Assembly (NCBI GenBank): GCA_004010535.1
Contig: RQYE01000006.1
Span: forward strand, 62,001-126,000
Direction of reading: 5' to 3'
Length of the DNA: 64,000 nucleotides
DNA from: Coriobacteriales bacterium OH1046
Lineage (GTDB): Bacteria > Actinomycetota > Coriobacteriia > Coriobacteriales > Atopobiaceae
Position numbers and translations under genes: made by a program. A model generated the notes under the pieces. The model was not told where the DNA came from. It did no database searches and worked only from the letters and a program-made list of their open reading frames with translations. Positions 1 through 64,000 of this stretch are shown here, piece by piece; the stretch's first letter is position 1; each line of letters begins with the position of its first letter.

Positions 1-1035
1 GGAGAGACCAAGCCGTCACCACTCGAGCTCCGAGCCATTCTGGACTTCGCCCATGATACGCCCTTCCCCAACGTATCAGAAGAGGACGCCTCGTTTACCT
101 TCATAGATCTATTTGCGGGAATCGGCGGCATTCGCATCCCATTCTCTGAGCTCGGTGGCAGGTGCGTCTTTTCGAGCGAATGGGACAAGTTTGCTGCAAA
201 AACCTACCGCATCAACTACGGCGAAGAGCCAGCGGGAGACATAACGAAGATTGAGACCAGCGACATCCCCGATTGTGACATCGTAATGGGCGGCTTCCCT
301 TGTCAACCTTTTTCTCAGGCAGGGCTCAAGCGCGGCTTCTCAGATACACGCGGCACGCTATTCTTCGAGATTGAGCGAATCATACAGGACAAGCGCCCCA
401 AGGCATTCCTGCTTGAGAACGTCAAACAGCTACGCGGCCATGACCGAGGCCGCACACTCAAAGTCATAGTGCAGCATCTCCTAGATCTTGACTACTCTGT
501 CGACTATTCCGTGCTTCGAGCAGCAGATTTCGGAGTACCGCAGAATCGTGAACGCATCTACATCGTGGGCTTCGATAAGCGCGTCTTTGGCGACGAAATC
601 TCTTTTGAATTCCCAACTCCTCCCAAGACCCCAACGCGGCTCGGCGACATCCTCGAGACAGATGTCGACGACAAGTACACGCTTTCAGATCAGCTCTGGG
701 CAGGACATCTACGCCGCAAGGCTGAACATCAGCGCAAAGGCAATGGCTTCGGATACACACTATTCAATGCTGACTCCCCATATACCAGCACCATCTCAGC
801 GCGCTACTACAAGGATGGTTCAGAGATTCTGATTGAGCAACCTGGAAAGAACCCCCGAAAGCTCACGCCACGTGAGTGCGCTAGGTTACAGGGTTTCCCA
901 GAGTCGTTCGTTATCCCAGTATCAGACACGCAAGCTTATCGCCAGTTCGGCAATTCGGTCGCGGTCCCCGTGATTCGAGCCATCGCGGCAAAAATGGTGG
1001 CCAAGATGATTAGTGGCGAGGCCACGAGCGACTAG
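1..1035 (+). CDS. DNA (cytosine-5-)-methyltransferase, 5'-truncated by the window
   Basis: The frame is open from base 1, so the N-terminus lies outside the window; 344 residues are visible. It carries the ordered C5-methyltransferase motifs: SAM-binding FIDLFAGIGG (I), the catalytic loop GGFPCQPFS (IV) with its nucleophilic cysteine, ENV (VI), QNRERIYIVGF (VIII), RECARLQGFPESF (IX) and QFGNSVAVPV (X). The enzyme transfers a methyl group from SAM to C5 of cytosine in a specific site; the target-recognition region between VIII and IX is short and gives no clue to specificity. Its 3' end overlaps the convergent McrC-like gene by 26 bp, and with that gene and the McrB-like ATPase it forms a probable restriction-modification unit. 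The family assignment is certain; the restriction partnership is inferred. Confidence 0.96.
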   Translation, partial: GETKPSPLELRAILDFAHDTPFPNVSEEDASFTFIDLFAGIGGIRIPFSELGGRCVFSSEWDKFAAKTYRINYGEEPAGDITKIETSDIPDCDIVMGGFPCQPFSQAGLKRGFSDTRGTLFFEIERIIQDKRPKAFLLENVKQLRGHDRGRTLKVIVQHLLDLDYSVDYSVLRAADFGVPQNRERIYIVGFDKRVFGDEISFEFPTPPKTPTRLGDILETDVDDKYTLSDQLWAGHLRRKAEHQRKGNGFGYTLFNADSPYTSTISARYYKDGSEILIEQPGKNPRKLTPRECARLQGFPESFVIPVSDTQAYRQFGNSVAVPVIRAIAAKMVAKMISGEATSD

Positions 1036-2296
1036 AGACGGCCCTCACCCACGCGCTCGCCTTCCTGTCTGCGCAGTAATAGGCGAGGCAGCGACGCACG
1101 TCGAGAGACCAAGTCTCGACGGCACCCCAGCCATACCCGTCAACGAGACCTTCAACCTCCGCCCGACCGAGATATACAATATCGGTGCCACACGCGCCGG
1201 GAACAAGGAAAGCATTGCACATACGCTTGATGCCTAAGCCAGAGTCCAGGTCTGGCTTGGCGTCAAGCTCTCTTTCAATGCTGTCTCGGTAATATAGCTG
1301 CTTCACAATATCGGGCCAGCCAGGCAGTGTCACTCCCACGTCGTAATACTTGGCGTCAAGGACCATGAATGTGCTCCCGAACACCGTGAGCGAATCGGGT
1401 ATCTGACGAACCTGCTTGTCATAAACTCGTCCTTTGACAGAGGCATTGAGACGCCAAACAGGCTGGGGGAGCACACGCGAGAAGAGCGTGATGTCGTTGT
1501 CGAATGCGACGGCGCAAGCATGTTCCCACACCAAATGAAAAGAGTCCGTACCGAATGCGACAGGAACGCTGCCGCTTGTATTACGTGATCCCATGAGGTA
1601 TCCCAGCATGAGCGAAATGAGATTTGATTCTCTTCGCGAGAATGTCCTCACAGCCTCTCGGTTCAGAGTCGCGATCATCTCACCTGAGGTCATCAGGGGC
1701 CCTTGAATCCTCGGTCCTGACTCGATGCCCATTAGCCAGCCGATTCCCCTCACACACTCGCTGACCACCTGCGCGTGAACGCGACAGATGGGCTCCTCAT
1801 GGTCACTCAGTGTATGTGAGGTGACAACCTCAGGAAAGAACACCGATGTCTCAGTAACGATTGGCGTCTTCCGGCTGACCGTTTTAGCCCACTTGATGTG
1901 TCCGTTACCATCCGTACGCTCAATCTTGCGCGATCGACGAAGCAGCCCTCTGAGCTTGTAGTCCTCAAGAATGCGGAGCGCAAGCACAAGAGAAGCGCTC
2001 GCCCCTTCGCCCATTAGTAGGGCGTTGTCCTTCTCTTCTTGATATGCCTCCTGCCGATACTTGAGCAACGTGCGAACGAGCTCCTGTGCCGTTCGCACAT
2101 CATCGTCTGAGTCATCCCAGCACTTAGGCACAGACACAACAATGGTATCCAGGACCATGGCAAGGCCACAGAAGTCGACAGAGAACCAGCCGTTACCAGA
2201 CGCAGAAGCTACGCCAAGGTTACACAGCTCGCCGTGAAGACCGCCGAGTTCAAACGGCCTGTATCTCCCGCCGTCTTGCAATCGCAGCCAGCGCAT
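1010..2296 (-). CDS. McrC/LlaJI-like restriction endonuclease subunit
   Basis: This 428-residue protein starts 5 bp after the stop of the McrB-like ATPase gene, so the two are co-transcribed. A PD-(D/E)xK type nuclease signature is visible around residues 300-330: a PDS turn, then FMVLDAKYYD, followed by a helix with KQLYYRD. That layout is typical of McrC and of LlaJI-type restriction subunits, which cut DNA when driven by a McrB-type GTPase/ATPase. The convergent cytosine methyltransferase would protect host DNA, which favours a LlaJI-like modification-coupled system over a type IV system that attacks methylated DNA. The N-terminal 250 residues have no motif I can name. GC content is near 50%, well below the conjugation genes, which suggests separate acquisition as cargo. 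Confidence 0.75.
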   Translation of the reverse strand: MRWLRLQDGGRYRPFELGGLHGELCNLGVASASGNGWFSVDFCGLAMVLDTIVVSVPKCWDDSDDDVRTAQELVRTLLKYRQEAYQEEKDNALLMGEGASASLVLALRILEDYKLRGLLRRSRKIERTDGNGHIKWAKTVSRKTPIVTETSVFFPEVVTSHTLSDHEEPICRVHAQVVSECVRGIGWLMGIESGPRIQGPLMTSGEMIATLNREAVRTFSRRESNLISLMLGYLMGSRNTSGSVPVAFGTDSFHLVWEHACAVAFDNDITLFSRVLPQPVWRLNASVKGRVYDKQVRQIPDSLTVFGSTFMVLDAKYYDVGVTLPGWPDIVKQLYYRDSIERELDAKPDLDSGLGIKRMCNAFLVPGACGTDIVYLGRAEVEGLVDGYGWGAVETWSLDVRRCLAYYCADRKASAWVRAVSSRSWPRH

Positions 2297-2301
2297 AACC
2301 G

Positions 2302-4005
2302 CTACACCGCGATGTCGTCGACGTTTTCGTCAGCCTCGTCATCATCCACGTCGACATCCCTCGACGATGCGCGCGCTTCGGCGATTATGTCCCAGACGCA
2401 GAACGGATCGCCCTCCCGCAAAGCATCCTCGACCTCTCCGAGAGTCGTGAGCCCTTCAGCGAAGAACTCGGACCTGCTGTCACGGAATACGTCATCCCAG
2501 AGGTACATGACTACCTTACGTAGGGCTACATCCACACCCAATGTTTTCATCTCAAGCGGTCCAACGAAGAACGGTCCGACCCTCCGATCCTCGTTGACAT
2601 TCATTCCGGCGAGACGATCATTGACTGCGCCAAAGAGCTCACGGAGTGTCACAGTGCTGTTGTTATACGAGATTTCTTCGTCCAGCGCCTCGTTAAGGTT
2701 GAGGTCAATCGGCACATAGCGATAGTTGAAACGACGTTTGAAGGCAGCGTCGAGGAAGGTCACGCCAAGGTCAGCGCTGTTCATCGTTGCGACAATCGAC
2801 ATGTTCGAGGGAATGCGGAACGCTTCCGCCAAGTCAGCATGGCCTTCCGATCTCAGCCAGCTCGCCAGCTCGTTTGATGGGCGAATAGCATAATCACTCG
2901 AGTGATCATTCTTGCGATCAAGCAGTTGGAACATGTCACCGAACACCGCAGCAGCATTAGCACGGTTAATCTCTTCAATGATTAGGCAGTAGTCATGCGT
3001 CTTGTCTTCCCACGCACTAACCACCATTTGCGTGAACGGACCAGCGTGATAGCTATAGTCAATGTGAGGTATCCCTCTAACGGTGGATACTTGACCGTCT
3101 TCGCCAAAGAGCGTGTCGGCACTCTCTAAATAGACTGGTGTTGGCCTGAATGTACCGACGAAATCGAAGTACGAGTACTCGGGGTGGAACATGACACGAG
3201 TGCGAATCGCGCTAGGATAGTAATCGTTTTCAATCGCGTACGACTTGCCAGTACCCGGAGCTCCATACACGATGATGTTGTCACCGGTCTGACGACGCTC
3301 AGTGTCCACTATTACGGTCTCATTCTCATCTTGCTCGACATAGGGCATCTTCGAGACGGCAATACGCAGAGCAGAGTCTTTAGCCAAGTGGTCAACGATG
3401 ACCAGCGCGATCTCATTGGAAGCTTGGGAACGGCGAAGCAGCGTTGATATGGGGGATTGATACCAGTCGGCTCGTGTTGGTGCCTTTCCTCCACCCCACC
3501 ATTCCTTGTCGGTTAGAAAGCGCATGAACATCCTAGTTGCTTCATGCACGTCATCCTCTGTTGATGAGGTGTATGTAGACGTGAAGTAATCGAAGGCAAT
3601 TCTCTCGCAACGTTCGACCACTTCTTCACTTGCTTCGTGGTCTCTCATTGCCTCGCACCACTTGTCGCGCGAAGCATACCCCTTTGCCATTTCGGCCACC
3701 AGCTGATTCAGTACATGTTTGTAACGCATCAGTGCGTTGTAATATGGGACCGCTAAAGTGCACTGCACAAGCGTTGATCCTGGTACCCAGCACTCACCAT
3801 CTCGGCGGTTAATGACGAATGAGTACCGGTAAAACTCCAACTTTCTGAATGCGCCAAAGCGCCGTTCATAGTCTCGATAGGCACTACGTACATCGCCAGT
3901 GATTTCATAGTCGCCATATTTGAACGTGTCTAGGTCTGCGCGGCACTTCTCTAGAACCGGTTCGAAATCCGGAAGAATGCTCTCGTGAGTTGTACCCTCA
4001 TCCAT
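2302..4005 (-). CDS. McrB-like AAA+ GTPase/ATPase, restriction motor subunit
   Basis: The protein has 567 residues. The C-terminal half is an AAA+ module of the McrB/dynein-like clade: Walker A GAPGTGKS at residues 248-255, Walker B YCLIIEEINRA, and a sensor region IVATMNSADLG followed by an arginine finger segment FKRRFNYRYV. The N-terminal 240 residues are probably the DNA-recognition part and show no familiar domain. In McrBC and LlaJI systems this subunit forms a ring that translocates DNA and activates the nuclease subunit encoded next to it. The C-terminus ends in an acidic tail rich in Asp and Glu. The start codon is the first ATG of the frame, preceded by a weak AGGGGCG. A TATACT -10 element is readable upstream on the minus strand at 4045-4050. 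Confidence 0.85.
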   Translation of the reverse strand: MDEGTTHESILPDFEPVLEKCRADLDTFKYGDYEITGDVRSAYRDYERRFGAFRKLEFYRYSFVINRRDGECWVPGSTLVQCTLAVPYYNALMRYKHVLNQLVAEMAKGYASRDKWCEAMRDHEASEEVVERCERIAFDYFTSTYTSSTEDDVHEATRMFMRFLTDKEWWGGGKAPTRADWYQSPISTLLRRSQASNEIALVIVDHLAKDSALRIAVSKMPYVEQDENETVIVDTERRQTGDNIIVYGAPGTGKSYAIENDYYPSAIRTRVMFHPEYSYFDFVGTFRPTPVYLESADTLFGEDGQVSTVRGIPHIDYSYHAGPFTQMVVSAWEDKTHDYCLIIEEINRANAAAVFGDMFQLLDRKNDHSSDYAIRPSNELASWLRSEGHADLAEAFRIPSNMSIVATMNSADLGVTFLDAAFKRRFNYRYVPIDLNLNEALDEEISYNNSTVTLRELFGAVNDRLAGMNVNEDRRVGPFFVGPLEMKTLGVDVALRKVVMYLWDDVFRDSRSEFFAEGLTTLGEVEDALREGDPFCVWDIIAEARASSRDVDVDDDEADENVDDIAV

Positions 4006-4420
4006 ATCGCGCCCCTATGCATAGTTGCAGATTAACGTGATGCAAGTATACCTGACATCTGGGATCCTTAAGAAGCGATTGATAGGCGCTAGCAGCACGT
4101 CATGACCGTGCCCACCCTATCTCGGAATTCTGAACTCGGCTTACAAAATGACTCTATTTCTACTCAAGACATTAGTTGCAGCGTGCTAATCCTCACCCCA
4201 TGCGATGAGAAGCTTCATGATTCATCGCCTGTAAAGCCGCCCGCACGTCGACGGTCAAGGGCCCCACGGAACCTCGCACAAATCGGAGGGCGATTGGTGG
4301 AGGTTGCCATGGAGCACCATTGCCCCTCGCCTACCACGGGGCGGGAACCCTTGGCCTCCAAGGGTGGCAAGCGCGCACGGACGGTCCGTGCGGCACCGCC
4401 ACCCGAGAGGAGACAAGGAC
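4006..4420. promoter_or_regulatory. Divergent intergenic region between mcrB-like and ardC-like genes
   Basis: This 415-bp stretch holds no convincing gene. A -10-like TATACT on the minus strand (4045-4050) probably serves the mcrB-like gene. Close to the ardC-like start are two clean inverted repeats. The first is CCCTTGG/CCAAGGG with a 3-nt loop at 4348-4364. The second is a 17-bp palindrome, GCACGGAC-G-GTCCGTGC, at 4375-4391, which ends 29 bp before the ardC-like start. Its position fits an operator or an RNA hairpin controlling ardC, but no regulator is identified. The base composition switches here from the 50% GC restriction genes to the GC-rich element backbone. Confidence 0.5.
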
Positions 4421-5290
4421 ATGGCAACCACCAAGAGCACCAAGCGTCACGCGAGCAAGGCAGAGCGCCAGCAGGCGCGCGAGAGGGCGCAGGAGCGTGC
4501 GCAGGCGGCACTCGACCGCCTCGGCGAGGGCGTCCGCGCCGTGTACGACTCCGAGCGCTGGGAGTCGTGGCTGCGGAGCCTCTCAAGGTTCCACGAGTAC
4601 AGCCTCGGCAACACCATCCTGATTGCGATGCAGATGCCGACCGCCACGCACGTGGCCAGCTTCAGGAGCTGGAAGCGCGACTTCAACAGGTACGTGAAGA
4701 GGGGCGAGCGCGGCATCGAGATCCTCGTGCCCATGCTCGTGAAGGACAGGGACGAGGACGCCGACGAGGATCGCCGCCTCGTGGGCTTCCGCGTGGGCCA
4801 CGTCTTCGACGTCAGCCAGACCGACGGCGAGCCTCTGCCCACCCTCGTGGACGAGGTCGCGGGGGGCGTGGAGCGCTACGCCGCCGTGATGGAGGCCGTC
4901 CGCGCCGTCTGCGCCTACCCCGTCGAGCTCGTGCCCGACCTGCCCGAGGGCACCAAGGGCTTCTTCCGCCGCGGCGAGCTCGTCGCCATCCGCGAGGGCA
5001 TGGGCGAGGGCCAGACCGTGAAGACCGCCCTCCACGAGCTGGCGCACAGCCGTCTGCACGACGGCGACCCCGAGGGCATGCCCGACCGCGCCATGCGCGA
5101 GGTTCAGGCCGAGAGCGTCGCCTACGCCGTGAGCGCCGCTCTCGGGCTGGACACCTCCGGCTACTCCTTCGGCTACGTCGCCAGCTGGGCCGTGGGCAAG
5201 ACCGACGAGGAGATGCGCGCGTGCCTGCAGGTGGTACGAGACGCCGCCAAGGCGATGGTGGAGGACCTCCAGGCGGCCATGGCGGCATAG
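4421..5290 (+). CDS. ArdC-like antirestriction protein
   Basis: I chose the ATG at 4421 because AGAGGAGACAAGG lies just upstream; the frame is open further back without another good ribosome site. The 289-residue product has a basic N-terminus (residues 1-35), then a region with the look of the ArdC N-terminal ssDNA-binding domain (SLGNTILIAMQ, FRSWKRDFNRYVKRGERGI at 61-99). A zinc-metallopeptidase-like motif, HELAHS, sits at 205-210 with a downstream acidic ligand candidate in REVQAESVAY. ArdC proteins protect incoming ssDNA of conjugative elements from restriction. It fits as an early-transfer gene of this ICE, close to the relaxase. The family call rests on motif order, not on a search. 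Confidence 0.8.
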   Translation: MATTKSTKRHASKAERQQARERAQERAQAALDRLGEGVRAVYDSERWESWLRSLSRFHEYSLGNTILIAMQMPTATHVASFRSWKRDFNRYVKRGERGIEILVPMLVKDRDEDADEDRRLVGFRVGHVFDVSQTDGEPLPTLVDEVAGGVERYAAVMEAVRAVCAYPVELVPDLPEGTKGFFRRGELVAIREGMGEGQTVKTALHELAHSRLHDGDPEGMPDRAMREVQAESVAYAVSAALGLDTSGYSFGYVASWAVGKTDEEMRACLQVVRDAAKAMVEDLQAAMAA

Positions 5291-5464
5291 CCGAGAGTGC
5301 CAAGCGGGGCAACGGGCACCTGCCCCGGCGGGCGCCTCCCTCGGCCAAGATCCGCCCCGCGATGGCACAATCCCGTCCCGTGATCATGCGATCGCGCCCC
5401 GGAACCCCAACCCCTAACAGCCTTGCCGATGAAGCCTTGCTCTCCCCTTCGTCGTGAGATGAAC

Positions 5465-5508
5465 TCTCCCACGGAGGGAGGTCTTGCTCTCTCTCCTCTT
5501 GTGGGAGA
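5465..5508. repeat. Imperfect inverted repeat downstream of ardC-like gene
   Basis: The arms TCTCCCAC (5465-5472) and GTGGGAGA (5501-5508) are perfect, and the interior can extend the stem through GGAGGGAG against CTCTCC. There is no T-run, so it may be a weak terminator of the ardC-like gene or a structure in the leader of the next gene, which begins 32 bp downstream. Confidence 0.4.
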
Positions 5509-5540
5509 ATCAAATCTGTCGACAAGTGAGGACATGCACT

Positions 5541-6578
5541 ATGGGCTATCCAATCGAAAGCATCGCTCATGCAATGGAAATACTCTTCCAAGAAGCCTAT
5601 CCGTCCGAAGGGGAGCTGGCAGCACTTCACTTTGGCGTGAAGGATCTAGCGGCACAGTTGGTATTCGAGCTCATCTTTGAAGACTACAAGGAACACTCCT
5701 CCCGTCACCCAATTGACTACTACATCAAGCGCTACGACATTGATGCAAATAACCGCAAGTACACGAGGGCCATCAACTACTCGCAGCATTACAGGACTGC
5801 GAGCAACGAGACCATCGAGGCTGTTTTCGGAATACGTCTACCAGAGCTTGAGCGAGTAGACATGGAGGGAAAGAATCGTTTTCGTGGCTACCCTCTCACG
5901 ACGCTCGACTTCCTCGGGTTGAAGCTCCAGTCTGAATGCAAGTTACTAGAGAAACTGCACGTTGGACAGATCGACGACTCGCACAAGGTGAGCGAGGGGC
6001 GCTTCCGCGAGATGTTCAGTAACTACCATGAGTGTCTCGACAGGCTCGAGCCACGCGTGAATGCCCAAGCAGACGTGATAACAAACACCCTGCTCTATTT
6101 CAGTACCGAGACACACTTCCTGATTGATTTCCTCTACGGGATTGTTGTTGCTGCAGAGAGACACGGCTTCCCATCAGAGGTGCCGTCACAGCGCATTATC
6201 GACATATGCGGCCCAGAGGTTCTCGTCCCTTCAACCGAGTGGTGTCCTGCAGTCCCCTATGCAGACAACTTCATGCTAATGAGATGGAGTTGCCTCTTCG
6301 ACGATATATTCGAGGACGGCGATGAGGCATGGGCTCGCAAGGCCACCCTTCTCCTCGACTGTAAGCAGCTGAAATCTCATGTGCTACAAACGCGTCGAGA
6401 CCGAATGGTGTCGATGGTCTCGGAGCTTGACACCCAGGAGAAAGCGGACTTCATCATGGACAACTACTGGGTCTGGGATATCAGACCTGAGTACGAGTGG
6501 ACATCAGAACGCATTCGTTATTTCCGCAAGCTGCACCCCCTTGTGATGAGATTGTCAGAGAAGCCTCGCGTGAAGTGA
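5541..6578 (+). CDS. Unrecognised 345-residue cargo protein
   Basis: I do not recognise this protein. The ATG at 5541 has GTGAGGAC upstream; an earlier in-frame ATG at 5484 lacks a ribosome site. The product is soluble and acidic, with no signal peptide or membrane helix. It is rich in aromatic residues (for example HPIDYYIKRYDID and DNYWVWDIRPEYEW) and is probably mostly helical. No P-loop, HTH or nuclease signature is visible. GC content is near 50%, lower than the conjugation genes, and it sits with a small partner gene between ardC and the mobilization block, a typical place for accessory cargo. A defence or regulatory role is possible but nothing in the sequence shows it. Confidence 0.8.
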   Translation: MGYPIESIAHAMEILFQEAYPSEGELAALHFGVKDLAAQLVFELIFEDYKEHSSRHPIDYYIKRYDIDANNRKYTRAINYSQHYRTASNETIEAVFGIRLPELERVDMEGKNRFRGYPLTTLDFLGLKLQSECKLLEKLHVGQIDDSHKVSEGRFREMFSNYHECLDRLEPRVNAQADVITNTLLYFSTETHFLIDFLYGIVVAAERHGFPSEVPSQRIIDICGPEVLVPSTEWCPAVPYADNFMLMRWSCLFDDIFEDGDEAWARKATLLLDCKQLKSHVLQTRRDRMVSMVSELDTQEKADFIMDNYWVWDIRPEYEWTSERIRYFRKLHPLVMRLSEKPRVK

Positions 6579-6680
6579 CCCATCCCGTTTTCTGTTAATG
6601 GGTCAGGCGAAGCGGGATGTTAGCCTCCAGTCAAGAGAAGCCGCCGGCAGGTTTCAGAGACACGATTGATTGGAGTCATC

Positions 6681-6923
6681 ATGTACGCACAGGACATAAA
6701 GCTAAAAAACGATTGGGTCGAAGTGATTCTCGGAATCGCGAGGTTCTTCTTGGAACACTCTGAGATCAACTTCAACGGGGCGGAGCACACGGCCTCAATC
6801 AAGTACAAGGGACCAAACGGATGGAGGATGAGCTTCGAAGCATCCCCAGAGGTTGAGTGTCAGGGAAAGGAGCTGCTCCTCGGAGAAACGCTGAACAGCG
6901 CCGAGGTCGAGGACGCCTCCTAA
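6681..6923 (+). CDS. Unrecognised 80-residue cargo protein
   Basis: The ATG at 6681 is preceded by TTGGAG at good spacing; an upstream in-frame ATG at 6666 is less well placed. The product is a small soluble protein with a predicted helix (NDWVEVILGIARFFLEHSE) followed by beta-like segments (ASIKYKGPNGWRMSFEAS) and an acidic C-terminus. I recognise no family. It follows the 345-residue gene by about 100 bp, on the same strand and with the same low GC. A strong terminator follows, so the two form a cargo unit that ends here. Confidence 0.7.
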   Translation: MYAQDIKLKNDWVEVILGIARFFLEHSEINFNGAEHTASIKYKGPNGWRMSFEASPEVECQGKELLLGETLNSAEVEDAS

Positions 6924-6943
6924 TAAGCACGGTTCAACCATTC

Positions 6944-6986
6944 AAGCAGCCGAACCCTGCCAACATCAGGTAGGGTTCGGCTGCTT
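6944..6986 (+). terminator. Rho-independent terminator of the two-gene cargo unit
   Basis: A 15-bp arm AAGCAGCCGAACCCT (6944-6958) is matched exactly by AGGGTTCGGCTGCTT (6972-6986), with a 13-nt loop between. The stem is followed by TATAG and only a short T-stretch, but its length and position right after a stop codon make terminator function likely. Confidence 0.85.
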
Positions 6987-6999
6987 TATAGCAAGCTGC

Positions 7000-7237
7000 C
7001 TATTCCATGTACAAGTCCATGGAATAGTTCTCCCGCACCGCTTGGGGAACGGTCGCCCGCCGGGCCTCGGCCACGTCGCCACGCTCCATCGCCTCGCCCT
7101 CTCCCCCTCCCATCCCCACCGCGCGCGGAGCGGCCCACCCATGACAGCTTGTCATGGGTGTCGCGTGCGGGGGAGCCCCCGCGCCCCTAGGATTGGCATG
7201 ACCCCTTGTACATAGAGAACCCGTCCCAGGGAGGCCC
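7000..7237. other. Candidate origin of transfer (oriT) region upstream of mobC/relaxase
   Basis: This gene-free stretch precedes the MobC-like and relaxase genes, the usual place of oriT. It has two strong palindromes. The first is CTATTCCATG/CATGGAATAG at 7000-7027 with an 8-nt loop; the second is CACCCATGACA/TGTCATGGGTG at 7136-7160 with a 3-nt centre. The second shares its half-site with the repeats near the replication genes at 26.94-27.05 kb. On the minus strand near 7190 the bases AATCCTAG loosely resemble a MOBP-type nic core, which is weak evidence. A promoter for mobC must also lie here. Confidence 0.5.
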
Positions 7238-7645
7238 ATGCCCAGACCCGTCCAGCTCCACGTCATGCTCTCCGAGGAGGAGATGTCCTCACTGCGCTCG
7301 CTCGCCAACTTGCTCGGGACCACCGTCTCGGACACGGTGCGCCTCCTCGCACGGGCCGGCGCGACGGCGCCCATGGGCGCGGCCGCCGGCGTCCTCGTCC
7401 TGGACCGTAGGACCCTCGCCGCCTACGTCCGCAACGTGCGCTCGCTCGGACACCTCCTCAACCAGTCGACCCACGCCCTGAACGCGATCGCCAAGGCGGT
7501 TCGCGAGTCTGGCGTAGACGCCCTCGACCTCGCCGAGGCGATGGAGGGCGTGACGTACGGGCTCGACGAGGTGAGGAGGGACGCGGCCGAGGTCCGGCGC
7601 CAGGCCGCTGAGCTCACCGGCATGCCGGTCGTCTTCGGGGAGTAG
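7238..7645 (+). CDS. MobC-like relaxosome accessory protein
   Basis: The product has 135 residues. The N-terminus (PVQLHVMLSEEEMSSLRSLA) has the ribbon-helix-helix look of MobC proteins, followed by the conserved MobC-type segment with NVRSLGHLLNQSTHALNAIAK at about residues 68-88. A C-terminal helix rich in charged residues and alanine closes it. MobC proteins bind oriT and help the relaxase open the DNA. The stop is 2 bp before the GTG start of the relaxase gene, so the two are translationally linked. GGGAGG sits close to the ATG. Confidence 0.85.
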   Translation: MPRPVQLHVMLSEEEMSSLRSLANLLGTTVSDTVRLLARAGATAPMGAAAGVLVLDRRTLAAYVRNVRSLGHLLNQSTHALNAIAKAVRESGVDALDLAEAMEGVTYGLDEVRRDAAEVRRQAAELTGMPVVFGE

Positions 7646-7647
7646 CC

Positions 7648-8880
7648 GTGCCGCTCGTCAAGCCGATCTCCGGCCACACCAAGCTCGGCTCCGCGCAGCG
7701 CTACCTCGAGAAGGAGGGCCGCGCGCTCGCGAGGGACTTCCTCAACCTCGACGCGCCCATGGCGGGCATCGGCGAGGACGGCCTCCCCGAGTACCGCGAG
7801 TACGACTGGGCGTCAATCATGGACGAGACCCGAGAAAAACTGGGCAACGACAGCCCGTTTAAGGGCAGGAAGGCACGCACCTACAAGCATTATGTCTTCT
7901 CCCCCGACCCGAGGGACGCGGTGAGCCTCTCAGAGCTCCGGTCTGTCACCATGTCATGGGTGGAGGAGAACTTCGGCGACTACGAGGTCGCCGTCGTGTA
8001 CCACGACGACAACGAGCACCACGTGCCCCACGCCCACGTCATAGTCAACAACACCAACCTCGTGACCGGAAGGCGCCTCCAGGACCCAGACCCCAGGGCG
8101 CTCAAGAGGTCCGCCCAGAGGATCGCCGGAGAGATGGGACTCTCCCGATTTTCGGACAGGCCGGGAAGGGCGAGCGAGAGGGACTCCGACGTATACATGA
8201 GGCGCCACGTCGACCGCCCGGAGGCAGAGTACGATGGCCGCGGCGAGTACTCCTGGGTTGCGGACATACGCGCCCGGGTCGACGTCGCGAGGAGCCTCTC
8301 CCGCAGCCCCGATGACTTCCAGGGCGCCCTCAGGGAGATGGGCGTCAACGTCCGCGTCTCCGCGAGAAGGGCCGACGACTGGGTCTACTCACTGGCGGGG
8401 ACACCGTCCAGACAGGTGAGCGGCTCCAGGCTCGGGGCGTCCTACACGAGGCGCGAGGTGACGAGGTGGATCGCCAACCCGAGCAGGCTGAGGCCAGGCC
8501 CGGTCACGTCGAGAAACGTGAGGTCGATAGCGTCGGGCGCCATCGAGGTGAGGGACCTCAGGGAGCTCAACCGCCTCGCCGAGGCCATGAGCACGATCTC
8601 CCGAGGCGGCTTCAGGAGCCTCGCCGCCATTGACTCGGCCATCTCCAGGCTTGAGAGGATGCCCAACCGCGATGCGAGCGTGGCAAGACTCGAGCGCGTG
8701 AGGGAGTACTGCGCGGAGCACTCGATACTCCCGGAGAGATCGAAGTCGCACACCGGCATGCGACGCGCAGACGGCCCAACAAGCGCGAGGGACACGCACG
8801 GGCACTCCCTGGGCAGTGGCGACTCCGCGCGCCAGGCGACCGTGCCCGAGGCGACGCGAGACGGGAGGGGCGAGCGATGA
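7648..8880 (+). CDS. Relaxase/mobilization nuclease (MobA/VirD2-like)
   Basis: The gene starts at GTG, 2 bp after the mobC stop, and codes for 410 residues. The metal-binding signature of relaxases is clear: HHVPHAHVIVNN at residues 124-135 (His124/125, His128, His130). Tyr19 in QRYLEKEGR is a candidate for the N-terminal catalytic tyrosine. The C-terminal 250 residues are basic and helical and probably bind oriT or the coupling protein. The relaxase nicks one strand at oriT, stays bound to the 5' end and is delivered by the coupling protein encoded at 23.4-25.2 kb. Its stop overlaps the next start in ATGA. Confidence 0.88.
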   Translation: MPLVKPISGHTKLGSAQRYLEKEGRALARDFLNLDAPMAGIGEDGLPEYREYDWASIMDETREKLGNDSPFKGRKARTYKHYVFSPDPRDAVSLSELRSVTMSWVEENFGDYEVAVVYHDDNEHHVPHAHVIVNNTNLVTGRRLQDPDPRALKRSAQRIAGEMGLSRFSDRPGRASERDSDVYMRRHVDRPEAEYDGRGEYSWVADIRARVDVARSLSRSPDDFQGALREMGVNVRVSARRADDWVYSLAGTPSRQVSGSRLGASYTRREVTRWIANPSRLRPGPVTSRNVRSIASGAIEVRDLRELNRLAEAMSTISRGGFRSLAAIDSAISRLERMPNRDASVARLERVREYCAEHSILPERSKSHTGMRRADGPTSARDTHGHSLGSGDSARQATVPEATRDGRGER

Positions 8881-9422
8881 AGGTCACCGTGCACTACGAG
8901 GACGGGTCGGTGGAGACGTTCGACACCAACGCCCTGACCACCACGAGCCCACTCGGCATGGGAAACGCGCTAACCGACTTCCGGGTGGCGATGGACGATG
9001 GCCTTTGGGTCGAGGTGAGCTGGTACCGGGTGCCGCAGGGTCCCACCGAGGACGGCGCGCTCCCCCTGGCCCAGCGCTCGCCCGGGTGCCGCGTCCACGT
9101 GCTCTCGGACGCGGAGGTCGCGCAAGCGCGCTCGATAGAGATCGACGGCAGGGTGCAGTGGCTCAGGATCGGCCCCGACCTCTGTGACGTCGCGCGGCTC
9201 GACGAGACCACCGACCTGCTCTGCGGCCTCTCCAAGGGCTCCTCATGCATCGCCGCGCGCGTCGCGAACATGCACGACGCGATCATGGGGATGCTCGGGC
9301 CCAATGGGTCGCATGAGGAGGACAGGGAGCGCCTGTACGCGATGCTCGGCATGACGGAGGCCAGCTACGAATTTGTGTCCGACGTGGCTGCTAATGTTTA
9401 CTCGGACGATACTCTCGAGTAG
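8877..9422 (+). CDS. Unrecognised 181-residue protein coupled to the relaxase gene
   Basis: The ATG overlaps the relaxase stop (ATGA), so translation is coupled. The N-terminus looks beta-rich (MKVTVHYEDGSVETFDTN), and the middle and C-terminus are mixed with an acidic end. No membrane segment, HTH or enzyme motif is visible, and I cannot name a family. Its place directly after mobC and the relaxase suggests an accessory role in DNA processing or its control. Confidence 0.8.
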   Translation: MKVTVHYEDGSVETFDTNALTTTSPLGMGNALTDFRVAMDDGLWVEVSWYRVPQGPTEDGALPLAQRSPGCRVHVLSDAEVAQARSIEIDGRVQWLRIGPDLCDVARLDETTDLLCGLSKGSSCIAARVANMHDAIMGMLGPNGSHEEDRERLYAMLGMTEASYEFVSDVAANVYSDDTLE

Positions 9423-9433
9423 GAGCGTGTGAG

Positions 9434-9538
9434 ATGGGCGTGGCCAAGCGTGTACTGGGTGCGATAGGCAAGTTCTTCCTGATGTGGATGAGGTTCGTAG
9501 CGAGGATCATCCTGCTGTTCTGGCACTACGGGTCATAG
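9434..9538 (+). CDS. Small hydrophobic 34-residue peptide gene
   Basis: This short frame begins 11 bp after the previous stop, with TAGGAGCG as ribosome site at good spacing. It encodes a basic start (MGVAKRVLGAIGKFF), then a hydrophobic/aromatic stretch (LMWMRFVARIILLFWHYGS) able to form one amphipathic or transmembrane helix. Size, spacing and base use fit a real member of the mobilization operon. It could be a membrane-active peptide, a toxin-like peptide or a membrane anchor. The gene converges with the OLD nuclease gene, 8 bp away. Confidence 0.55.
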   Translation: MGVAKRVLGAIGKFFLMWMRFVARIILLFWHYGS

Positions 9539-9546
9539 AGCACGCA

Positions 9547-11256
9547 TCAGAATGGAATCTCGAAGTCTTCGATAGGGTCGCCGTTTTCTAGTTGCGCGTC
9601 ATCGCTTTCAGACTGACGTAGCTCAACGGAAAAGGTGATGACTTTCTCCCAAACGGTTTCAAACTCCTTTGGGATGTCCTCCACTTGAAGAGCCCTCGAT
9701 GTAGCGCGTGCAAGTTCCGGTTTTGACGTTACTCCGTACTCGTCGCGCCACTGCTTCTCATAGGTAAGGTATGACGCTGACTCTGCACGCATGAACCGCT
9801 CGAAGTCTTTAGAGAAGAATGCTGCATCCCTACATACGTACATCTCGCCATCGCCGACCATTCCGTCAAGAATGGCGCTTACGTCAATGCCTAGAATGGT
9901 GCCGAGCGCATCGTTGGCTGCCTTTCCGCCCTCCTTCTTGATATCGCCGTCAAAGATGCAACAGCACTCGATCCCAAATGCAGAAAAGAGTCTCCAGTAG
10001 AGGGGTATCGAAGTCTTGCCCCGGACATTGACTATTTCCACGCCTTCACGAACGAGTGAGTGACCGAGCTTTGAAAACAGCTCGGGGAGCGCAAAGTACT
10101 CTGTTGCGCCTTCGACAATCAGCACCTTCGATGCGAAGAAGCCCTTTGCCTCGTCAGGGAATAGTTTGCTTCCATAAAAGCGTGAAACGTTTTCGGCAGT
10201 TACCTTATCTGCAGGAGCCCCAAGCTCGTGGCAGTGCCGCGCGAGCTCACCTGGCGAGACCTGCCTTGCCGAGGTGATTCCTTCGGAGCTCTTTGTAACC
10301 CTGACCATCCCGTCAAGGTTTGACATGTCAAGGAAGTCTGCGGAGTGGGTTGACAGGATGACTTGCAGGCCTTCGTTGCAAACCTCGTATACGTATTCCT
10401 TCAACCACCGTTGGGCCAAGGGGTGCAAATGGGCTTCCGGCTCCTCGATGATGAGGACGAGGGCCTTGGCACCAAACGTCTCGACGTAGGCCTTGGCAAA
10501 TGCCATGAGCAGAACCTGCTGTTCTCCTGTACCGAACTCTTCGAACGCCCTGACATCATCTCCTTCATAAGCATATATGCGGATGGACTTGGCAAAGTTG
10601 TTTGGGTCGTATGCAGAGAAGTCTGCTTTCAGGCTATGAACGAAGCCTTTGACCGACTCCTCGAGCACATCTTTGAATTTGGAGAAGAATGTCGCGTATT
10701 CGGGGACGCCCTCAAAGGTCTTCTTTATCTCCTCGAAGGAAGCCTCCAAGGAAATCCTGTCGTCCTCGGACAAGGACTGGTGTACAGCGTGCGAGAACTT
10801 GCTAAGCAGCGAGTAGCGGCTGTAGTAGCTGAGTTCCCGGCCGATGTCCCGGTCAGCATCAACGACGAAGGACTGGATAACTGATCGGGCGTCATTATTG
10901 ATGTAGAGCTTGCTTCCGTTGAGATCCGTAAACTGGCTCTGCGAGGCATCGGCTGCGTAGTGTAAGACAAAGTGGTCGTAGAGGTTGCCATACCTGTCAA
11001 CGAAGTATGTGGAGTCGAATTTGCAAGCGATAGTTGCATTCGGATATGAGGACTTGTCGCGCATGAAAAAATCGCTGTCCTCCAACTCTTGCGTCAACGG
11101 CCAACGCTCCCCAAGAGCTCGCTGTATCGCACTGATGATGTTTGACTTCCCCGCATTGTTGGCGCCAAACAACACAAGAGGTTTGTTCTCCGGCATTCGT
11201 ATCTCAACGTGACCGATCGAGCGATAGTGGTCAATGACTACTTTGCTGAGCCGCAT
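9547..11256 (-). CDS. OLD-family ATP-dependent endonuclease (AAA ATPase plus TOPRIM)
   Basis: The 569-residue product has an ABC/RecF-like ATPase domain with Walker A GANNAGKS at residues 31-38 and a Walker B segment LVLIIEEPEAHLHPLAQRW, whose histidine switch is typical of OLD proteins. A TOPRIM nuclease domain follows, with VLIVEGATEY and the acidic metal-binding segment CCIFDGD. OLD nucleases act against phages or foreign DNA. Class 2 members pair with a UvrD helicase (Gabija), but no helicase gene lies beside this one, so it is most like a stand-alone class 1 protein. GC near 50% marks it as cargo placed between the mobilization and secretion operons. GGAGAACG precedes the ATG, with a TAAAAT -10 candidate just upstream. 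Confidence 0.9.
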   Translation of the reverse strand: MRLSKVVIDHYRSIGHVEIRMPENKPLVLFGANNAGKSNIISAIQRALGERWPLTQELEDSDFFMRDKSSYPNATIACKFDSTYFVDRYGNLYDHFVLHYAADASQSQFTDLNGSKLYINNDARSVIQSFVVDADRDIGRELSYYSRYSLLSKFSHAVHQSLSEDDRISLEASFEEIKKTFEGVPEYATFFSKFKDVLEESVKGFVHSLKADFSAYDPNNFAKSIRIYAYEGDDVRAFEEFGTGEQQVLLMAFAKAYVETFGAKALVLIIEEPEAHLHPLAQRWLKEYVYEVCNEGLQVILSTHSADFLDMSNLDGMVRVTKSSEGITSARQVSPGELARHCHELGAPADKVTAENVSRFYGSKLFPDEAKGFFASKVLIVEGATEYFALPELFSKLGHSLVREGVEIVNVRGKTSIPLYWRLFSAFGIECCCIFDGDIKKEGGKAANDALGTILGIDVSAILDGMVGDGEMYVCRDAAFFSKDFERFMRAESASYLTYEKQWRDEYGVTSKPELARATSRALQVEDIPKEFETVWEKVITFSVELRQSESDDAQLENGDPIEDFEIPF

Positions 11257-11316
11257 TCGTTCTCCAATCTATGGCGATAACAAGATTTTAGCCCCCGCAT
11301 CGCAGCCGGAATGATC

Positions 11317-11351
11317 GATGGGGCGATGACCCCAGTGGCCATCGCCCCATC
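11317..11351 (-). terminator. Hairpin terminator after the conjugation/adhesin operon
   Basis: The arms GATGGGGCGATG (11317-11328) and CATCGCCCCATC (11340-11351) are perfectly complementary, with an 11-nt loop. It lies 25 bp past the last small gene of the long minus-strand operon and before the OLD promoter. No clear T-run follows, so termination may be partial or need Rho. Confidence 0.65.
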
Positions 11352-11375
11352 TCCACCAATCGTTCTATTGAGCTC

Positions 11376-11480
11376 CTACCGGCGGAGTCCCTCCATCCGG
11401 TCCGCCTCGCCCGCCACTCGGCAGCAGGCGTAGGCGGTCATCGCGATGACGCCGAGCGCCACCAGGATCGCCTTCCTCAC
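11376..11480 (-). CDS. Small 34-residue membrane peptide translationally coupled to the adhesin gene
   Basis: The GTG start overlaps the adhesin stop codon (GTGA), and GGAGG sits at ideal spacing inside the end of the adhesin gene, so coupling is strong. The peptide has a short basic start (VRKAIL), a hydrophobic stretch (VALGVIAMTAYACC) and a charged tail (GEADRMEGLRR). It could be a single-pass membrane peptide or, with its CC pair, a tiny lipid-linked protein. I recognise no family. It is the last gene of the conjugation operon. Confidence 0.6.
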   Translation of the reverse strand: MRKAILVALGVIAMTAYACCRVAGEADRMEGLRR

Positions 11481-14400
11481 ACTATCACCTCCTCTCCCTG
11501 GCCGAGGTCGGGCATGACCTGCGTGACGCGGCCGCGTCGGATGTGCGGGTAGCCGTCGTCGGGGTCGTCACCGTCCCACCCGTCACCGCGGCGGCGTCGG
11601 TGGAGCTCCCACACGCCAAGCGCGACGAGCCCGGAGCCGCTGGCCACCATCGCCGCAACGAACGGCCCGAGCCGGGTGTCATCGCCCGTCTTGGGCAGCA
11701 GTCGCGGTGTGGTCGGGTTCTCGGGCACCTTGGGCTCCTCGACGTGGATGGTCTGGCCCTCGTCCTTGAGGTCCTCGTGCTTTGCCACGGTCGCCTTGCC
11801 CTGGGTCAGCACCTCGAAGGCCACGAGGTCGTGACCGCCCAGCTGCGATGCGTCCAGCTCGAAGGTGACGATCACCTTGCCGTCAGCCTTTTCGGGCTTG
11901 AACGAGGTGCTGGCTGTCACCGGCTTGCCGGACCCGTCGGTCACGGGCTTGCCGGTCTCGCGGTCCATGAGCGTGCCGGTCAGCGCATACTCCTGGCCCG
12001 GCGTGAGACCCTGGTAGGAGACCGCGTCGACGATCTCGACCTTTGTGGCCTCGACCGTATGGTCGCCGTCGGCCTTGTCGGTGGCGGTGGTGCCGATGGC
12101 CACGACGCGCACCGTCTGGCCATCGTCCTCGATGTCCTCGTGGTTGGCCACGATGGCCTCCCCGCGCGTGAGCACCTCGAAGGCGACCAGGTCGTGCCCT
12201 GCCAGCTTGGAGCCGTCCACCTCGAAGGTGACCGTGACGGTGCCGGACTCCTCCTTCGGGGTGAAGGTGGCGCTCGTCGTCGCTCCGTCGACCGCCTTGC
12301 CCGTGGCCTTGTCCATGAGGGTGCCGGTGACGACGTACTCCTGGCCGGGCGTGAGGCCCTCGTAGGCCACCTCGTCGGCGATGCGGAGCTTGGCCGAGGC
12401 CTGTGCCACGTGGTCGCCGTCGGAGGCGTCGGTGGCGGTGGTGCCGATCGCCGGGATGCGCACGGTCTGCCCCTCGTCGGTGAGGTCCTCGTGCGCGGCC
12501 ACGACGTGTCCCTGCCAGGAGACGCGCTCGAAGGCTACGAGCCCGTGCCCGGAGAGCTCGGAGGCATCGATGGTGAAGGTGACCTCGACCGTCCCGCTCG
12601 CCTCCTCGGGCGTGAAGGTCGCGGACGCCGTGGCGCCCTCTATGGCCTCGCCCGTCGCCTTGTCCACGAGCGTGCCCTCCACGGCGTGCTCCTCGCCGGG
12701 GACGAGCCCCTCGTAGGAGACAACGTCGGTGATGGTGAGGGACTCGGATGCCGCCGCCTCGTGGGCCCCGCCTGTCGTGGCGGTGGTGCCGATCTTGGGC
12801 AGCGTGACCGTCTGGCCCGCGTCCTCGATGTCTGCGTGCTCGGCGACCTCGGCCTCGCCGAGGTAGAGGCGCTCGAACACGACCACGTCGTGCCCCGCGA
12901 GCTGCGTGGCGTCGAAGGAGAGCTCCACCGTCGCCTCGCCGTCCGGGGACTCGGGTGTGAGCTCAGTGGTGGCGCTGACGGCGCTCCCGTCGAGTCCCGT
13001 CACCGGCTCGCCGGTCGACTTGTCCATGAGGGTGCCTGCCAGCTGGTAGGTCTGGCCGGGCAGCAGGTTCTGGTAGGCGACCGTGTCCGTGACGGTCACG
13101 GAGTCGTCGGCGAGCGCCACGTGCGCGCCCGTCTCGGAGTCGGCAGCGGTGGTGCCGATCTCGGGGACGTGGACCGTCTGGTCCTCGTCCTCGATGTCGG
13201 CGTGGACCGCCACCTCGACGCCGTCCTCGAGCAGGCTCTCGAACGCGACGATGGACACGTGGTTGACGTAGTTCACCTTGAACGTGAACTCCATCTCCAC
13301 GGTGCCGGAGCTGGTCTTGGCCTTGAAGGTGGTGCTGGCCGTGGCGGGGTTGCCGTCCGCGTCGAGCAGGGGCTCCCCCGTGGCCTTGTCCATGAGGGTG
13401 CCGTTGACGGTGTACTCGCGGCCCAGCTCCAGGTTCTCGTACCAGACCGTGTCGGTGAGCGTCATGTCGTGGTCGCCCTTGGTGATGTGGGTCCCCTCGC
13501 GTCCGGTCAGCTCGGTCTCGATGCGCGGGCCGGGACTGTCGTCGACGGTGCCGCCGTCGACGTCGGTGCCGTGGCGCGTCACCGTGATCGTGAGCGTGAC
13601 GAGCTCGAGGCCCTCGTTGGCGGCCACGCGCAGCTCCTCCACCCGGTAGGTGTCGAAGGGGAGCGCCCCCAGGCTGTCGATCGGGTCGGTGGTGACGTCG
13701 GTCGCGCCTGTGAACCACACGCCCGCGTCGGGGTCGAGCGCGGCCTCGTCGACCGTGCCGTCCGCGGACACCGCCGCGTCGTTGGCGTTGGTGCGCTGGG
13801 AGTGCGGGTTCCAAGAGCTGGCCGTGTCGATCTGCCCGTTGGCGTCGCTGACGACGACGTGGGACTCGCCGGTGGTCTCGGAGGTGACGAGGAACGGGAT
13901 GCCCGAGAGGCGCCCCATGCCGCGCTCGCGCACCTTCACGAGGTGCAGGTCGCCTCGGATGACCTGGTCGTCGACGGCGTCCTCGGTCGTGTTCAGCAGC
14001 GCCACCGAGCCGTCCTCGCGAACCTCGAAGGTGCGCGACCACTCCTCATTCAGGAGGTAGCCCCTCGGGGCCTTGGTCTCGCGCACTACGTAGGTACCGT
14101 AGGGCAGGCCGTCCGACGCCACGAAGGCGAGGCCGTCGGCGTCGGTGGTGAGCGTCAGGCACGCGTCGCCCGGCTGGACGAGCTCGCCCCCCACGAGCAC
14201 GGCGCGCTCGCTCGAGTTGTAGACCGTGAGCTCGGCGCCCTCGAGCGAGGCCCCTCCCAGTGGGCGGAACCTCAGCGTCTCTCGGTCCTGCTTGGCGACG
14301 TCGAGGCCGCCGCGGATCACCTGGTCCGCGTTGTGCTGGCCCTCGCCGGGGCTGTACACCTTGCCGTCCTCGCGTACCTCGAAGGTGAAGGACCAGGCCT

Positions 14401-15970
14401 CGTCCGGGAGGTAGCCCGTGGCGGGCTCGATCTCGCGCACCTCGTAGGTTCCGTAGGGCAGCAGGTCCGCGGGCGTCGCGAGCGACCCGTCGTCGGGATC
14501 GGCGGTGCCGCTCCACACGGCCTCGTCCCTCCCGTAGGGCTTCCCGCCCACCGTGACGGGACCGGCGCTCCTGTTGTAGATGGTGTAGGTGGCGTCGAGC
14601 GAGGCGTCGCCCTGGGGGACCGTCCCGTCAAGCTCCAGGTCGCGCTTGGCGAGCGACATGCCTCCGCGGATGACGTCGTCGGCGACCTCAGGCGCCACGT
14701 AGGTCGTGACCGCCTCGGCGGTGCCCTCTGCCGTGACGCTCACGGTGTGGGGCCTGCCGTCGGTGAGGAGGTAGCCCTCCGGGGCCTTGGTCTCGGTCAC
14801 GACGACCGTGCCGAGCGGGACGGTGGGGTTGCCCTTGGAGTCGTGGTAGAGGTCGTCGCCGGAGACGAGGTGCTCGGCATCGAGCGTGGCCCTGCCGTCC
14901 GCCCCGGTGCGCAGCACCCAGGTGCGGGCGGGCTTCCCCTCGGCCTTGGCGGAGGCGTAGCACTCCACGCGGAACTCCGCCCCGGCGAGCGTGGCGTCGC
15001 CCTGGGCCGCCGCGCCGGTCTCCGAGTCCACCTTCGCGACCGCGAGGTCGAGCGGGTTGGACTGCGGCTGCTCCGGGGCGTCGACGTGGGAGTCCCTCCC
15101 CGCGCTGACGGTGACCCTGTGCGCCTTCCCGTCGAGGGCGTATCCCTTGGGCGCCTTGGTCTCGCGCACCCAGTAGGTGCCCGGGGCGAGCTGGTCTGCC
15201 GAGCCGTTCCCCTTCGAGTCCGTCTTGATGGTGGCCGCCTTGTTGGTGCAGCCCTCGTCGGTGAAGACGCCGTACTCCGCGCCTGCCAGGCTGTAGAGCC
15301 CCTCTGCCGCAGATACGGAAGTGTCGGCGGAGGACTTGCCCAGGCTGATGGAGCCGTAGGGCAGCACCTCGACGACGCTCTGGCATGGGGCCCCGTCGTT
15401 GTACCAGACGCGGCTCATGCGGTCCCACTCGCCGCTCTGCCCGGCGTGCGCGCGGGCGTCCGCCACCACGGACTGGATCTTGCCGGCGTCGGACCGGCTG
15501 ACGCGGCCTCCCGCGCCCTCGTAGATGTTCCCGCTCATGTCGGCCACCGAGTACGCGCCGCCCCCGAAGTCGACGCTCGCGCCGCAGAGCATCCACACCG
15601 CGAGGTTGATCGAGGAGTCGGGCGTGGCGAAGCCCTGCGGGTTGCCCGGCGCGACCTGGCTCATGAGGTAGGCCAGCGCGTGCGGGTCGGGCAGGATCCC
15701 GGAGGCCTCGCCGGTCCAGTCCCATCGGGTGAACGTGTGGTCGTCGGGGTTGCCGCGCTCGGGGTTGATGCAGTACGCCTCGTGGCCGTCTGCCGTGCCG
15801 AACGCGATGAAGCCCTCGCCCCCGTGGGTCGAGCTCGTGATGGTCATGGAGCCGCTCGCCGCGTAGGCGGCGATCGGCGCGAGCGCGCCGAGGAGCTGGG
15901 ACGCGACGAGCGCCGCCGCCATCACGAGCCCCCCGAGGCGCCTGAGGATGTCCTCTCTCTTCCCGCGCAT
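11477..15970 (-). CDS. Giant SpaA/VaFE-repeat surface adhesin with LPKTG anchor
   Basis: The start at 15970, right after the upstream stop, opens a signal peptide (residues 1-38, cut near AAYAAS). The mature 1497-residue chain first has a Cys-containing domain (HEAYCINPE) that resembles thioester domains of Gram-positive adhesins. At least four SpaA/Cna-B-like domains follow, recognised by ends such as VVTETKAPEGYLL, YEVREIEPATGYL and VVRETKAPRGYLL. Then come five VaFE-type repeats (HDLVAFE ... DIEDDGQTV ... IGTTATD). The sortase motif LPKTG is at about 1425-1429, followed by a membrane helix and RRRR. It probably displays an adhesin for mating-cell contact, a role like PrgB of enterococcal plasmids. 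The cytoplasmic tail after RRRR is about 36 residues, longer than usual. No sortase gene is in the window. Confidence 0.9.
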   Translation of the reverse strand: MRGKREDILRRLGGLVMAAALVASQLLGALAPIAAYAASGSMTITSSTHGGEGFIAFGTADGHEAYCINPERGNPDDHTFTRWDWTGEASGILPDPHALAYLMSQVAPGNPQGFATPDSSINLAVWMLCGASVDFGGGAYSVADMSGNIYEGAGGRVSRSDAGKIQSVVADARAHAGQSGEWDRMSRVWYNDGAPCQSVVEVLPYGSISLGKSSADTSVSAAEGLYSLAGAEYGVFTDEGCTNKAATIKTDSKGNGSADQLAPGTYWVRETKAPKGYALDGKAHRVTVSAGRDSHVDAPEQPQSNPLDLAVAKVDSETGAAAQGDATLAGAEFRVECYASAKAEGKPARTWVLRTGADGRATLDAEHLVSGDDLYHDSKGNPTVPLGTVVVTETKAPEGYLLTDGRPHTVSVTAEGTAEAVTTYVAPEVADDVIRGGMSLAKRDLELDGTVPQGDASLDATYTIYNRSAGPVTVGGKPYGRDEAVWSGTADPDDGSLATPADLLPYGTYEVREIEPATGYLPDEAWSFTFEVREDGKVYSPGEGQHNADQVIRGGLDVAKQDRETLRFRPLGGASLEGAELTVYNSSERAVLVGGELVQPGDACLTLTTDADGLAFVASDGLPYGTYVVRETKAPRGYLLNEEWSRTFEVREDGSVALLNTTEDAVDDQVIRGDLHLVKVRERGMGRLSGIPFLVTSETTGESHVVVSDANGQIDTASSWNPHSQRTNANDAAVSADGTVDEAALDPDAGVWFTGATDVTTDPIDSLGALPFDTYRVEELRVAANEGLELVTLTITVTRHGTDVDGGTVDDSPGPRIETELTGREGTHITKGDHDMTLTDTVWYENLELGREYTVNGTLMDKATGEPLLDADGNPATASTTFKAKTSSGTVEMEFTFKVNYVNHVSIVAFESLLEDGVEVAVHADIEDEDQTVHVPEIGTTAADSETGAHVALADDSVTVTDTVAYQNLLPGQTYQLAGTLMDKSTGEPVTGLDGSAVSATTELTPESPDGEATVELSFDATQLAGHDVVVFERLYLGEAEVAEHADIEDAGQTVTLPKIGTTATTGGAHEAAASESLTITDVVSYEGLVPGEEHAVEGTLVDKATGEAIEGATASATFTPEEASGTVEVTFTIDASELSGHGLVAFERVSWQGHVVAAHEDLTDEGQTVRIPAIGTTATDASDGDHVAQASAKLRIADEVAYEGLTPGQEYVVTGTLMDKATGKAVDGATTSATFTPKEESGTVTVTFEVDGSKLAGHDLVAFEVLTRGEAIVANHEDIEDDGQTVRVVAIGTTATDKADGDHTVEATKVEIVDAVSYQGLTPGQEYALTGTLMDRETGKPVTDGSGKPVTASTSFKPEKADGKVIVTFELDASQLGGHDLVAFEVLTQGKATVAKHEDLKDEGQTIHVEEPKVPENPTTPRLLPKTGDDTRLGPFVAAMVASGSGLVALGVWELHRRRRGDGWDGDDPDDGYPHIRRGRVTQVMPDLGQGEEVIV

Positions 15971-15972
15971 GG

Positions 15973-16479
15973 CTACTCGCCCCGCACTGTCTCGGGCTGG
16001 GGGTCGCCGGCCCCAGGGCGCATGGCCTCGGAGCAGGCGCGGGCGTCCTGCGCGTGCTCCGCGAGCGGGCGGGGCGCCTGGTGGAGCTCCGCCCAGCGTC
16101 GGCGCGACTCGATGAGGGCCTCCTTGATCGCCTGAGGCGGGACCTTGCGGGTCTCGACCTGGTTGCGGCCGTTCTCGTCGGGGATGGGGTTGCCGTCCGC
16201 GTCGAGCACGGAGCGGCGCAGCCACACCTCTCGGTCGGCGAGCAGCGGGATGTCGCGCCAGTGCTCCCCCTTGAAGCGGCTCTCGTCGACGAAGAGCGCG
16301 CTGAACTGCCAGCCCCCGAGGTCCTCGCCGTCGACGACGGTCCCCATGGGCAGCGTCACGAGGTTGAACGACCTCTCCTCGCCGGTCTTCCAGTCCTGGT
16401 AGTGGATGTCCTCGCGCACGAAGTTCTCGTGCACGGTGAGGTAGACGCGCTGGCGCCCCTCGTGGTTGGTGTCGGCCAT
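15973..16479 (-). CDS. Unrecognised 168-residue conjugation-operon protein
   Basis: The ATG at 16479 has AGGGAGGCC upstream. The soluble product has a compact N-terminal part with beta character (RQRVYLTVHENFVREDIHY, FNLVTLPMGTVVDG, WQFSALFVDESRFKG) and a helical, charged C-terminus. It has no signal peptide or membrane helix. I do not recognise the family; the beta-rich core could be an OB-like or single-strand DNA binding fold, but that is a guess. It sits between the VirB6-like and adhesin genes with only 2 bp to the adhesin start, so it belongs to the transfer operon. Confidence 0.8.
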   Translation of the reverse strand: MADTNHEGRQRVYLTVHENFVREDIHYQDWKTGEERSFNLVTLPMGTVVDGEDLGGWQFSALFVDESRFKGEHWRDIPLLADREVWLRRSVLDADGNPIPDENGRNQVETRKVPPQAIKEALIESRRRWAELHQAPRPLAEHAQDARACSEAMRPGAGDPQPETVRGE

Positions 16480-16562
16480 CGGTGGCCTCCCTTCCGCCCG
16501 GCGCTGCCGGGCCGATGTCTGTTTCCTTCCTATGCCTGCCCCTCGGCGGCCCCTCTCCCTTC

Positions 16563-17549
16563 CTATCCGCCCAGGGCGTCGCGCGCCCAGCTGCCGGACT
16601 TGGCGAGGCTGAGCACGAGCAGCACGCACATGGCCATGTACTGGAGGGCGTAGCTGAGCCCTCCCACGACCGAGTCCGCGGCCGTGCCGGTGCCCGCGCT
16701 GGCCGCGTCGAGCCCGCCGAGCACGACGGGGAACGCGACGAGCAGCACGAGCGTGATGATGCCGGCGAGGCAGGTCCCCGCGAAGTGCCGCAGGAACGAG
16801 ACCCCGGCCTGGCGGGTGTCCTCGAGGCCCATGAGGGCCAGCGGTATCGGCGAGAGCGCCGCCATCATGTAGATCTGGATCGCGCGCCCCCAGGTCACGA
16901 CGAGCGCGACCACGTAGGCGACGATGACGACGAGCCAGGAGACGAGCGCGACGACGATCATCGCGAGCAGGGCCGCCACGTCGTCGTCCTCGGTGACGAC
17001 CGAGACCTCGGTGAGGTCCATGGCCCCGCCAGGGCCGACGACCGAGGACGCGCGGCGGATCGCGAGCCTCGCCACCTCGTAGAGGGCCCTCATGAGCTCG
17101 AAGGAGTTCTGCACGAGGAAGAGCATCACGGCGAAGAAGACGAGCAGGAACACGACCTCCCTCACGCCGGGCATGCTCGCGTTGCCGTCCATGCGCTGGG
17201 ATATGTGGATGAGCTGCACCGTGAAGACGAGCGAGAGGACCCCGCAGCCTATGGGCAGGACAGCCGACTGCCAGACCCCGTGCGCGATGCCGTAGAGGCT
17301 GGCCGAGCCCGCCGAGCCCAGCATCGTCTCGAAGGGCGCCGAGAGCACCCCGTCCACGCCGATCGAGGCGAGCACCTTGGCCTGCGCGCCGAAGATCCAG
17401 TTGGCGCAGTCGCGCAGCACCCCGCACATCCACTCGTTCACGTCGTCGCCGATCGAGGCGTATGCGGGCGTCGGCGCGGCCAGCGCGAGGGCGGCGGCCA
17501 GCGCCGCGACGAGGGACGCCGCGAGGCGGCGCCGGTCCCTAGCGCCCAT
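16563..17549 (-). CDS. VirB6/TrbL-like polytopic conjugation channel protein
   Basis: The 328-residue protein begins with a signal-like segment (residues 7-32 ending PTPAYAS), then about six strongly hydrophobic helices, for example LPIGCGVLSLVFTVQLIHI, VVFLLVFFAVMLFLV, LLAMIVVALVSWLVVIVAYV and CLAGIITLVLLVAFPVV. The helix with WGRAIQIYMMAALSPIPLALMG is characteristic of TrbL/VirB6-type channel proteins. It would form part of the inner-membrane pore of the type IV secretion system. The start overlaps the upstream lipoprotein gene by 11 bp. Confidence 0.8.
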   Translation of the reverse strand: MGARDRRRLAASLVAALAAALALAAPTPAYASIGDDVNEWMCGVLRDCANWIFGAQAKVLASIGVDGVLSAPFETMLGSAGSASLYGIAHGVWQSAVLPIGCGVLSLVFTVQLIHISQRMDGNASMPGVREVVFLLVFFAVMLFLVQNSFELMRALYEVARLAIRRASSVVGPGGAMDLTEVSVVTEDDDVAALLAMIVVALVSWLVVIVAYVVALVVTWGRAIQIYMMAALSPIPLALMGLEDTRQAGVSFLRHFAGTCLAGIITLVLLVAFPVVLGGLDAASAGTGTAADSVVGGLSYALQYMAMCVLLVLSLAKSGSWARDALGG

Positions 17550-18261
17550 CTGTGGACACCTCGAAGGTCGTGCCGTCCCACGCGACCGCCACGGTGGTAG
17601 AGGCGGGGTCGTCGCAGGCGAGGGTCGCGGTGACGCGCCCGCTCGCCGTGTCGAGCGAGACCTCGGGGGAGAACGTCGCCGTGGCGGCGTCCGGGACCCA
17701 CGTGGCGCAGAACGCCTCGACGCCGTGGGCGAAGCCCTGCCAGTCGCCCACGAGCGAGAGGTAGGCCTCGGGCACGCCCTCGATGCGGACCGTGCCCGTG
17801 CCCTCGGCCTCGACGTAGGTCCCCGCCAGTCGGAAGGCGCCTGAGGAGACCGTCATGCGGCCTCCGTCGCGCCCCAGGCGCAGCTCGTCGTCGAAGGTCG
17901 CCCCCTCGGGCCCGACGCAGCGGACCTCGACGAGCCCCTCCGACTCGCCGAGCTCCTGGAACGACGTGACGGTGAGGTCTCCCTCCGCCGAGCGCTCGAG
18001 GAGCGTGCCGCCACGCACCGAGAGCGTGGCGCCCGATCCGTCGGCCGCCTCCCAGGCGCGCGTGCGGACCTCGTCGGCCTCGCCCTCGGGCTCGGGGATG
18101 CGCCAGCGCGTGACCGGCACCTCCTCCTCGGTGGCCACCGCCTCGGTGGCGGCCGGCGTCTCTTGGTCCCTCCTGGCCACGCACCTCGTGGCGCACGAGA
18201 CCATGCCGACGGCGACGGCCCCCGCCACGGCGAGCGCGATGATCGTGTTCCTTCTCTCCAT
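17539..18261 (-). CDS. Secreted lipoprotein-like conjugation accessory protein
   Basis: I chose the ATG at 18261 because GGGAGGAGAGACAC lies directly upstream; the open frame extends further without a better start. The 240-residue product has MERR followed by a hydrophobic segment (TIIALAVAGAVAVGMVSC), consistent with a membrane anchor or lipobox ending at the cysteine. The extracellular part is acidic and beta-rich, with no named domain. Its place between the cell-wall hydrolase and VirB6-like genes suggests a periplasm/cell-wall side component of the channel, comparable in position to VirB8-type proteins, though I cannot show homology. Confidence 0.75.
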   Translation of the reverse strand: MERRNTIIALAVAGAVAVGMVSCATRCVARRDQETPAATEAVATEEEVPVTRWRIPEPEGEADEVRTRAWEAADGSGATLSVRGGTLLERSAEGDLTVTSFQELGESEGLVEVRCVGPEGATFDDELRLGRDGGRMTVSSGAFRLAGTYVEAEGTGTVRIEGVPEAYLSLVGDWQGFAHGVEAFCATWVPDAATATFSPEVSLDTASGRVTATLACDDPASTTVAVAWDGTTFEVSTDGR

Positions 18262-18274
18262 GTGTCTCTCCTCC

Positions 18275-20128
18275 CTATTCCAGCGGGATGCCTCCGTACC
18301 AGCCCCAGCGCGGGGTGGCGCGCGCGGAGTAGTAGGCCACCCACTCATCGACGGGGGTCATGCGTATGTAGCCGACGTTGTCGCGGACCATGCCGCCTCC
18401 CACGTAGACGGCGACGTGGCCGTAGATCTTGCCGGCCTCCGAGGCGGGCGAGGACGGCACCGCGATCACCATCCCGGGCCTGAGGGTCGACAGGTCCGAG
18501 CTCGTGCACCACGACCAGTAGATGTCGCGTGCGTCGCCGCCGTACTGGCGCCCCAGCCCCACGCGCTCGTAGACGCGCATGACCCACTCCGCGCAGTAGC
18601 CGCCCTCGTGGTAGGTCTCCGCGAAGGCCGCGTTGACGACGGCCTGCTGCCTCGCCGACGCGTCCGCGCCGAGGTCGAGCGCGCCGGTGACCTCGCCTCC
18701 CGATGCCTCGAAGTCCTCCGCGCTCATCGAGTCGAACCGCCTGAGGCCGTAGGAGTCCATGACCGAGACGAGCGCCGCCACGTAGTCGGAGCTCGTGGCG
18801 TACCCCGCGTCCTTGAGGCCCTCGGCCATGAGGTCCGAGTCGCGCTCGGCGATCGCCCGCCGGATGATGGGGTTGTCCGCGTAGAGCGGGTTCTGCAGCA
18901 GCACGCGCGAGCGGAAGCGGATCGAGGCGACCTTCGAGGTGAAGCAGGTGAAGTAGTCGGTGATGGTTACGGCCACCCCGTCGTACTCCTCGCCGGTGAG
19001 CCACGCCTCGCAGCCCGACACCTCGGGGCACCCAGCGAAGCTCGGGGACCACTTGATGCCGAAGAGGTTGTTGTCGCGCTCGGCGAGCCCCGAGAGGTGG
19101 TCTCCCACGCCGGACTCGAGGATGATCTGCGCGAGCGTGCAGCCCGCCGGGTGTCCGTACTCCTCCTGGCACTCGAGGGCCTCGAGCACCATCTCGTAGG
19201 TGATGTAGGGCGGCAGCCCCGCCACGACCCTCTGCATGTCGTCCTCGTGCTTCCAGAACCCGAAGAGCGAGCCCATGAGCTGGCTCGCGAGCAGTGCCGC
19301 GAGCACGAGCGCGAGCGTGGCTGCGGCCGCACCTGCCAGGGGTGCCGCGAGCGACGCTATCGCCGCGACGAGCCTGTCGCGGACCCTTCGCCTCGCCCCA
19401 AGGGCGACGGGCGAGGCCGCGGTCGGCGCAGCCTGGGCCGCGTGCGCGCCGCGGATGGCCGAGGCCATGTTTGCTCGCCCCTGCCGCTCCCTCGCCGTCA
19501 GCCGCCTTCGCGCCGAGCGCGAGAGCCTCCCCGGGCGGGACGGCCTCGACGCAACGCGCGAGTCGTGGCGCGGGGTGGGCCTGCGCCGCCGCATGGCGGC
19601 CTCGCGGCCGCCTTCGGTGTCGATGCGCTGGCGTGGCTGGCGCGTCCCCGTTGACGCGGCTGGCGCATCTGCGTTGGTGCGACTGGCGGGGATGCGTTGG
19701 TGCGTTTGGCGGGCCTGCGTCGTTCGCCGCGGGAATCCTGTCGCGCCTTCAGCCGCGACGGGTGTCTCTCCCGCGTCCTCCGCTTCGGCGGCGCCGTCAG
19801 AGAGCCGGTCGTACATGCGCCGCTTCAGCCCGCCCTCTGCGATGGCGATCGCGTCGTCGGAGGCGTCGTGGTCGCCGTCGCCGTCCCGGTCGCCGCCGAG
19901 CGCCCAGTCGGCGGCCTCCGCCGCCCTGCGGCGCCGGTCCTCGAGGCGCACGGCCCTGGCCGCTGCCGCCGAGGCCCCGGCGCGGGCCCCGCCCCGCCTG
20001 GTGGCGGAGAGGGCGCCCTCGTCCGAGCCGTGGGCGATGCCGGCGCTGACGGCGTCGGTCCTGCCCTCGCGGGCGACCGATGCCGCGCTTCCGGCGCTCC
20101 TCTTGGCGACGTCCGGGCGTGCCGTCAT
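18275..20128 (-). CDS. Conjugation cell-wall hydrolase: glucosaminidase-like plus CHAP-like domains
   Basis: The start at 20128 overlaps the VirB4 stop (ATGA). The 617-residue protein has a long basic, low-complexity cytoplasmic N-terminus (about 1-230). A membrane helix follows, around ASLAAPLAGAAAATLALVLA. Next is a FlgJ/glucosaminidase-like domain containing LAQIILESGVGDHL and ERDNNLFGIKWSPS. The C-terminal CHAP/NlpC-like domain has a catalytic Cys in GGYCAEWVMRVY and a His in GHVAVYVGGG. Such VirB1/PrgK-type enzymes open peptidoglycan locally for the secretion channel. It lies in the expected place after VirB4. Confidence 0.88.
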   Translation of the reverse strand: MTARPDVAKRSAGSAASVAREGRTDAVSAGIAHGSDEGALSATRRGGARAGASAAAARAVRLEDRRRRAAEAADWALGGDRDGDGDHDASDDAIAIAEGGLKRRMYDRLSDGAAEAEDAGETPVAAEGATGFPRRTTQARQTHQRIPASRTNADAPAASTGTRQPRQRIDTEGGREAAMRRRRPTPRHDSRVASRPSRPGRLSRSARRRLTARERQGRANMASAIRGAHAAQAAPTAASPVALGARRRVRDRLVAAIASLAAPLAGAAAATLALVLAALLASQLMGSLFGFWKHEDDMQRVVAGLPPYITYEMVLEALECQEEYGHPAGCTLAQIILESGVGDHLSGLAERDNNLFGIKWSPSFAGCPEVSGCEAWLTGEEYDGVAVTITDYFTCFTSKVASIRFRSRVLLQNPLYADNPIIRRAIAERDSDLMAEGLKDAGYATSSDYVAALVSVMDSYGLRRFDSMSAEDFEASGGEVTGALDLGADASARQQAVVNAAFAETYHEGGYCAEWVMRVYERVGLGRQYGGDARDIYWSWCTSSDLSTLRPGMVIAVPSSPASEAGKIYGHVAVYVGGGMVRDNVGYIRMTPVDEWVAYYSARATPRWGWYGGIPLE

Positions 20129-22647
20129 GCGAAGTGCCTCCCCGGGGGCGCCATGGGGTCGGGCACGCGGCGTGCGAGGCGCCCGGTGTCGCCCGCGGCC
20201 CGCCTTGCCTCGGCGACCTCGTCGGGCTTGGTGTTGAAGAGGTCGTAGAGCTCGCCCCTGGGGAAGTCGTCCTTGATGGGGACGCGCGCGGCGCCCGCGA
20301 CCAGCAGTCCCTCTCCGGGCCGCACCGACTCGTCGATGTAGGTTGCCTCCTCGTCGGAGAGCCCGAGCAGGTCCACCCACGCCTTGCGGTCGAGCGGCGA
20401 CTGCTTGTGCAGCAGGATGAAGTCGGAGTTGAGCACCATGTTGCGCGCCTCCTCGTGCGCGAGCATGTAGACGCTGTTCTGCGTGATGCCCGTGCAGACG
20501 AGGTTGAACTTGCGGCCCTCCGCCCAGAACTTAGAGAAGTAGCTTACGATCGCGGGGTGGTCGAAGAGCGACTGGACCTCGTCGATGTAGAGCCAGGTGG
20601 TCACCCCCCTCTCCCAGTTGCGGTACATGAGGTTGCGCACCGCCTCCAGCGCCGTGAGCATCGCGAAGGTGCGCATGTTGCTGGAGAGGTCCTTCAGGTC
20701 GATGTTGGTGACGCGGGCGTCGAAGCCCACCGTCGACTCGTGGTTGAAGAACGAGAGGGCGCCCTTGACATAGCGCTCGTAGCGGAGCGCTATGTCGCGC
20801 GCCTCGGGCTCCCCCTGCTCGAGGAGCACGTCGTAGAGGTCGCCGAGCACGGGCACGCGCCCCACCGCGCCGCAGCGCTCGTAGGCGAGCTCCACGCAGC
20901 GGCTGATGATGGACTTGTCCGCCTCGGGCAGGCCCTGGCTCCCCTCCGCCATCGTTGCCCCCGAGAGTGCAAGGAACGCGTCGATCTTGAAGGCTCGCTG
21001 CGCCGCGGGCGGCTGCCCGGCGACGTCGGCGAGGTCGAAGGGGTTGAGGCAGGCGCCCGAGCCCGGGCCGAGCTTCACCGAGACGCCGCCGTTGGGCACA
21101 ACGACGCTCGCGTACTCGCCCGCCGGGTCGAAGATCACGACCTGGTCGTTCCGGTACGCCAGGATCGTGTTCTCGATCTCGCGCTTCACGGAGAAGGACT
21201 TGCCGGAACCGGGCTTGCCCGACACGTAGCCCATCGGGCTCGCCAGGCTCTTGCGGTTGCAGATCACGAGGTTGCTGCTCACCTTGTTCTGGCCGTAGTA
21301 GCCGCCTCCCTCCTGGTTCACCTCCTGGGTGGCGAAGGGGATCTGGATGGCGACCTCGGCGGTGGTGGAGAGGCGACCGACCTCGACGTGGTTGTTGCCC
21401 AGGGGCAGGACCGAGTTGAGGCCCTCGCGCTGGCGGTACGCGAGGGTGGAGAGGTCCACCGACCACGAGCGCGCCGTCGAGACGATCTGCATCACCTGGT
21501 TCTCGAGCTCCGCGCGGGTGCGCGCGTAGGTGTGCACGAGCCCGGTGTAGGCGAAGAGGCGCTGGTTCTTGTTCTGCAGGTGGTCGAGCAGGTCCTCGGC
21601 CTCCGCCTTGGAGTACTTGAGCTCCGAGGGCAGGATCTCGAAGTCGTAGCCCTTCTTCACGGCGCTCATCTGCTCGTCGATGATCTCCTTGTCCATCCAT
21701 GCGAGGCGCTGCTTGACCAGCGCCACCGCCTTGGCCTTGTCCATGCCCTGGACGTGCAGGGTGGCGCAGAGGGGTATCGGCAGGTCGATGACCGACGCGA
21801 GGCAGCGGTCGGAGAGCTCGCTTCCGAAGGAGCGCACGACGAGCGTCTGGTGCCACATGCCGTCGATGCGCAGCTGGGTCGAGGACCCCTCGGGGCGCAG
21901 CTCGATGGCGTCCGGGCAGACGAGGTCCTTGGTGCGAAGTCCCGTCGTCGGCCCCACCATCGACCAGTCGAAGACGAGCGGTCGTCCCGGCCGGAGCAGG
22001 TCGTTGATGGCGCGCAGCCTTGCCTCGCCGTCGAGCGGCTCCACCTCGCAGCGGACGCGCGAGAGGGCCCCGGCGACGCTGCCGCGCACGCGCGCGAGCA
22101 TCGGCACGGCGGCGTCCACATCGCGGGCTCCGACCGCGTAGGTGATCGTGCGGGTGCGCACGAGGTTGGAGACCCCCTCGCGCATCTTGTCGTTGAGGAT
22201 GCGGTTGTACTCGCGCGCGTAGCGCCCCGTGACGGGGTCCGAGTCGTCGAAGAACGCGCGGTTGCCGACCTCCTCGGCGGGAATCGGCGTGTTGGCGACT
22301 GAGAGCTGCAGCGACGTGTCCGCCCCGAACGAGTCGTAGAGCTGGCAGCAGGCCGAGAAGATGGCCTCCTGGGCCTCCTGCCGGGCGGACTGGTAGCTCA
22401 CGTCGGAGAACGACACCGTCTGCGAGAAGAGCCCGCGCTCCACCTCGCAGATGCCGTCGCGCCACATCGTCTCGAAGCCGATCGCGCCGTAGACGTCGCG
22501 CGCGGCGCGGCGGCGCTTTCGCTGCTTCCTGGTCCTCGAGGAGAGCTCCCTCTCCTGGTCGCGCAGGCGACGCTCGACGGACCGTCTCGAGCGCGCGCGT
22601 TCCCGCTCGCGGTCGCGCGCCTCCCTACGCCTCCTTGCTCGGCTCAC
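20125..22647 (-). CDS. VirB4-like conjugation ATPase
   Basis: The GTG at 22647, inside the end of the PrgI gene, is the most sensible start; GGGGGCGGAG precedes it. This gives 840 residues and a 23-bp overlap with the PrgI gene. The N-terminus is very basic (about 1-60). The ATPase domain has Walker A GKPGSGKS at about 478-485 and a Walker B segment TTWLYIDEVQSLFDH near 710, as in the VirB4/TraE/PrgJ family. It powers assembly of and transport through the type IV secretion system. The stop overlaps the hydrolase start (ATGA). Confidence 0.92.
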   Translation of the reverse strand: MSRARRRREARDRERERARSRRSVERRLRDQERELSSRTRKQRKRRRAARDVYGAIGFETMWRDGICEVERGLFSQTVSFSDVSYQSARQEAQEAIFSACCQLYDSFGADTSLQLSVANTPIPAEEVGNRAFFDDSDPVTGRYAREYNRILNDKMREGVSNLVRTRTITYAVGARDVDAAVPMLARVRGSVAGALSRVRCEVEPLDGEARLRAINDLLRPGRPLVFDWSMVGPTTGLRTKDLVCPDAIELRPEGSSTQLRIDGMWHQTLVVRSFGSELSDRCLASVIDLPIPLCATLHVQGMDKAKAVALVKQRLAWMDKEIIDEQMSAVKKGYDFEILPSELKYSKAEAEDLLDHLQNKNQRLFAYTGLVHTYARTRAELENQVMQIVSTARSWSVDLSTLAYRQREGLNSVLPLGNNHVEVGRLSTTAEVAIQIPFATQEVNQEGGGYYGQNKVSSNLVICNRKSLASPMGYVSGKPGSGKSFSVKREIENTILAYRNDQVVIFDPAGEYASVVVPNGGVSVKLGPGSGACLNPFDLADVAGQPPAAQRAFKIDAFLALSGATMAEGSQGLPEADKSIISRCVELAYERCGAVGRVPVLGDLYDVLLEQGEPEARDIALRYERYVKGALSFFNHESTVGFDARVTNIDLKDLSSNMRTFAMLTALEAVRNLMYRNWERGVTTWLYIDEVQSLFDHPAIVSYFSKFWAEGRKFNLVCTGITQNSVYMLAHEEARNMVLNSDFILLHKQSPLDRKAWVDLLGLSDEEATYIDESVRPGEGLLVAGAARVPIKDDFPRGELYDLFNTKPDEVAEARRAAGDTGRLARRVPDPMAPPGRHFA

Positions 22648-23041
22648 GGAGCTCCGCCCCCTTCCTCCGCGCGGCACGGCGGTGCCTGCGGGTAGTCTTT
22701 GCGGCCAGGCGCTCCGGCCTGGCCCAGGTCTGCCGCCAGTTGCTCGTGTAGGCGAGCTCGGACGGCCCGAAAAGGTGGTCCCACAGCAGCGGCGCGAACC
22801 GCTCCGCGGGCATGCCGTGGGGCCTCCAGAACCCCAGCAGCCAGAACGGGACGCTCGCGCACATGACGGGCAGGCTCGCGTCGGAGACCGCGATCCCGAG
22901 GCACCAGTGGCAGAGCGCGGCAGCGGCCACGCTCGCGGCGAGCCCGAGCGCCACACAGCAGAGCGTGCGCAGGCTGAGCTTGCCGACGACCTTCTCGCGG
23001 TACTCGCCTATGTCCTTGTGCACGGCGACTGAGAGCGACAC
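22625..23041 (-). CDS. PrgI-like (VirB3-like) membrane protein
   Basis: The protein has 138 residues. It starts with the PrgI-type segment VAVHKDIGEYREKVVGKLSLRT, then two close membrane helices (LCCVALGLAASVAAAALCHW and SLPVMCASVPFWLLGFWRP). A basic tail follows, with the conserved-looking FAPLLWDHLFGPSELAYTSN. PrgI/VirB3 proteins stand next to VirB4 in nearly all Gram-positive conjugation systems and anchor it to the membrane. Here too the VirB4 gene overlaps its end. The start is 10 bp after the Maff2-like gene. Confidence 0.85.
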   Translation of the reverse strand: MSLSVAVHKDIGEYREKVVGKLSLRTLCCVALGLAASVAAAALCHWCLGIAVSDASLPVMCASVPFWLLGFWRPHGMPAERFAPLLWDHLFGPSELAYTSNWRQTWARPERLAAKTTRRHRRAARRKGAELREPSKEA

Positions 23042-23051
23042 GGCCGGCCCC

Positions 23052-23282
23052 TTACGCCGGGAGCCAGGACGTGTCGAGCATCCCGAAGTACACGGAGGCG
23101 GCGATGATGATGCCGCCGCCGGCGATGGTGGAGATGGCGCTCGCGATCTGGGCGCCTCCCTGCTGCTCGCGTATCGCCAGCCCCAGGCTGACCGCGCCCC
23201 AGACGACCAGGAAGCCGCCGAGGAACGACACGCAGCCTGAGACCAGCGTGATGATCTCGTTGAGCACTTGCTGTCCTTTCAC
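23052..23282 (-). CDS. Small Maff2/VirB2-like membrane protein
   Basis: The 76-residue product has two hydrophobic helices: LVSGCVSFLGGFLVVWGAVSLGLAI at about 13-37, and AISTIAGGGIIIAASVYFG at about 48-66. They are linked by a short polar loop (REQQGGAQ). This two-helix layout and the place between coupling protein and PrgI match Maff2/TrbC/VirB2-like subunits of Gram-positive conjugation systems. GTGAAAGGACAGC around the start supplies the ribosome site. Confidence 0.75.
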   Translation of the reverse strand: MKGQQVLNEIITLVSGCVSFLGGFLVVWGAVSLGLAIREQQGGAQIASAISTIAGGGIIIAASVYFGMLDTSWLPA

Positions 23283-23288
23283 GTGAGG

Positions 23289-23311
23289 GGCGCGGGCTCG
23301 GGGCCCGCGCC
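23289..23311 (-). repeat. Intercistronic GC-rich hairpin between coupling protein and Maff2-like genes
   Basis: Perfect arms GGCGCGGGC and GCCCGCGCC surround a 5-nt loop. There is no T-run. It sits just before the ribosome site of the Maff2-like gene, so it may stabilise the 3' mRNA or set relative expression of the highly needed small subunit. Confidence 0.5.
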
Positions 23312-23421
23312 CGTTGGAGCTGTCGTGTGGCGGGCCCTCCCGCTACGACTTCAGGGAATACGGCCGAGGCGCCTTCCGAGGGGGTTTCTCGGACTCTCTA
23401 GTGCGCCCGCCCCGCGCTATT

Positions 23422-25236
23422 TCATGGCGATCGCCTCCCCTCGACGAGCGCCCGGACGTCCAGCCCCTCTCCGAGCTCCCCGTGCCGGGGGTGGCGCTCG
23501 GGCGCGTACTTCAGGTCGCACACGGGGTCCGCGCCTGCGATGAGCACGATGGCGCGGCGTCGGTCGAGCCTTCCCACCTCCGCGGCCTGGATGAGGTCGC
23601 GCTCGGTGGTCTGGTAGTTGGAGGAGGAGCTCGGGGACGCGCCCCGGGTCTCGTTGTGGGTGCGGGTGGAGACGGTCTCCTTGCCGACGGCCTCCGAGAT
23701 CCCCTTGTTTGTGGAGCCGGACTTTCCGCCCAGGAAGAGGGTCGTGTCGCAGCAGTCGAGGATGGTCTCCGCGTCGTCGCCGTAGGCGCTCTTGAGCTGG
23801 GCGAGCGACTGCAGCACGACCGAGACGCCGATGTTGCGGGAGCGCACGACGGCGATGGTCCGCTCGAAGTCGGGCAGGCGCCCTATGTTGGCGAACTCGT
23901 CGAGCACGAGGTGCACCGGCGTCGGCAGCTCGCCGCCCCACTCCGTGAGAGCTCGCTCGCATAGGACGTTTCCCGCCTGCCACATGAGCATGGCCAGCAG
24001 GAACGAGTATGTGGCGTTGGTGTCCGAGGTGGTGGCGAAGATCGCGGCCCTCTGCCCGGGGTCGCCGAGCGTGTCGAGGCGCATGTCGTCGGCCGAGAGG
24101 ATGTCCTTGAGCTCCTCGGAGGCCAGGGCCGACAGGCGCGCGTTGCACGAGATGATGATGGACTTGAGGGTCTTGCCCGCCGCCGCCTTGAACGCGCGGT
24201 AGCGGCCGAGCGCGTAGTCGGAGTCGGGGGTGGCGGGGTCGCACCAGGGCACCCAGCGCACAGACTCCCGCGCCCCTCCCATGGAGCGGCCGTCGCCTCC
24301 GGCGCCCCCAGGCGCGGCGACGCAGCGGCACCCGGTCTCGAGCTCCCGGAAGAGCACGTCGAGCGGGCTCATGAACGACTCGTCCTCGTCGCGGGCCTCC
24401 GCGAGCGACAGCAGCGTCATGAGGCTGGGCAGCGTCCGGTCCTCGGGCGGGCAGTGGTAGGTGAGGTAGCCGATGAGCGCGCAGTAGAGCAGGCGCTCCG
24501 AGTTCTCCCAGAAGGGGTCGTTGGCCGACTTCCCCTTGGGCGTGGTGTTCACGATGAGGCACTCGACGAGCTCGAGTACGTCCTGCTGCGTGCGGACGTA
24601 GGCGAGCGGGTTGTAGCGCATGGAGAGCGAGAAGTCGACGGTGTTGAGGGTGCGCACGTCGTAGCCGTGGGCGGCGAGCATCGCGCCGAGCCGGCGGACG
24701 GTCGTTCCCTTGGGGTCGGTCACGAGGTAGCTCGCGTTCATCTGCATGAGGTTGGGCTCGACGTAGGTGCGGGTCTTGCCCGAGCCCGAGCCGCCTATCA
24801 CCACGACGTTGCGGTTGCGCTCCCAGCGCGGGTCGTGGTCGTCGCGCGACATGGCGAGGCGGACGTTCTGGGTGAGTAGGATGTTGTCGTCGGGGCTCGC
24901 CTCGTCGGAGAGGCGCCTCAGCTCCCTGGGCGTGGCCCAGCGGGCGCTGCCGTGCTCCTCGCCGGAGCGGTAGTTGCCGCGCCTCGCCACCATGTTGGCC
25001 CAGGCGACCCACACGCCGCAGCCCGCGGCAAGCCCACACGCGAGCGCGAGTGGCGCCGCCGTCGGGAGCGGGCCATGGCTGGCTATGTAGGAGGGAAGCG
25101 TGGAGAGCGCTGCCGACAGGTTGGTGACGGCCTCGCCGGGAAGCGACGCGAGGTTCGACGCGTAAAGGTCGGTCGCCCAGAAGGCCGCCGCCGAGCCGGC
25201 GGCGGCGACGCCCATGCCCGCGTACGGGCGGCTCAC
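23422..25236 (-). CDS. Type IV coupling protein (VirD4/TraG/PcfC-like)
   Basis: The 604-residue protein has N-terminal membrane segments (about 5-25 and 58-82), then the coupling-protein ATPase: Walker A GGSGSGKT at 148-155 with the following TYVEPNLMQMNASYLVTDPKG, and Walker B LVLDEFANIGRLPDFE. It brings the relaxase-DNA complex to the channel. The start overlaps the PcfB-like stop (ATGA). The PcfB-PcfC order is that of enterococcal pCF10-type and many ICE systems. Confidence 0.95.
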   Translation of the reverse strand: MSRPYAGMGVAAAGSAAAFWATDLYASNLASLPGEAVTNLSAALSTLPSYIASHGPLPTAAPLALACGLAAGCGVWVAWANMVARRGNYRSGEEHGSARWATPRELRRLSDEASPDDNILLTQNVRLAMSRDDHDPRWERNRNVVVIGGSGSGKTRTYVEPNLMQMNASYLVTDPKGTTVRRLGAMLAAHGYDVRTLNTVDFSLSMRYNPLAYVRTQQDVLELVECLIVNTTPKGKSANDPFWENSERLLYCALIGYLTYHCPPEDRTLPSLMTLLSLAEARDEDESFMSPLDVLFRELETGCRCVAAPGGAGGDGRSMGGARESVRWVPWCDPATPDSDYALGRYRAFKAAAGKTLKSIIISCNARLSALASEELKDILSADDMRLDTLGDPGQRAAIFATTSDTNATYSFLLAMLMWQAGNVLCERALTEWGGELPTPVHLVLDEFANIGRLPDFERTIAVVRSRNIGVSVVLQSLAQLKSAYGDDAETILDCCDTTLFLGGKSGSTNKGISEAVGKETVSTRTHNETRGASPSSSSNYQTTERDLIQAAEVGRLDRRRAIVLIAGADPVCDLKYAPERHPRHGELGEGLDVRALVEGRRSP

Positions 25237-25838
25237 TTGGAGCGCTCCTCGCGGCGCTGGGCACCGCGCCCGAGGTCTCGCTCGGGCGCCTCTGCACCGG
25301 AGATGGCCTCGGCCGACTCGCGCGCCCGCTGGGCCCGCTGCTCGAGCGGCTCCCGGTCGCGGTCGCCGTTGTCAATCTCTCGCGCCTGCTCGCGGACGCG
25401 CTCGGCCGCGCGGTCCGCAGCCTCGCGGGCCTGTGTGGCGAGCGAGTCGAAGCAGTCGGCGACGCGCGGTGCGTCCTGGGAGCGGAAGAGCAGGTAGGCG
25501 TGGCCGCCCTCCTCGTAGAGGGCGTGCTCGAGGGAGGCGGACGTCAGCTTGGCGTCTATGGCGGAGCGGATCTCGTCGTATCCCTCCATCGCCTGGAACT
25601 CGGCGAGGTCGAGCTTCGCCCACTCTGGCAGCGCCGGCACGTCGGTGCGGACCTCGGCCGACTCGGGGTCGCGCAGGCTGTCGCGCGCCGCCTCGAGCGC
25701 CCGGGTCAGCTGCTCGGCGGCCTCGCGCATGGCGCGCTCGCCCGACGAGGGGCCTCCTATGCGCACCTGGTACATGGCGACGCGGGTCGCCCAGTCGACG
25801 AGCTTCTGCCCGGCCTCGTCGCCGAAGTCCTCTGCCAT
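25233..25838 (-). CDS. PcfB-like (DUF3801-type) relaxosome accessory protein
   Basis: The start at 25838 has GGGAGGCC upstream. The 201-residue product is helical and charged. The middle holds the pattern seen in PcfB proteins: a helix, then LTSASLEHALYEEGGHAYLLFRSQD, in which substrate-like beta strands precede VADCFDSLA. The C-terminus is a long Arg/Glu-rich helix. PcfB proteins link relaxase to coupling protein; the overlap with the coupling protein gene supports this. It is the first gene of the secretion operon and lies behind one of the three shared promoters. Confidence 0.75.
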   Translation of the reverse strand: MAEDFGDEAGQKLVDWATRVAMYQVRIGGPSSGERAMREAAEQLTRALEAARDSLRDPESAEVRTDVPALPEWAKLDLAEFQAMEGYDEIRSAIDAKLTSASLEHALYEEGGHAYLLFRSQDAPRVADCFDSLATQAREAADRAAERVREQAREIDNGDRDREPLEQRAQRARESAEAISGAEAPERDLGRGAQRREERSK

Positions 25839-25958
25839 GCGCGGCCTCCCTGGTCCGAGTCATCTCCCTTGGGAGGCCGCACCTGGGCAGCGGGCCGGGT
25901 CCCCCGGCTGCTGTTCCCTCTCGTATGCTGGACGCCGTGCGCGGCCCACCCGACGTCG

Positions 25959-26038
25959 TTTGTACCAGTGGCCCCATTCGGTCACTCGGGGTCGCACGGG
26001 GCAAAGTATCAGCAGCTATCTGGCGGTATCCGCGTCAC
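25959..26038 (-). promoter_or_regulatory. Shared-type promoter A, upstream of the secretion operon
   Basis: Reading the minus strand, GTGACGCGGATACC (26025-26038) is followed by GATAGCT and GATACTT at roughly 10-bp steps, then exactly 39 bp, then TACAAA (25959-25964) as a -10. The same arrangement with the same spacing occurs at 28207-28286 and 28914-28993. No good -35 is present, which points to an activator. The 5' part overlaps the end of the DnaC-like gene. Confidence 0.7.
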
Positions 26039-26915
26039 CAAACCTCCCCAACTCGCCGCGCCTGCCGACGTCCGTGGGCATCTTCCGGGCTGGCGTCGTG
26101 GGCGGGGTCCTCAGGTCGAAGCCGTAGAGTCTCACCTCGAGGCATGTCTCCCTGATTCTCGAGACGATGGCCTTGGCGGTCTCGGTCTCGTGTGCCCGCG
26201 AGAGCCTCTCCTGGAGGGCTGGGAGCGAGTACTGGGAGGTGTAGATCGTCGTGAGCATCGCTTCGTACCGGGTGTTCACGAGGTCGTAAAGCGTCATCAC
26301 TGACCACCTGCTCGCGGACTCCTTGCCGAGGTCGTCGAGGACGAGGGCCTCGCAGCTGAGGTAGCGCTCCAGCTCCCTCTTCGCCGACGCCCCTGTGTCG
26401 AAGGTGTCCCTGACGTCTGAGAGGATCCTCAGGGCCGACGTCATCACGACGCCCCTTCCCGCAAGCGCGAGGGCCGAGGTCACCGCCGAGGCGTTGTAGG
26501 TCTTCCCAGTGCCCACTGGCCCGTGGATGAAGAGGCCCATGCCCCTGCGGGGCACGTACGACTTCACGAATGCCTCGCAGGTAGGGTCGGTCATGATCGC
26601 GTCGTAGTAGCGCCTCTTTACGCCCGCCTTCGCTATGCGCGCCCTTCGCTCCTCCTCGTCCTGCGACGCCTTGAGCGCCGCCTCCCTCTCCGCCGCCTCG
26701 AGCTCGCCCGGGCACCCGCACGGCTCGTGCGAGACCCAGAGGACTCTTCCCCCCACGCTGATGCCGAGTCTCTCCAGGGGCTTCCCGCAGTGTGGGCACA
26801 GATAGGGCTCAGGCGCCTCGGGGCCGAGCCCGAGCTCCCTCGCGTCCTCCGGTGTGAGCATACCCACGCCGTCCTCTCGCGCGCCCGCGCCCGCGCGTTC
26901 CTTTCCTATCTCCAT
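26016..26915 (-). CDS. DnaC/IstB-like helicase loader ATPase
   Basis: The 299-residue product has a zinc-finger-like N-terminal part (CPHCGKP, then CGCPG, about 40-70). An AAA ATPase domain follows, with Walker A GPVGTGKT and a Walker B-like EALVLDDLGKES, and an arginine-rich sensor segment near the C-terminus. DnaC-type proteins load the replicative helicase. Downstream of a winged-helix initiator gene, this points to plasmid-like replication of the ICE. GGAAGGATAGG precedes the ATG. The region between it and the initiator gene carries the palindromic repeats. Confidence 0.88.
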   Translation of the reverse strand: MEIGKERAGAGAREDGVGMLTPEDARELGLGPEAPEPYLCPHCGKPLERLGISVGGRVLWVSHEPCGCPGELEAAEREAALKASQDEEERRARIAKAGVKRRYYDAIMTDPTCEAFVKSYVPRRGMGLFIHGPVGTGKTYNASAVTSALALAGRGVVMTSALRILSDVRDTFDTGASAKRELERYLSCEALVLDDLGKESASRWSVMTLYDLVNTRYEAMLTTIYTSQYSLPALQERLSRAHETETAKAIVSRIRETCLEVRLYGFDLRTPPTTPARKMPTDVGRRGELGRFGDADTAR

Positions 26916-26938
26916 TTGCCTATCCTTCCTTTCTTATT

Positions 26939-27050
26939 GGGTGACACCGCGTCATGGGGTGGGTGACACGCTGACAGGGGTCCTGCGGCCATCGGGTGAC
27001 ACGGTGTCACCCGTGGCGCCTCCTCGGGTGACGATCCGTCATGGGTCGAA
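26939..27050. other. Palindromic repeats, candidate replication origin or operator
   Basis: Four related sites built on the half-site GGGTGACA or its variant CCCATGACG lie within about 110 bp. The clearest is a 21-bp perfect palindrome, arms CGGGTGACAC and GTGTCACCCG around one base, at 26993-27013. Others are at 26939-26958, 26961-26977 and 27026-27046. They lie between and partly in the 3' end of the initiator gene, before the DnaC-like gene. That suits iterons bound by the initiator or an autoregulatory operator. Confidence 0.6.
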
Positions 27051-27410
27051 GAGCGACGGGTCGTGGCGCTTGGCGACGGTCCTCAGGGCCCTCTTCACGG
27101 GCTCCTCCGTCACCTCGTAGCGCTTCGTGATGCGGCCGTTCGGGAGCCGCCACTCGCCGAGGCACTCGATGAGCCCGCGAGATTCGAGGCCGGCGATGAC
27201 GCGGTTCACCTGGCGCTCGCTGATGCCGAGGAACTCCGCCGTGCCCCTGCGGCTCTCCCAGAAGGACCCTCCGGTGTCCTTGCAGAAGCCGAATATGCGC
27301 GCGTAGACGAGCAGCGACGTCCCCGTGAGCCCCATCCCCTCGGTCATGAAGCGGTAGACCTTCACGAACTCGGCCGCCCTGCTCTTACCGTCTCGTTCTC
27401 TGCGAGCCAT
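27039..27410 (-). CDS. Winged-helix replication initiator-like protein
   Basis: The 123-residue protein has a central winged-helix/HTH region (LTGTSLLVYARIFGFC, then GTAEFLGISERQVNRVIAGLESRGLIE), the layout of DnaD/RepA_N-type initiator N-terminal domains. The product is shorter than usual initiators. It could be a stripped-down Rep or a regulator. The start overlaps the upstream HTH gene by 26 bp, and a DnaC-like loader gene follows, which favours a replication role. Confidence 0.65.
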   Translation of the reverse strand: MARRERDGKSRAAEFVKVYRFMTEGMGLTGTSLLVYARIFGFCKDTGGSFWESRRGTAEFLGISERQVNRVIAGLESRGLIECLGEWRLPNGRITKRYEVTEEPVKRALRTVAKRHDPSLFDP

Positions 27411-27669
27411 GATTGGCCTTCTCGTCGTGCACCATCACCGTGTTCCGCATGAGCCACTCGCGCAGGTCGTCCTTGTGGATGAAGTAGCCCTTCGTCTGCC
27501 CTGGGAAGCAGCGGAACGGCATGGGGTCCTCGTCCCGCTCGATGTATGACCTGATCCTGTTCACGCTGACTCGCAGGAGCTGGCAGGTCTGCGTGATGGT
27601 GAAGTACTCCTCGGCAATTGCCCAGACGTAGATGGGGTTGAGTTGGGTGCTCTTTTCCTCGTCGATCAT
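27385..27669 (-). CDS. Excisionase-like HTH protein (94 residues)
   Basis: The small basic protein has a MerR/excisionase-type helix-turn-helix: EEYFTITQTCQLLRVSVNRIRSYIE followed by GYFIHKDDLREWLM. TAGGAGGAGACAG overlapping the upstream stop serves as ribosome site. Such proteins act as excisionase or as small regulators in ICEs. It stands directly before the replication initiator gene. Confidence 0.75.
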   Translation of the reverse strand: MIDEEKSTQLNPIYVWAIAEEYFTITQTCQLLRVSVNRIRSYIERDEDPMPFRCFPGQTKGYFIHKDDLREWLMRNTVMVHDEKANHGSQRTRR

Positions 27670-27681
27670 GACTGTCTCCTC

Positions 27682-27822
27682 CTACCTTGCGGTGGATTCG
27701 ACCAGCCGCCGAAGCGCCGTCTCGATGTCACCAGCCGGGTGTGTTTGAGCTGCGGTGGCTGGCCGTACCTGGTCGGTCGTGACGGGCTGAGCGAGGAGGG
27801 CTGCGGGCTTCAGGTCGAGCAT
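27682..27822 (-). CDS. Small 46-residue ORF between two HTH genes
   Basis: The frame starts 5 bp after the upstream stop, with GGAGGGTAGCGCC as a very good ribosome site. It ends where the ribosome site of the next gene begins. It encodes MLDLKPAALLAQPVTTD then a polar middle and an Arg-rich helix (IETALRRLVESTAR). I recognise no family. Its tight packing in the operon supports a real gene. Confidence 0.55.
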   Translation of the reverse strand: MLDLKPAALLAQPVTTDQVRPATAAQTHPAGDIETALRRLVESTAR

Positions 27823-27826
27823 GGCG

Positions 27827-28129
27827 CTACCCTCCGATCTCCTGGGACAGCATGGAGTCGAGGGCGCGCTTGCTGATGCGGATGTTTCGGCCGATGCGCT
27901 TCTCCGTGAGGACCCCGCGCCTCACCAAGCGATAGACGGTCTTCCGGGAGACATGGGCGTAGAGCTCGATGTCGCGCACGTCGAGCAGCAGGTCCATCCC
28001 CGCTGCCTCTGCGGCGGCGATGCGCGCGAGCCTCTCGTAGTCAGCCTCGTTTTGCGGGGAGAAGCGTTCCTCGCCGAGGGGGCGGGAGCTCTCCCCGGTG
28101 AATCCGAACGTGTACCTCTGGTGGGCCAT
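27827..28129 (-). CDS. HTH/excisionase-family DNA-binding protein
   Basis: I chose the ATG at 28129, which has GGAGG upstream; a TTG 15 bp earlier is possible. The 100-residue protein ends in an excisionase-type HTH: DVRDIELYAHVSRKTVYRLVRRGVLTEKRIGRNIRISKRALD. It is the first gene behind shared-type promoter B and leads a small operon with the 46-residue gene, another HTH gene and the replication genes. It resembles the gene at 28578-28862. Confidence 0.75.
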   Translation of the reverse strand: MAHQRYTFGFTGESSRPLGEERFSPQNEADYERLARIAAAEAAGMDLLLDVRDIELYAHVSRKTVYRLVRRGVLTEKRIGRNIRISKRALDSMLSQEIGG

Positions 28130-28206
28130 GTGCGCCTCCGTCAATCAGGTGGACTGCCGTGGACGCGCATGCCCCAGAGGGGACTCGCGTGACCGCGGAT
28201 GAGGCG

Positions 28207-28286
28207 TTTATAGGCCGCACGGGGGTATCGGCGCTGGGAACGGAGGTGTCGAAGTATCTGTAGGTATCCCGCGGTATCCGTGTCAC
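28207..28286 (-). promoter_or_regulatory. Shared-type promoter B, upstream of the HTH/replication operon
   Basis: On the minus strand, GTGACACGGATACC (28273-28286) is followed by GATA repeats ending in GATACTT (28252-28258), 39 bp, then TATAAA (28207-28212). The spacing is identical to promoters A and C. There is no -35 match. Confidence 0.7.
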
Positions 28287-28289
28287 AGA

Positions 28290-28577
28290 ATCGCCACGGG
28301 CTGGTATCTCATTGACGTCTTGTTTTGGTCCCCAGAGGCATGGGAGGGCAATCGGGTGTCCTGTGGTCTGTGTCCGGGGCCGAACCATCGCGCCCGGGAT
28401 CTAGATGGACCTCGATGCTGGGGAGTCCGATGTCTTGTCGCACAGTCTGCCCACGCCCGACCATCCCCTCGCCATGCAGAGGCAAGCGACATCCAGCATG
28501 TCCAGGCGCGCATGCGCCTTCGGACTGGCTTGATTAGAGGGTACTCATGGCCCCGGACACAAAATGACAGCTGAAGG
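28290..28577. other. Gene-free segment with 13-bp inverted repeats
   Basis: No gene is supported here. TGTGTCCGGGGCC at 28369-28381 is repeated exactly in inverse orientation at 28549-28561, and a smaller palindrome AGGCGC-GCAT-GCGCCT lies inside. The segment sits between the end of the 28.6-kb HTH gene and promoter B. It could encode a structured RNA, act as a terminator system or be an invertible piece. Confidence 0.4.
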
Positions 28578-28862
28578 CTACCTATTGCCCGTGACGTTCC
28601 CGAAGGCGGCGCTGGCAGCCTGCTTGTTGATGAGGATCTTTCTTCCGACGCGCTCGTGGGGGAGTTTCCCTCCCTCGATGAGTCGGTATATCCTTCGCCT
28701 GTCGACCTGGAAGTACAGCTCGACCGCTCGCACGTCGAGCCAGATCTCCGTGTCGGGCATCGAGGAATTGGCGAGCGACAGCCTGTCATGGTCCGCCTTG
28801 CATCGTGGGCGCAGGCGGTCTTCCCTGATCGCTCTTCTGGTTGCGGCGTCGATCCTGGGCAT
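28578..28862 (-). CDS. HTH/excisionase-family DNA-binding protein
   Basis: The ATG at 28862 is best supported: GAGGGAG lies 6 bp upstream. An in-frame ATG at 28880 has no ribosome site. The 94-residue basic protein has a C-terminal excisionase-type HTH (DVRAVELYFQVDRRRIYRLIEGGKLPHERVGRKILINKQ), closely similar in design to the gene at 27827-28129, including the preceding acidic WLDVRAVELY segment. It is the gene closest to the attachment site and lies behind shared-type promoter C. A role in excision or in switching the element is likely. Confidence 0.78.
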   Translation of the reverse strand: MPRIDAATRRAIREDRLRPRCKADHDRLSLANSSMPDTEIWLDVRAVELYFQVDRRRIYRLIEGGKLPHERVGRKILINKQAASAAFGNVTGNR

Positions 28863-28913
28863 CGTCTTCTCCCTCGTCATGGTGAATGGGCTCGCAAGGA
28901 GAGGGTCTGCCCC

Positions 28914-28993
28914 TTTATAGGATCTGGAGATGGTCACTGCCTGCTGGCAGGGAAGTTCAGCTATCACGCGCGATCAGATGGTATCCGCGTCAC
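28914..28993 (-). promoter_or_regulatory. Shared-type promoter C, upstream of the end-proximal HTH gene
   Basis: On the minus strand, GTGACGCGGATACC (28980-28993) precedes GATC and GATAGCT (28959-28965), then 39 bp, then TATAAA (28914-28919). The layout is the same as promoters A and B. Confidence 0.7.
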
Positions 28994-29054
28994 GAAACCT
29001 GCACGTTTGTTGCTTTGGGGAAACTGTCGTGTTTGCGCAGCTCAGATGCTCTGC

Positions 29055-29084
29055 TTGTGGCCACTTGTGGCCAGCTTGTGGCCA
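29055..29084. repeat. Three TTGTGGCCA repeats left of tRNA-Pro, candidate integrase arm sites
   Basis: TTGTGGCCA occurs at 29055-29063, 29065-29073 and 29076-29084, with about 10-11 bp periodicity. A related group lies at 29350-29392. Each group is 75-90 bp left of a copy of the 40-bp tRNA-derived repeat, the usual layout of tyrosine-integrase arm sites near a core site. Confidence 0.55.
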
Positions 29085-29092
29085 GAGCTAAA

Positions 29093-29124
29093 GAAAAAGG
29101 TCAGGGGAATTACTCCCCTGACCT
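29093..29124 (-). terminator. Rho-independent terminator after tRNA-Pro
   Basis: Perfect 10-bp arms AGGTCAGGGG and CCCCTGACCT (29098-29124) lie directly after the tRNA on its strand, followed by TTTTTCTTT. This is a standard terminator for the tRNA transcript. Confidence 0.9.
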
Positions 29125-29133
29125 GCGATTTCA

Positions 29134-29210
29134 TGGTCGGGACGACTGGATTCGAACCAGCGGCCTCACGGTCCCGAACCGTGCGCGCTACCAAACTGCG
29201 CCACGTCCCG
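29134..29210 (-). tRNA. tRNA-Pro (anticodon CGG)
   Basis: The minus strand folds as a full 77-nt tRNA: acceptor CGGGACG/CGTCCCG with encoded 3' CCA, D-arm GGCGCAGTTTGGTAGCGC, and anticodon stem CACGG/CCGTG with loop TTCGGGA. The loop gives anticodon CGG, which reads the proline codon CCG. The T-arm GCTGGTTCGAATCCAGT completes it. Its 5' half is repeated at 29467-29506, so it is the insertion target of the element. Confidence 0.96.
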
Positions 29211-29349
29211 ACATAGTGCCATATGTCAACTCTCCGGAGGGCACGTCTCCGGTGTCTCCGAACGACCGCCTGCGAACTCCAGTCGACCGTCCATCGACGC
29301 CCTGCGAATCGGTTAAGCGGCGGCGCCGCAAACCCGTTCCGCGCGGGTT

Positions 29350-29392
29350 TTGTGGCCACGTTTGTGGCCACGCTGTGGCCCGTTTGTGGCCA
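29350..29392. repeat. Second group of TGTGGCC repeats, candidate integrase arm sites
   Basis: TTGTGGCCA is found at 29350-29358, 29362-29370 and 29384-29392, with a variant CTGTGGCCC at 29373-29381. The step is about 11 bp. The group lies about 75 bp left of the second 40-bp core copy. Confidence 0.55.
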
Positions 29393-29466
29393 ACAACACA
29401 CCAACGAGCCGTTTACCTGCGACTCCTCGGCTTTGGGAATTAGGTAGTGAAACTACGTTCCCTAGC

Positions 29467-29506
29467 TCCCGAACCGTGCGCGCTACCAAACTGCGCCACG
29501 TCCCGA
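29467..29506. repeat. 40-bp direct repeat of the 5' half of tRNA-Pro (attachment site copy)
   Basis: Bases 29467-29506 are identical to 29172-29211, which cover the acceptor, D-arm and anticodon part of tRNA-Pro. The copy lacks the 3' half, so it is not a working tRNA. It marks a recombination junction; the chromosome begins to its right. A small hairpin, GGGAA..GTAGT/ACTAC..TTCCC (29435-29462), adjoins it. Confidence 0.8.
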
Positions 29507-29587
29507 TTGCGGGATACATACTAGCAGATTATCAACCCCCCTGTGTCGGGAAACCACGGGCAAGGACAGCAAATCCGGAGTATGCCG

Positions 29588-29914
29588 CTACACCTGCGCG
29601 ACCACGAGCGAACCCGAACCGGGGCTGACCACGACGCGACCGCTCACACTGCCGCGTTCATCGAAGAATACCATGTCGACGCGCTCATCGACGTATTCAA
29701 CGTCGATGACGCCCTCCCAGCGTCCGATCTCCTCGCCCGTCGCGGAGTAGAGCGTCACCACGCGCTCGACGCCGCGACCGTACTCAGCCTCCCAGCGCGA
29801 AACCGTGCGGCTGCACGAGGAGCTGTTCACGGCCAGCCAGACGAGGAATGCAACGACCGCGAAAGCGAGGATCGCCGTTACGGTGCCGATCTTCTTGACG
29901 ACCTTGGTGTCCAT
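29588..29914 (-). CDS. Small exported or membrane-anchored protein
   Basis: The 108-residue product has a basic start and one hydrophobic helix (VTAILAFAVVAFLVWLAV), then a Cys-containing SSSCSRTVSRWEAEYGRGVERVVTLYSATGEEIGRW segment and beta strands. The form resembles small DUF5052-like proteins of Gram-positive bacteria and phages, which are membrane-linked and of unknown role. GGGGAGG lies 6 bp before the ATG. It is the first chromosomal gene after the attachment site. Confidence 0.7.
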   Translation of the reverse strand: MDTKVVKKIGTVTAILAFAVVAFLVWLAVNSSSCSRTVSRWEAEYGRGVERVVTLYSATGEEIGRWEGVIDVEYVDERVDMVFFDERGSVSGRVVVSPGSGSLVVAQV

Positions 29915-30096
29915 GGAATACCTCCCCTTACCGGTATCTTTTAGCCAAACAACCTAGAGTCCATCCACGCCGCGAGCACGGATATCTCGTTGATTATCCT
30001 CCAAAATCGCCGCCGATGCACTGCGCGCAGCGCCCTGAGCCGCAGCCCCGTGCGCTATGATGGGCATGATAACCATTCCGCTCTCGGGGAGGCATC

Positions 30097-31608
30097 ATGA
30101 GCGAGTTCATGGACATCATCACGGCCGATAACCTCACCTACAAGCAGAAGGTCCTCAAGCTTGCGCAGGCAGCCGAGAACAGCGAGCACCCCATCCCCAC
30201 CACGCCCGCGTTCGATCGCTTCTTCTCGCGCGACGCCATCTGCGACATGCACGAGGGCAATGCACCCTACCGCGCGCGCTACATCTGCGTGGACTTCCAG
30301 AAATTCGCACGCCAAGGCAGCGATTTCCTGCGCCTCGATGCGCCCGAGAACCTTGACGACCTGCTCTTCAACCTCGAGGTGCTCTATGAGAACATCCCGA
30401 GCGTCACCGGGCGGCCCGTCTACTGCGGCCAGCTCGACAAGATCATCGATCCCTTCCTCGGCGACCTTTCAGACGAGGAGATCCTGCCGCGCCTCAAGCG
30501 CTTCCTGAATTTCATCGACCGCACCGTGGCGAGCGGCTACTGCCATGCCAACATCGGCCCGGAGGAGACGCGCGCGGGCAGGCTCCTGCTCGAGGCCGAC
30601 GCCGAGGTTCAGAACGCCGTCCCCAACTTCACCATCAAGTACGATCCCGCAATCACGTCTGACGATTTCGCGCGCCTCTGCCTCAAGACCGCCATGCGCT
30701 GCGCCAATCCCGCCTTCGCCAATCACCGCCTGCTCAAAGACACCTACCCCGTGCCCGAGGCGGGCTATCCCGACGGCTACACGATCGTCTCCTGCTACAA
30801 CGTGCTGCCCGTCCGCGGCGGCGCCTACTGCCTCGATCGCGTCAAGCTCAGCCGGCTCGCCGATATGGCGGGTTCGGTCGACGAGTTCATGGACAAGCTC
30901 CTTCCCGAGGCCACAGCCGCGCTCCTCGAGTACATGAACGCGCGTGTGACCTTCCTCGTCGAGAAATCCAGCTTCTTCCAATCGTCGTTCCTCGTGCGCG
31001 AGGGCCTCATCGAACGCGAGCGTTTCTGCGGCATGTTCGGCGTGATCGGCATGCACGAGTGCATCGAGAAGCTCCTCGGCCCCGGCCATACGTACGGGAC
31101 AGACGACGAGGCCAACGACCTCGCCGATGCCATCATGGGCAAGGTCACCGCCCAGGTACTCGACTTCCCCGCCGTCTACTCCGAGATCGGCGGCGACCAC
31201 TACCTGATGCACGCGCAGGCGGGTTTCGGCGACCAGCTCGAATCCACCCCGGGCGTGCGCATCCGCGTGGGCGACGAGCCCGAGGTCTTCTACGACCACC
31301 TCCGCCACAGCGCACGCATGCACCGCTTCTTCACCGCCGGCGTCTCCGACATCTTCCCCGTGGAGCCCACCGCCGCAGGCAACCTCGACGCACTGCTCGA
31401 CGTGATCAAGGGAGCCTTCGCCATCGACGACAAATACCTCTCGTTCTACCCATCGGATTCCGACCTCGTACGCATCACGGGCTTCCTCGTGAAGCGCTCC
31501 GAGATGGAGAAGTTCGCAGCAGGAAAGGCGGTCCTTGCCGACACGAGCCACGACGGGGAAGGCAACTGGCGCGCCAACGCGCTCGGCGATCGCAAGGTCC
31601 GCCTGTAG
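30097..31608 (+). CDS. yjjI: YjjI-family glycyl radical enzyme
   Basis: The 503-residue protein matches the YjjI family in length and pattern. The active-site cysteine is probably Cys233 in TIVSCYNVLP. The glycyl radical motif RITGFLVKRS lies near the C-terminus with Gly462 as radical site. Such enzymes do radical chemistry under anaerobic conditions; the substrate of YjjI is not established. The activase gene follows 12 bp downstream. GGGGAGGCATC precedes the ATG, and TATGAT at 30056-30061 may be the -10 of the operon. Confidence 0.92.
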   Translation: MSEFMDIITADNLTYKQKVLKLAQAAENSEHPIPTTPAFDRFFSRDAICDMHEGNAPYRARYICVDFQKFARQGSDFLRLDAPENLDDLLFNLEVLYENIPSVTGRPVYCGQLDKIIDPFLGDLSDEEILPRLKRFLNFIDRTVASGYCHANIGPEETRAGRLLLEADAEVQNAVPNFTIKYDPAITSDDFARLCLKTAMRCANPAFANHRLLKDTYPVPEAGYPDGYTIVSCYNVLPVRGGAYCLDRVKLSRLADMAGSVDEFMDKLLPEATAALLEYMNARVTFLVEKSSFFQSSFLVREGLIERERFCGMFGVIGMHECIEKLLGPGHTYGTDDEANDLADAIMGKVTAQVLDFPAVYSEIGGDHYLMHAQAGFGDQLESTPGVRIRVGDEPEVFYDHLRHSARMHRFFTAGVSDIFPVEPTAAGNLDALLDVIKGAFAIDDKYLSFYPSDSDLVRITGFLVKRSEMEKFAAGKAVLADTSHDGEGNWRANALGDRKVRL

Positions 31609-31620
31609 GGGGCGCCTGCC

Positions 31621-32460
31621 ATGGCCTGCCGCGCCCCCGTCAACAGGATCATCCCCTTCTCGCTGGTCGATGGGCCGGGTGCACGCTGCTCGGTCTTCCT
31701 CCAAGGCTGCAATATCGCCTGCACCTACTGCCACAACCCCGAGACGCAGCGGCTCTGCGTGGGCTGCGGCGTCTGCGTCGAGTCCTGCCCCGCAGGTGCG
31801 CTCTCACGTGCAGACGGCAGCGTGATATGGGATCGGACCGCGTGCGTGGCATGCGACACCTGCATCGAGGTCTGCGAGCACCGCGCGAGCCCGCGCATCG
31901 CATGGCAGACGCCCGAGGAGATCTTCGGGATCGTGCGCGGCTACGCACCCTTCATCCGCGGCATCACGGTCTCGGGCGGCGAGTGCATGCTCTACCCCGG
32001 CTTCCTGCGCGAGCTCTTCTCGCTCTGCAAAGCTGTCGGACTCGGTACCCTCATCGACTCCAACGGCACGATCGATTTCGCCGCGCATGAGGATCTTCTC
32101 GCTGTGAGCGACGGCATCATGCTCGATGTGAAGGCTTGGGACCCGGACGTATTCTCCAAACTGACCGGCGGGGACGTGGCACCTGTCAAGCGCAACCTCG
32201 CGTTCCTCGCCGAGCGCGGCAGGATCGAGGAGCTGCGCGTGGTGGTGATCGACGGCTGGACCGATCCCGAGGACACGCTCGCCGGCATGGCCGGGCTGCT
32301 GGGGGAGCGCACGGGTGCCCAGCGCCTGCGCCTGACGAAGTTCCGCCGCTTCGGCGTGCGCGGACCGCTCGCAGACGCGCCCTCCCCCACCGATGAGCGC
32401 ATGGCCGCACTGGTGAGGCTGGCCGAACGCCTCGGCTTCGCCGATATCGTGCTGAGCTGA
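31621..32460 (+). CDS. yjjW: YjjW-family glycyl radical enzyme activase (radical SAM)
   Basis: The 279-residue enzyme has the radical SAM cluster motif CNIACTYC (Cys30, 34, 37) and then two ferredoxin-type 4Fe-4S motifs (CVGCGVCVESC and CVACDTCIEVC, about 49-85), as in glycyl radical activases of the YjjW and PFL-AE types. It forms the glycyl radical on the YjjI-like enzyme encoded directly upstream. AGGGGGCGCC before the ATG serves as ribosome site. The gene converges with the ribbon-helix-helix gene. Confidence 0.93.
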   Translation: MACRAPVNRIIPFSLVDGPGARCSVFLQGCNIACTYCHNPETQRLCVGCGVCVESCPAGALSRADGSVIWDRTACVACDTCIEVCEHRASPRIAWQTPEEIFGIVRGYAPFIRGITVSGGECMLYPGFLRELFSLCKAVGLGTLIDSNGTIDFAAHEDLLAVSDGIMLDVKAWDPDVFSKLTGGDVAPVKRNLAFLAERGRIEELRVVVIDGWTDPEDTLAGMAGLLGERTGAQRLRLTKFRRFGVRGPLADAPSPTDERMAALVRLAERLGFADIVLS

Positions 32461-32474
32461 GCCGGCTCCTGCGG

Positions 32475-32675
32475 TCAAATCGTCTCCAGATCGTCTCGGC
32501 CCGTATCCTCAGGCGTGCGCCCGCCCTTCTCGGGCAGGCGCCCCGCCTTCTTGAGGGCAGCGCGCAGGATCCACTCGACCTGACCGTTGGCGCTGCGCAT
32601 CTCATCGGTGGCCCAGCGCTCCACAGCGCCCCAGATCTCGGGATCGATGCGCAGCGGATACTGTTTGCGGGCCAT
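32475..32675 (-). CDS. Ribbon-helix-helix (Arc-like) DNA-binding protein
   Basis: The 66-residue protein begins ARKQYPLRIDPEIWGAVERWATDEMRSANGQVEWILRAALKK, the strand-helix-helix pattern of Arc/MetJ-type regulators. The tail is charged and likely flexible. It starts 15 bp after the SPFH gene with AGAGGATGGG upstream, so both are one operon. It may control that operon. Confidence 0.82.
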   Translation of the reverse strand: MARKQYPLRIDPEIWGAVERWATDEMRSANGQVEWILRAALKKAGRLPEKGGRTPEDTGRDDLETI

Positions 32676-32690
32676 ATTCCCATCCTCTTG

Positions 32691-33695
32691 CTAGTAGAGG
32701 CTGCCGGCGTTGAGGACCGGCTGCGCGTCGGACTCGCCGCAGAGGACCACCATGAGATTGGAGGCCATCGTCGCCTTGCGATCCTCGTCGAAGTCCACGA
32801 CCCCGTTATCCGAGAGCTCGGTGAGCGCCATGTCGACCATGGAAACGGCACCCTCCACGATCTTCTTCCGAGCCGCGATGATGGCCTCGGCCTGCTGGCG
32901 GCGCAGCATGGCTTGGGCTATCTCGGGCGCATAGGCGAGATGGGTGAGGCGCGCATCCTCCACGGAGACGCCTGCGGGGGCAAGGCGTCGATCGAGCTCG
33001 GCCTTGAGCGCCGACGAGACCTCCTCGATGTTGGAGCGCAGCGTGATGGCAGAGCTGGAGGTGTCGTCATCCTCCATGTGGTCGTAGGCGTAGACGCTGG
33101 CCACATGGCGCAGGGCCGTCTCCACCTGCATGCTCACATAGGACTCGTAGTCATCGACGTCGAAGACGGCCTTGGCGGTATCCACCACGCGCCATACCAC
33201 CACGGTCGCGATCTCGATGGGGTTGCCCATCTTGTCGTTGACCTTGATGCGCTCGCCGTTGTGGGTGCGGGCGCGCAGCGAGATGACCGAACGGTGCTTG
33301 CGTCCCCCGAGGTTGACCTTGAGCTTCTCCTCCCCCACCTCGACGCCGGAGTGCTCGGAAGGCTCCTCGCCCAGGTTCTTCGAGTAGAATGGGTTCGCCC
33401 AGCGCAGGCCCTCGTCGCGGACGGTTCCCGCATAGCTGCCGAAGAGCACGCACACGCGGGCCTGGCCCGGCTGGAGTGTGAAGAATCCATTGGTGACGAC
33501 GATCGCGACGACGAGGACCACGACGCTCGCGAACATCGTGGAAAACCCGGCGGCGTAGCCAGCACCCAGCTCATCCGCCTCTGCGAGCAGGGAGATCGAG
33601 CATACCATCAGGGCGACAGAGGTCGCGTACAGCACGATCGTGGCGATCAGCATCGCCCATCCGCTTGCCGCATGCGCCTTCTTCTCAACGCTCAT
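32691..33695 (-). CDS. SPFH/Band-7 domain membrane protein
   Basis: The ATG at 33695 has AAAGGTAG upstream, and a strong promoter at 33766-33794 rules out the more distant in-frame starts. The 334-residue product has two membrane helices (about 12-34 and 44-62), then an SPFH core: [33 protein letters not shown], a strand with [25 protein letters not shown], and the flotillin-like helix [30 protein letters not shown] proteins make membrane microdomains or scaffold proteases; the cargo here is unknown. The RHH gene follows. Confidence 0.88.
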
Positions 33696-33765
33696 ATCCG
33701 TACTACCTTTCATGTGCGAGGCGCGAGCCTCCCCTGCGGAGGCGCTGCCCTCGTTATCTGATTGC

Positions 33766-33794
33766 ATTATGATATCAGTTTGATAGCTTGTCAA
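33766..33794 (-). promoter_or_regulatory. Sigma-70 type promoter of the SPFH operon
   Basis: The minus strand has TTGACA (33789-33794), a 17-bp spacer and CATAAT (33766-33771). This is a near-consensus housekeeping promoter, about 70 bp upstream of the chosen start codon. Confidence 0.8.
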
Positions 33795-33835
33795 CAGAAG
33801 CGACAAGGGATGTGACAAGCGTGACAAGGGGACAC

Positions 33836-33870
33836 AAGCGTGACAAGGGGACAGGTCACTTGTCACGCTT
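33836..33870. terminator. Hairpin with 12-bp arms, terminator-like, part of a dispersed repeat
   Basis: Arms AAGCGTGACAAG and CTTGTCACGCTT enclose 11 nt and are followed by TT on the plus strand. GTGACAAG-type units repeat several times just before it (33811-33847). A 21-bp part (33847-33867) recurs exactly at 42822-42842. Confidence 0.55.
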
Positions 33871-33888
33871 TTAACAGTCCGAGAAGCC

Positions 33889-33986
33889 CCTCTCCACGAA
33901 CATCCCCATGTGGACACGATCATCCCCGGGATGATCATGAACACCTGCGGGATGTTCGCGTTTTGGCTGGAATGCTCGTGGAGAGG
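33889..33986. repeat. Nested inverted-repeat element
   Basis: Three layers of complementarity are visible. The outer arms are CCTCTCCACGA (33889-33899) and TCGTGGAGAGG (33976-33986). The next are ACATCCC and GGGATGT (33900-33906, 33949-33955). The centre is GATCATCCC-C-GGGATGATC (33918-33936). No gene lies between the SPFH promoter and the GntR gene end, and this element fills most of that space. It looks like a small folded repeat or a structured RNA. Confidence 0.5.
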
Positions 33987-34062
33987 AACGACGCGTCCCT
34001 GCATGACGAGGCAGCAGCTCTCTTGTCATGCAAGCGCATTAGCGACAGAGGCATCGGTATGC

Positions 34063-34830
34063 CTACGACTCCAGCGACATCTCGAGAAAATAGAAGTCCG
34101 AACGATAGACGGAAATCATGTATTCGCGGGGAATATCATCGCCGTCAAAGGAAATCCGCGTGATCTTGAGAACGGGTTCGCCCGGTTTGATGCGGAGCAG
34201 TTTGGCAATACGTTCATCAGCCGCTTGAGCGCACACCCTTTGATTCGCGCGGGACCATGATACATGCAGGATGTTCGAGTAATACGAGCGGAGGGACTCC
34301 TTGGAGAAGTCCCTCTCCATAGCATGCGGAACATGGGATTCGGTCAGATGGATAACCTCGCTGTAATAGGGGGTGTCCCCCGCACAGCGCACACGCTCCA
34401 GGCGGTAGAGCGGTGTGCCCTCCCTCACCCCGAGCGCTGCCGCGCACTCGCTATCAGCAGGAACAATCTCCGCCGAGATCACCCTCTTCTGCGCTGCGGC
34501 ATCATCGGAAACGGTCCTCTTGAGATAGCTTGTGACTCGTCTTAGGGCCGAGGATGGCCTGTCGGACACGACCACCGAACCACGACCGCGCCGGCGCTCT
34601 ATAAGGCCGTTGCTCACCAGAAGCTCCATGGCCTTGCGGATAGTCGCCCTGCTCACGCCAAGATCGCGGACGAGCTCCGTTTCGGAGGGGATCAGGTCGC
34701 CAACCTTGTACGAGCCGTTGACGATCTCTTGGAACAGCAGGTTATAGAGCTGATAGTACAGCTGCTCGTGCGAGTCCTCGTTCAGGGACCATCGCCGGGT
34801 CGGTCTCTGGGCCGCCTCTGTCGCCATCAT
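34063..34830 (-). CDS. GntR-family regulator with UTRA domain
   Basis: The 255-residue protein (ATG at 34830, GGTGGTG upstream) has an N-terminal winged HTH: QLYNLLFQEIVNGSYKVGDLIPSETELVRDLGVSRATIRKAMELL and GLIERRRGRGS. A UTRA ligand domain follows (LYRLERVRCAGDTPYYSEVIHLTESHVP). Such regulators sense sugar phosphates. It is encoded downstream of and on the same strand as the PTS/sugar operon, so it is the best candidate to bind the palindrome in the aldolase promoter. A separate -10-like TATTAT and a GTGCCC/GGGCAC palindrome upstream suggest its own promoter. Confidence 0.88.
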   Translation of the reverse strand: MMATEAAQRPTRRWSLNEDSHEQLYYQLYNLLFQEIVNGSYKVGDLIPSETELVRDLGVSRATIRKAMELLVSNGLIERRRGRGSVVVSDRPSSALRRVTSYLKRTVSDDAAAQKRVISAEIVPADSECAAALGVREGTPLYRLERVRCAGDTPYYSEVIHLTESHVPHAMERDFSKESLRSYYSNILHVSWSRANQRVCAQAADERIAKLLRIKPGEPVLKITRISFDGDDIPREYMISVYRSDFYFLEMSLES

Positions 34831-34956
34831 CACCACCATGAGAATACACGCGCTTGGCACGACACGCCGCAACTTGCGGTATCGGAGTGCCCTCTTGGGC
34901 ACTTCATAATATAGACCAAACAGCGTGTCGGATGGCCTAGGGCGCCACGCTTGGGT

Positions 34957-35574
34957 CTAAGAACCCTCCCTAGCGACACATTCCTCCAAGCGCTCGACAA
35001 GAGCGCCCCAATCGACCCTCGAGATGTCAGTCGCGTCGACCTCGATAAGCTCTCCCATCTGGAAGCTGCCATATCCTTTGGTCTCGCAGCGCCACCGGAG
35101 CAGCTCTGGCGTCACGAGGTAATCGGCCTTCGTCCTGTCCTCCAAGCAGTCACCCTTGTGATAGCGATTCATCAGATGGCCCAGATGGCGCGACGGTGCC
35201 AGATCCCGTGCTAGGGAACGCTCGTATATCCTATCGAGATCCCCCACGAAGCGAACAGTCACCGAACGGTAGCCGTACTCCTCCGCCAATTGTTCGAGCG
35301 TCGGCTTCTGCTTGCTGCTGAAGGGGTAATCGGTGATGATGGGCCCGCCCGTCCGCATGAGCCGCCCGATACGAGCGTAGTACCTGTGCCATACCTCCAG
35401 CTCGAGGCGTTCCTTCTCGCCGGCATCGTCGAAACCGCGCTCGTCCCAGACCTCCTCCTTTATATCATCGGGGGCGATCACCAGGATGCCGGGATGCCGT
35501 TCGAGGAACAGGGAGCAGAATGTCGACTTTCCCGTTGCCGGATAGCCTGCCAAAAGAATGAGGACTTTCTCCAC
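34957..35574 (-). CDS. P-loop kinase-like protein
   Basis: The GTG start has TATGGAGTAAGAC upstream. The 205-residue product has Walker A GYPATGKST at about 9-17 and the fold pattern of small P-loop kinases such as zeta-toxin or shikimate/gluconate-kinase relatives: APDDIKEEVWDERGF, then IITDYPFSSK and a lid segment ERSLARD. The substrate is unknown. It stands in the sugar operon between the SDR and GntR genes, so a sugar or sugar-derivative kinase is plausible. Confidence 0.75.
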   Translation of the reverse strand: MEKVLILLAGYPATGKSTFCSLFLERHPGILVIAPDDIKEEVWDERGFDDAGEKERLELEVWHRYYARIGRLMRTGGPIITDYPFSSKQKPTLEQLAEEYGYRSVTVRFVGDLDRIYERSLARDLAPSRHLGHLMNRYHKGDCLEDRTKADYLVTPELLRWRCETKGYGSFQMGELIEVDATDISRVDWGALVERLEECVAREGS

Positions 35575-35592
35575 GTCTTACTCCATAAACTG

Positions 35593-35625
35593 AGTCGTCC
35601 GACGGCTGACTGCCGTCGGACGACT
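35593..35625 (-). repeat. Intercistronic hairpin, perfect 14-bp stem
   Basis: Arms AGTCGTCCGACGGC and GCCGTCGGACGACT enclose 5 nt between the SDR and kinase genes. A T-rich run is absent. It may stop part of the transcripts so that kinase and regulator are made at lower level. Confidence 0.6.
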
Positions 35626-35643
35626 ACCGCGTGCTATATTTCC

Positions 35644-36429
35644 CTAATCCATCCACTCTCCACCGGTCAAGTTGATAGATTGGCCGGTAAGATAACTCGA
35701 GTTATCCGTCAGGAGAAAAACGGCTGCATTGATAATATCCTGAAGATCGACTAGGCGGTGCATAGGAATGCTTTTCTCAAAGTATGGGAGCACCTCTTCA
35801 GGATCGAGACCGCGTTTCTTGGCATACTCGTACTTCAACCTGTCCCACATCTCAGTCGGAACGATTCCGGGGCATATGGAATTGACCCTGATGTTCCTGT
35901 CAGCAAATTCCTTCGCAATAGCCTGGGTAAGTCCAAGCACGCCAAACTTGCTGGCGCAGTAGGCAGTCTGCCATGAACTGGGCTTCTTGCCAGAAAGAGA
36001 GCATATGTTAAGAATCACTCCGCCACCATGGCTTAGCATTTTCCGAATAGCCGCTTGGCAACACAGGAATGTGCCTTTAAGATTGACGCCGACCGTCAAA
36101 TCGAGCAGCTCTTCCGAAGTATTGAGAAACGGCACCATCCTTGAGATACCAGCTGAATTAACCCAGCTCGTAATAGGGCCAAGGTCCTCCTCGACCTTAT
36201 CTGTTGCCGACTCAATTTGAGCAGCATTCGTCACATCGACCTTGTATGCCCTCGCAATGCCACCGTCCCGAGCGATTCCGTCAGTGACAGTACCGGCCTT
36301 TTCGGCATCCAGATCAAAGATGGCAATCTTTGCCCCCCTCTTGGCGAAATCTCTCGACATTGCCGCACCCATACCACTCGATGCGCCGGTAATTACAAAG
36401 GTCCTGTTGTCCATCCTCTCGCTATTCAT
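35644..36429 (-). CDS. SDR-family dehydrogenase (sorbitol-6-phosphate dehydrogenase-like)
   Basis: The 261-residue enzyme has the Rossmann motif TGASSGMG at 14-21, an N-S-x-G region (SWVNSAGIS) and the catalytic YCASK near 155, with a C-terminal GQSINLTGGEWMD end typical of SDRs that oxidise polyols. Next to mannose-family PTS genes and a zinc dehydrogenase, it matches the place of D-glucitol-6-phosphate dehydrogenase in L-sorbose operons. The exact substrate cannot be read from sequence. Confidence 0.85.
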   Translation of the reverse strand: MNSERMDNRTFVITGASSGMGAAMSRDFAKRGAKIAIFDLDAEKAGTVTDGIARDGGIARAYKVDVTNAAQIESATDKVEEDLGPITSWVNSAGISRMVPFLNTSEELLDLTVGVNLKGTFLCCQAAIRKMLSHGGGVILNICSLSGKKPSSWQTAYCASKFGVLGLTQAIAKEFADRNIRVNSICPGIVPTEMWDRLKYEYAKKRGLDPEEVLPYFEKSIPMHRLVDLQDIINAAVFLLTDNSSYLTGQSINLTGGEWMD

Positions 36430-36462
36430 GCTTTGCCCCCCGCTATTGCCCCAAATGACTTC

Positions 36463-36936
36463 CTATCTCAAGTACTCAGCTATATTGATGGGTTTGTCCT
36501 GCGGCATCACCTGAATGAAGACCTTAAGGCCATGTTCAAGCAGCTGCTTGAGCTGACTGTTTTCGTCGGGGCTTATAGAGATATTCTTATAGAGTTGGGA
36601 ACGATCCTGCCTTGCGCCCATGCCGCCGACATCGACCTCACCAACATCGATGCCGCTCTCGACGAGGGCAAGGATAGCCCCTGGCCCTTTAACGAGAAGA
36701 ATGGTAGGAGCGTCAAGCCCTTGGGAAAAGAATTGCGCTCCCTCCTCCTTGGTGAATATCCCGATTGCAATATCCTCGGGAATCGCGGTCTCGAGGACTT
36801 CAACCATATACTCGTCCTTTGCCGTTGTATCATCGACAACGACAACCTGCTCGGCGTGTTTGTTCTTTATCCAAGCAGTCATTACCTGGCCGTGGATCAG
36901 ACGGTCGTCAATCCTTGTGAGCACTAAGTTTTCCAT
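36463..36936 (-). CDS. PTS mannose/sorbose-family EIIB
   Basis: The ATG at 36936 has GGGAGGAAAGC upstream. The 157-residue protein starts MENLVLTRIDDRLIHGQV; the histidine in RLIHGQV is the phosphorylation site of this EIIB family. The length is standard. Its start overlaps the EIIA gene by 29 bp. It receives phosphate from EIIA and passes it to sugar entering through the IIC-IID complex. Confidence 0.93.
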   Translation of the reverse strand: MENLVLTRIDDRLIHGQVMTAWIKNKHAEQVVVVDDTTAKDEYMVEVLETAIPEDIAIGIFTKEEGAQFFSQGLDAPTILLVKGPGAILALVESGIDVGEVDVGGMGARQDRSQLYKNISISPDENSQLKQLLEHGLKVFIQVMPQDKPINIAEYLR

Positions 36937-37351
36937 GCTTTCCTCCCTTGCCCGAACCGGGCCCAATTGCCTTTACCCCCATGAAGAAGGGAGATTCCAC
37001 CTTTCCCAGAAGCGTATCGAGGGTATCCGTCTCATCTCGATCCATGGCGAAGGCCAGAACCATGGGGACATTCACACCGGCAATGATGCCAATTCTGAAC
37101 TGGTTCTTAAGGTAGATTGCACTATTGAATGGCGTCCCGCCGGCAATATCTGCCAGAACCATCGACCCGCGCGAATCGATGCTGCTTGTCTCGGAGAGAA
37201 TGGTAGCCAGTTCCTTCCTATAGCCTTCAGGCGACATGTCGGGAGTGAGACTCAGCGTCCGAATACCAAAGTCCTCGCCAGCCACCATCCGTATTGCATC
37301 CATGATGCCTTCGCAGAATTTTCCATGACTTATCAAAACAAGCTGAATCAT
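36908..37351 (-). CDS. PTS mannose-family EIIA
   Basis: The 147-residue protein begins MIQLVLISHGKF, where His9 is the phosphorylated residue of EIIA-Man proteins. VLADIAGGTPFNSAIYL in the middle and the overall length fit well. It lies between the fused IIC-IID gene and EIIB and shares the operon. The C-terminal tail (GSGKGGKHGKLSAHKD) is basic and unusual but short. Confidence 0.9.
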   Translation of the reverse strand: MIQLVLISHGKFCEGIMDAIRMVAGEDFGIRTLSLTPDMSPEGYRKELATILSETSSIDSRGSMVLADIAGGTPFNSAIYLKNQFRIGIIAGVNVPMVLAFAMDRDETDTLDTLLGKVESPFFMGVKAIGPGSGKGGKHGKLSAHKD

Positions 37352-37390
37352 AGCCGCACCTCCCCATGACCTCTCCCCTGATCTTCTTAA

Positions 37391-39043
37391 CTAACCTGCA
37401 TATCCCAAGATTCCGAGAAAGTAGCCTGCAATACCGATGGCAAAGATGGCGATGATGATCCAAGCGGTATTGACCTTCTTCTTGAGCATCCACCAGACCA
37501 GCATCGTAATTCCAAGCGGGATAAGACCAGGCGCAAGCGAATCAAAGACGGATTGCAAGCTTGTTGCGCCATTGCCAACGGTAAACTGGAGCGGAGTGTT
37601 AACCGTAACCCGTGATGCTGCCATTGCGCCAACAACCATGAGGCCGACAATACTGAAAGCATTGATGATGCGATTAATCGTCCCATCCTTAAGAATGTGG
37701 ATCAGAGAACTCTTGCCTTGGTTGTAACCGGTCATAAACATGAAGTAGCCACATCCGAATATGAGGGCCTCGAAAATGAGGAAAGAGAGAATCGGCCCAA
37801 GATAACTGCCGCTGAGTGCCATCGAGCAACCGATACCGAAGAGAATCGGATAAAGGATACCCTGCATTACCGTGTCACCGATGCCGGCAACGGGTCCCAT
37901 CAAACCGGTACGGGCCACATTAATGTCCTCGGGAGTGACATCAGCACCATTGGCGCGCGCCTCCTCCATCGAACACGAAATCCCATTAATGATGGGGCCG
38001 ACCGTAAACACCTCGGAATTATAAAAGACCATATATTTCTTGAGCTCCTCTGCTTGGCGCTCGGGAGAATCGTACAAGGCTCTGACGGGAGTGATCATAA
38101 GATTCGCGATGCCCAGAGCCTGGAGTCGCTCATAGTTATAGCAGGCCTCGGTACTCGTGGTCCACAGCCAAGTCTTAATGAGAGTTGGTTTGGAGAGCTT
38201 CTTGGTATATTCGAGCTGGGGTGCGGCGGCGGGGGTTGCGGGAGTACTGACTTCGACTGTGCTTACTTTCTTGTCTACAGTCAATCTCTTGACAGCCTTC
38301 TTAGCTCCTTGTTCGGAGTTTTCGCCTCTCAGATACAGAATAATGGCGATGATCGCAGAAAAGATGGAAACGGCCGTGAGATCAAGACCAGAATAGGCGA
38401 CTAGGAAGAAGCCTCCGAAGAACCACGGGATCAGCTTCGGCTTTCCAAGATAGTTCAAGAGCATGGCGATACCGAGTGCCGGCATGATACCGCCAACTAC
38501 TTGGAGTGCGCTGATGACCTTGTCGGGCACAGCAGCAATCAGCGACTGCGCCCAATCACTGCCCGACATCACCAAAAGGAAGGACGGAACACCATAGAGG
38601 AGTGCAGCCATGCAAAACGAGGGGAGGAAATTCATAATGCGGACGCCACGAATATTTCCCCTATCCAGCAATCTGTCGGCTTGGTGGACCCATACAGCGT
38701 TGACTGTCATGTAAACCTGGTTCAGGAGCAGACCCAGCATACTGAAGGGGATTGCGAAAGTCGATGCTAGCGCCGGATCAGCACCGGAAAGAATGACCAT
38801 GGCAGTACCAAAGATGCCCGCAACGATGGTATTGCTCGGCATCGTACCGCCAGCAGAAATCCACCCCAGATATATCAGCTGAATATTCGCACCTGCCAGC
38901 ATACCCGTCATCGGATCGCCCATGAAGAGGCCGACCAAGGTGCCCGTGGTCAGAGGATAGACAAGGCACTTCGTTATAGGGCCGAAGAACCACCACTGGC
39001 CCATAGTTGCCAACAAGGCGACCAACAAAGCGGAAATGACCAT
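37391..39043 (-). CDS. PTS mannose-family fused EIIC-EIID permease
   Basis: This single 550-residue chain contains both membrane subunits that are normally separate. Residues 1 to about 245 are EIIC-like (GLFMGDPMTGMLAGANIQLIYLGW; PSNTIVAGIFG). A linker of about 35 residues rich in Val, Thr, Pro and Ala follows. From about residue 280 the chain is EIID-like (TWLWTTSTEACYNYERLQALG; GLMGPVAGIGDTVMQGILYPI), ending with several helices. No stop or frameshift interrupts it, so the fusion is real in this sequence. GAGAAAGAGG precedes the ATG. Confidence 0.92.
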   Translation of the reverse strand: MVISALLVALLATMGQWWFFGPITKCLVYPLTTGTLVGLFMGDPMTGMLAGANIQLIYLGWISAGGTMPSNTIVAGIFGTAMVILSGADPALASTFAIPFSMLGLLLNQVYMTVNAVWVHQADRLLDRGNIRGVRIMNFLPSFCMAALLYGVPSFLLVMSGSDWAQSLIAAVPDKVISALQVVGGIMPALGIAMLLNYLGKPKLIPWFFGGFFLVAYSGLDLTAVSIFSAIIAIILYLRGENSEQGAKKAVKRLTVDKKVSTVEVSTPATPAAAPQLEYTKKLSKPTLIKTWLWTTSTEACYNYERLQALGIANLMITPVRALYDSPERQAEELKKYMVFYNSEVFTVGPIINGISCSMEEARANGADVTPEDINVARTGLMGPVAGIGDTVMQGILYPILFGIGCSMALSGSYLGPILSFLIFEALIFGCGYFMFMTGYNQGKSSLIHILKDGTINRIINAFSIVGLMVVGAMAASRVTVNTPLQFTVGNGATSLQSVFDSLAPGLIPLGITMLVWWMLKKKVNTAWIIIAIFAIGIAGYFLGILGYAG

Positions 39044-39073
39044 AAGAACCTCTTTCTCGATATACTCAATGAA

Positions 39074-40078
39074 CTAGTGCTCCCCACTAAGACGGACCAT
39101 CACCTTCCCTTTCCTTACGTTCTCGAGCGTTTTCAGTTCTGCTCCCACCTCCTCAAGTGAAAGTTCCGCACTGATAATTCGTCTCGTATTGATTTGCCCG
39201 CTTTCAAGCAGGCGAATAGCGCGCCCGGTCGTATGGGGATTGAGATAGGAGGTGTAGATGCTCAGTTCCTTTGTGTATGCTTCAAATTGATTGAAGCTAA
39301 TCGGCTTTTCGGGATCGCCAAGTCCAAAGAGAAGGATCTTCGCGTTTTTCCCAGCGACATGGATTGCCTGTTCCATCGTCGAATGAAGCCCGATGCACTC
39401 AATCACATAATCGAAATTCTTCTTCTTGGAGATTGCCTCTATCTCAGAGTCGCAAACGGCTGAGGTAGCCCCCAATTCCAACGCGAGCTTCCGCTTCGCG
39501 GGTTCTCGTTCAATCACAATCACCTCAGCCGGCCCCCGCAGCATGACGATCTGGAGCATGAGAGAGCCCACTGCTCCCATTCCGTAAAGCACGACGGTTG
39601 TCCCGCTCTGCATATGAAGCAAATCGAGTCCATGTATGGCACAGGACAAAGGTTCAGCTAAAGCTGCAGCCTCCAGATCAAGCGAATCGGCAATGTGGTA
39701 AACATTCTGCTCAGGGGGAAAGACATAGTCTGCAAAACCCTTTGCAACGCCGTGTCTTGTCTCGCAGAAATTCGGAAACCCCTTCTGGCACCATTCGCAT
39801 TTCCCACATCCATAGCTCGGATCGCAGGCGACTCTATCCCCCGGTTTGAAGTGCCTGCACTCTGGCCCGACCTCGACAACCGTTCCTGAGCATTCATGCC
39901 CTAAGATAATGGGGGGAATAACGATGCTCGCACCATTCTTCCCTTGAAACTTGTGAACATCGGTACCACAAACCCCACACCATGCGACGCGAATCTTAAC
40001 CTCATCGCTCTCAGGTCCTCTGTCGGGGATTTCTTGGACCGCGTACGTATGATTACCGAGATAGAATCCTGCTTTCAT
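39074..40078 (-). CDS. Zinc-dependent polyol/sugar-phosphate dehydrogenase (MDR family)
   Basis: The 334-residue enzyme shows the MDR zinc motif GHECSGTVVEVG, catalytic CGVCGTDVHKF, the structural-zinc cysteines CGKCEWCQKGFPNFC and the NAD-binding VVLYGMGAVGSLMLQ. In L-sorbose operons a protein of this family (SorE) reduces L-sorbose-1-phosphate to glucitol-6-phosphate, which the SDR then oxidises to fructose-6-phosphate. The combination here fits such a path, or another hexitol route. AAGGGGAAC lies before the start. Confidence 0.88.
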   Translation of the reverse strand: MKAGFYLGNHTYAVQEIPDRGPESDEVKIRVAWCGVCGTDVHKFQGKNGASIVIPPIILGHECSGTVVEVGPECRHFKPGDRVACDPSYGCGKCEWCQKGFPNFCETRHGVAKGFADYVFPPEQNVYHIADSLDLEAAALAEPLSCAIHGLDLLHMQSGTTVVLYGMGAVGSLMLQIVMLRGPAEVIVIEREPAKRKLALELGATSAVCDSEIEAISKKKNFDYVIECIGLHSTMEQAIHVAGKNAKILLFGLGDPEKPISFNQFEAYTKELSIYTSYLNPHTTGRAIRLLESGQINTRRIISAELSLEEVGAELKTLENVRKGKVMVRLSGEH

Positions 40079-40462
40079 ATATTGTTCCCCTTATCTGCGC
40101 ACGTTCCTGAAGAGTTCGGTCTTTTCTCCAATGACACCCCGGATTGCCTTAAAGAGCCGCTATCAAGACGGCCAACTCGCCAATTCCCGGTTTGTTGCAG
40201 GCCTTCCTCATTGCCTCATTCCACTTGACAGGGAGCCTGACCCAAACACTGAACGTTCTTTGCCGCTTGTTTGGAATTGATGTCTGTCTTTGACCTGTGT
40301 TGACCAAAACACGTTCCAATTGCAACAGTGCTGACTTACGAATCGCAATAGGCCTTCTGCAGCCAAAAACAGTTCCAACCCACGGTTCTCACCCTCCCCA
40401 CTCGATCAAACCTGCGGGAGTACGATGGCTCTAGGCTACCAACCCCCCGCCTCTTGGCACTA
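40079..40462 (-). promoter_or_regulatory. Long intergenic region with paired direct repeats before the dehydrogenase/PTS genes
   Basis: This 384-bp gap contains no gene. Two similar 16-bp sequences, CCAAAACACGTTCCAA (40304-40319) and CCAAAAACAGTTCCAA (40363-40378), lie 59 bp apart in the same direction. They look like paired binding sites of a regulator and suggest a second promoter for the dehydrogenase-PTS part of the operon. Confidence 0.5.
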
Positions 40463-41305
40463 TTAGACGTTTTTGAACAAGCTGATCTTATGCTCGACGA
40501 TCTGGGTGATGGCATCGAGGACAGGCATCACGTTGCTACGGTTGGACATATTTTCCTTGTTGGAGGAATACAGCCTGCGGGACGTGGTGTTCCACCGGAC
40601 CAGCAATTCGGTACCGACGTTAAACTTGCGGATACCGCGATCGATAACCTTGTGGATATCCTCGTCGGAAACCCCTGTCCCTCCATGGATGACAAGCGGC
40701 TTCGATACCGCCCCGTAGATGGATTCAAGAACCCCGAAGTCGATACGGGTCTTCGATTTGTACTGCCCGTGGCTGGTGCCAATGGCAACCGCAAGGGCGT
40801 CGATGCCGGTCTTTTCTATGAACTCCACGGCATCTCCGGGATCAGTCAGACACACCTGATCGGGATGGACAACGACCCCATCCTCGGTCCCACCAACCGT
40901 GCCCAGTTCCGCCTCAACAGAGGCGCCGGCTGCATGCGCGTACTCGACCACCCGCTTCGTCCCAAGAATGTTTTCCTTGAAAGGCAAGGCAGATCCGTCG
41001 TACATGACCGATGAGTAGCCGGCATCCACAGCCATGCGGATGGTGTCCCAACCCTTTGCGTGATCGAGGTGCAGGACGGCATCAACACCGTATTCTTCGG
41101 CAAGCGACGTGACGACCGCCACCAATGTCCTCATCCCCACGTACGTGGCGGTCCCTTCGGAGGTTTGGACGATAACAGGTGTCTTCTGATTACTAGCAGC
41201 ACGGATAATCGCAGGGACCATCTCCAGATTGTGGGCATTGAATGCCCCGATGGCCATATGCAGCTGACCCGCCTCTTCTAGGACTTCCCTCAGAGTCGTA
41301 TACAC
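40463..41305 (-). CDS. Class II fructose/tagatose-bisphosphate aldolase
   Basis: I chose the GTG at 41305 because AAGGAGGCAGC is correctly placed; an ATG 27 bp upstream lies before that ribosome site. The 280-residue enzyme has class II signatures: AVLHLDHAKGW (zinc-binding His), SVMYDGSALPFKENI, and HGGTGVSDEDIHKVIDRGIRKFNVGTE with further zinc and substrate ligands. Close relatives cleave fructose- or tagatose-1,6-bisphosphate. It is the first gene after the operator-bearing promoter of the sugar operon. Confidence 0.92.
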   Translation of the reverse strand: MYTTLREVLEEAGQLHMAIGAFNAHNLEMVPAIIRAASNQKTPVIVQTSEGTATYVGMRTLVAVVTSLAEEYGVDAVLHLDHAKGWDTIRMAVDAGYSSVMYDGSALPFKENILGTKRVVEYAHAAGASVEAELGTVGGTEDGVVVHPDQVCLTDPGDAVEFIEKTGIDALAVAIGTSHGQYKSKTRIDFGVLESIYGAVSKPLVIHGGTGVSDEDIHKVIDRGIRKFNVGTELLVRWNTTSRRLYSSNKENMSNRSNVMPVLDAITQIVEHKISLFKNV

Positions 41306-41343
41306 AACGCTGCCTCCTTGCTTCAAGCCCATCCGATTATATA

Positions 41344-41372
41344 ATTATCCGGTTGTCCGATTGTTCGGACAA
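41344..41372 (-). promoter_or_regulatory. Promoter with overlapping palindromic operator for the sugar operon
   Basis: On the minus strand TTGTCC (41367-41372) and GATAAT (41344-41349) are 17 bp apart. A perfect inverted repeat, TTGTCCGA-N4-TCGGACAA (41353-41372), covers the -35 and part of the spacer. A repressor bound there would block RNA polymerase; the GntR protein of the same cluster is the likely one. Confidence 0.82.
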
Positions 41373-41518
41373 TTAAAAGTATACGAACATCTCCGCTACT
41401 GTCAAGAAGCTTTCCGAACTATCCCGTCACACATACGAACGGTAGCGTCTCGGCATCGAGCGGCCCTCGCGGCAGCATATCCAACACGATCGACACTATG
41501 AGCGGAAGGATCGCTTGA

Positions 41519-42743
41519 TCACTCCCACACGGGTGGCTCGGCAGCAATGCCGTCCAGAGACCCCCTCGAGAGCTCGCGCGCGACAAGCGGGAGCATATAG
41601 AGCGGAAGGTAGCGGACAGGCTTGCCCTCCCGGATCTCAGTAGACACATTCGACTCGGAGAGCATGTAGGCGAACTCGATCCCGTACTCATCGAAACGGA
41701 GCAGATTGTTGAGCGCCACATGGCGCCGGTAGTCCTTCCCCGACTTCACTCCGATGGGGAGCACCTTGCTTCCAGCCTCCCCTATAAAATCGACCTCACC
41801 GAGCTTCGTATGGTGGTAGTAATGGAACGGGACACCCCACGTAGCGAGCTCCTGGGCAACAACGTTCTCGTAGATGCCTCCGAAATTCACCTTTAGCTCC
41901 CCTGCCAGAGCCGCAAGCGCGACATCGGTCTTATACTGGGACATGAGCATACCCACATCGGAAAGGTAGAGCTTGAAGCGCCTATTCTCCTTGTCGAGCT
42001 GAGCGGGGATGGAATCGTAGATAGCTTTGACCTGCAACGCCCGGTCATCGGCATGCTTGACCATGTCCTCACGGTAGAGCGCGACAAGGTTCTTCTGCGT
42101 CTGCCGCACAGCTCCGAGGTTGAACCCATTGTCAAGATAGGCACACGACACGCGGCACCCCACCGATCACTGCATACAGTCTGAACACGCGGAGCAGCCT
42201 CCCAAGGGTGCTCGTCAGCGGGCAGCCCCTCCGAGAAGCACTCCTCAAGCGTCTCCCAAATGGTTGTGGGAACATTGAGCGCCCCGCAGAACTCCGAGAA
42301 GCTTAAAGGATACATGCGTTCTCGCGCAGGAACCCCACGGGAAACGATCTCACACGGCCGAGTTCTGCCCCCAGTAGGGAACCGCTCATGACGAGGGGAA
42401 ACCTTCCGTCCTAAGCCAAGTACTTCGAGAGCGTGACGAGATTCTGGGCTTCCTGTACCCCATCAAGGAAGGCGAGCGTCTCTCCGAGAACCACCCTCCT
42501 GCCCGATGCGAGCCGTAAGCGACTCTATAGCTTGCCGCACATTCATAGCGGCGGCAAGCGTTGCGGCAAGCTGGGAATCCTCTATGAAATCGACCTTGAT
42601 GAAGGAGGGATACTCTCTCTCCGAGCGAATTCCTCGATGAGGAAGGTCTTACCTATCTGGCACGCCCCATCCATCAGAAGCGCAGTGCCGTCCGCATCTT
42701 ACTTCCACTTGGCAAGCATGTCGTATGCAGTGCGCTCAAGCAT
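41519..42743 (-). pseudogene. Broken AAA/DUF4143-type ATPase gene
   Basis: Pieces of one ATPase can be followed through different frames. The start is MLERTAYDMLAKWK, then a stop, then a Walker A-like QIGKTFLIEEFARR and KVDFIEDSQL; later comes YPLSFSEFCGALN (near 42315). An intact C-terminal part (42163 to 41519) has YLSDVGMLMSQ, GGIYENVVAQELA and GEVDFIGEAGSKVLPIGVKSG, a typical DUF4143 nuclease-like end. At least one stop and two frameshifts separate them, so no full protein can be made. Such ATPases often spread and decay in gut Actinobacteria. Confidence 0.85.
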
Positions 42744-42818
42744 ATTTGCCTTCCTTTATGCCGCTAACACAACATCAAAGAGGTTCGATTCCACCGCTAA
42801 CATATCCATCTTGGGCGA

Positions 42819-42891
42819 CAGGGGGACAGGTCACTTGTCACGTTCGGTCACTTGTCACGTTCCGTGAACGCTGCCCCCGTCCCCTGTCCAC
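42819..42891. repeat. Dispersed repeat with hairpin, downstream of deoR-type gene
   Basis: Bases 42822-42842 are identical to 33847-33867. Here TCACTTGTCACGTTC-like units occur twice, and GGGGGACAGG near 42821 can pair with CCCCTGTCC near 42882. It may work as a terminator of the DeoR-type gene. Confidence 0.5.
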
Positions 42892-42908
42892 GCGCAGCTT
42901 CCACCCGC

Positions 42909-43667
42909 TCAGAGATCAACCGTGATGACCTCGCCTACGCCAGCTTGCCTGAACAGCGCAAGCTGCTCGCCAGGTGCCTCGGAATCGGTGATGAGCGTGT
43001 CGATCTGGTCGACGTCACCGTACCTGAAACTCGAGTCTTTTCCGAGCTTCGGGCTGTCCACCACAATGATGCGCTGCTCCGACTGCTCGAGCATGAGCGC
43101 ATTGACGCGCATCTCCTGGGCGACGATCGTCGTGAGGCCCCGCTGCACGGATATGCCCGAGCATCCCAAGATGCTCTTCGGGGCCTTGATCTGCGCGATG
43201 GTATCCAAGGTAAAGTCCCCCGTCATCGACCATTTGGGGACGCGGACCTCGCCTCCGGTGAGGATCACCGTGATATTCGATGGGATCGTCTTCCCGAGCA
43301 CCCGCCCGTTGTTGGTCACGATAGTCACGCCGTGGGCGCTTATGAAGTCGATCACCGCAAGGGCAGTGCTGCTCGTGTTGATGAAGACGGTATCGCCATC
43401 CTCGATGAGGCCGGCAGCGCGACGGGCTATCGACAGCTTCGCCTGCTCCCTCCTCGATCCGGAGGCATCCGCGTACGTCTCCGTGAGATGGGCCGTCCCG
43501 TAGCTGCGCAGCAGGATGCCCTGCTCCTGGAGGTAGTCGAGGTCGCGCCTGATCGTGAGCGGCGAGGTTCCGAAATGCTCTGCAAGATCCGCCACCGCCA
43601 CCTCATCGCCCTCCCTGAGGAGCTTGACGATCTCATCCCTCCGTTTATCGACGAAAGACTTCGCCAT
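42909..43667 (-). CDS. DeoR-family regulator (UlaR-like)
   Basis: The ATG at 43667 follows GGAGGGATTC. The 252-residue protein has an N-terminal DeoR HTH (RRDEIVKLLREGDEVAVADLAEHFGTSPLTIRRDLDYL) and a C-terminal sugar-phosphate sensing domain with DGDTVFINTSSTA and VTNN. DeoR proteins usually repress sugar operons until a phosphorylated sugar binds. It is divergent from the ascorbate-type PTS operon, so it probably controls that operon through the sites between them. Confidence 0.88.
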   Translation of the reverse strand: MAKSFVDKRRDEIVKLLREGDEVAVADLAEHFGTSPLTIRRDLDYLQEQGILLRSYGTAHLTETYADASGSRREQAKLSIARRAAGLIEDGDTVFINTSSTALAVIDFISAHGVTIVTNNGRVLGKTIPSNITVILTGGEVRVPKWSMTGDFTLDTIAQIKAPKSILGCSGISVQRGLTTIVAQEMRVNALMLEQSEQRIIVVDSPKLGKDSSFRYGDVDQIDTLITDSEAPGEQLALFRQAGVGEVITVDL

Positions 43668-43739
43668 GGCCGAATCCCTCCGTGACAGGCTGCGGCCCAA
43701 GGGGCCGACCAATGTATCATGCAATAGAGTATAGGCCCT

Positions 43740-43865
43740 GTTCGTTTGAATGAACGTTTTTATGGATGTTTTGTCCGTTAACCCGTTAAAAATGCACGTT
43801 TACCGAATGGATCAAATTGAATCTTTTAGGCTATTGTTTTGAATCTATAATGTTCACAACGTTCA
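43740..43865 (+). promoter_or_regulatory. Promoter and operator region of the ascorbate-type PTS operon
   Basis: A TATAAT -10 stands at 43846-43851 and lacks a good -35. GTTCA is repeated right after it (43852-43856 and 43861-43865), and an imperfect palindrome GTTCGTT..AATGAAC lies upstream at 43740-43755. Repeated GTTCA/TGAAC half-sites on both sides fit DeoR-type binding. Confidence 0.65.
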
Positions 43866-43938
43866 TAATTGGGCATGGGAGAGGCGGCAGGAGGGTTGCC
43901 TCGGTGCCCGACGAGGAAAAGGAAGGGAGGTGAACACA

Positions 43939-44403
43939 GTGCTGCTCAAGGAGATATACGATCTCAAGCACTATGCGTTCACGAAAGGCCCGTTCGACTG
44001 GAGAGAATCCATCCGCGCATGCTGCAAACCCCTCGAGGCCGATGGCACCTGCGACGAGCGCTACGCTGAGGAGATCATCGCCTGCGTCGAGAAGCATGGT
44101 CCCTACATCGTGATCATCCCCAACGTGGCCATGCCCCACTCCACCGAGGGCGCGGAGGGTGCGCACAAGACCGCCATCGGCTTCATGCACTGCGACACAC
44201 CGGTCAGCTTCGACGATGACGATCCCGAGAAGCAGGTCAAGACGTTCTTCACGCTCTGCTCGACCGACCCGGCGGCGCACCTCGCGAACATGCAGCGTCT
44301 CGTGGCGGTGCTCATGAACGATGAGGTCGTGGAACGGCTGAAGACCATCGAATCTCCCGAGGAGCTTCTCGAGATCGACCAGCTCGCTGGCGACAACGCC
44401 TAG
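43939..44403 (+). CDS. PTS ascorbate/fructose-type EIIA
   Basis: The GTG at 43939 has GGGAGG 8 bp upstream; another GTG 9 bp earlier overlaps that ribosome site. The 154-residue protein is an EIIA of the UlaC/fructose type: the phosphorylated histidine is His67 in NVAMPHSTEGA. It takes phosphate from HPr and passes it to the EIIB encoded at 46071. It is the first gene of the operon. Confidence 0.88.
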   Translation: MLLKEIYDLKHYAFTKGPFDWRESIRACCKPLEADGTCDERYAEEIIACVEKHGPYIVIIPNVAMPHSTEGAEGAHKTAIGFMHCDTPVSFDDDDPEKQVKTFFTLCSTDPAAHLANMQRLVAVLMNDEVVERLKTIESPEELLEIDQLAGDNA

Positions 44404-44456
44404 GAGCGACAAACGCACGCGAAACTCCTGATTCGCCATCATCGGAAAGGGATCAC

Positions 44457-45968
44457 ATGGAAATCCTTTACACCATCTGGCAGTGGTTTGCCAACAACAT
44501 CCTGACGCAACCCGCTTACTTCATCGGCCTCATCGTCGTCGTCGGCTATATCCTTCTCCAGAAGCCCTGGTACGATGTCCTCGCCGGCTTCGTGAAGGCC
44601 GTCATCGGCTACCAGATCCTGCTCGTCGGCTCCAGCGGCCTCGTCACCTCCTTCCGTCCGGTGCTTGTCGGCCTCGAGGAGCGCTTCAACCTCTCCGCCA
44701 TGGTCATCGACCCCTATTTCGGGCAGAATGCCGTTCAGGCGGGCATGGAGGATGCGGCAGGACCCGCCTTCATCGCGGGCCGCTCCTTCTCGTCCGTCAT
44801 GTTCCTGCTGCTCTTCGCCTTCATCTTGAACATCGTGCTCGTGGCGCTCAAGAAGTACACCAAGTGCCGCGCCCTGTTCACGACGGGCCACGTCCAGGTG
44901 CAGCAGGCCGCAACCGCCTTCTGGCTCATCCTCTTCTGCTTCCCGCAGCTCAACGACATCGCCGTCCTCGCCGTCATGACGGTGCTCCTGGGCCTTTACT
45001 GGGCCGTCGGCTCCAACCTCTGCATCGGTCCCACGCAGGACCTCACCGACGGTGCCGGCCTGACCATCGCCCACCAGCAGATGTTCGGCGTCTACACCGC
45101 GAGCAAGGCGTCCGAGTGGCTTGCCAGGCACTCCAAGAAGGCCTCCAAGCGCATCGATGAGATCGAGCTGCCCGGCTTCCTGAAGATCTTCAACGAGAAC
45201 CTCGTCGCCACGGCCATCCTCATGACCGCCTTCTTCGGCGTCATCCTCGTGATCCTCGGCCAGGACTTCCTCATCGCGAAGGAGTTCATGAGCGAGGGCC
45301 AGGACTTCTTCTTCTACATCCTCACCACCTCCTTCCGCTTCGCCGTGTACCTGTCGATCCTCCAGCTCGGCGTCCGCACCTTCGTCACCGAGCTCACCAA
45401 CTCCTTCCACGGCATCTCCAGCAAGGTGCTCAAGGGCTCCGTCCCCGGTGTCGACTGCGCCGTCACCTTCGGCTTCGGCTCCCCCAACGCCGTCACCATC
45501 GGCTTCCTCATGGGCGCAGCCGGGCAGTTTCTCGCCATCGCCCTGCTCCTCTTCCTCAAGAGCCCCGTCGTCGTCATCGCCGGCTTCGTGCCCCTGTTCT
45601 TCGACAACGCCACCATCGGCGTCTATGCCGATAACAAGGGCGGCCTCAGGGCCTGCCTGATCATGCCCTTCATCTCGGGCCTGCTCCAGGTCTTCGGCTC
45701 CGCCCTCATCGCCGGCTGGGTCAGCATGGCCGCTTACGGCGGGTACCTCGGCATGTGGGACTGGGCGGTCGTGTGGCCGATCATGACCGTGGTCATGAAG
45801 TACCTCAGCTACGCCGGCCTCGCCATCGTCGTCGTCGCCCTGCTCGCCATCCCGCAGCTCCAGTACCTCGCCCACAAGGACACCTACTTCCTCGAGGTCG
45901 AGGACTACCAGAAGTGCAAGGAGATCCGCCAGCAGGCCGCGCAGAAGGGCTCCAAGAGATCCGCATAA
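44457..45968 (+). CDS. PTS ascorbate-type EIIC (UlaA/SgaT-like)
   Basis: The 503-residue membrane protein has about eleven hydrophobic segments and the family hallmarks: an N-terminal QPAYFIGLIVVVGYILLQKPWYDVLAGF, then LVTSFRPVLVGL, and GSVPGVDCAVTFGFGSPNAVTIGF in the later half. UlaA-type EIIC imports L-ascorbate or a related acidic sugar together with the EIIA and EIIB proteins. GGAAAGGGATCAC precedes the ATG. Confidence 0.93.
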   Translation: MEILYTIWQWFANNILTQPAYFIGLIVVVGYILLQKPWYDVLAGFVKAVIGYQILLVGSSGLVTSFRPVLVGLEERFNLSAMVIDPYFGQNAVQAGMEDAAGPAFIAGRSFSSVMFLLLFAFILNIVLVALKKYTKCRALFTTGHVQVQQAATAFWLILFCFPQLNDIAVLAVMTVLLGLYWAVGSNLCIGPTQDLTDGAGLTIAHQQMFGVYTASKASEWLARHSKKASKRIDEIELPGFLKIFNENLVATAILMTAFFGVILVILGQDFLIAKEFMSEGQDFFFYILTTSFRFAVYLSILQLGVRTFVTELTNSFHGISSKVLKGSVPGVDCAVTFGFGSPNAVTIGFLMGAAGQFLAIALLLFLKSPVVVIAGFVPLFFDNATIGVYADNKGGLRACLIMPFISGLLQVFGSALIAGWVSMAAYGGYLGMWDWAVVWPIMTVVMKYLSYAGLAIVVVALLAIPQLQYLAHKDTYFLEVEDYQKCKEIRQQAAQKGSKRSA

Positions 45969-46070
45969 GACCGCAGTGAAAACCCGCATCACCGCACATA
46001 CCGTGAATCCGTTCCATCTACCAGCAGAACGTCGCCCACAAAGGGCGTAGAGAGAAAGAAGGAGACCGCT

Positions 46071-46379
46071 ATGAATGCAAAGATCCTCGTCGCCTGCGCA
46101 AACGGTGCCGGCACATCGCTGATGATGAAGATGACCGCCGAGCGCGTGACCAAGAAGCTCGGCATGGCCGTGGCCGACATCCACCACTGCGCGATCTCCG
46201 AGGCGGTCAGCTCGGCACGCCAGTACGACATCGTCTTCGCCCCGCTCAACTTCATCAACATGTACGACTCCGCCAAGGCCGCCGGCGTCAACGTCATCGG
46301 CCTGCGCAATGTCCTCTCCGATGCCGAGATGGAGCAGAAGCTCGTCGAGACCGGCGCTGCGGAGAAGTTCAAGGCCTAG
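46071..46379 (+). CDS. PTS ascorbate-type EIIB (UlaB-like)
   Basis: The 102-residue protein starts MNAKILVACANGAGTSLMMK; Cys9 in the P-loop-like CANGAGTS is the phosphorylated residue of this EIIB class. AAGGAGACCG precedes the ATG. It passes phosphate from EIIA to the sugar at the EIIC. A strong hairpin follows the gene. Confidence 0.92.
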   Translation: MNAKILVACANGAGTSLMMKMTAERVTKKLGMAVADIHHCAISEAVSSARQYDIVFAPLNFINMYDSAKAAGVNVIGLRNVLSDAEMEQKLVETGAAEKFKA

Positions 46380-46391
46380 CGGATACGAACG

Positions 46392-46419
46392 GGTGCCGTC
46401 CGCCAAGGCGGGCGGCACC
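46392..46419 (+). repeat. Intercistronic hairpin after EIIB
   Basis: GGTGCCG and CGGCACC arms, extended inside by CCGCC/GGCGG, form a strong stem between the EIIB and propeller-like genes. No T-run follows, so it more likely protects the upstream PTS mRNA than ends transcription fully. Confidence 0.6.
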
Positions 46420-46448
46420 GCCTGCGCACAACCATGCATTGGAGGGTC

Positions 46449-47504
46449 ATGAAATACGTGAAGAAAGTCCTCGCGGACATGCCGAAGTGCTATGCCCTCT
46501 GCATGTTCGACGGCGCAGATGCGAAAGGCTTCGTCGCCGGAACCGAGAAGGACGGTCCGATCCGCCGCTTCGCCTTGGATGGCACCCCCTTGGACACCGT
46601 CGCCGAAGGGCCGGGCGGCGTCATGACCGTCACGCAGGTCCCCGGCCGTGGAGACCAGCTGCTTGCCACCTACAAGTTCTTCTCGCCCAATTACGGCGGC
46701 GATGACGCGAAGATCGTCTCCTACACCCGCCGGGAAGACGGGACGTGGAGCGAATCCGTGCTCTGCGACCTGCCCTACGTCCACCGCTTCGGCATCCTCA
46801 AAGGCGCCGACGGCCAGCTTTGGCTCATCGCCTGCACCATCAAGGGCGCCTGCCGCAAGGTCAAGGAGGATTGGACCACCCCCGGCGCGGTCTACGTTGC
46901 GCGCCTCGACGGCGCGCTCGAGGAATACGACGGTGCGCACCAGCTCGAGCTCACCGAGCTCGCGGGCTGCCAGCTCCAGAACCACGGCTTCTGGATCGCC
47001 CCCGATAAGGGCTTCGCCCTCATCTCCACGGCAGCGGGCGTCTTCCGCTGCACGCCGCCCGCATCCGTCGGCGGCGCATGGGATATGAGCTGCCTGATCG
47101 TCCAGCCCACGAGCGATATCGCGATGGTCGACTTCGATGGCGACGGGCTCGACGAGATCCTCACCTTCTCGGCATTCCACGGCAACGTCCTCTCCATCTG
47201 GCACCGGACCGAGGTCGAGGATACCTACCAGAAGGTGTGGACCGATGAGGAGAGCCGCGAGTTCTTGCATGCCATCTGGAGCGGCACGTTCGCGGGCCAG
47301 CAGTGCGCGGTGATCGGCAACCGCAAGGGCGGCCGCGACCTGCTGCGCATCTGGTTCGCCGACGGCGACTACCGGATCGAGACCATAGACCACGACTTCG
47401 GCCCTGCGAACTGCTGCGCGTTCGAGGATGGGGGCGCGTTCCGCATCGTCGCGGCCAACCGCGAGACCGACCAGCTCGCCCTCTACGAGGTCATCGAGGG
47501 CTAG
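46449..47504 (+). CDS. Propeller-like cytoplasmic protein in the ascorbate-type PTS operon
   Basis: The ATG at 46449 has TTGGAGGGTC upstream. The 351-residue product has no signal peptide. It consists of repeated beta segments with aspartate-rich loops, including VDFDGDGLDEILTF, which matches the FG-GAP/VCBS-type repeat of beta-propellers and may bind calcium. I do not know a defined function. Its place between EIIB and a UlaG-like lactonase suggests a role in processing or sensing the imported sugar acid, possibly as a lactonase-like or isomerase propeller. Confidence 0.75.
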   Translation: MKYVKKVLADMPKCYALCMFDGADAKGFVAGTEKDGPIRRFALDGTPLDTVAEGPGGVMTVTQVPGRGDQLLATYKFFSPNYGGDDAKIVSYTRREDGTWSESVLCDLPYVHRFGILKGADGQLWLIACTIKGACRKVKEDWTTPGAVYVARLDGALEEYDGAHQLELTELAGCQLQNHGFWIAPDKGFALISTAAGVFRCTPPASVGGAWDMSCLIVQPTSDIAMVDFDGDGLDEILTFSAFHGNVLSIWHRTEVEDTYQKVWTDEESREFLHAIWSGTFAGQQCAVIGNRKGGRDLLRIWFADGDYRIETIDHDFGPANCCAFEDGGAFRIVAANRETDQLALYEVIEG

Positions 47505-47560
47505 CGCGTCACGAACACAGCTCAACAGGATCGAGCACTATATTTCTAAGGAGGAGAAGG

Positions 47561-48679
47561 ATGTCTGCAATAGATGAGGTCACCAGGGAGAAGTGGATCA
47601 TGTCCACCTTCCCCGAATGGGGCACGTGGCTCAACGAGGATATCGAGAACTGCGTCGTCCCCGAGGGCAATGTCAAGATGTGGTGGCTCGGCTGCACCGG
47701 CATGTGGATCAAGACACCCGGCGACGCCAACATCACCATCGACCTATGGACCGGCAACGGCAAGCGCAGCCATGGCAACGGCAAGATGGCGGTGGGACAC
47801 CAGATGGCCAACATGGCCGGCTGCCGTGCCATGCAGCCCAACCTGCGCAACGTCCCCTATGTCTTCGATCCCTTCGGCTTCAAGCACGTGGACGCCGTAC
47901 TCGCCACCCACTACCATCAGGACCACATGTCCAAGGAATGGGCGGCCCATGTCATCCAATCCGGCATGACCACCACCGACGAGAACGGCACCGAGATCCC
48001 CGTTCCCTTCATCGGTCCGGAGAAATCCGCCGACTTCTGGCGCACGTGGGGCGTTCCCGAAGATCGCATCAGGGTCGTCAAACCCGGCGACAAGTTCAAG
48101 ATCAAGGACCTGGAGATCGTCTGCATGGATTCCTTCGATCGCACCTGCATCACCACGACCGACTCCACCGGTCCCGACCGGGAGGACCTGTGGGGCAAGT
48201 GCCCGATGGACATGGACGAGAAGGCCGTCAACTACCTGCTCGTCACGCCGGGTGGCAACATCTACCACAGCGGCGATTCGCACTACTCCATTTACTTTGC
48301 CAAGCACGGCAAGGACATCATGAAGGAGTACGGCGGCGTGGACGTGGCCTTCGGTTCCTACGGCTGCAACCCGCTCGGCATGCAGGACAAGATGGAGGCT
48401 TCCGACATCCTGCGCATGGCCGAGGCCCTGCAGGCCAAGGTCGTCATCCCCATCCACTGGGATGTCTGGACCAACTTCGCCGCCGATCTGCGCGAGATCG
48501 AGGTCCTCTACGAGATGCGCAAGGATCGCCTCGCGTACACCTTCAAGCCGTACTATTGGAAGGTCGGTGGCGAGTACACCTACCCGCTGGACAAGGACAA
48601 GAAGGAGTACATGTACGACCGCGGCTTCCACGACTGCTTCGACCACGAGCCCAACGTCCCGTTCCGCTCGGTCCTCTAG
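47561..48679 (+). CDS. ulaG: UlaG-like L-ascorbate-6-phosphate lactonase (metallo-beta-lactamase fold)
   Basis: The start has an excellent AAGGAGGAGAAGG. The 372-residue enzyme has the metal-binding HYHQDH at 117-122, further ligands in YHSGDSHYS and IPIHWD, and the overall length of UlaG. UlaG opens the lactone ring of L-ascorbate-6-phosphate in the cytoplasm after PTS uptake. The other utilisation enzymes (UlaD, UlaE, UlaF) are not next to it, so either they lie elsewhere or the substrate differs from ascorbate. Confidence 0.88.
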   Translation: MSAIDEVTREKWIMSTFPEWGTWLNEDIENCVVPEGNVKMWWLGCTGMWIKTPGDANITIDLWTGNGKRSHGNGKMAVGHQMANMAGCRAMQPNLRNVPYVFDPFGFKHVDAVLATHYHQDHMSKEWAAHVIQSGMTTTDENGTEIPVPFIGPEKSADFWRTWGVPEDRIRVVKPGDKFKIKDLEIVCMDSFDRTCITTTDSTGPDREDLWGKCPMDMDEKAVNYLLVTPGGNIYHSGDSHYSIYFAKHGKDIMKEYGGVDVAFGSYGCNPLGMQDKMEASDILRMAEALQAKVVIPIHWDVWTNFAADLREIEVLYEMRKDRLAYTFKPYYWKVGGEYTYPLDKDKKEYMYDRGFHDCFDHEPNVPFRSVL

Positions 48680-48711
48680 GGATCGGCCCCGGCTTCTTCG
48701 GAAGCATCGTG

Positions 48712-48750
48712 ACCGGCCATGGCATGCAACGCGCCATGGCCGGTTCTTTT
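48712..48750 (+). terminator. Rho-independent terminator of the ascorbate-type PTS operon
   Basis: Perfect 12-bp arms ACCGGCCATGGC and GCCATGGCCGGT (48712-48744) enclose 9 nt and are followed by TCTTTT. It lies 30 bp after the lactonase stop. Confidence 0.93.
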
Positions 48751-49190
48751 CAAGGCTTCGGTAATGCCGCACACGGCGGCTACAGACGTTCGGCACGTCG
48801 CTCCCTCGCCCTCGTACTGTCCCCAGCGCAGTGCCGGACAAACACAACGACCAAAAGGTGCGTCGCAGGAAAGCGGCATAAAAGCGGCCCCGAACGAGAG
48901 CTCCGTGGACACGTGCTCGTTCAGAGTTCTCCGATGGATTGCATAACGCCCGATAAGGCCATGCACCGTTCCAAGTCGATTCCGAGACCCCGGAAGTCCC
49001 AAAATGGCCCGCTTGCCTCCTCGTGTCGGCGGCGGGAGAGTTCGCCGCTCGCGGATAGGTCCGAGCGGCTCTCTGTACCTATGAACAAATGTCCCGCGAA
49101 ACCTGTGAGGCCCTACCGACCGCGAGGGAGCAGGGGAAGACTCCGGGAACAGCCCATATACCTATATGAGCTTGAAGTACTTTGTGGGCA
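48751..49190. other. Gene-free stretch between PTS terminator and ATPase remnant
   Basis: I see no gene, RNA or clear repeat in these 440 bp. Open frames are short and lack ribosome sites. It may be decayed sequence linked to the neighbouring ATPase remnant. Confidence 0.5.
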
Positions 49191-49603
49191 CTACCAAATG
49201 CTCAAGCTGTTCGGATTGAGCAGAAAGTCATAAACGCCCATGGTGGTGATACCTGCATAATCTTGTGATGGTTTGATCACGTCACGAACGAGCACGATCT
49301 TCTTGAAACTATCATCGATTCTCAAAAGAGAGGCCTTTTCCTGCTCGTTTTCTGCACATCCGGAATCTGGAAGGCAGACTGGATGTAGTAACTCCTGCTT
49401 CCCAAGTTGGCCACGAAATCGACTTCGAGCTGTGAGCGGGTTTCTGCTCCATTCCTCCTCTCGCGTTTTTCGGCCACGCCTACATCGACTCTAAACCCCC
49501 GTATCCTAAGCTCGTCGTAGACGATGTTTTCCATGATGTGGGTCTCCTCGACTTGACGGAATCCGATGCGCGCGCTTCTAAGCTCCACATCTTCGAAATT
49601 CAT
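49191..49603 (-). pseudogene. C-terminal remnant of an AAA/DUF4143-type ATPase gene
   Basis: The first part (to 49322) reads MENIVYDELRIRGFRVDVGVAEKR and QLEVDFVANLGSRSYYIQSAFQIPD, the C-terminal nuclease-like end of DUF4143 ATPases. After a frameshift the next frame continues with EKASLLRIDDSFKKIVLV and GVYDFLLNPNSLSIW, which is the expected family ending. The N-terminal ATPase part is missing. This is a second decayed copy of the same family found at 41.5-42.7 kb. Confidence 0.8.
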
Positions 49604-50167
49604 GTTGTGTAGAGTCTAGAGCAGCCTGCCCCCATGAGCTTCCCCACCACAGTCTTGCGGTGCAGGAGGACGGATGCTCCTGCCTGCGTAGAAGTACAGT
49701 AGAGCTGCGCAGGCCTCGCAAGATCTGTTCCTACCAGCCCTCCTGAAAGCCTTGTCGATATCCCTTAAAGAGCCACTTGAGCCTCTCCGTTCAAGGGAGA
49801 TTGCCCCCTAAGGTACTTGACCCCGCACTGTAGGACAGCGTCCCGAGCACTTGAAAAGGTCTTATCCGACCAATTTCCGAGAAGTTGAAATTATAGTTTC
49901 GGCTGACCGTACATAAGAATATTAAAAAGAGTTTTTTAGCAAATAATCTCATCCATTAACGGCATGAAAAATACCATTCATCGGCCACTATCTGATGCTA
50001 TGCAAGGATTCTATAGAAATAAAACTAATATTTCAGTAGAAAGCGCTCTCTTGGAAAACCGTCTCCCAGCGAGGCCGACTCAGCGGCAGAAATGAAATCA
50101 GACCCCGGGAGAGGGGGAAGTTGAGGGCACGTCATCTCGGCAGTTCTCTAAGAGGAAGGGGTACAGC
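49604..50167 (+). promoter_or_regulatory. Leader and promoter of the ABC transporter operon (shared regulatory set 1)
   Basis: No gene is seen. This AT-richer region has a palindrome AATTTC-N9-GAAATT at 49872-49892, and a conserved block from ATCGGCCA (near 49980) to a TAATAT -10 at 50026-50031. A conserved box GGGCACGTCATCTCG (50126-50140) sits just upstream of the ribosome site. The same three elements in the same order precede the transporter gene at 58719. Confidence 0.75.
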
Positions 50168-51241
50168 ATGTTTAACAAGACCGACTGTAACAGAACCGAG
50201 CAGGGGATTACCCGGCGAGGCGCGATTGCCGCAATTGCCAGCCTTTCCGCCAGCGCACTGCTTGCAGGCTGTTCAGGGGAAAGAACCGAGCGCACCGACA
50301 GCACTGCGAACACGGGCGACACGCCCACAACGACGAGCAGCAAGATCAAGAAGAACCCGTACACCGAGGACATCAAGATCGCCTATGTCGCTCACGACCT
50401 GAGCACCCCCAACAACCAGGCATGGCTTGAGGGTATCGAGCGCGAGTGCGCATCATGGTCCAATATCGTCATCCAATCCTTCAACGGCGAGAGCTCCGCA
50501 GAGACCCAGACGCAGGTCATGGCTGATGTCATCAACCAAGAGTACGACGCCATCCTCCTGCAGTGCTCCGACGGCACGGCACTCGCTCCGTCCGTCCAGC
50601 AGGCGGAGGAGGCGGGCATCCCCGTCATCACGATCAACCTCGATGCGGCGACTGTCCATAGCGCCCTCGTCATGGCGGTAGATTACGACGCAGGCAGAAT
50701 GGCTGCCGATAAGATCGCCGATCAGATCGGCAAGGAGGGTAAGGTAGCCATCATCCAAGGCGTGCCCGGCCTCACGAGGACCGATAATCTCGAGCGTGGC
50801 TTTCGCGAGACCATCGCCAACTACCCCGGGATCGAGATCGTCGATGCGCAGTCCGCAGCCTTCGAGAAGGAACAGGCCATCACGGTCATGAACAGCTTCC
50901 TTCAGAACTACCCCGATCTCAAGGCCGTCTTCGCCATCAACGACGCCATGGCCGAAGGCGCTGCACTGGCAGCGCAATCAGCCGACAAAAAGGGACAGAT
51001 CGTCATCTGGGGTGCCGATGGCGAGAAAGACGCCCTCGCGATGATCGAGAGCGGGGATATGGCCGGCACCATCTACACCAACAGCTGGGACGAGGGCTCC
51101 ACCGCCGCAAAGATCGCACTGCTCATGATCGGCTCCGAGTACAGCTACACCGTTCTCTCCGAGACCCCCCAAGTCATCATGGAACCGATCGTCGTCACTG
51201 CTGACAACGTGGGTTCCATCCCTGAAGAGGACCGTTGGTAA
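50168..51241 (+). CDS. Sugar ABC transporter substrate-binding lipoprotein (RbsB-like)
   Basis: The 357-residue protein has a signal peptide with a TRRG pair and the lipobox LLAGC (Cys35), a Ser/Thr-rich linker, and then the periplasmic-binding type 1 fold: KIAYVAHDLSTPNNQAWLEGIE, DAILLQCSDGTALAPSVQQAEEAGIPVITINLD, GKVAIIQGVPGLTRTDNLERGF and AVFAINDAMAEGA. It catches a sugar-like ligand outside the membrane. It is the first gene of the ABC operon and is followed by a very strong hairpin. Confidence 0.93.
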   Translation: MFNKTDCNRTEQGITRRGAIAAIASLSASALLAGCSGERTERTDSTANTGDTPTTTSSKIKKNPYTEDIKIAYVAHDLSTPNNQAWLEGIERECASWSNIVIQSFNGESSAETQTQVMADVINQEYDAILLQCSDGTALAPSVQQAEEAGIPVITINLDAATVHSALVMAVDYDAGRMAADKIADQIGKEGKVAIIQGVPGLTRTDNLERGFRETIANYPGIEIVDAQSAAFEKEQAITVMNSFLQNYPDLKAVFAINDAMAEGAALAAQSADKKGQIVIWGADGEKDALAMIESGDMAGTIYTNSWDEGSTAAKIALLMIGSEYSYTVLSETPQVIMEPIVVTADNVGSIPEEDRW

Positions 51242-51259
51242 CCAGGTAGCGGCTTCTCC

Positions 51260-51294
51260 ATGGGCCGGGCCCGTGCGGCACGGGCCCGGCCCAT
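51260..51294 (+). repeat. Perfect 16-bp hairpin between binding protein and permease genes
   Basis: ATGGGCCGGGCCCGTG and CACGGGCCCGGCCCAT enclose a 3-nt loop. No T-run follows. Such stems after a binding-protein gene typically protect its mRNA so that more binding protein than permease is made. Confidence 0.8.
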
Positions 51295-51331
51295 ATGGGT
51301 TCACTGCCACTGAGTAGATGTGGATAACAGC

Positions 51332-52345
51332 ATGAAACGGCATATAAAGCAATCGACGATGAGGCGCCTCATCTCGCTGGCAATGCTGCTGGCCCTCATC
51401 GCTCTATTCGGAGTGCTGGGAGGTATGAGCTTTCTCAGCACCGGTAACTTCTCCGAGATCTTCCGGAACGCCTCTGTGGTCGCCATCGTCGGCGTCGGCG
51501 TGACGTACGTGATCATCACCTCGGGAATCGATCTCTCCACGGGCAGCATGATGGCGCTTGTCGCAATGACCATGGCGAACATCTATGCCTACACGTTGCT
51601 GCCGATCTGGTCGATGATCCTCATCGGCATCGCCGTCGGGCTCGTTGCGGGTCTCGTGAATGGCATCATCGTTGCCAAGCTCAACGTCCCCGAGTTCATA
51701 GGCACGCTTGCGACGCTGGGAATCTTCCGGGCTCTCACCTACCTTATAGCCATCACCGATGCGAACGGCGTCATCCAATCGCAGCCTCTGACCGTACCCG
51801 AATACACGGTCCTCGGCGGATCCATCGGTGCCGTGTTCTACGTGACCGTCGCGATGGCCATCTTCGTTATCGCAGGCGAGGTCGTCCTCAAGTACACCCG
51901 TTTTGGCACGAACCTGTATGCGGTCGGCGCCAACAAGAAGTCGGCAACCCTCTCGGGCATCGACGTGCCACGCACGCGCATGATCGCCTATGTGATCGTA
52001 GGCTTCTGCGTAGCCGTAGGCAGCGTCTTCACCACCGCGCGTCTTCAGAGCACCACGGCGCTTCTTGGCTCGGGCTTCGAGTTCAACCCCATCGCGGCGG
52101 CCGTTATCGGCGGCGTCTCGCTCGCGGGCGGCTCAGGCGACATCATCGGCACGCTCATCGGCTCCGTCTTCATGGCCACGCTCGAGAACGGTTTGCTCAA
52201 ACTGCACATGAATACCGCCTTCCAATACATCATCAAGGGCATTGTGATCGTCGCCGTCGTCATCTTCGACTCCCTGTACCGGAAGCGCATGGATAGGATT
52301 GCCAAGGAGCACGGAGCTCAGGCGGAAGAAGGTGTTGGAGCATGA
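51332..52345 (+). CDS. Ribose-type ABC transporter permease (RbsC-like)
   Basis: I chose the ATG at 51332; a GTG 12 bp upstream is also possible and both have weak ribosome sites. The 337-residue protein has eight to ten hydrophobic segments and the family signatures GIDLSTGSMMALVAM, GTNLYAVGANKKSATLSGIDV and AAVIGGVSLAGGSGDIIGT. Its stop overlaps the ATPase start (ATGA). With the second permease it would form the channel. Confidence 0.92.
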   Translation: MKRHIKQSTMRRLISLAMLLALIALFGVLGGMSFLSTGNFSEIFRNASVVAIVGVGVTYVIITSGIDLSTGSMMALVAMTMANIYAYTLLPIWSMILIGIAVGLVAGLVNGIIVAKLNVPEFIGTLATLGIFRALTYLIAITDANGVIQSQPLTVPEYTVLGGSIGAVFYVTVAMAIFVIAGEVVLKYTRFGTNLYAVGANKKSATLSGIDVPRTRMIAYVIVGFCVAVGSVFTTARLQSTTALLGSGFEFNPIAAAVIGGVSLAGGSGDIIGTLIGSVFMATLENGLLKLHMNTAFQYIIKGIVIVAVVIFDSLYRKRMDRIAKEHGAQAEEGVGA

Positions 52346-53859
52346 GCAAGGAGCTTCTGCTAGAGGCGAACCATATTTACAAGAGCTTCAGCGGTATCCC
52401 GGTTCTACACGATGTCCACTTCGATGTTCGCAGGGGCGAGGTGCACGCTCTCATGGGCGAGAACGGCGCCGGCAAGTCCACATTGATCAAGATCATCACG
52501 GGCATCTACACCAAGGATGCGGGGCAGATCAGCTGGGAGGGTAAACCGGTAGAGATCAACAGCTACCAAGATTGCCTGAATCTGGGCATCTCATGCATCT
52601 ACCAAGAGCTCTCGGTCATCCCGCCGCTCACGGTGGCGCAGAACGTGTACCTGCGCAAGGAGCCGCTCAGAGCCGGACTCATCGACTACAACAAGATGAA
52701 CAGCATGACCCAGCAGCTCATCGACCTGTACGACTTTCCACTCAAGCCCACGACGCTCGTGGAGGATCTGGGTATGGGACAGCGCCAGCTGGTCGAGATC
52801 CTGAAAGGCCTGTCCAACGACTCGAAGCTCCTCATCATGGACGAACCCACCTCATCCCTCTCAGGCAAGGAGGCGGAGAGCCTCTTCGGCATCATCTGCA
52901 AACTCCGCGATCAGGGTGTATCGATCATCTACATCTCGCATCGACTCGAGGAGGTCTATCGCCTGTCCGACCGTCTCACAATCCTGCGCGATGGCAAGAA
53001 CGCCGCCGTCCTCGAGAAAGATGAGATCATCCCCAAGATGGTCATCGAGACGATGATCGGCAAGGAGATGGAGGAGGTCGACGACTCCAGCAAGGAGCTC
53101 CGCTCGGATGAGGGTCCCGTCTGCCTCGAAGTGAAGAGTCTCACAGACTCTGCAAACCGGTTCCGCAATATCAGCTTCCAGGTGAGGCACGGGGAGATCC
53201 TCGGCATAGGCGGTCTCATCGGCGCAGGACGAACCGAGATCGTTCGAGCGATCTACGGTGTGGACAAAGCCGCAAGCGGAGAGGTACTGCTTGACGACGA
53301 GCGGCTTGACCCCAACCCGGCGCTGAGCATCAGCAAGGGCATCGGCTTCGTTCCCGAGGACCGCCGCAAGCAGGGCTTCATCCCGCTCCTCTCCACAGTC
53401 AAGAACGTAGCGCTCACCAACTACGACATCATCAAGCGCACTGGCATGGCCATCGACGAGAACGATGAGCTTGAACTGAGTAAGAAGGCCATAGAGGCCA
53501 TCGACATCCGTCCCGCCGATCCGCAGAAGGAAGTCGGGACCATGTCTGGCGGCAACCAGCAGAAGGTGGTCCTCGGCAAGTGGCTCGTGCGCGGTCTCAA
53601 GCTGCTGATCGTTGACGAGCCGACAGCGGGCATAGACGTCGGTGCCAAGGCTGAGATCTACAGCATCCTCGACCAGCTCGCCTCCGATGGCGTTGCGGTT
53701 ATCGTCGTCTCGTCCGACCTCCAAGAACTCCTCCGCGTCTCGCACCGCATCATCGTCATGAGGAAAGGCGGCATCGTGCGGGAGTTCAAGGACGAGACGG
53801 TCACTCAGGCAAAGATCCTTGCAGCCATGCAGGGCGTCGAGGAGGGGGAGAAGCGATGA
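52342..53859 (+). CDS. Ribose-type ABC transporter ATPase with two NBDs (RbsA-like)
   Basis: The 505-residue protein has two ATPase domains. The first has Walker A GENGAGKST and Walker B KLLIMDEPTSSL. The second has a degenerate P-loop GGLIGAGRTE, an intact signature MSGGNQQKV and Walker B LLIVDEPTAGID. This asymmetry is normal for RbsA/MglA-type proteins. It is coupled to both neighbouring permease genes by ATGA overlaps. Confidence 0.95.
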   Translation: MSKELLLEANHIYKSFSGIPVLHDVHFDVRRGEVHALMGENGAGKSTLIKIITGIYTKDAGQISWEGKPVEINSYQDCLNLGISCIYQELSVIPPLTVAQNVYLRKEPLRAGLIDYNKMNSMTQQLIDLYDFPLKPTTLVEDLGMGQRQLVEILKGLSNDSKLLIMDEPTSSLSGKEAESLFGIICKLRDQGVSIIYISHRLEEVYRLSDRLTILRDGKNAAVLEKDEIIPKMVIETMIGKEMEEVDDSSKELRSDEGPVCLEVKSLTDSANRFRNISFQVRHGEILGIGGLIGAGRTEIVRAIYGVDKAASGEVLLDDERLDPNPALSISKGIGFVPEDRRKQGFIPLLSTVKNVALTNYDIIKRTGMAIDENDELELSKKAIEAIDIRPADPQKEVGTMSGGNQQKVVLGKWLVRGLKLLIVDEPTAGIDVGAKAEIYSILDQLASDGVAVIVVSSDLQELLRVSHRIIVMRKGGIVREFKDETVTQAKILAAMQGVEEGEKR

Positions 53860-54857
53860 AGAAGATTGACTGGGAAAAGATGAGCAAGCCGATCATTCTG
53901 GTCGGCGCCATCATCATCCTCTCCGTTCTGAGACCGCAGTCATTCCTCACGGCCAATAACTTCGCGAACGTGCTCTGGTCCGTCTCTGTCATCGGCATCA
54001 TGACTTGCGGCACCGTGTTCGTGTTCCTTGCCGGCGGCATCGATCTCTCGATCGGGACGCTCGCTGGGTTGAGCGCCATCACAGTAGTCGAGATCATCGA
54101 CAAGATGGGAGCGACGAATGCAAGCGTGATCATAGGCATCATAGCCGCACTGTGCGTGGGGGCGTTTGCGGGCATGGTCCACGGACTCATCATCACCAGG
54201 TTCAACATTCCCGCATTCCTCGTAACCTTTGCCGCACAGAGCGTCTACCTCGGACTTTCCATGGTCATCACCAACAACCGCATCGTAAGCGCACGCGAAC
54301 CGGCTCTTTTCACCTCCATCGGCTCGATGAAGATCCTAGGCTTCCCGCTCCCCATCTACCTCATGATCATCATCGCCCTGATCAGCTGGTTCTCCCTCTC
54401 AAGAACCACCTTCGGCCGCGATATCTATGCCGTGGGCGGCAATCCCGAGGCATCCGAGATTTCGGGCGTGCACGTGAGCAAGGACATCGTCCTCTGCTAC
54501 GTCTTCTCGGGCTTGACGGCAGCCATCGGCGGCATCGTGCTCGCCTCCATGACCCAGCAGGGTATGGCATCCACGGGCAGCGGATACGAAACCCAGGTCA
54601 TCACGGCTGCGGTCATCGGCGGCGTGAGCCTCCTCGGCGGCGTGGGTACCGTCCCCGGCTGCATTTACGGCGTGGTGATCATGGGTCTCATCAACAATGG
54701 CCTCAACCTCATGAGCGTGCCGTCAACACAAAGCGGCCTCGTCCAAGGCGTCGTGATCATCATCGCCGTCGCTTTCGATGCGCTGCAGCATCAGGATCAG
54801 TCTCGCAAAAAGGTCAAGAGGATCTCCGAACAGATCAAGGGAACGGCCAGCAGCTAG
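53856..54857 (+). CDS. Ribose-type ABC transporter permease, second copy
   Basis: The 333-residue membrane protein is a second RbsC-like permease: LAGGIDLSIGTLAGL, GRDIYAVGGNPEASEISGVHV and ITAAVIGGVSLLGGVGT match the same points as in the first permease. Two different permeases in one operon point to a heterodimeric channel, as seen in some autoinducer-2, rhamnose or xylitol-type systems. Its start overlaps the ATPase stop. Confidence 0.92.
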   Translation: MKKIDWEKMSKPIILVGAIIILSVLRPQSFLTANNFANVLWSVSVIGIMTCGTVFVFLAGGIDLSIGTLAGLSAITVVEIIDKMGATNASVIIGIIAALCVGAFAGMVHGLIITRFNIPAFLVTFAAQSVYLGLSMVITNNRIVSAREPALFTSIGSMKILGFPLPIYLMIIIALISWFSLSRTTFGRDIYAVGGNPEASEISGVHVSKDIVLCYVFSGLTAAIGGIVLASMTQQGMASTGSGYETQVITAAVIGGVSLLGGVGTVPGCIYGVVIMGLINNGLNLMSVPSTQSGLVQGVVIIIAVAFDALQHQDQSRKKVKRISEQIKGTASS

Positions 54858-54883
54858 CCATGAACTGACAGGGAGTGATTGCT

Positions 54884-55786
54884 ATGAGGAAGATCGATGC
54901 GCATCTGCACCTCGCGAAGGTCATCGCAGGTTACTGCGCACGCGGAGAGAGCCGTGCGGCCGGCAACGGCAAGGTAGCCTGGGCGAATGGGGACAGCTAC
55001 CAGCTGATCCCCGAGGGCTGGGGCGACGAGTCGTTCCTCGCCGAGACCGCGCTCGGGCTCATGGATGAGAACGGGGTCGAGAAGGCAGTCCTCATGCAGG
55101 GCTCGCTCTATGGCTTCCAGAATGAGTACTACCGCGAGGTCCTGAGAAAGCATCCCGATCGCTTCTGCCCGACCGTCTCGGTGGATCCATCCATGGCAAA
55201 CCACATGGAGGTTCTCGAGCGCTTCTTCCGCGACGAGGGCTTTCGCGCCGCCAAATTCGAAGTAAGCTCGGGCGGCGGTCTCATGGGAGCGAATCCATCC
55301 TTCGTGCTCAGCGACCACATGATGGAGATCTTCCAGCTCATCGAGGATTACAAGGGCACGGTCGCGTTGGATATCGGCGATTTCATGATGGACAGCCACC
55401 AACCCGCATCGATCGTGCGCATCGCCAGACGCTGTCCCGATCTCAAGATCGTGGTCTGCCACCTGTGCGCCCCCCATCGGGATCTCCACGATGAGTGGGC
55501 GGCCGAGCTCCGCATGATGAAGCAGGGCAACATCTGGTTCGACATCTCATCCATTCCCAAGATCATGGCGCCCGATGTCTATCCGTACCCGGATGCCGCC
55601 GTATTCCTCAAGGAGGCGAAGGGCATCATCGGCGCCGAGCGCCTGCTCTGGGGCACCGATGCGCCCTACGCCGCCACCCAGGACAGCTATGGGCACTTGG
55701 CCGACTACCTCATGAAGAACGGGGCGTTCACCGACGACGAGCTCGCCACTGTCTACTACAACAACGCGGACGAGGTCTACTTCTAG
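54884..55786 (+). CDS. Amidohydrolase-family metal hydrolase
   Basis: The ATG at 54884 has CAGGGAGTG upstream. The 300-residue protein starts MRKIDAHLHLAKV, the metal-binding DxHxH of amidohydrolase (PF04909-type) TIM barrels. Other expected pieces are VVCHLCAPH (a metal His) and LLWGTDAPYA (catalytic Asp). Relatives hydrolyse lactones, decarboxylate or cut amides of ring compounds. It is in the ABC operon, so it probably acts on the imported ligand. Confidence 0.88.
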   Translation: MRKIDAHLHLAKVIAGYCARGESRAAGNGKVAWANGDSYQLIPEGWGDESFLAETALGLMDENGVEKAVLMQGSLYGFQNEYYREVLRKHPDRFCPTVSVDPSMANHMEVLERFFRDEGFRAAKFEVSSGGGLMGANPSFVLSDHMMEIFQLIEDYKGTVALDIGDFMMDSHQPASIVRIARRCPDLKIVVCHLCAPHRDLHDEWAAELRMMKQGNIWFDISSIPKIMAPDVYPYPDAAVFLKEAKGIIGAERLLWGTDAPYAATQDSYGHLADYLMKNGAFTDDELATVYYNNADEVYF

Positions 55787-55800
55787 GAAGGAGCCGGTAC

Positions 55801-56799
55801 ATGATCAGGGTTGTCTCCCTCTATGCCTCCCGCTCACCGATGTACGATGAGCTTAACCGGAGGGCAAGTGCCTATGCCGCAGATCTGGGCCTCGAATATG
55901 CTTGGGCCCCTCATGACGGCTACAGCGACGAATACGCCATCGAGCAGCTCAAGGATGCAGATGCCGGCATCATCGATGTGGATCCGTTCGATAGGAAGAT
56001 CTTCTCGCAGCTGGGCAGCAGATGCCGTCTGCTCGTGCGCTATGGCGTGGGGTTCGACGCGGTGAGCCTCACGGACGCGACCGAGGCGGGCATCGCGATC
56101 GCCCGTACCGCAGGCGCGAATGCCGAAAGCGTGGCCGAGATGGCCCTCGCGCTCATCATGGCGGCCAAGCGGCAGCTCATCTTGAACCAAAGCATCGTCG
56201 ATGCGGGAAGGTGGGATCACAACGTCGGTGGCGAGCTTTTGGGCAAGAAGGTGGGCATCTTGGGCTTCGGAGCTATCGGAAGGCGTCTCGCATGCCTGCT
56301 GGGCTGCTTCGATGCCGAGATCTACGCACATGATCCCAACCTGGACGAGGCTGCCATTGCAGATCTCGGCGCTCGTCAAGCGGATCTTGAGACCATCTTC
56401 AGCGAGTGCGACGCCATCAGCGTGCACGTCCCGTATCTTCCGGCAACGCATCATCTGGTCGATGCGCGCCTGCTTTCGCTCATGAAACCCGACGCTGTCA
56501 TCGTATGCACCTCGCGCGGCAATGTCGTGGACGAGGATGCCCTCGCGGAGGTGCTCCGCGAACGTAGGATCCTCGGTGCCGGACTCGATGTCTTCGCACG
56601 GGAACCCCTGCCCATGGAATCGCCGCTGAGAGGACTCGACAACGTCGTGCTGACCCCGCACGTGTCGGCGCAGACCACCGACGCGCTCTGGAACATCTAT
56701 AGGCGCGCCTTGGAGGTAGCGGCCGACTTCTTCGCCGGACGCGAGCTTGATAGAGCCGACCTCCTCAACCCCGAATGTCTCGAAAAGGCACAGAGCTAG
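55801..56799 (+). CDS. D-isomer-specific 2-hydroxyacid dehydrogenase
   Basis: GAAGGAGCCGG precedes the ATG at 55801. The 332-residue enzyme has the NAD-binding GILGFGAIGRRLA, the substrate-binding Arg in VCTSRGNVVDEDAL, and the catalytic His in LTPHVSAQT. It resembles phosphoglycerate dehydrogenase-like enzymes that interconvert 2-hydroxy- and 2-keto acids. As last gene of the ABC operon it may oxidise or reduce the acid made by the amidohydrolase. Confidence 0.92.
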   Translation: MIRVVSLYASRSPMYDELNRRASAYAADLGLEYAWAPHDGYSDEYAIEQLKDADAGIIDVDPFDRKIFSQLGSRCRLLVRYGVGFDAVSLTDATEAGIAIARTAGANAESVAEMALALIMAAKRQLILNQSIVDAGRWDHNVGGELLGKKVGILGFGAIGRRLACLLGCFDAEIYAHDPNLDEAAIADLGARQADLETIFSECDAISVHVPYLPATHHLVDARLLSLMKPDAVIVCTSRGNVVDEDALAEVLRERRILGAGLDVFAREPLPMESPLRGLDNVVLTPHVSAQTTDALWNIYRRALEVAADFFAGRELDRADLLNPECLEKAQS

Positions 56800-56800
56800 C

Positions 56801-56864
56801 CCGAAGCAAACCCCTTCCCAGCGGCGGTCGGCGCTCCTTCACCGACCGTCGCCTCTTCTTCGGG
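56801..56864. terminator. Bidirectional terminator between dehydrogenase and YhcH-type genes
   Basis: CCCGAAG directly after the dehydrogenase stop can pair with CTTCGGG near 56860; inside it GGCGGTCGG pairs with CCGACCGTCGCC (56822-56852), followed by TCTTCTT. It serves the two converging genes. Confidence 0.8.
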
Positions 56865-56901
56865 GGTATTGGATCGGCAGCCGAGCTTCAGTGCGCAGTC
56901 C

Positions 56902-57393
56902 TTACGAGACGCAGGTATCGAGGCGGACCTTGATGACGATCTTCTTAATGCGGGCTGGGGCATCCCCTGCCTGTATGGCGGGGATATGCATGTCCCATGG
57001 GAAGAAGATGGCGTAGCTGCCCAGTTGCATGTCGATGCGGTTCTCGCCTGCGCCAGGGTTCTCCCTCCAGAAGCAGATGTCGCGCGGCGTGTCGAGAAGG
57101 TCCTCGTCAGGTACGTTGTCGCCCATGTTGGGATACCAGCCGATGGCCTCCGGCCCGCCGTCCGCCAAGAATTGCACGTCGATATACTTCCGATGGGACT
57201 CCGGCCTGAGCTCCTGCCGCGGTTTGGTGGTCACATCGAGGACCTGCATGACCATACTATCGTCATCCAGATGGTACACTCCGGGCCCACAGACCGCCGG
57301 CGCACCCGAGGCGAGGATCTTGAGGGCGCGGCGCAGAGCCTCTGGGTAGAGATCCCATTGCGCAGGACACTCGTTCACGTTTCCGACAAGCAT
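56902..57393 (-). CDS. YhcH/YjgK/YiaL-family protein
   Basis: GGGAG lies 8 bp before the ATG. The 163-residue protein has the cupin-like family core: HRKYIDVQFLADGGPEAIGWYP and an ending with IFFPWDMHIPAIQAGDAPARIKKIVIKVRL, where His and Glu/Asp residues bind metal. YhcH-type proteins are linked to opening or anomer exchange of sugar derivatives such as sialic acid. It is divergent from the GntR-type gene. A second family member is encoded at 63281. Confidence 0.88.
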   Translation of the reverse strand: MLVGNVNECPAQWDLYPEALRRALKILASGAPAVCGPGVYHLDDDSMVMQVLDVTTKPRQELRPESHRKYIDVQFLADGGPEAIGWYPNMGDNVPDEDLLDTPRDICFWRENPGAGENRIDMQLGSYAIFFPWDMHIPAIQAGDAPARIKKIVIKVRLDTCVS

Positions 57394-57541
57394 TGTTGGA
57401 CTCCCTTCAAGTGTGATATTCCACCCGCAAAAAATCGGCGCCGAATCCCCAGCCCACACGATGGGACTCCGCGTTTGTCTGATATTCTGTATGAGGCAGA
57501 GCCCGTCGGGGCGCGAAAATATCCGAACGGTAAGGTGGAGC

Positions 57542-58345
57542 ATGGAAATGGGAATGGCGCGTGCGGTGAGCAAGGCAGCGCAGACCACGGCAAAGCGCAG
57601 GGGAAGCGATGCATCGACCGAGATGGTCGTACTGCGCAAGTCGGATAACGAGACGAGCGTCGACTATGCATACCGCACCCTCAGATACAATATCCTCATG
57701 TTCACCATGCCACCCGGCTCGCTGCTGCGGGAAGCTTCCGTCGCCCAGCGTTTGGGGATCTCCAAGACCCCCGTGCATCAAGCTGTCGGGATGCTTCGGG
57801 AGCAGCTGCTTGTCGATGTCGCCCCCCAAAGCGCCACGCATATCTCCCGCATCAACGTGAGTGCCATGCGCCAAGGGTCGCTTTTGCGCACCGATGTCGA
57901 GGCGATGACGCTCTTCCGCATGGCCGGTAGGCTTCCAAGCAGCTACATCGTACGTTTAGGAGAGTGTCTCGCCCAGCAGCGCAGCGCGCTCGACACCGCT
58001 CCACTCGATATATTCCGCATCGCAACCCTCGACGACGAATTCCACCGCGTCGTCTTCGAAGGATCGGGGCTGGAATTCACCTGGAGGTCGATCAGGACGG
58101 CGTCCGCCCATTACGACCGTGTGCGGTTCATGGGACTGGTCTACGGCTTCGATGATCCCGCCGCCTTCTACCATGACCACGAGGATCTCTACAAGCGGCT
58201 CGCATTCGGCACGAGACTCACAAAGGACCAGCTCTACACGTTTATTTACGGCCATTTGAACCATTATGTCGATTTCTTCGACAAGATGGTGGTGGATCAT
58301 CCCGACTACTTCGATTTCGGACCGGTCCCGGGAGATACCGTCTAA
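57542..58345 (+). CDS. GntR-family regulator (FadR/FCD-like)
   Basis: Several starts are close together; I chose 57542 after AAGGTGGAGC, while 57548 is equally possible. The 267-residue protein has a winged HTH (LRYNILMFTMPPGSLLREASVAQRLGISKTPVHQAVGMLREQ) and a helical C-terminal domain with FCD-type acidic and His residues (DDEFHRVVFEGSG; LYTFIYGHLNHYVDFF). It lies between the two transporter units that share a palindromic operator, so it is the best candidate to control both. Confidence 0.87.
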   Translation: MEMGMARAVSKAAQTTAKRRGSDASTEMVVLRKSDNETSVDYAYRTLRYNILMFTMPPGSLLREASVAQRLGISKTPVHQAVGMLREQLLVDVAPQSATHISRINVSAMRQGSLLRTDVEAMTLFRMAGRLPSSYIVRLGECLAQQRSALDTAPLDIFRIATLDDEFHRVVFEGSGLEFTWRSIRTASAHYDRVRFMGLVYGFDDPAAFYHDHEDLYKRLAFGTRLTKDQLYTFIYGHLNHYVDFFDKMVVDHPDYFDFGPVPGDTV

Positions 58346-58718
58346 GACGGATTCGAAGAGCGCTGATAGGAGCGCCACGCCCCAGCTCCGACATTGGAGG
58401 CGCACCAGAGATCTGTTCGGCTCGAGATGCAGCAGTATGGAATTTCAGTTATGTCGAAATTCAGGTGGAATCCGAGCATCTACCTATCTGAGGTGCACAA
58501 ATTCAAACCGTTAGCTGGATAAAAGATGCCGTTTATCGGCCATTATGCTTATCATGCGAAGATTTCGTGGAATTAAAACTAATATTTTAGTAAATCATCC
58601 TTCCTATGAGAACGCCTGATTCGGAAAGATGTGCTCCCATAGGCGAGGATATCATGCAAACCAGGAAGAGAGGGGAGTCGGGCACGTCATCTCGTCGGTT
58701 CACTGAAAGGAAGGGCAC
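58346..58718 (+). promoter_or_regulatory. Leader and promoter of the second transporter gene (shared regulatory set 2)
   Basis: There is no gene in this region. It contains AATTTC-N9-GAAATT (58441-58461), the TATCGGCCATTAT block with TAATAT at 58580-58585, and GGGCACGTCATCTCG (58680-58694) next to the ribosome site AAAGGAAGG. These match the set before the ABC operon in order and nearly in spacing. Confidence 0.75.
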
Positions 58719-60107
58719 ATGGAATTCGTTATCGGTATCCTCCTCATCGCATCATTCTTCGCTTTTGCATTCTACTGCATCAAGGGATACAACCTCATGG
58801 CGGGCTTCCTTACGATGGCCACGCTTTGGTTGATCCTTTCCCTGCTCGGCACGCTCGGCGCGTCTCCCTCTTTCATCGAGGCCAATCCGGCGCTGCAGTT
58901 CGGCGAGGGAACTGATGTCACGCTCGTCAACATTCTCAACACCGTCTACCAGTCCGGCCCCGAGGGCTGGGGCACCATCCTCATCAACTTCCTCTTCGGT
59001 GCCTGGTTCGGCCGCGTCCTCATGGATACGGGCATCGCCTCGACCATCATCCGCAAGACGGTCGAGCTCGGCGGCGACAAGCCCCTCATCACTATCATCC
59101 TGCTCGACATCGTCACTGCTATCATCTTCACCTCGATGACCGGTGCCGGCCCCGTCATGGCCGTAGGCGTCATCGTGCTCCCGATCCTCATGTCGCTCGG
59201 CATCCCCAAGACCATCGCGCTTTTCACCTTCATCGCATCGGTCGGCGCGGGTTGCTACCTCAACCCCGTCTTCTTCGCCCAGTACCGCGCTTTCGTCATC
59301 AACCCCGACCAACTTCCCGACTTTCTCTTCGGTTGGTATGCCCAGAACTGGGGCTACTACGCCATGGGGATCATGGTCGTCGTCACGCTCATCATGACGG
59401 CGATCTACCTGCGCTCCAGTAAGAAGAGCCATGCTTGGGCTGCCCAAGTCGCCCCTCAAGCGCAGAAGGACGCCCCCGGCTACACCCTGATCCTCCCGCT
59501 TGTCCCCGTGATCCTCAACATCGCCTTCAACTTCTCCGTCATCGGCGGCTTCGTCCTTGCAGGCATGCTGGCGCTTTGGCTGTGCGGCAAGTTCGATAAG
59601 GGCTTCCGCGAGAACATCCAGTACATCAGCAAGCTCATGTACGATGGCACTGTCGACACAGCTCCCATGGTCGGCTTCCTGCTGTGCCTCCCCATGTTCA
59701 ACACGGTCGCACGCTACGCATCCCCGTACTTCAGCGCCGTCCTCGGCCCCATCATCCCGCAGTCCACGCTGATGATCTGCGTCCTGTTCACCGCGCTCCT
59801 GTTCTTCAGCCTCTTCCGCGGGCCGCTGACGCTCGTCGGCTGCGGTGCTGCCACGCTCGGCGTGCTCAAGAACGTCGCGACCTTCTCCGTCCCGTTCATG
59901 TACTGCGCCTTCGCCATCCCCACCATCACCGGCAACCTCGCGTCCTGCATCACACAGAGTTGGACCGCATGGGGCCTCTCGTATACGAAGGTCGAGTCGA
60001 AAGACTTCCTGCGCCTCACGGTCCCGACCCTCTACATCGGTGGCGCCCTGCTCTTTGCCCTGACCTATATCACGATGGGCGCGCTCGGCGCCGAGTGGTT
60101 CGTGTAG
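58719..60107 (+). CDS. Multi-helix carboxylate-type permease
   Basis: The 462-residue membrane protein has about eleven to twelve hydrophobic helices. TDTGIA-like and MTGAGPVMAVGVIVLPILMSLGIPK segments, a central polar loop, and SFLRGPLTLVGCGAATLG-like segments recall GntP/citrate-type ion-transporter superfamily members for organic acids. I cannot name the substrate. The regulatory set it shares with the ABC operon and the hydantoinase gene downstream suggest an acid or amide intermediate. Confidence 0.8.
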   Translation: MEFVIGILLIASFFAFAFYCIKGYNLMAGFLTMATLWLILSLLGTLGASPSFIEANPALQFGEGTDVTLVNILNTVYQSGPEGWGTILINFLFGAWFGRVLMDTGIASTIIRKTVELGGDKPLITIILLDIVTAIIFTSMTGAGPVMAVGVIVLPILMSLGIPKTIALFTFIASVGAGCYLNPVFFAQYRAFVINPDQLPDFLFGWYAQNWGYYAMGIMVVVTLIMTAIYLRSSKKSHAWAAQVAPQAQKDAPGYTLILPLVPVILNIAFNFSVIGGFVLAGMLALWLCGKFDKGFRENIQYISKLMYDGTVDTAPMVGFLLCLPMFNTVARYASPYFSAVLGPIIPQSTLMICVLFTALLFFSLFRGPLTLVGCGAATLGVLKNVATFSVPFMYCAFAIPTITGNLASCITQSWTAWGLSYTKVESKDFLRLTVPTLYIGGALLFALTYITMGALGAEWFV

Positions 60108-60173
60108 GATCCCGCACACCGCAGGCCCCAAGCGTACGTGCAGCCGCACGGCTGCGTAAGAGCTCACGGATGC

Positions 60174-60216
60174 GGCGGGCATGTTGGAGAATATCCCGTC
60201 TTTCGGCATGCCCGCC
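60174..60216 (+). repeat. Hairpin in the leader of the HyuA-like gene
   Basis: Perfect 10-bp arms GGCGGGCATG and CATGCCCGCC enclose 23 nt and end shortly before the AGGAGG of the next gene. A smaller stem GCAGCCG/CGGCTGC lies just upstream. They may end part of the transporter transcripts or control translation of the HyuA-like gene. Confidence 0.55.
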
Positions 60217-60233
60217 CGTTATTAGGAGGAACC

Positions 60234-62372
60234 ATGGCTGGAGACCATCGTAGCGTCCGTATGGGCATCGACGTCGGCGGCACCTATACCAAGTGCGTCG
60301 CACTCGATAACCTGACCCATAAGATCATCGGAAAGAACGAGGTAAAAACCACCCACGACGACCCGCGCGGCGTGGCTGCGGGCGTCGTCGAGTCGTTCCG
60401 CAACTGCCTCGTGGAGAACGGCATCGCACCCGAGGATGTGGTCTTCGTCGCCCACTCAACCACCCAGGCAACCAATGCCTTCATCGAGGGCGATGTCGCC
60501 TCGGTGGGCATCGTCGGCATCGCAGGCGGCGGCTTGGAGGGCCTGCTCGCAAAGCGCCAGCTCAATATCGGCGATATCATCCTCGACGCGGAGGTCGGCC
60601 GCAAGATCCCCGTACATTCGACCTTCCTCAAGAAGAAGCAGCTGAGCGACCAGACCATCGAGACCGCCCTCGACGAACTCGTTGACGCGGGCACGCAGGT
60701 CATCGTCGCCTCCATGGCATTCGGCGTCGACAACATGATCGAAGAGCAGAGGATCCAGGACCATGTCCAGAAGCGGGATCTCCCCGTGACCATGGCCTCC
60801 GACATCACCAAACTCTACGGTCTCACGCGTCGCACGCGCACCGCAGCAATGAACGCCGCGATCCTCCCCAAGATGATGGCGACCGCAAACGCTACCGAGA
60901 CCTCTGTGCGCGAGGCGGGCGTAACCGTACCGCTTATGATCATGCGCGGCGACGGCGGGGTCATGGAGATCGGAGAGATGCGCAAGAGGCCGATTCTCAC
61001 CGCACTCTCAGGTCCTGCGGCCTCGGTCATGGGCTCGCTCATGTACCTGAGGGCGTCCAACGCCATCTACTTCGAGGTGGGCGGGACGACGACTAACATC
61101 GGCGTCATCAAAAACGGCCGTCCCGGCGTCGATTATGCGAACATCGGCGGCCACGACACCTACATCAACTCCCTCGACGTGCGCATCCTCGGCTGCGCAG
61201 GCGGCTCCATGGTGCGCATCAGCAACCACGACGTGATCGACGTGGGTCCCCGCTCCGCCCATATCGCAGGCTGCGAGTACGCCTGCTTCACCCCCGAGGA
61301 GGAGATCGTCGATCCCGAGATCGTCATGCTCAGCCCCAAGAAGGGCGATCCGGGCGACTACGTCGCCATCCGTCTGGCCAACGGCAAGATGATCTGCTTC
61401 ACCAACACGGATGCGGCGAACGTCTTGGGTCTGGTCGACGAGCAGTACTTCGCCCACGGGAACATCGCCTCGGCCCGCAAGGCCATGAAACCGGTCGCCG
61501 ACAAGCTCGGGATCACCATCGAGGAGCTTGCGACCAAGATCCTCGAGAAGGACTACGAGAAGGTCAAAGCGTGCATCGACGCCCTCGCGGAGAAGTACCA
61601 GCTCGACGCCGAGGCCATGCGCCTCGTGGGATGCGGCGGAGGGGCTGCGGCGCTCGTCCCCTACTGCGCAGAGAAGATGGGGCTCCAATATTCGATCCCC
61701 GAGAACGCCGAGGTCATCTCCTCCATCGGCGTCGCGCTCGCCATGGTACGCGATGTGGTCGAGCGCGTGATGCCCACCCCCTCCCAGGATGACATCCGAG
61801 GCATCAAGCAGGAGGCCATCGATCAGGCCATCAGCTCCGGCGCCGATCCGGATACCGTCGAGGTGCACATCGACATCGACAGCATCACGGGCAAGGTAAC
61901 GGCCATCGCAACCGGCTCCACCGAGGTCAAGACCACCGATCTCCAGAAGGAGGTCGACGACGCCGAGGCACTCGAGCTCGCCACCGAGGACTTCGGCAAG
62001 CAGGTCTCCGACATCAAGCTGATCGAGAAGACCGGGCATTTCTTCGTCTATCAGGGCACGAAGAAGGATCGCGTGCCGCTGCGCGTAGTGGACAAGAAGG
62101 GCTTCGTGCGCGTGCAGATCTCCAATGCCGTCATCTCCAAGGTCAAAGCCGCCGACTACAAGGCCGAGGTCGAGCGTCTCTGGGAGAGCGCGTCGGTCTT
62201 CGCGGCAGACGGCGTGATGAGACCCGACTACTTCATCTGCATCGGCCCGAGGGTGTGCGACTACTCCGCGATCAACCTTGAGCAGCTCGAGCTCATGATG
62301 GGACTCGACCTCGACGATCGCGAGCCCGACGAGGAAGTCGTCATCATCTGCGAGAAGAACGATCTGATGTAG
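60234..62372 (+). CDS. HyuA-like hydantoinase/oxoprolinase family protein
   Basis: TTAGGAGGAACC precedes the ATG. The 712-residue protein has the ATP-binding MGIDVGGTYTKCVAL at its start (hydantoinase A N-terminal domain), then the ASKHA-type core (VFVAHSTTQATNAFIEGDVASVG; YFEVGGTTTNIGVIKNGRPG; RLVGCGGGAAALVP). After about residue 520 a C-terminal part of about 190 residues without known name follows (VEVHIDIDSITGKVTAIATG; FICIGPRVCDYSAINLEQLELMM). The usual partner HyuB is not encoded nearby. Family enzymes use ATP to open cyclic amides or to carboxylate substrates. Confidence 0.9.
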   Translation: MAGDHRSVRMGIDVGGTYTKCVALDNLTHKIIGKNEVKTTHDDPRGVAAGVVESFRNCLVENGIAPEDVVFVAHSTTQATNAFIEGDVASVGIVGIAGGGLEGLLAKRQLNIGDIILDAEVGRKIPVHSTFLKKKQLSDQTIETALDELVDAGTQVIVASMAFGVDNMIEEQRIQDHVQKRDLPVTMASDITKLYGLTRRTRTAAMNAAILPKMMATANATETSVREAGVTVPLMIMRGDGGVMEIGEMRKRPILTALSGPAASVMGSLMYLRASNAIYFEVGGTTTNIGVIKNGRPGVDYANIGGHDTYINSLDVRILGCAGGSMVRISNHDVIDVGPRSAHIAGCEYACFTPEEEIVDPEIVMLSPKKGDPGDYVAIRLANGKMICFTNTDAANVLGLVDEQYFAHGNIASARKAMKPVADKLGITIEELATKILEKDYEKVKACIDALAEKYQLDAEAMRLVGCGGGAAALVPYCAEKMGLQYSIPENAEVISSIGVALAMVRDVVERVMPTPSQDDIRGIKQEAIDQAISSGADPDTVEVHIDIDSITGKVTAIATGSTEVKTTDLQKEVDDAEALELATEDFGKQVSDIKLIEKTGHFFVYQGTKKDRVPLRVVDKKGFVRVQISNAVISKVKAADYKAEVERLWESASVFAADGVMRPDYFICIGPRVCDYSAINLEQLELMMGLDLDDREPDEEVVIICEKNDLM

Positions 62373-62433
62373 CTCGAGGCGGCGGGGCCTCTCCCTCCTC
62401 CCGGGAGGTCCCGCCGGATACGGGGGAGATTCC

Positions 62434-63318
62434 ATGGGAAATCCAAGCGGACGCTGGACCGATGCCATCATCGGATCCATGAAGGAGGCCCTCTTCGGGG
62501 ATGCGGAGTACAGCGGATCGGACAAGGGCCCCGCCAACGTCGCCATATCCCCCATCGAAGAGGTGATGCGCGATATCTGCGCCCTCGGATGGGGTGCCTG
62601 GCGCGACTACGCATTCGCCCGTGAACCGCTCAACGGCCGTCTCGACGATGCCCAGCGTGCAGAGCTCATGGAGCGTGCCAGGGAATGCGGCGAGGATTGG
62701 GCGCGGCGCTGCGAGCGGGATTTCGACAGCTCGTCCCCGCTCGAGATCGCCGAGAGACTAGGGGCGATCGTCACCTTCGCCGAGAGGCCACATGGGCAGG
62801 ATCGGGTCACCTTCGCCGAGTTCACGGAACCCGATGAGATCTATGTCTACACGGATGCGATGGACAAGGCGGAAGCCCTGCTCGGCGCACCCGGCGTGCG
62901 AGAGGCGGCAGGACCAAGGATGCGTCCTCGGGAGCTGCTCGTCGCCCACGAGGTCTTCCACCTCATCGAGCTCCGGAATGCCCGCGCGATATGGACGCAG
63001 GCCTACCGCCTGGATATCAGATTCGGACCCTTCCACAATCCCTCGCGTCTGGTAGTGCTCGGGGAGATCGCCGCGATGAGCTTCGCCCGGACGCTGGCAA
63101 GCCTCGATTACAGCCCCTATGTGCTGGACGTGCTTCTCACATACGCCTACTCGCCCGCTGCGGGCACCACCCTCTACAACGAGGTCATGGGATACCAGCA
63201 GCATGATCGCAACGCCCTACACGACAAGGGGGATGCAGCCGCTCCGACGACCGAGGCGGGCCCCCGGAACAGGAGCCCTGATGCTTGCCTGCAACCTAGC
63301 CGATGCCGAGAAGAATGA
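62434..63318 (+). CDS. Hypothetical protein with HExxH metallopeptidase-like motif
   Basis: The 294-residue soluble protein has HEVFHLIE at 172-179, a zinc-protease signature as in ImmA/IrrE-like (DUF955) proteins, with a possible third ligand in GEIAAMSFAR. The N-terminal 160 residues are helical with acidic stretches and have no motif I know. Proteins of this kind may be peptidases or metal-binding enzymes of other reactions. GGGGGAGATTCC precedes the ATG. Its end overlaps the YhcH-type gene by 38 bp, and its C-terminal 30 residues look disordered. Confidence 0.7.
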   Translation: MGNPSGRWTDAIIGSMKEALFGDAEYSGSDKGPANVAISPIEEVMRDICALGWGAWRDYAFAREPLNGRLDDAQRAELMERARECGEDWARRCERDFDSSSPLEIAERLGAIVTFAERPHGQDRVTFAEFTEPDEIYVYTDAMDKAEALLGAPGVREAAGPRMRPRELLVAHEVFHLIELRNARAIWTQAYRLDIRFGPFHNPSRLVVLGEIAAMSFARTLASLDYSPYVLDVLLTYAYSPAAGTTLYNEVMGYQQHDRNALHDKGDAAAPTTEAGPRNRSPDACLQPSRCREE

Positions 63319-63733
63319 CTATGTCTCCGAGCGCTTCCGCAGAGCGTACGCATGGCTGCGCGACACCGATCTCGACCATATCGCGGTCGGAAGCTACCCG
63401 GTCGGAGGAGAGGATGTCATCGCCAATGTCCAGGAGTACGAGACGGCCCCTGCAAAGAGCCTGCGGTTCGAGACGCATGACGTGTTCTATGACGTGCAGT
63501 ATGTGATCAGCGGAAACGAGCGCTTCGGGATGACGATGGACCGTCCAGCCGAGCTCGAGGAATCCCGCCCCGAGGAGGACATCGCCTTCTACGCAGAGCC
63601 CCGGGTAAGCTCGGAGCTGATCCTCGGACCCGGCGATCTGGTCGTCGTGCCTCCCGAACAGGGCCATAAGCCGCGTTGTGCGGTAGAAGCCCCCGAGGCC
63701 GTGCGCAAGGTCGTCGTGAAGGTACGCGCATAG
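63281..63733 (+). CDS. YhcH/YjgK/YiaL-family protein, second copy
   Basis: The ATG has GGAACAGGAGC upstream although it lies inside the previous gene. The 150-residue protein shows the family core: THDVFYDVQYVISGNERFGMT and LGPGDLVVVPPEQGHKPRCAVE, with His and Glu as metal ligands, ending VRKVVVKVRA. It is clearly related to the protein encoded at 56902 but diverged, so the two may act on different anomers or intermediates of the same pathway. Confidence 0.87.
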   Translation: MLACNLADAEKNDYVSERFRRAYAWLRDTDLDHIAVGSYPVGGEDVIANVQEYETAPAKSLRFETHDVFYDVQYVISGNERFGMTMDRPAELEESRPEEDIAFYAEPRVSSELILGPGDLVVVPPEQGHKPRCAVEAPEAVRKVVVKVRA

Positions 63734-64000
63734 CGCGCTTCCCACGCGATGGAACGTGCGAGGCTGAATCAGAAGGCACCTGCCGGTTCGAGGCGGAGCC
63801 GGCTCGGTCCCGCCCCCTCGTCATGCCGGTCATAGCGTGCAGCCGACGATCCCTGCCGTCAAAGATAGGGAATGCATGCGGAAATAGTCTCCGGGGGCAT
63901 CGAACGCGACCGCATCCCGAACGGCCCGTCCCCATCGGGAAGAAGCTGGGCTGGGTGCCTGCGAGCACGGTATGCGAGCCCCCTCTGGACCTCAAGCGCC
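63734..64000. other. Gene-free end of the window
   Basis: I see no supported gene in the last 267 bp. A GCCGG..CCGGC-type stem near 63783-63803 may be a terminator of the YhcH-type gene. Frames on both strands are short or without starts. Confidence 0.45.

Follow-up and report, generated by a model that had tools for sequence, protein, structure and literature searches.

Islands inserted into tRNA genes are typically described with a single displaced gene fragment: in the Islander set, where 2083 of 3919 islands have an anticodon-loop crossover, this fragment is the 3' part in 3760 cases and the 5' part in 159, and a hybrid gene is rebuilt from the fragment held in attP (PMC4383910). The 5' half of a tRNA gene is also included in the attB of pTN3-type archaeal integrases (PMC8371274). 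Elements with additional att sites are known as well. In CIME accretion and in ICE-CIME composites, modules share att sites with an internal attI and can move together (PMC5704250), and PAISt of Streptomyces turgidiscabies has one internal and two flanking att sites served by one integrase, modular excision having been shown (PMC4057263).

The locus described here lies in the window (the whole 64-kb stretch of DNA that was analysed, positions 62001-126000 of contig C15 in the 2.38 Mb, 19-contig genome G000). It resembles the Islander islands in having a tyrosine integrase, an anticodon-loop crossover (TCCCGAA at both ends) and a tRNA function that is kept, but differs in that the ICE, taken between its outermost ends (S1-S3), displaces both host fragments, the working gene being wholly the element's. 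We put at roughly 85% the probability that this ICE splits the host tRNA in the anticodon loop and has a whole substitute tRNA gene of its own, 295 bp inward from its end. The pTN3-type integrases, by comparison, restore a hybrid gene, and of the two only this ICE carries a whole one. For the presence of three att sites in a single element, CIME accretion and PAISt are the closest parallels. Two modules with common att sites and an internal attI are what the ICE shares with CIME composites; unlike in these, the second module is 295 bp long, non-coding and conserved, it supplies the right end, and an entire tRNA gene serves as the internal att site. By contrast, PAISt targets bacA at its 3' end rather than a tRNA, has modules of 105 and 569 kb and brings no replacement tRNA. 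Tycheposons, which also have a tRNA gene at their border and a tyrosine recombinase, may have part of this anatomy in common with the ICE. In our incomplete coverage of the literature we found no precedent for an ICE that displaces both tRNA halves and brings the whole gene.

The features referred to below are as follows (window coordinates; no strand is given where none applies):

1-29473: in-window part of the ICE, whose left and right ends were both located
7648-8880, plus strand: relaxase (PF03432)
20125-22956, minus strand: VirB4-like conjugation ATPase of the CD1110 family (NF045971, 870 bits)
23422-25236, minus strand: VirD4-like coupling protein of the CD1115 family (NF045973, 489 bits)
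28578-28967, minus strand: excisionase-like helix-turn-helix gene adjoining the right end (TIGR01764 excise, PF12728; longest open reading frame, the true start may be internal)
29055-29084, plus strand: arm cluster 2, three TTGTGGCCA repeats left of the carried tRNA (TTCCGGTCA instead in the G140 element)
29090-29123, minus strand: terminator-like hairpin and T-run of the carried tRNA, read from the sequence and conserved in relatives
29134-29210, minus strand: whole tRNA-Pro(CGG) gene, carried by the element and the sole intact one of G000
29172-29178: S2, anticodon loop of the carried tRNA, an internal att-like site (attI)
29212-29466: tail between the carried tRNA and S3, containing arm cluster 3, conserved only with the element
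29234-29252: dyad CCGGAG-N7-CTCCGG upstream of the carried tRNA, from alignment with the G140 element
29350-29392, plus strand: arm cluster 3, three TTGTGGCCA and one CTGTGGCCC left of S3 (TTCCGGTCA instead in the G140 element)
29467-29473: S3, right crossover in the 7-bp anticodon loop TCCCGAA between element and host tRNA 5' half, with conservation in 11 genera up to this point and host-specific sequence past it
29474-29506, minus strand: displaced host tRNA-Pro(CGG) 5' half, which makes a full tRNA (ARAGORN) with the 3' half at C15:53664-53702, pairing across the split being seen in relatives

The exact 40-bp repeat occupies 29172-29211, within the tRNA-Pro(CGG) gene, and 29467-29506 (starts 295 bp apart, with 255 bp separating the copies), and such a repeat within 64 kb is far above chance expectation. 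All six copies of TTGTGGCCA in the window fall within two clusters (at 29055, 29065 and 29076, and at 29350, 29362 and 29384), with 0.33 copies per window expected from shuffling and none of 100 shuffles reaching six; the degenerate fourth arm copy CTGTGGCCC starts at 29373. The clusters stop 87 bp and 74 bp left of their respective TCCCGAA cores. The original prediction had the repeat and both clusters in the right places, and its view that a mobile element at tRNA-Pro has its right end here, with two att-like junctions (29172 and 29467) and two sets of repeats resembling integrase arm sites, agrees with what follows. A minus-strand open reading frame (29042-29404) was rejected as a gene, since it overlaps the tRNA and the arms.

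When the G000 genome was searched with 29055-29560, a partial match was found at C15:53646-53709. There the 3' half of a tRNA-Pro(CGG) gene runs up to the anticodon loop TCCCGAA, past which the sequence is AAAGTTCCAGCG; three copies of TTGTGGCCA and a gene for a tyrosine integrase (PF00589) come next, and a dnaK-like gene, recognised by reading the sequence, lies further left of this end. A further copy of the 40-bp core had been expected left of the window, but the match at C15:53664-53709 holds the tRNA 3' half and has only 7 bp in common with it; the crossover, first placed over the 5' half and the anticodon, is thus corrected to the 7-bp loop. Joining the left end to the right flank from 29467 yields a complete tRNA-Pro(CGG) according to ARAGORN, and the element is therefore C15:53703-91473, with the host tRNA split at the anticodon loop. 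It is 37.8 kb long, of which 8.3 kb, including the integrase gene and the left end, lie left of the window. An assembly artefact was rejected as the source of these junctions, identical ones being found in about 20 independent assemblies.

The integrase, the PF03432 relaxase and the CD1110 VirB4 and CD1115 VirD4 family proteins are all encoded inside this interval, so that by its predicted gene content (integrase, relaxase and type IV secretion genes between defined ends) the element is an ICE. The remainder is that of a usual ICE, coding also for an ArdC-like antirestriction protein and a large VaFE/SpaA-like surface protein; the latter, with VaFE/SpaA repeats, is 1582 aa long (window 11477-16225) and faces a 1530-aa open frame on the opposite strand. 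A defence-like cluster (window 1-4005 plus C15:61695-62000) comprises an LlaJI-type restriction endonuclease (PF09563), an McrB-like AAA protein and, by sequence reading, a DNA cytosine methyltransferase. At 9547-11256 the ICE encodes an OLD-like TOPRIM/AAA protein with weak similarity to retron Eco8 effector nucleases.

Of 395 genomes of the order, 23, belonging to 11 genera in two families, have the 255-bp tail, and all of these have the element too. Wherever the junction could be read, the tail runs as far as TCCCGAA, where the 5' half of the resident host tRNA takes over. The host right flank of G137 is 92% identical over 2.5 kb to G130, a tail-less genome with its host tRNA intact, the alignment starting exactly at the tRNA end, and the G012 right flank likewise aligns with G142 from the tRNA end. 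G130 and G142 thus serve as empty sites for the right boundary, making the tail the element's right end and S3 its boundary. No same-genus empty site with both G000 flanks was found, conserved right-flank sequence in G003 and G004 beginning about 0.8 and 2.3 kb from the tRNA. What had been predicted to be a 254-bp remnant of a second, abutting element is consequently the 255-bp conserved right end of a single ICE; in no genome did this spacer occur alone, as it might have done in relatives free of any ICE.

If the left end and the intact tRNA were considered alone, the locus would resemble a standard island, and an Islander-type scan would report it as such (PMC4383910). The ICE would then end at the intact tRNA (29172-29178), half of which would belong to the host and half to the element, the second 40-bp copy being an unrelated older scar. 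G000 has host and carried tRNAs of identical sequence, so relatives are needed to decide whether the intact gene is cargo. In G012, G063, G148 and G154, the intact in-element tRNA has the anticodon-stem allele CACGG/CCGTG, that is, the element's allele in both halves, while the 5' half past the tail, the host's, has CCGAG. In the six genomes with both ends readable (G009, G012, G076, G147, G149 and G150) the displaced host halves pair with each other perfectly (7/7 in the acceptor stem and 5/5 in the anticodon stem), and combining a host half with an element half breaks 1 to 3 pairs; G009 and G076 differ in the acceptor stem too (CGGGTTG/CAACCCG). An island ending at the intact tRNA is already contradicted by these alleles, and we consider it very improbable. 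The comparison with relatives, rather than G000 itself, thus identifies the intact tRNA as cargo and not as a regenerated host gene.

A pattern search for an intact tRNA-Pro(CGG) anticodon arm found one in G000 and one in G012, both the element's; several carriers have none in this search because their contigs break in the region. The carried tRNA is identical at 77/77 positions across 11 elements, whereas the adjoining tail falls to about 79% identity in the G140 element, and the displaced host half in G148 has a 4-bp deletion, which suggests that the carried gene is under selection and the host halves are decaying. The G140 element also keeps the dyad upstream of its carried tRNA with bases altered on both sides (CCGGG/CCCGG), and the dyad could possibly be an operator.

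Arm repeats occur in three clusters of 3 or 4 repeats each: at the left end, beside the carried tRNA and in the tail. The G140 element has the same layout and an integrase 69% identical to that of G000, but all three of its clusters are made of TTCCGGTCA instead of TTGTGGCCA. As its tail is homologous to the G000-type tails, all three clusters have changed along with the integrase. The best evidence for a role of the cluster beside the carried tRNA is that it follows the integrase type; this cluster probably functions, and the tRNA next to it would then probably be an internal att site.

We propose that the ICE inserts by means of its tyrosine integrase, with a crossover that falls within the 7-bp loop of the anticodon in the host tRNA-Pro(CGG) gene, and that attP would consist of tail arms, TCCCGAA and left arms in this order. 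Insertion separates the two halves of the host gene, the 3' half coming to lie at the left end of the ICE and the 5' half at its right end, so that the host gene is destroyed. The ICE makes up for this by bringing a whole tRNA-Pro(CGG) gene that has an upstream region and a terminator of its own and is presumably expressed in place of the host's. The arm cluster next to it would probably make the carried tRNA a second, internal att site for the same integrase type, which could allow excision or insertion by S1 x S2 with a conventional right end and offer a place for later elements to insert. Neither 140 genomes nor viral contigs contained the attP junction itself (tail-TCCCGAA-AAAGTTCC, AAAGTTCC being the element start).

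A second, conventional right end at S2 is suggested by G086, although it is less certain than the S1-S3 anatomy. The G086 element is 99.6% identical to that of G001 over its last 3.4 kb but stops at S2, passing directly into the host flank, so that the Islander pattern of one displaced fragment and a hybrid gene, which the S1-S3 ends do not show, is present in this copy. In G085, the half-tRNA at S2 of a TTGTGGCCA element is immediately followed by the start of a TTCCGGTCA-type element. G144, G062, G148, G138 and G001 have between two and four successive left ends, and no contig that was read has more than one tail. Decayed units lie between the left ends of such arrays at tRNA-Pro(CGG) in L129, L128, L130 and L131 (two to four left ends). 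In G138 and G062, displaced tRNA-Pro 3' halves are broken by a palindromic insert with a GTGCCAGTGGCAC core, starting with CCCCTAGGGTGC (L128:8680-8770 and L131, minus strand, about 8230-8310), and in G092 the anticodon loop is occupied by an element of a third type, whose arm repeats resemble TAGTACGCG (L147, minus strand, about 9704).

The arrays, together with G086 and G085, are compatible with units whose movement is S1-S2 or that use the carried tRNA as an insertion site, but later loss of tails, through recombination of one 40-bp repeat with the other, would leave the same picture. Such a loss in G086 after insertion, by S2 x S3 recombination and with a single mode of movement, is a serious alternative to which we would give somewhat less than even odds: the repeats are in direct orientation, and the footprint that S1 x S2 excision would leave (host 3' flank, tRNA, tail) was seen at none of roughly ten right ends with a readable left side of the carried tRNA. 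It leaves unexplained, on the other hand, why the arms by the carried tRNA follow the integrase type and why arrays have several left ends and one tail. We tentatively entertain, with rather more doubt than belief, the reading of one integrase and one left end with two right ends, in which use of S3 would kill and replace the host tRNA gene and use of S2 would rebuild a hybrid gene, the carried tRNA acting as replacement, second att site and landing pad. This reading draws mainly on one genome (G086).

The S2-S3 module has att cores and arms but no genes, which fits the definition of a CIME-type module beside an ICE. It may derive from a decayed ICE or IME; no longer element filling the S2-S3 interval was found in the relatives searched. 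The locus could accordingly be a composite in which a conventional 3'-half ICE (S1-S2) lies beside a 295-bp cis-mobilizable remnant (S2-S3) of another element, the two sometimes moving together. Each part has its own arm cluster, in G086 the ICE has no tail, tRNA-Pro(CGG) frequently bears tandem arrays, and accretion and CIMEs are already known (PMC5704250). Yet in about 11 genera the tail accompanies the element, never occurring alone, and in each of the two element lineages its arms are of the type that goes with the integrase. We consider the composite unlikely. Accretion of two elements is possible as an origin, but the data do not fit two independent elements today, and the two related elements of the original prediction are not borne out.

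A single ICE that replaces the tRNA it splits is the reading we retain. Its hosts belong to about 11 genera, mainly Atopobiaceae, the named integrase carriers being Atopobiaceae, Coriobacteriaceae and Olsenella MAGs, several of them from deer and sheep gut. Most carriers are MAGs, and both ends are on a single contig in G000 only, elsewhere being on separate contigs.

Island finders that assume one displaced fragment will set the ends of such elements wrongly; the 2-kb length filter and one-fragment logic of Islander would misplace the right end of this ICE by 295 bp. In the usual account, attP contains no more of the tRNA than is required to restore the gene, which ties an element to hosts with a matching half. 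With the whole gene carried, only the 7-bp loop and neighbouring core contacts would be needed, opening hosts with a different tRNA allele to the element, which is present in hosts of at least three tRNA alleles. If the reading with two right ends is true, the carried tRNA as a landing pad would explain the tandem arrays at this locus. For the host, its only tRNA-Pro(CGG) would have been replaced by a foreign one, and deletion of the element without precise excision would remove that tRNA.
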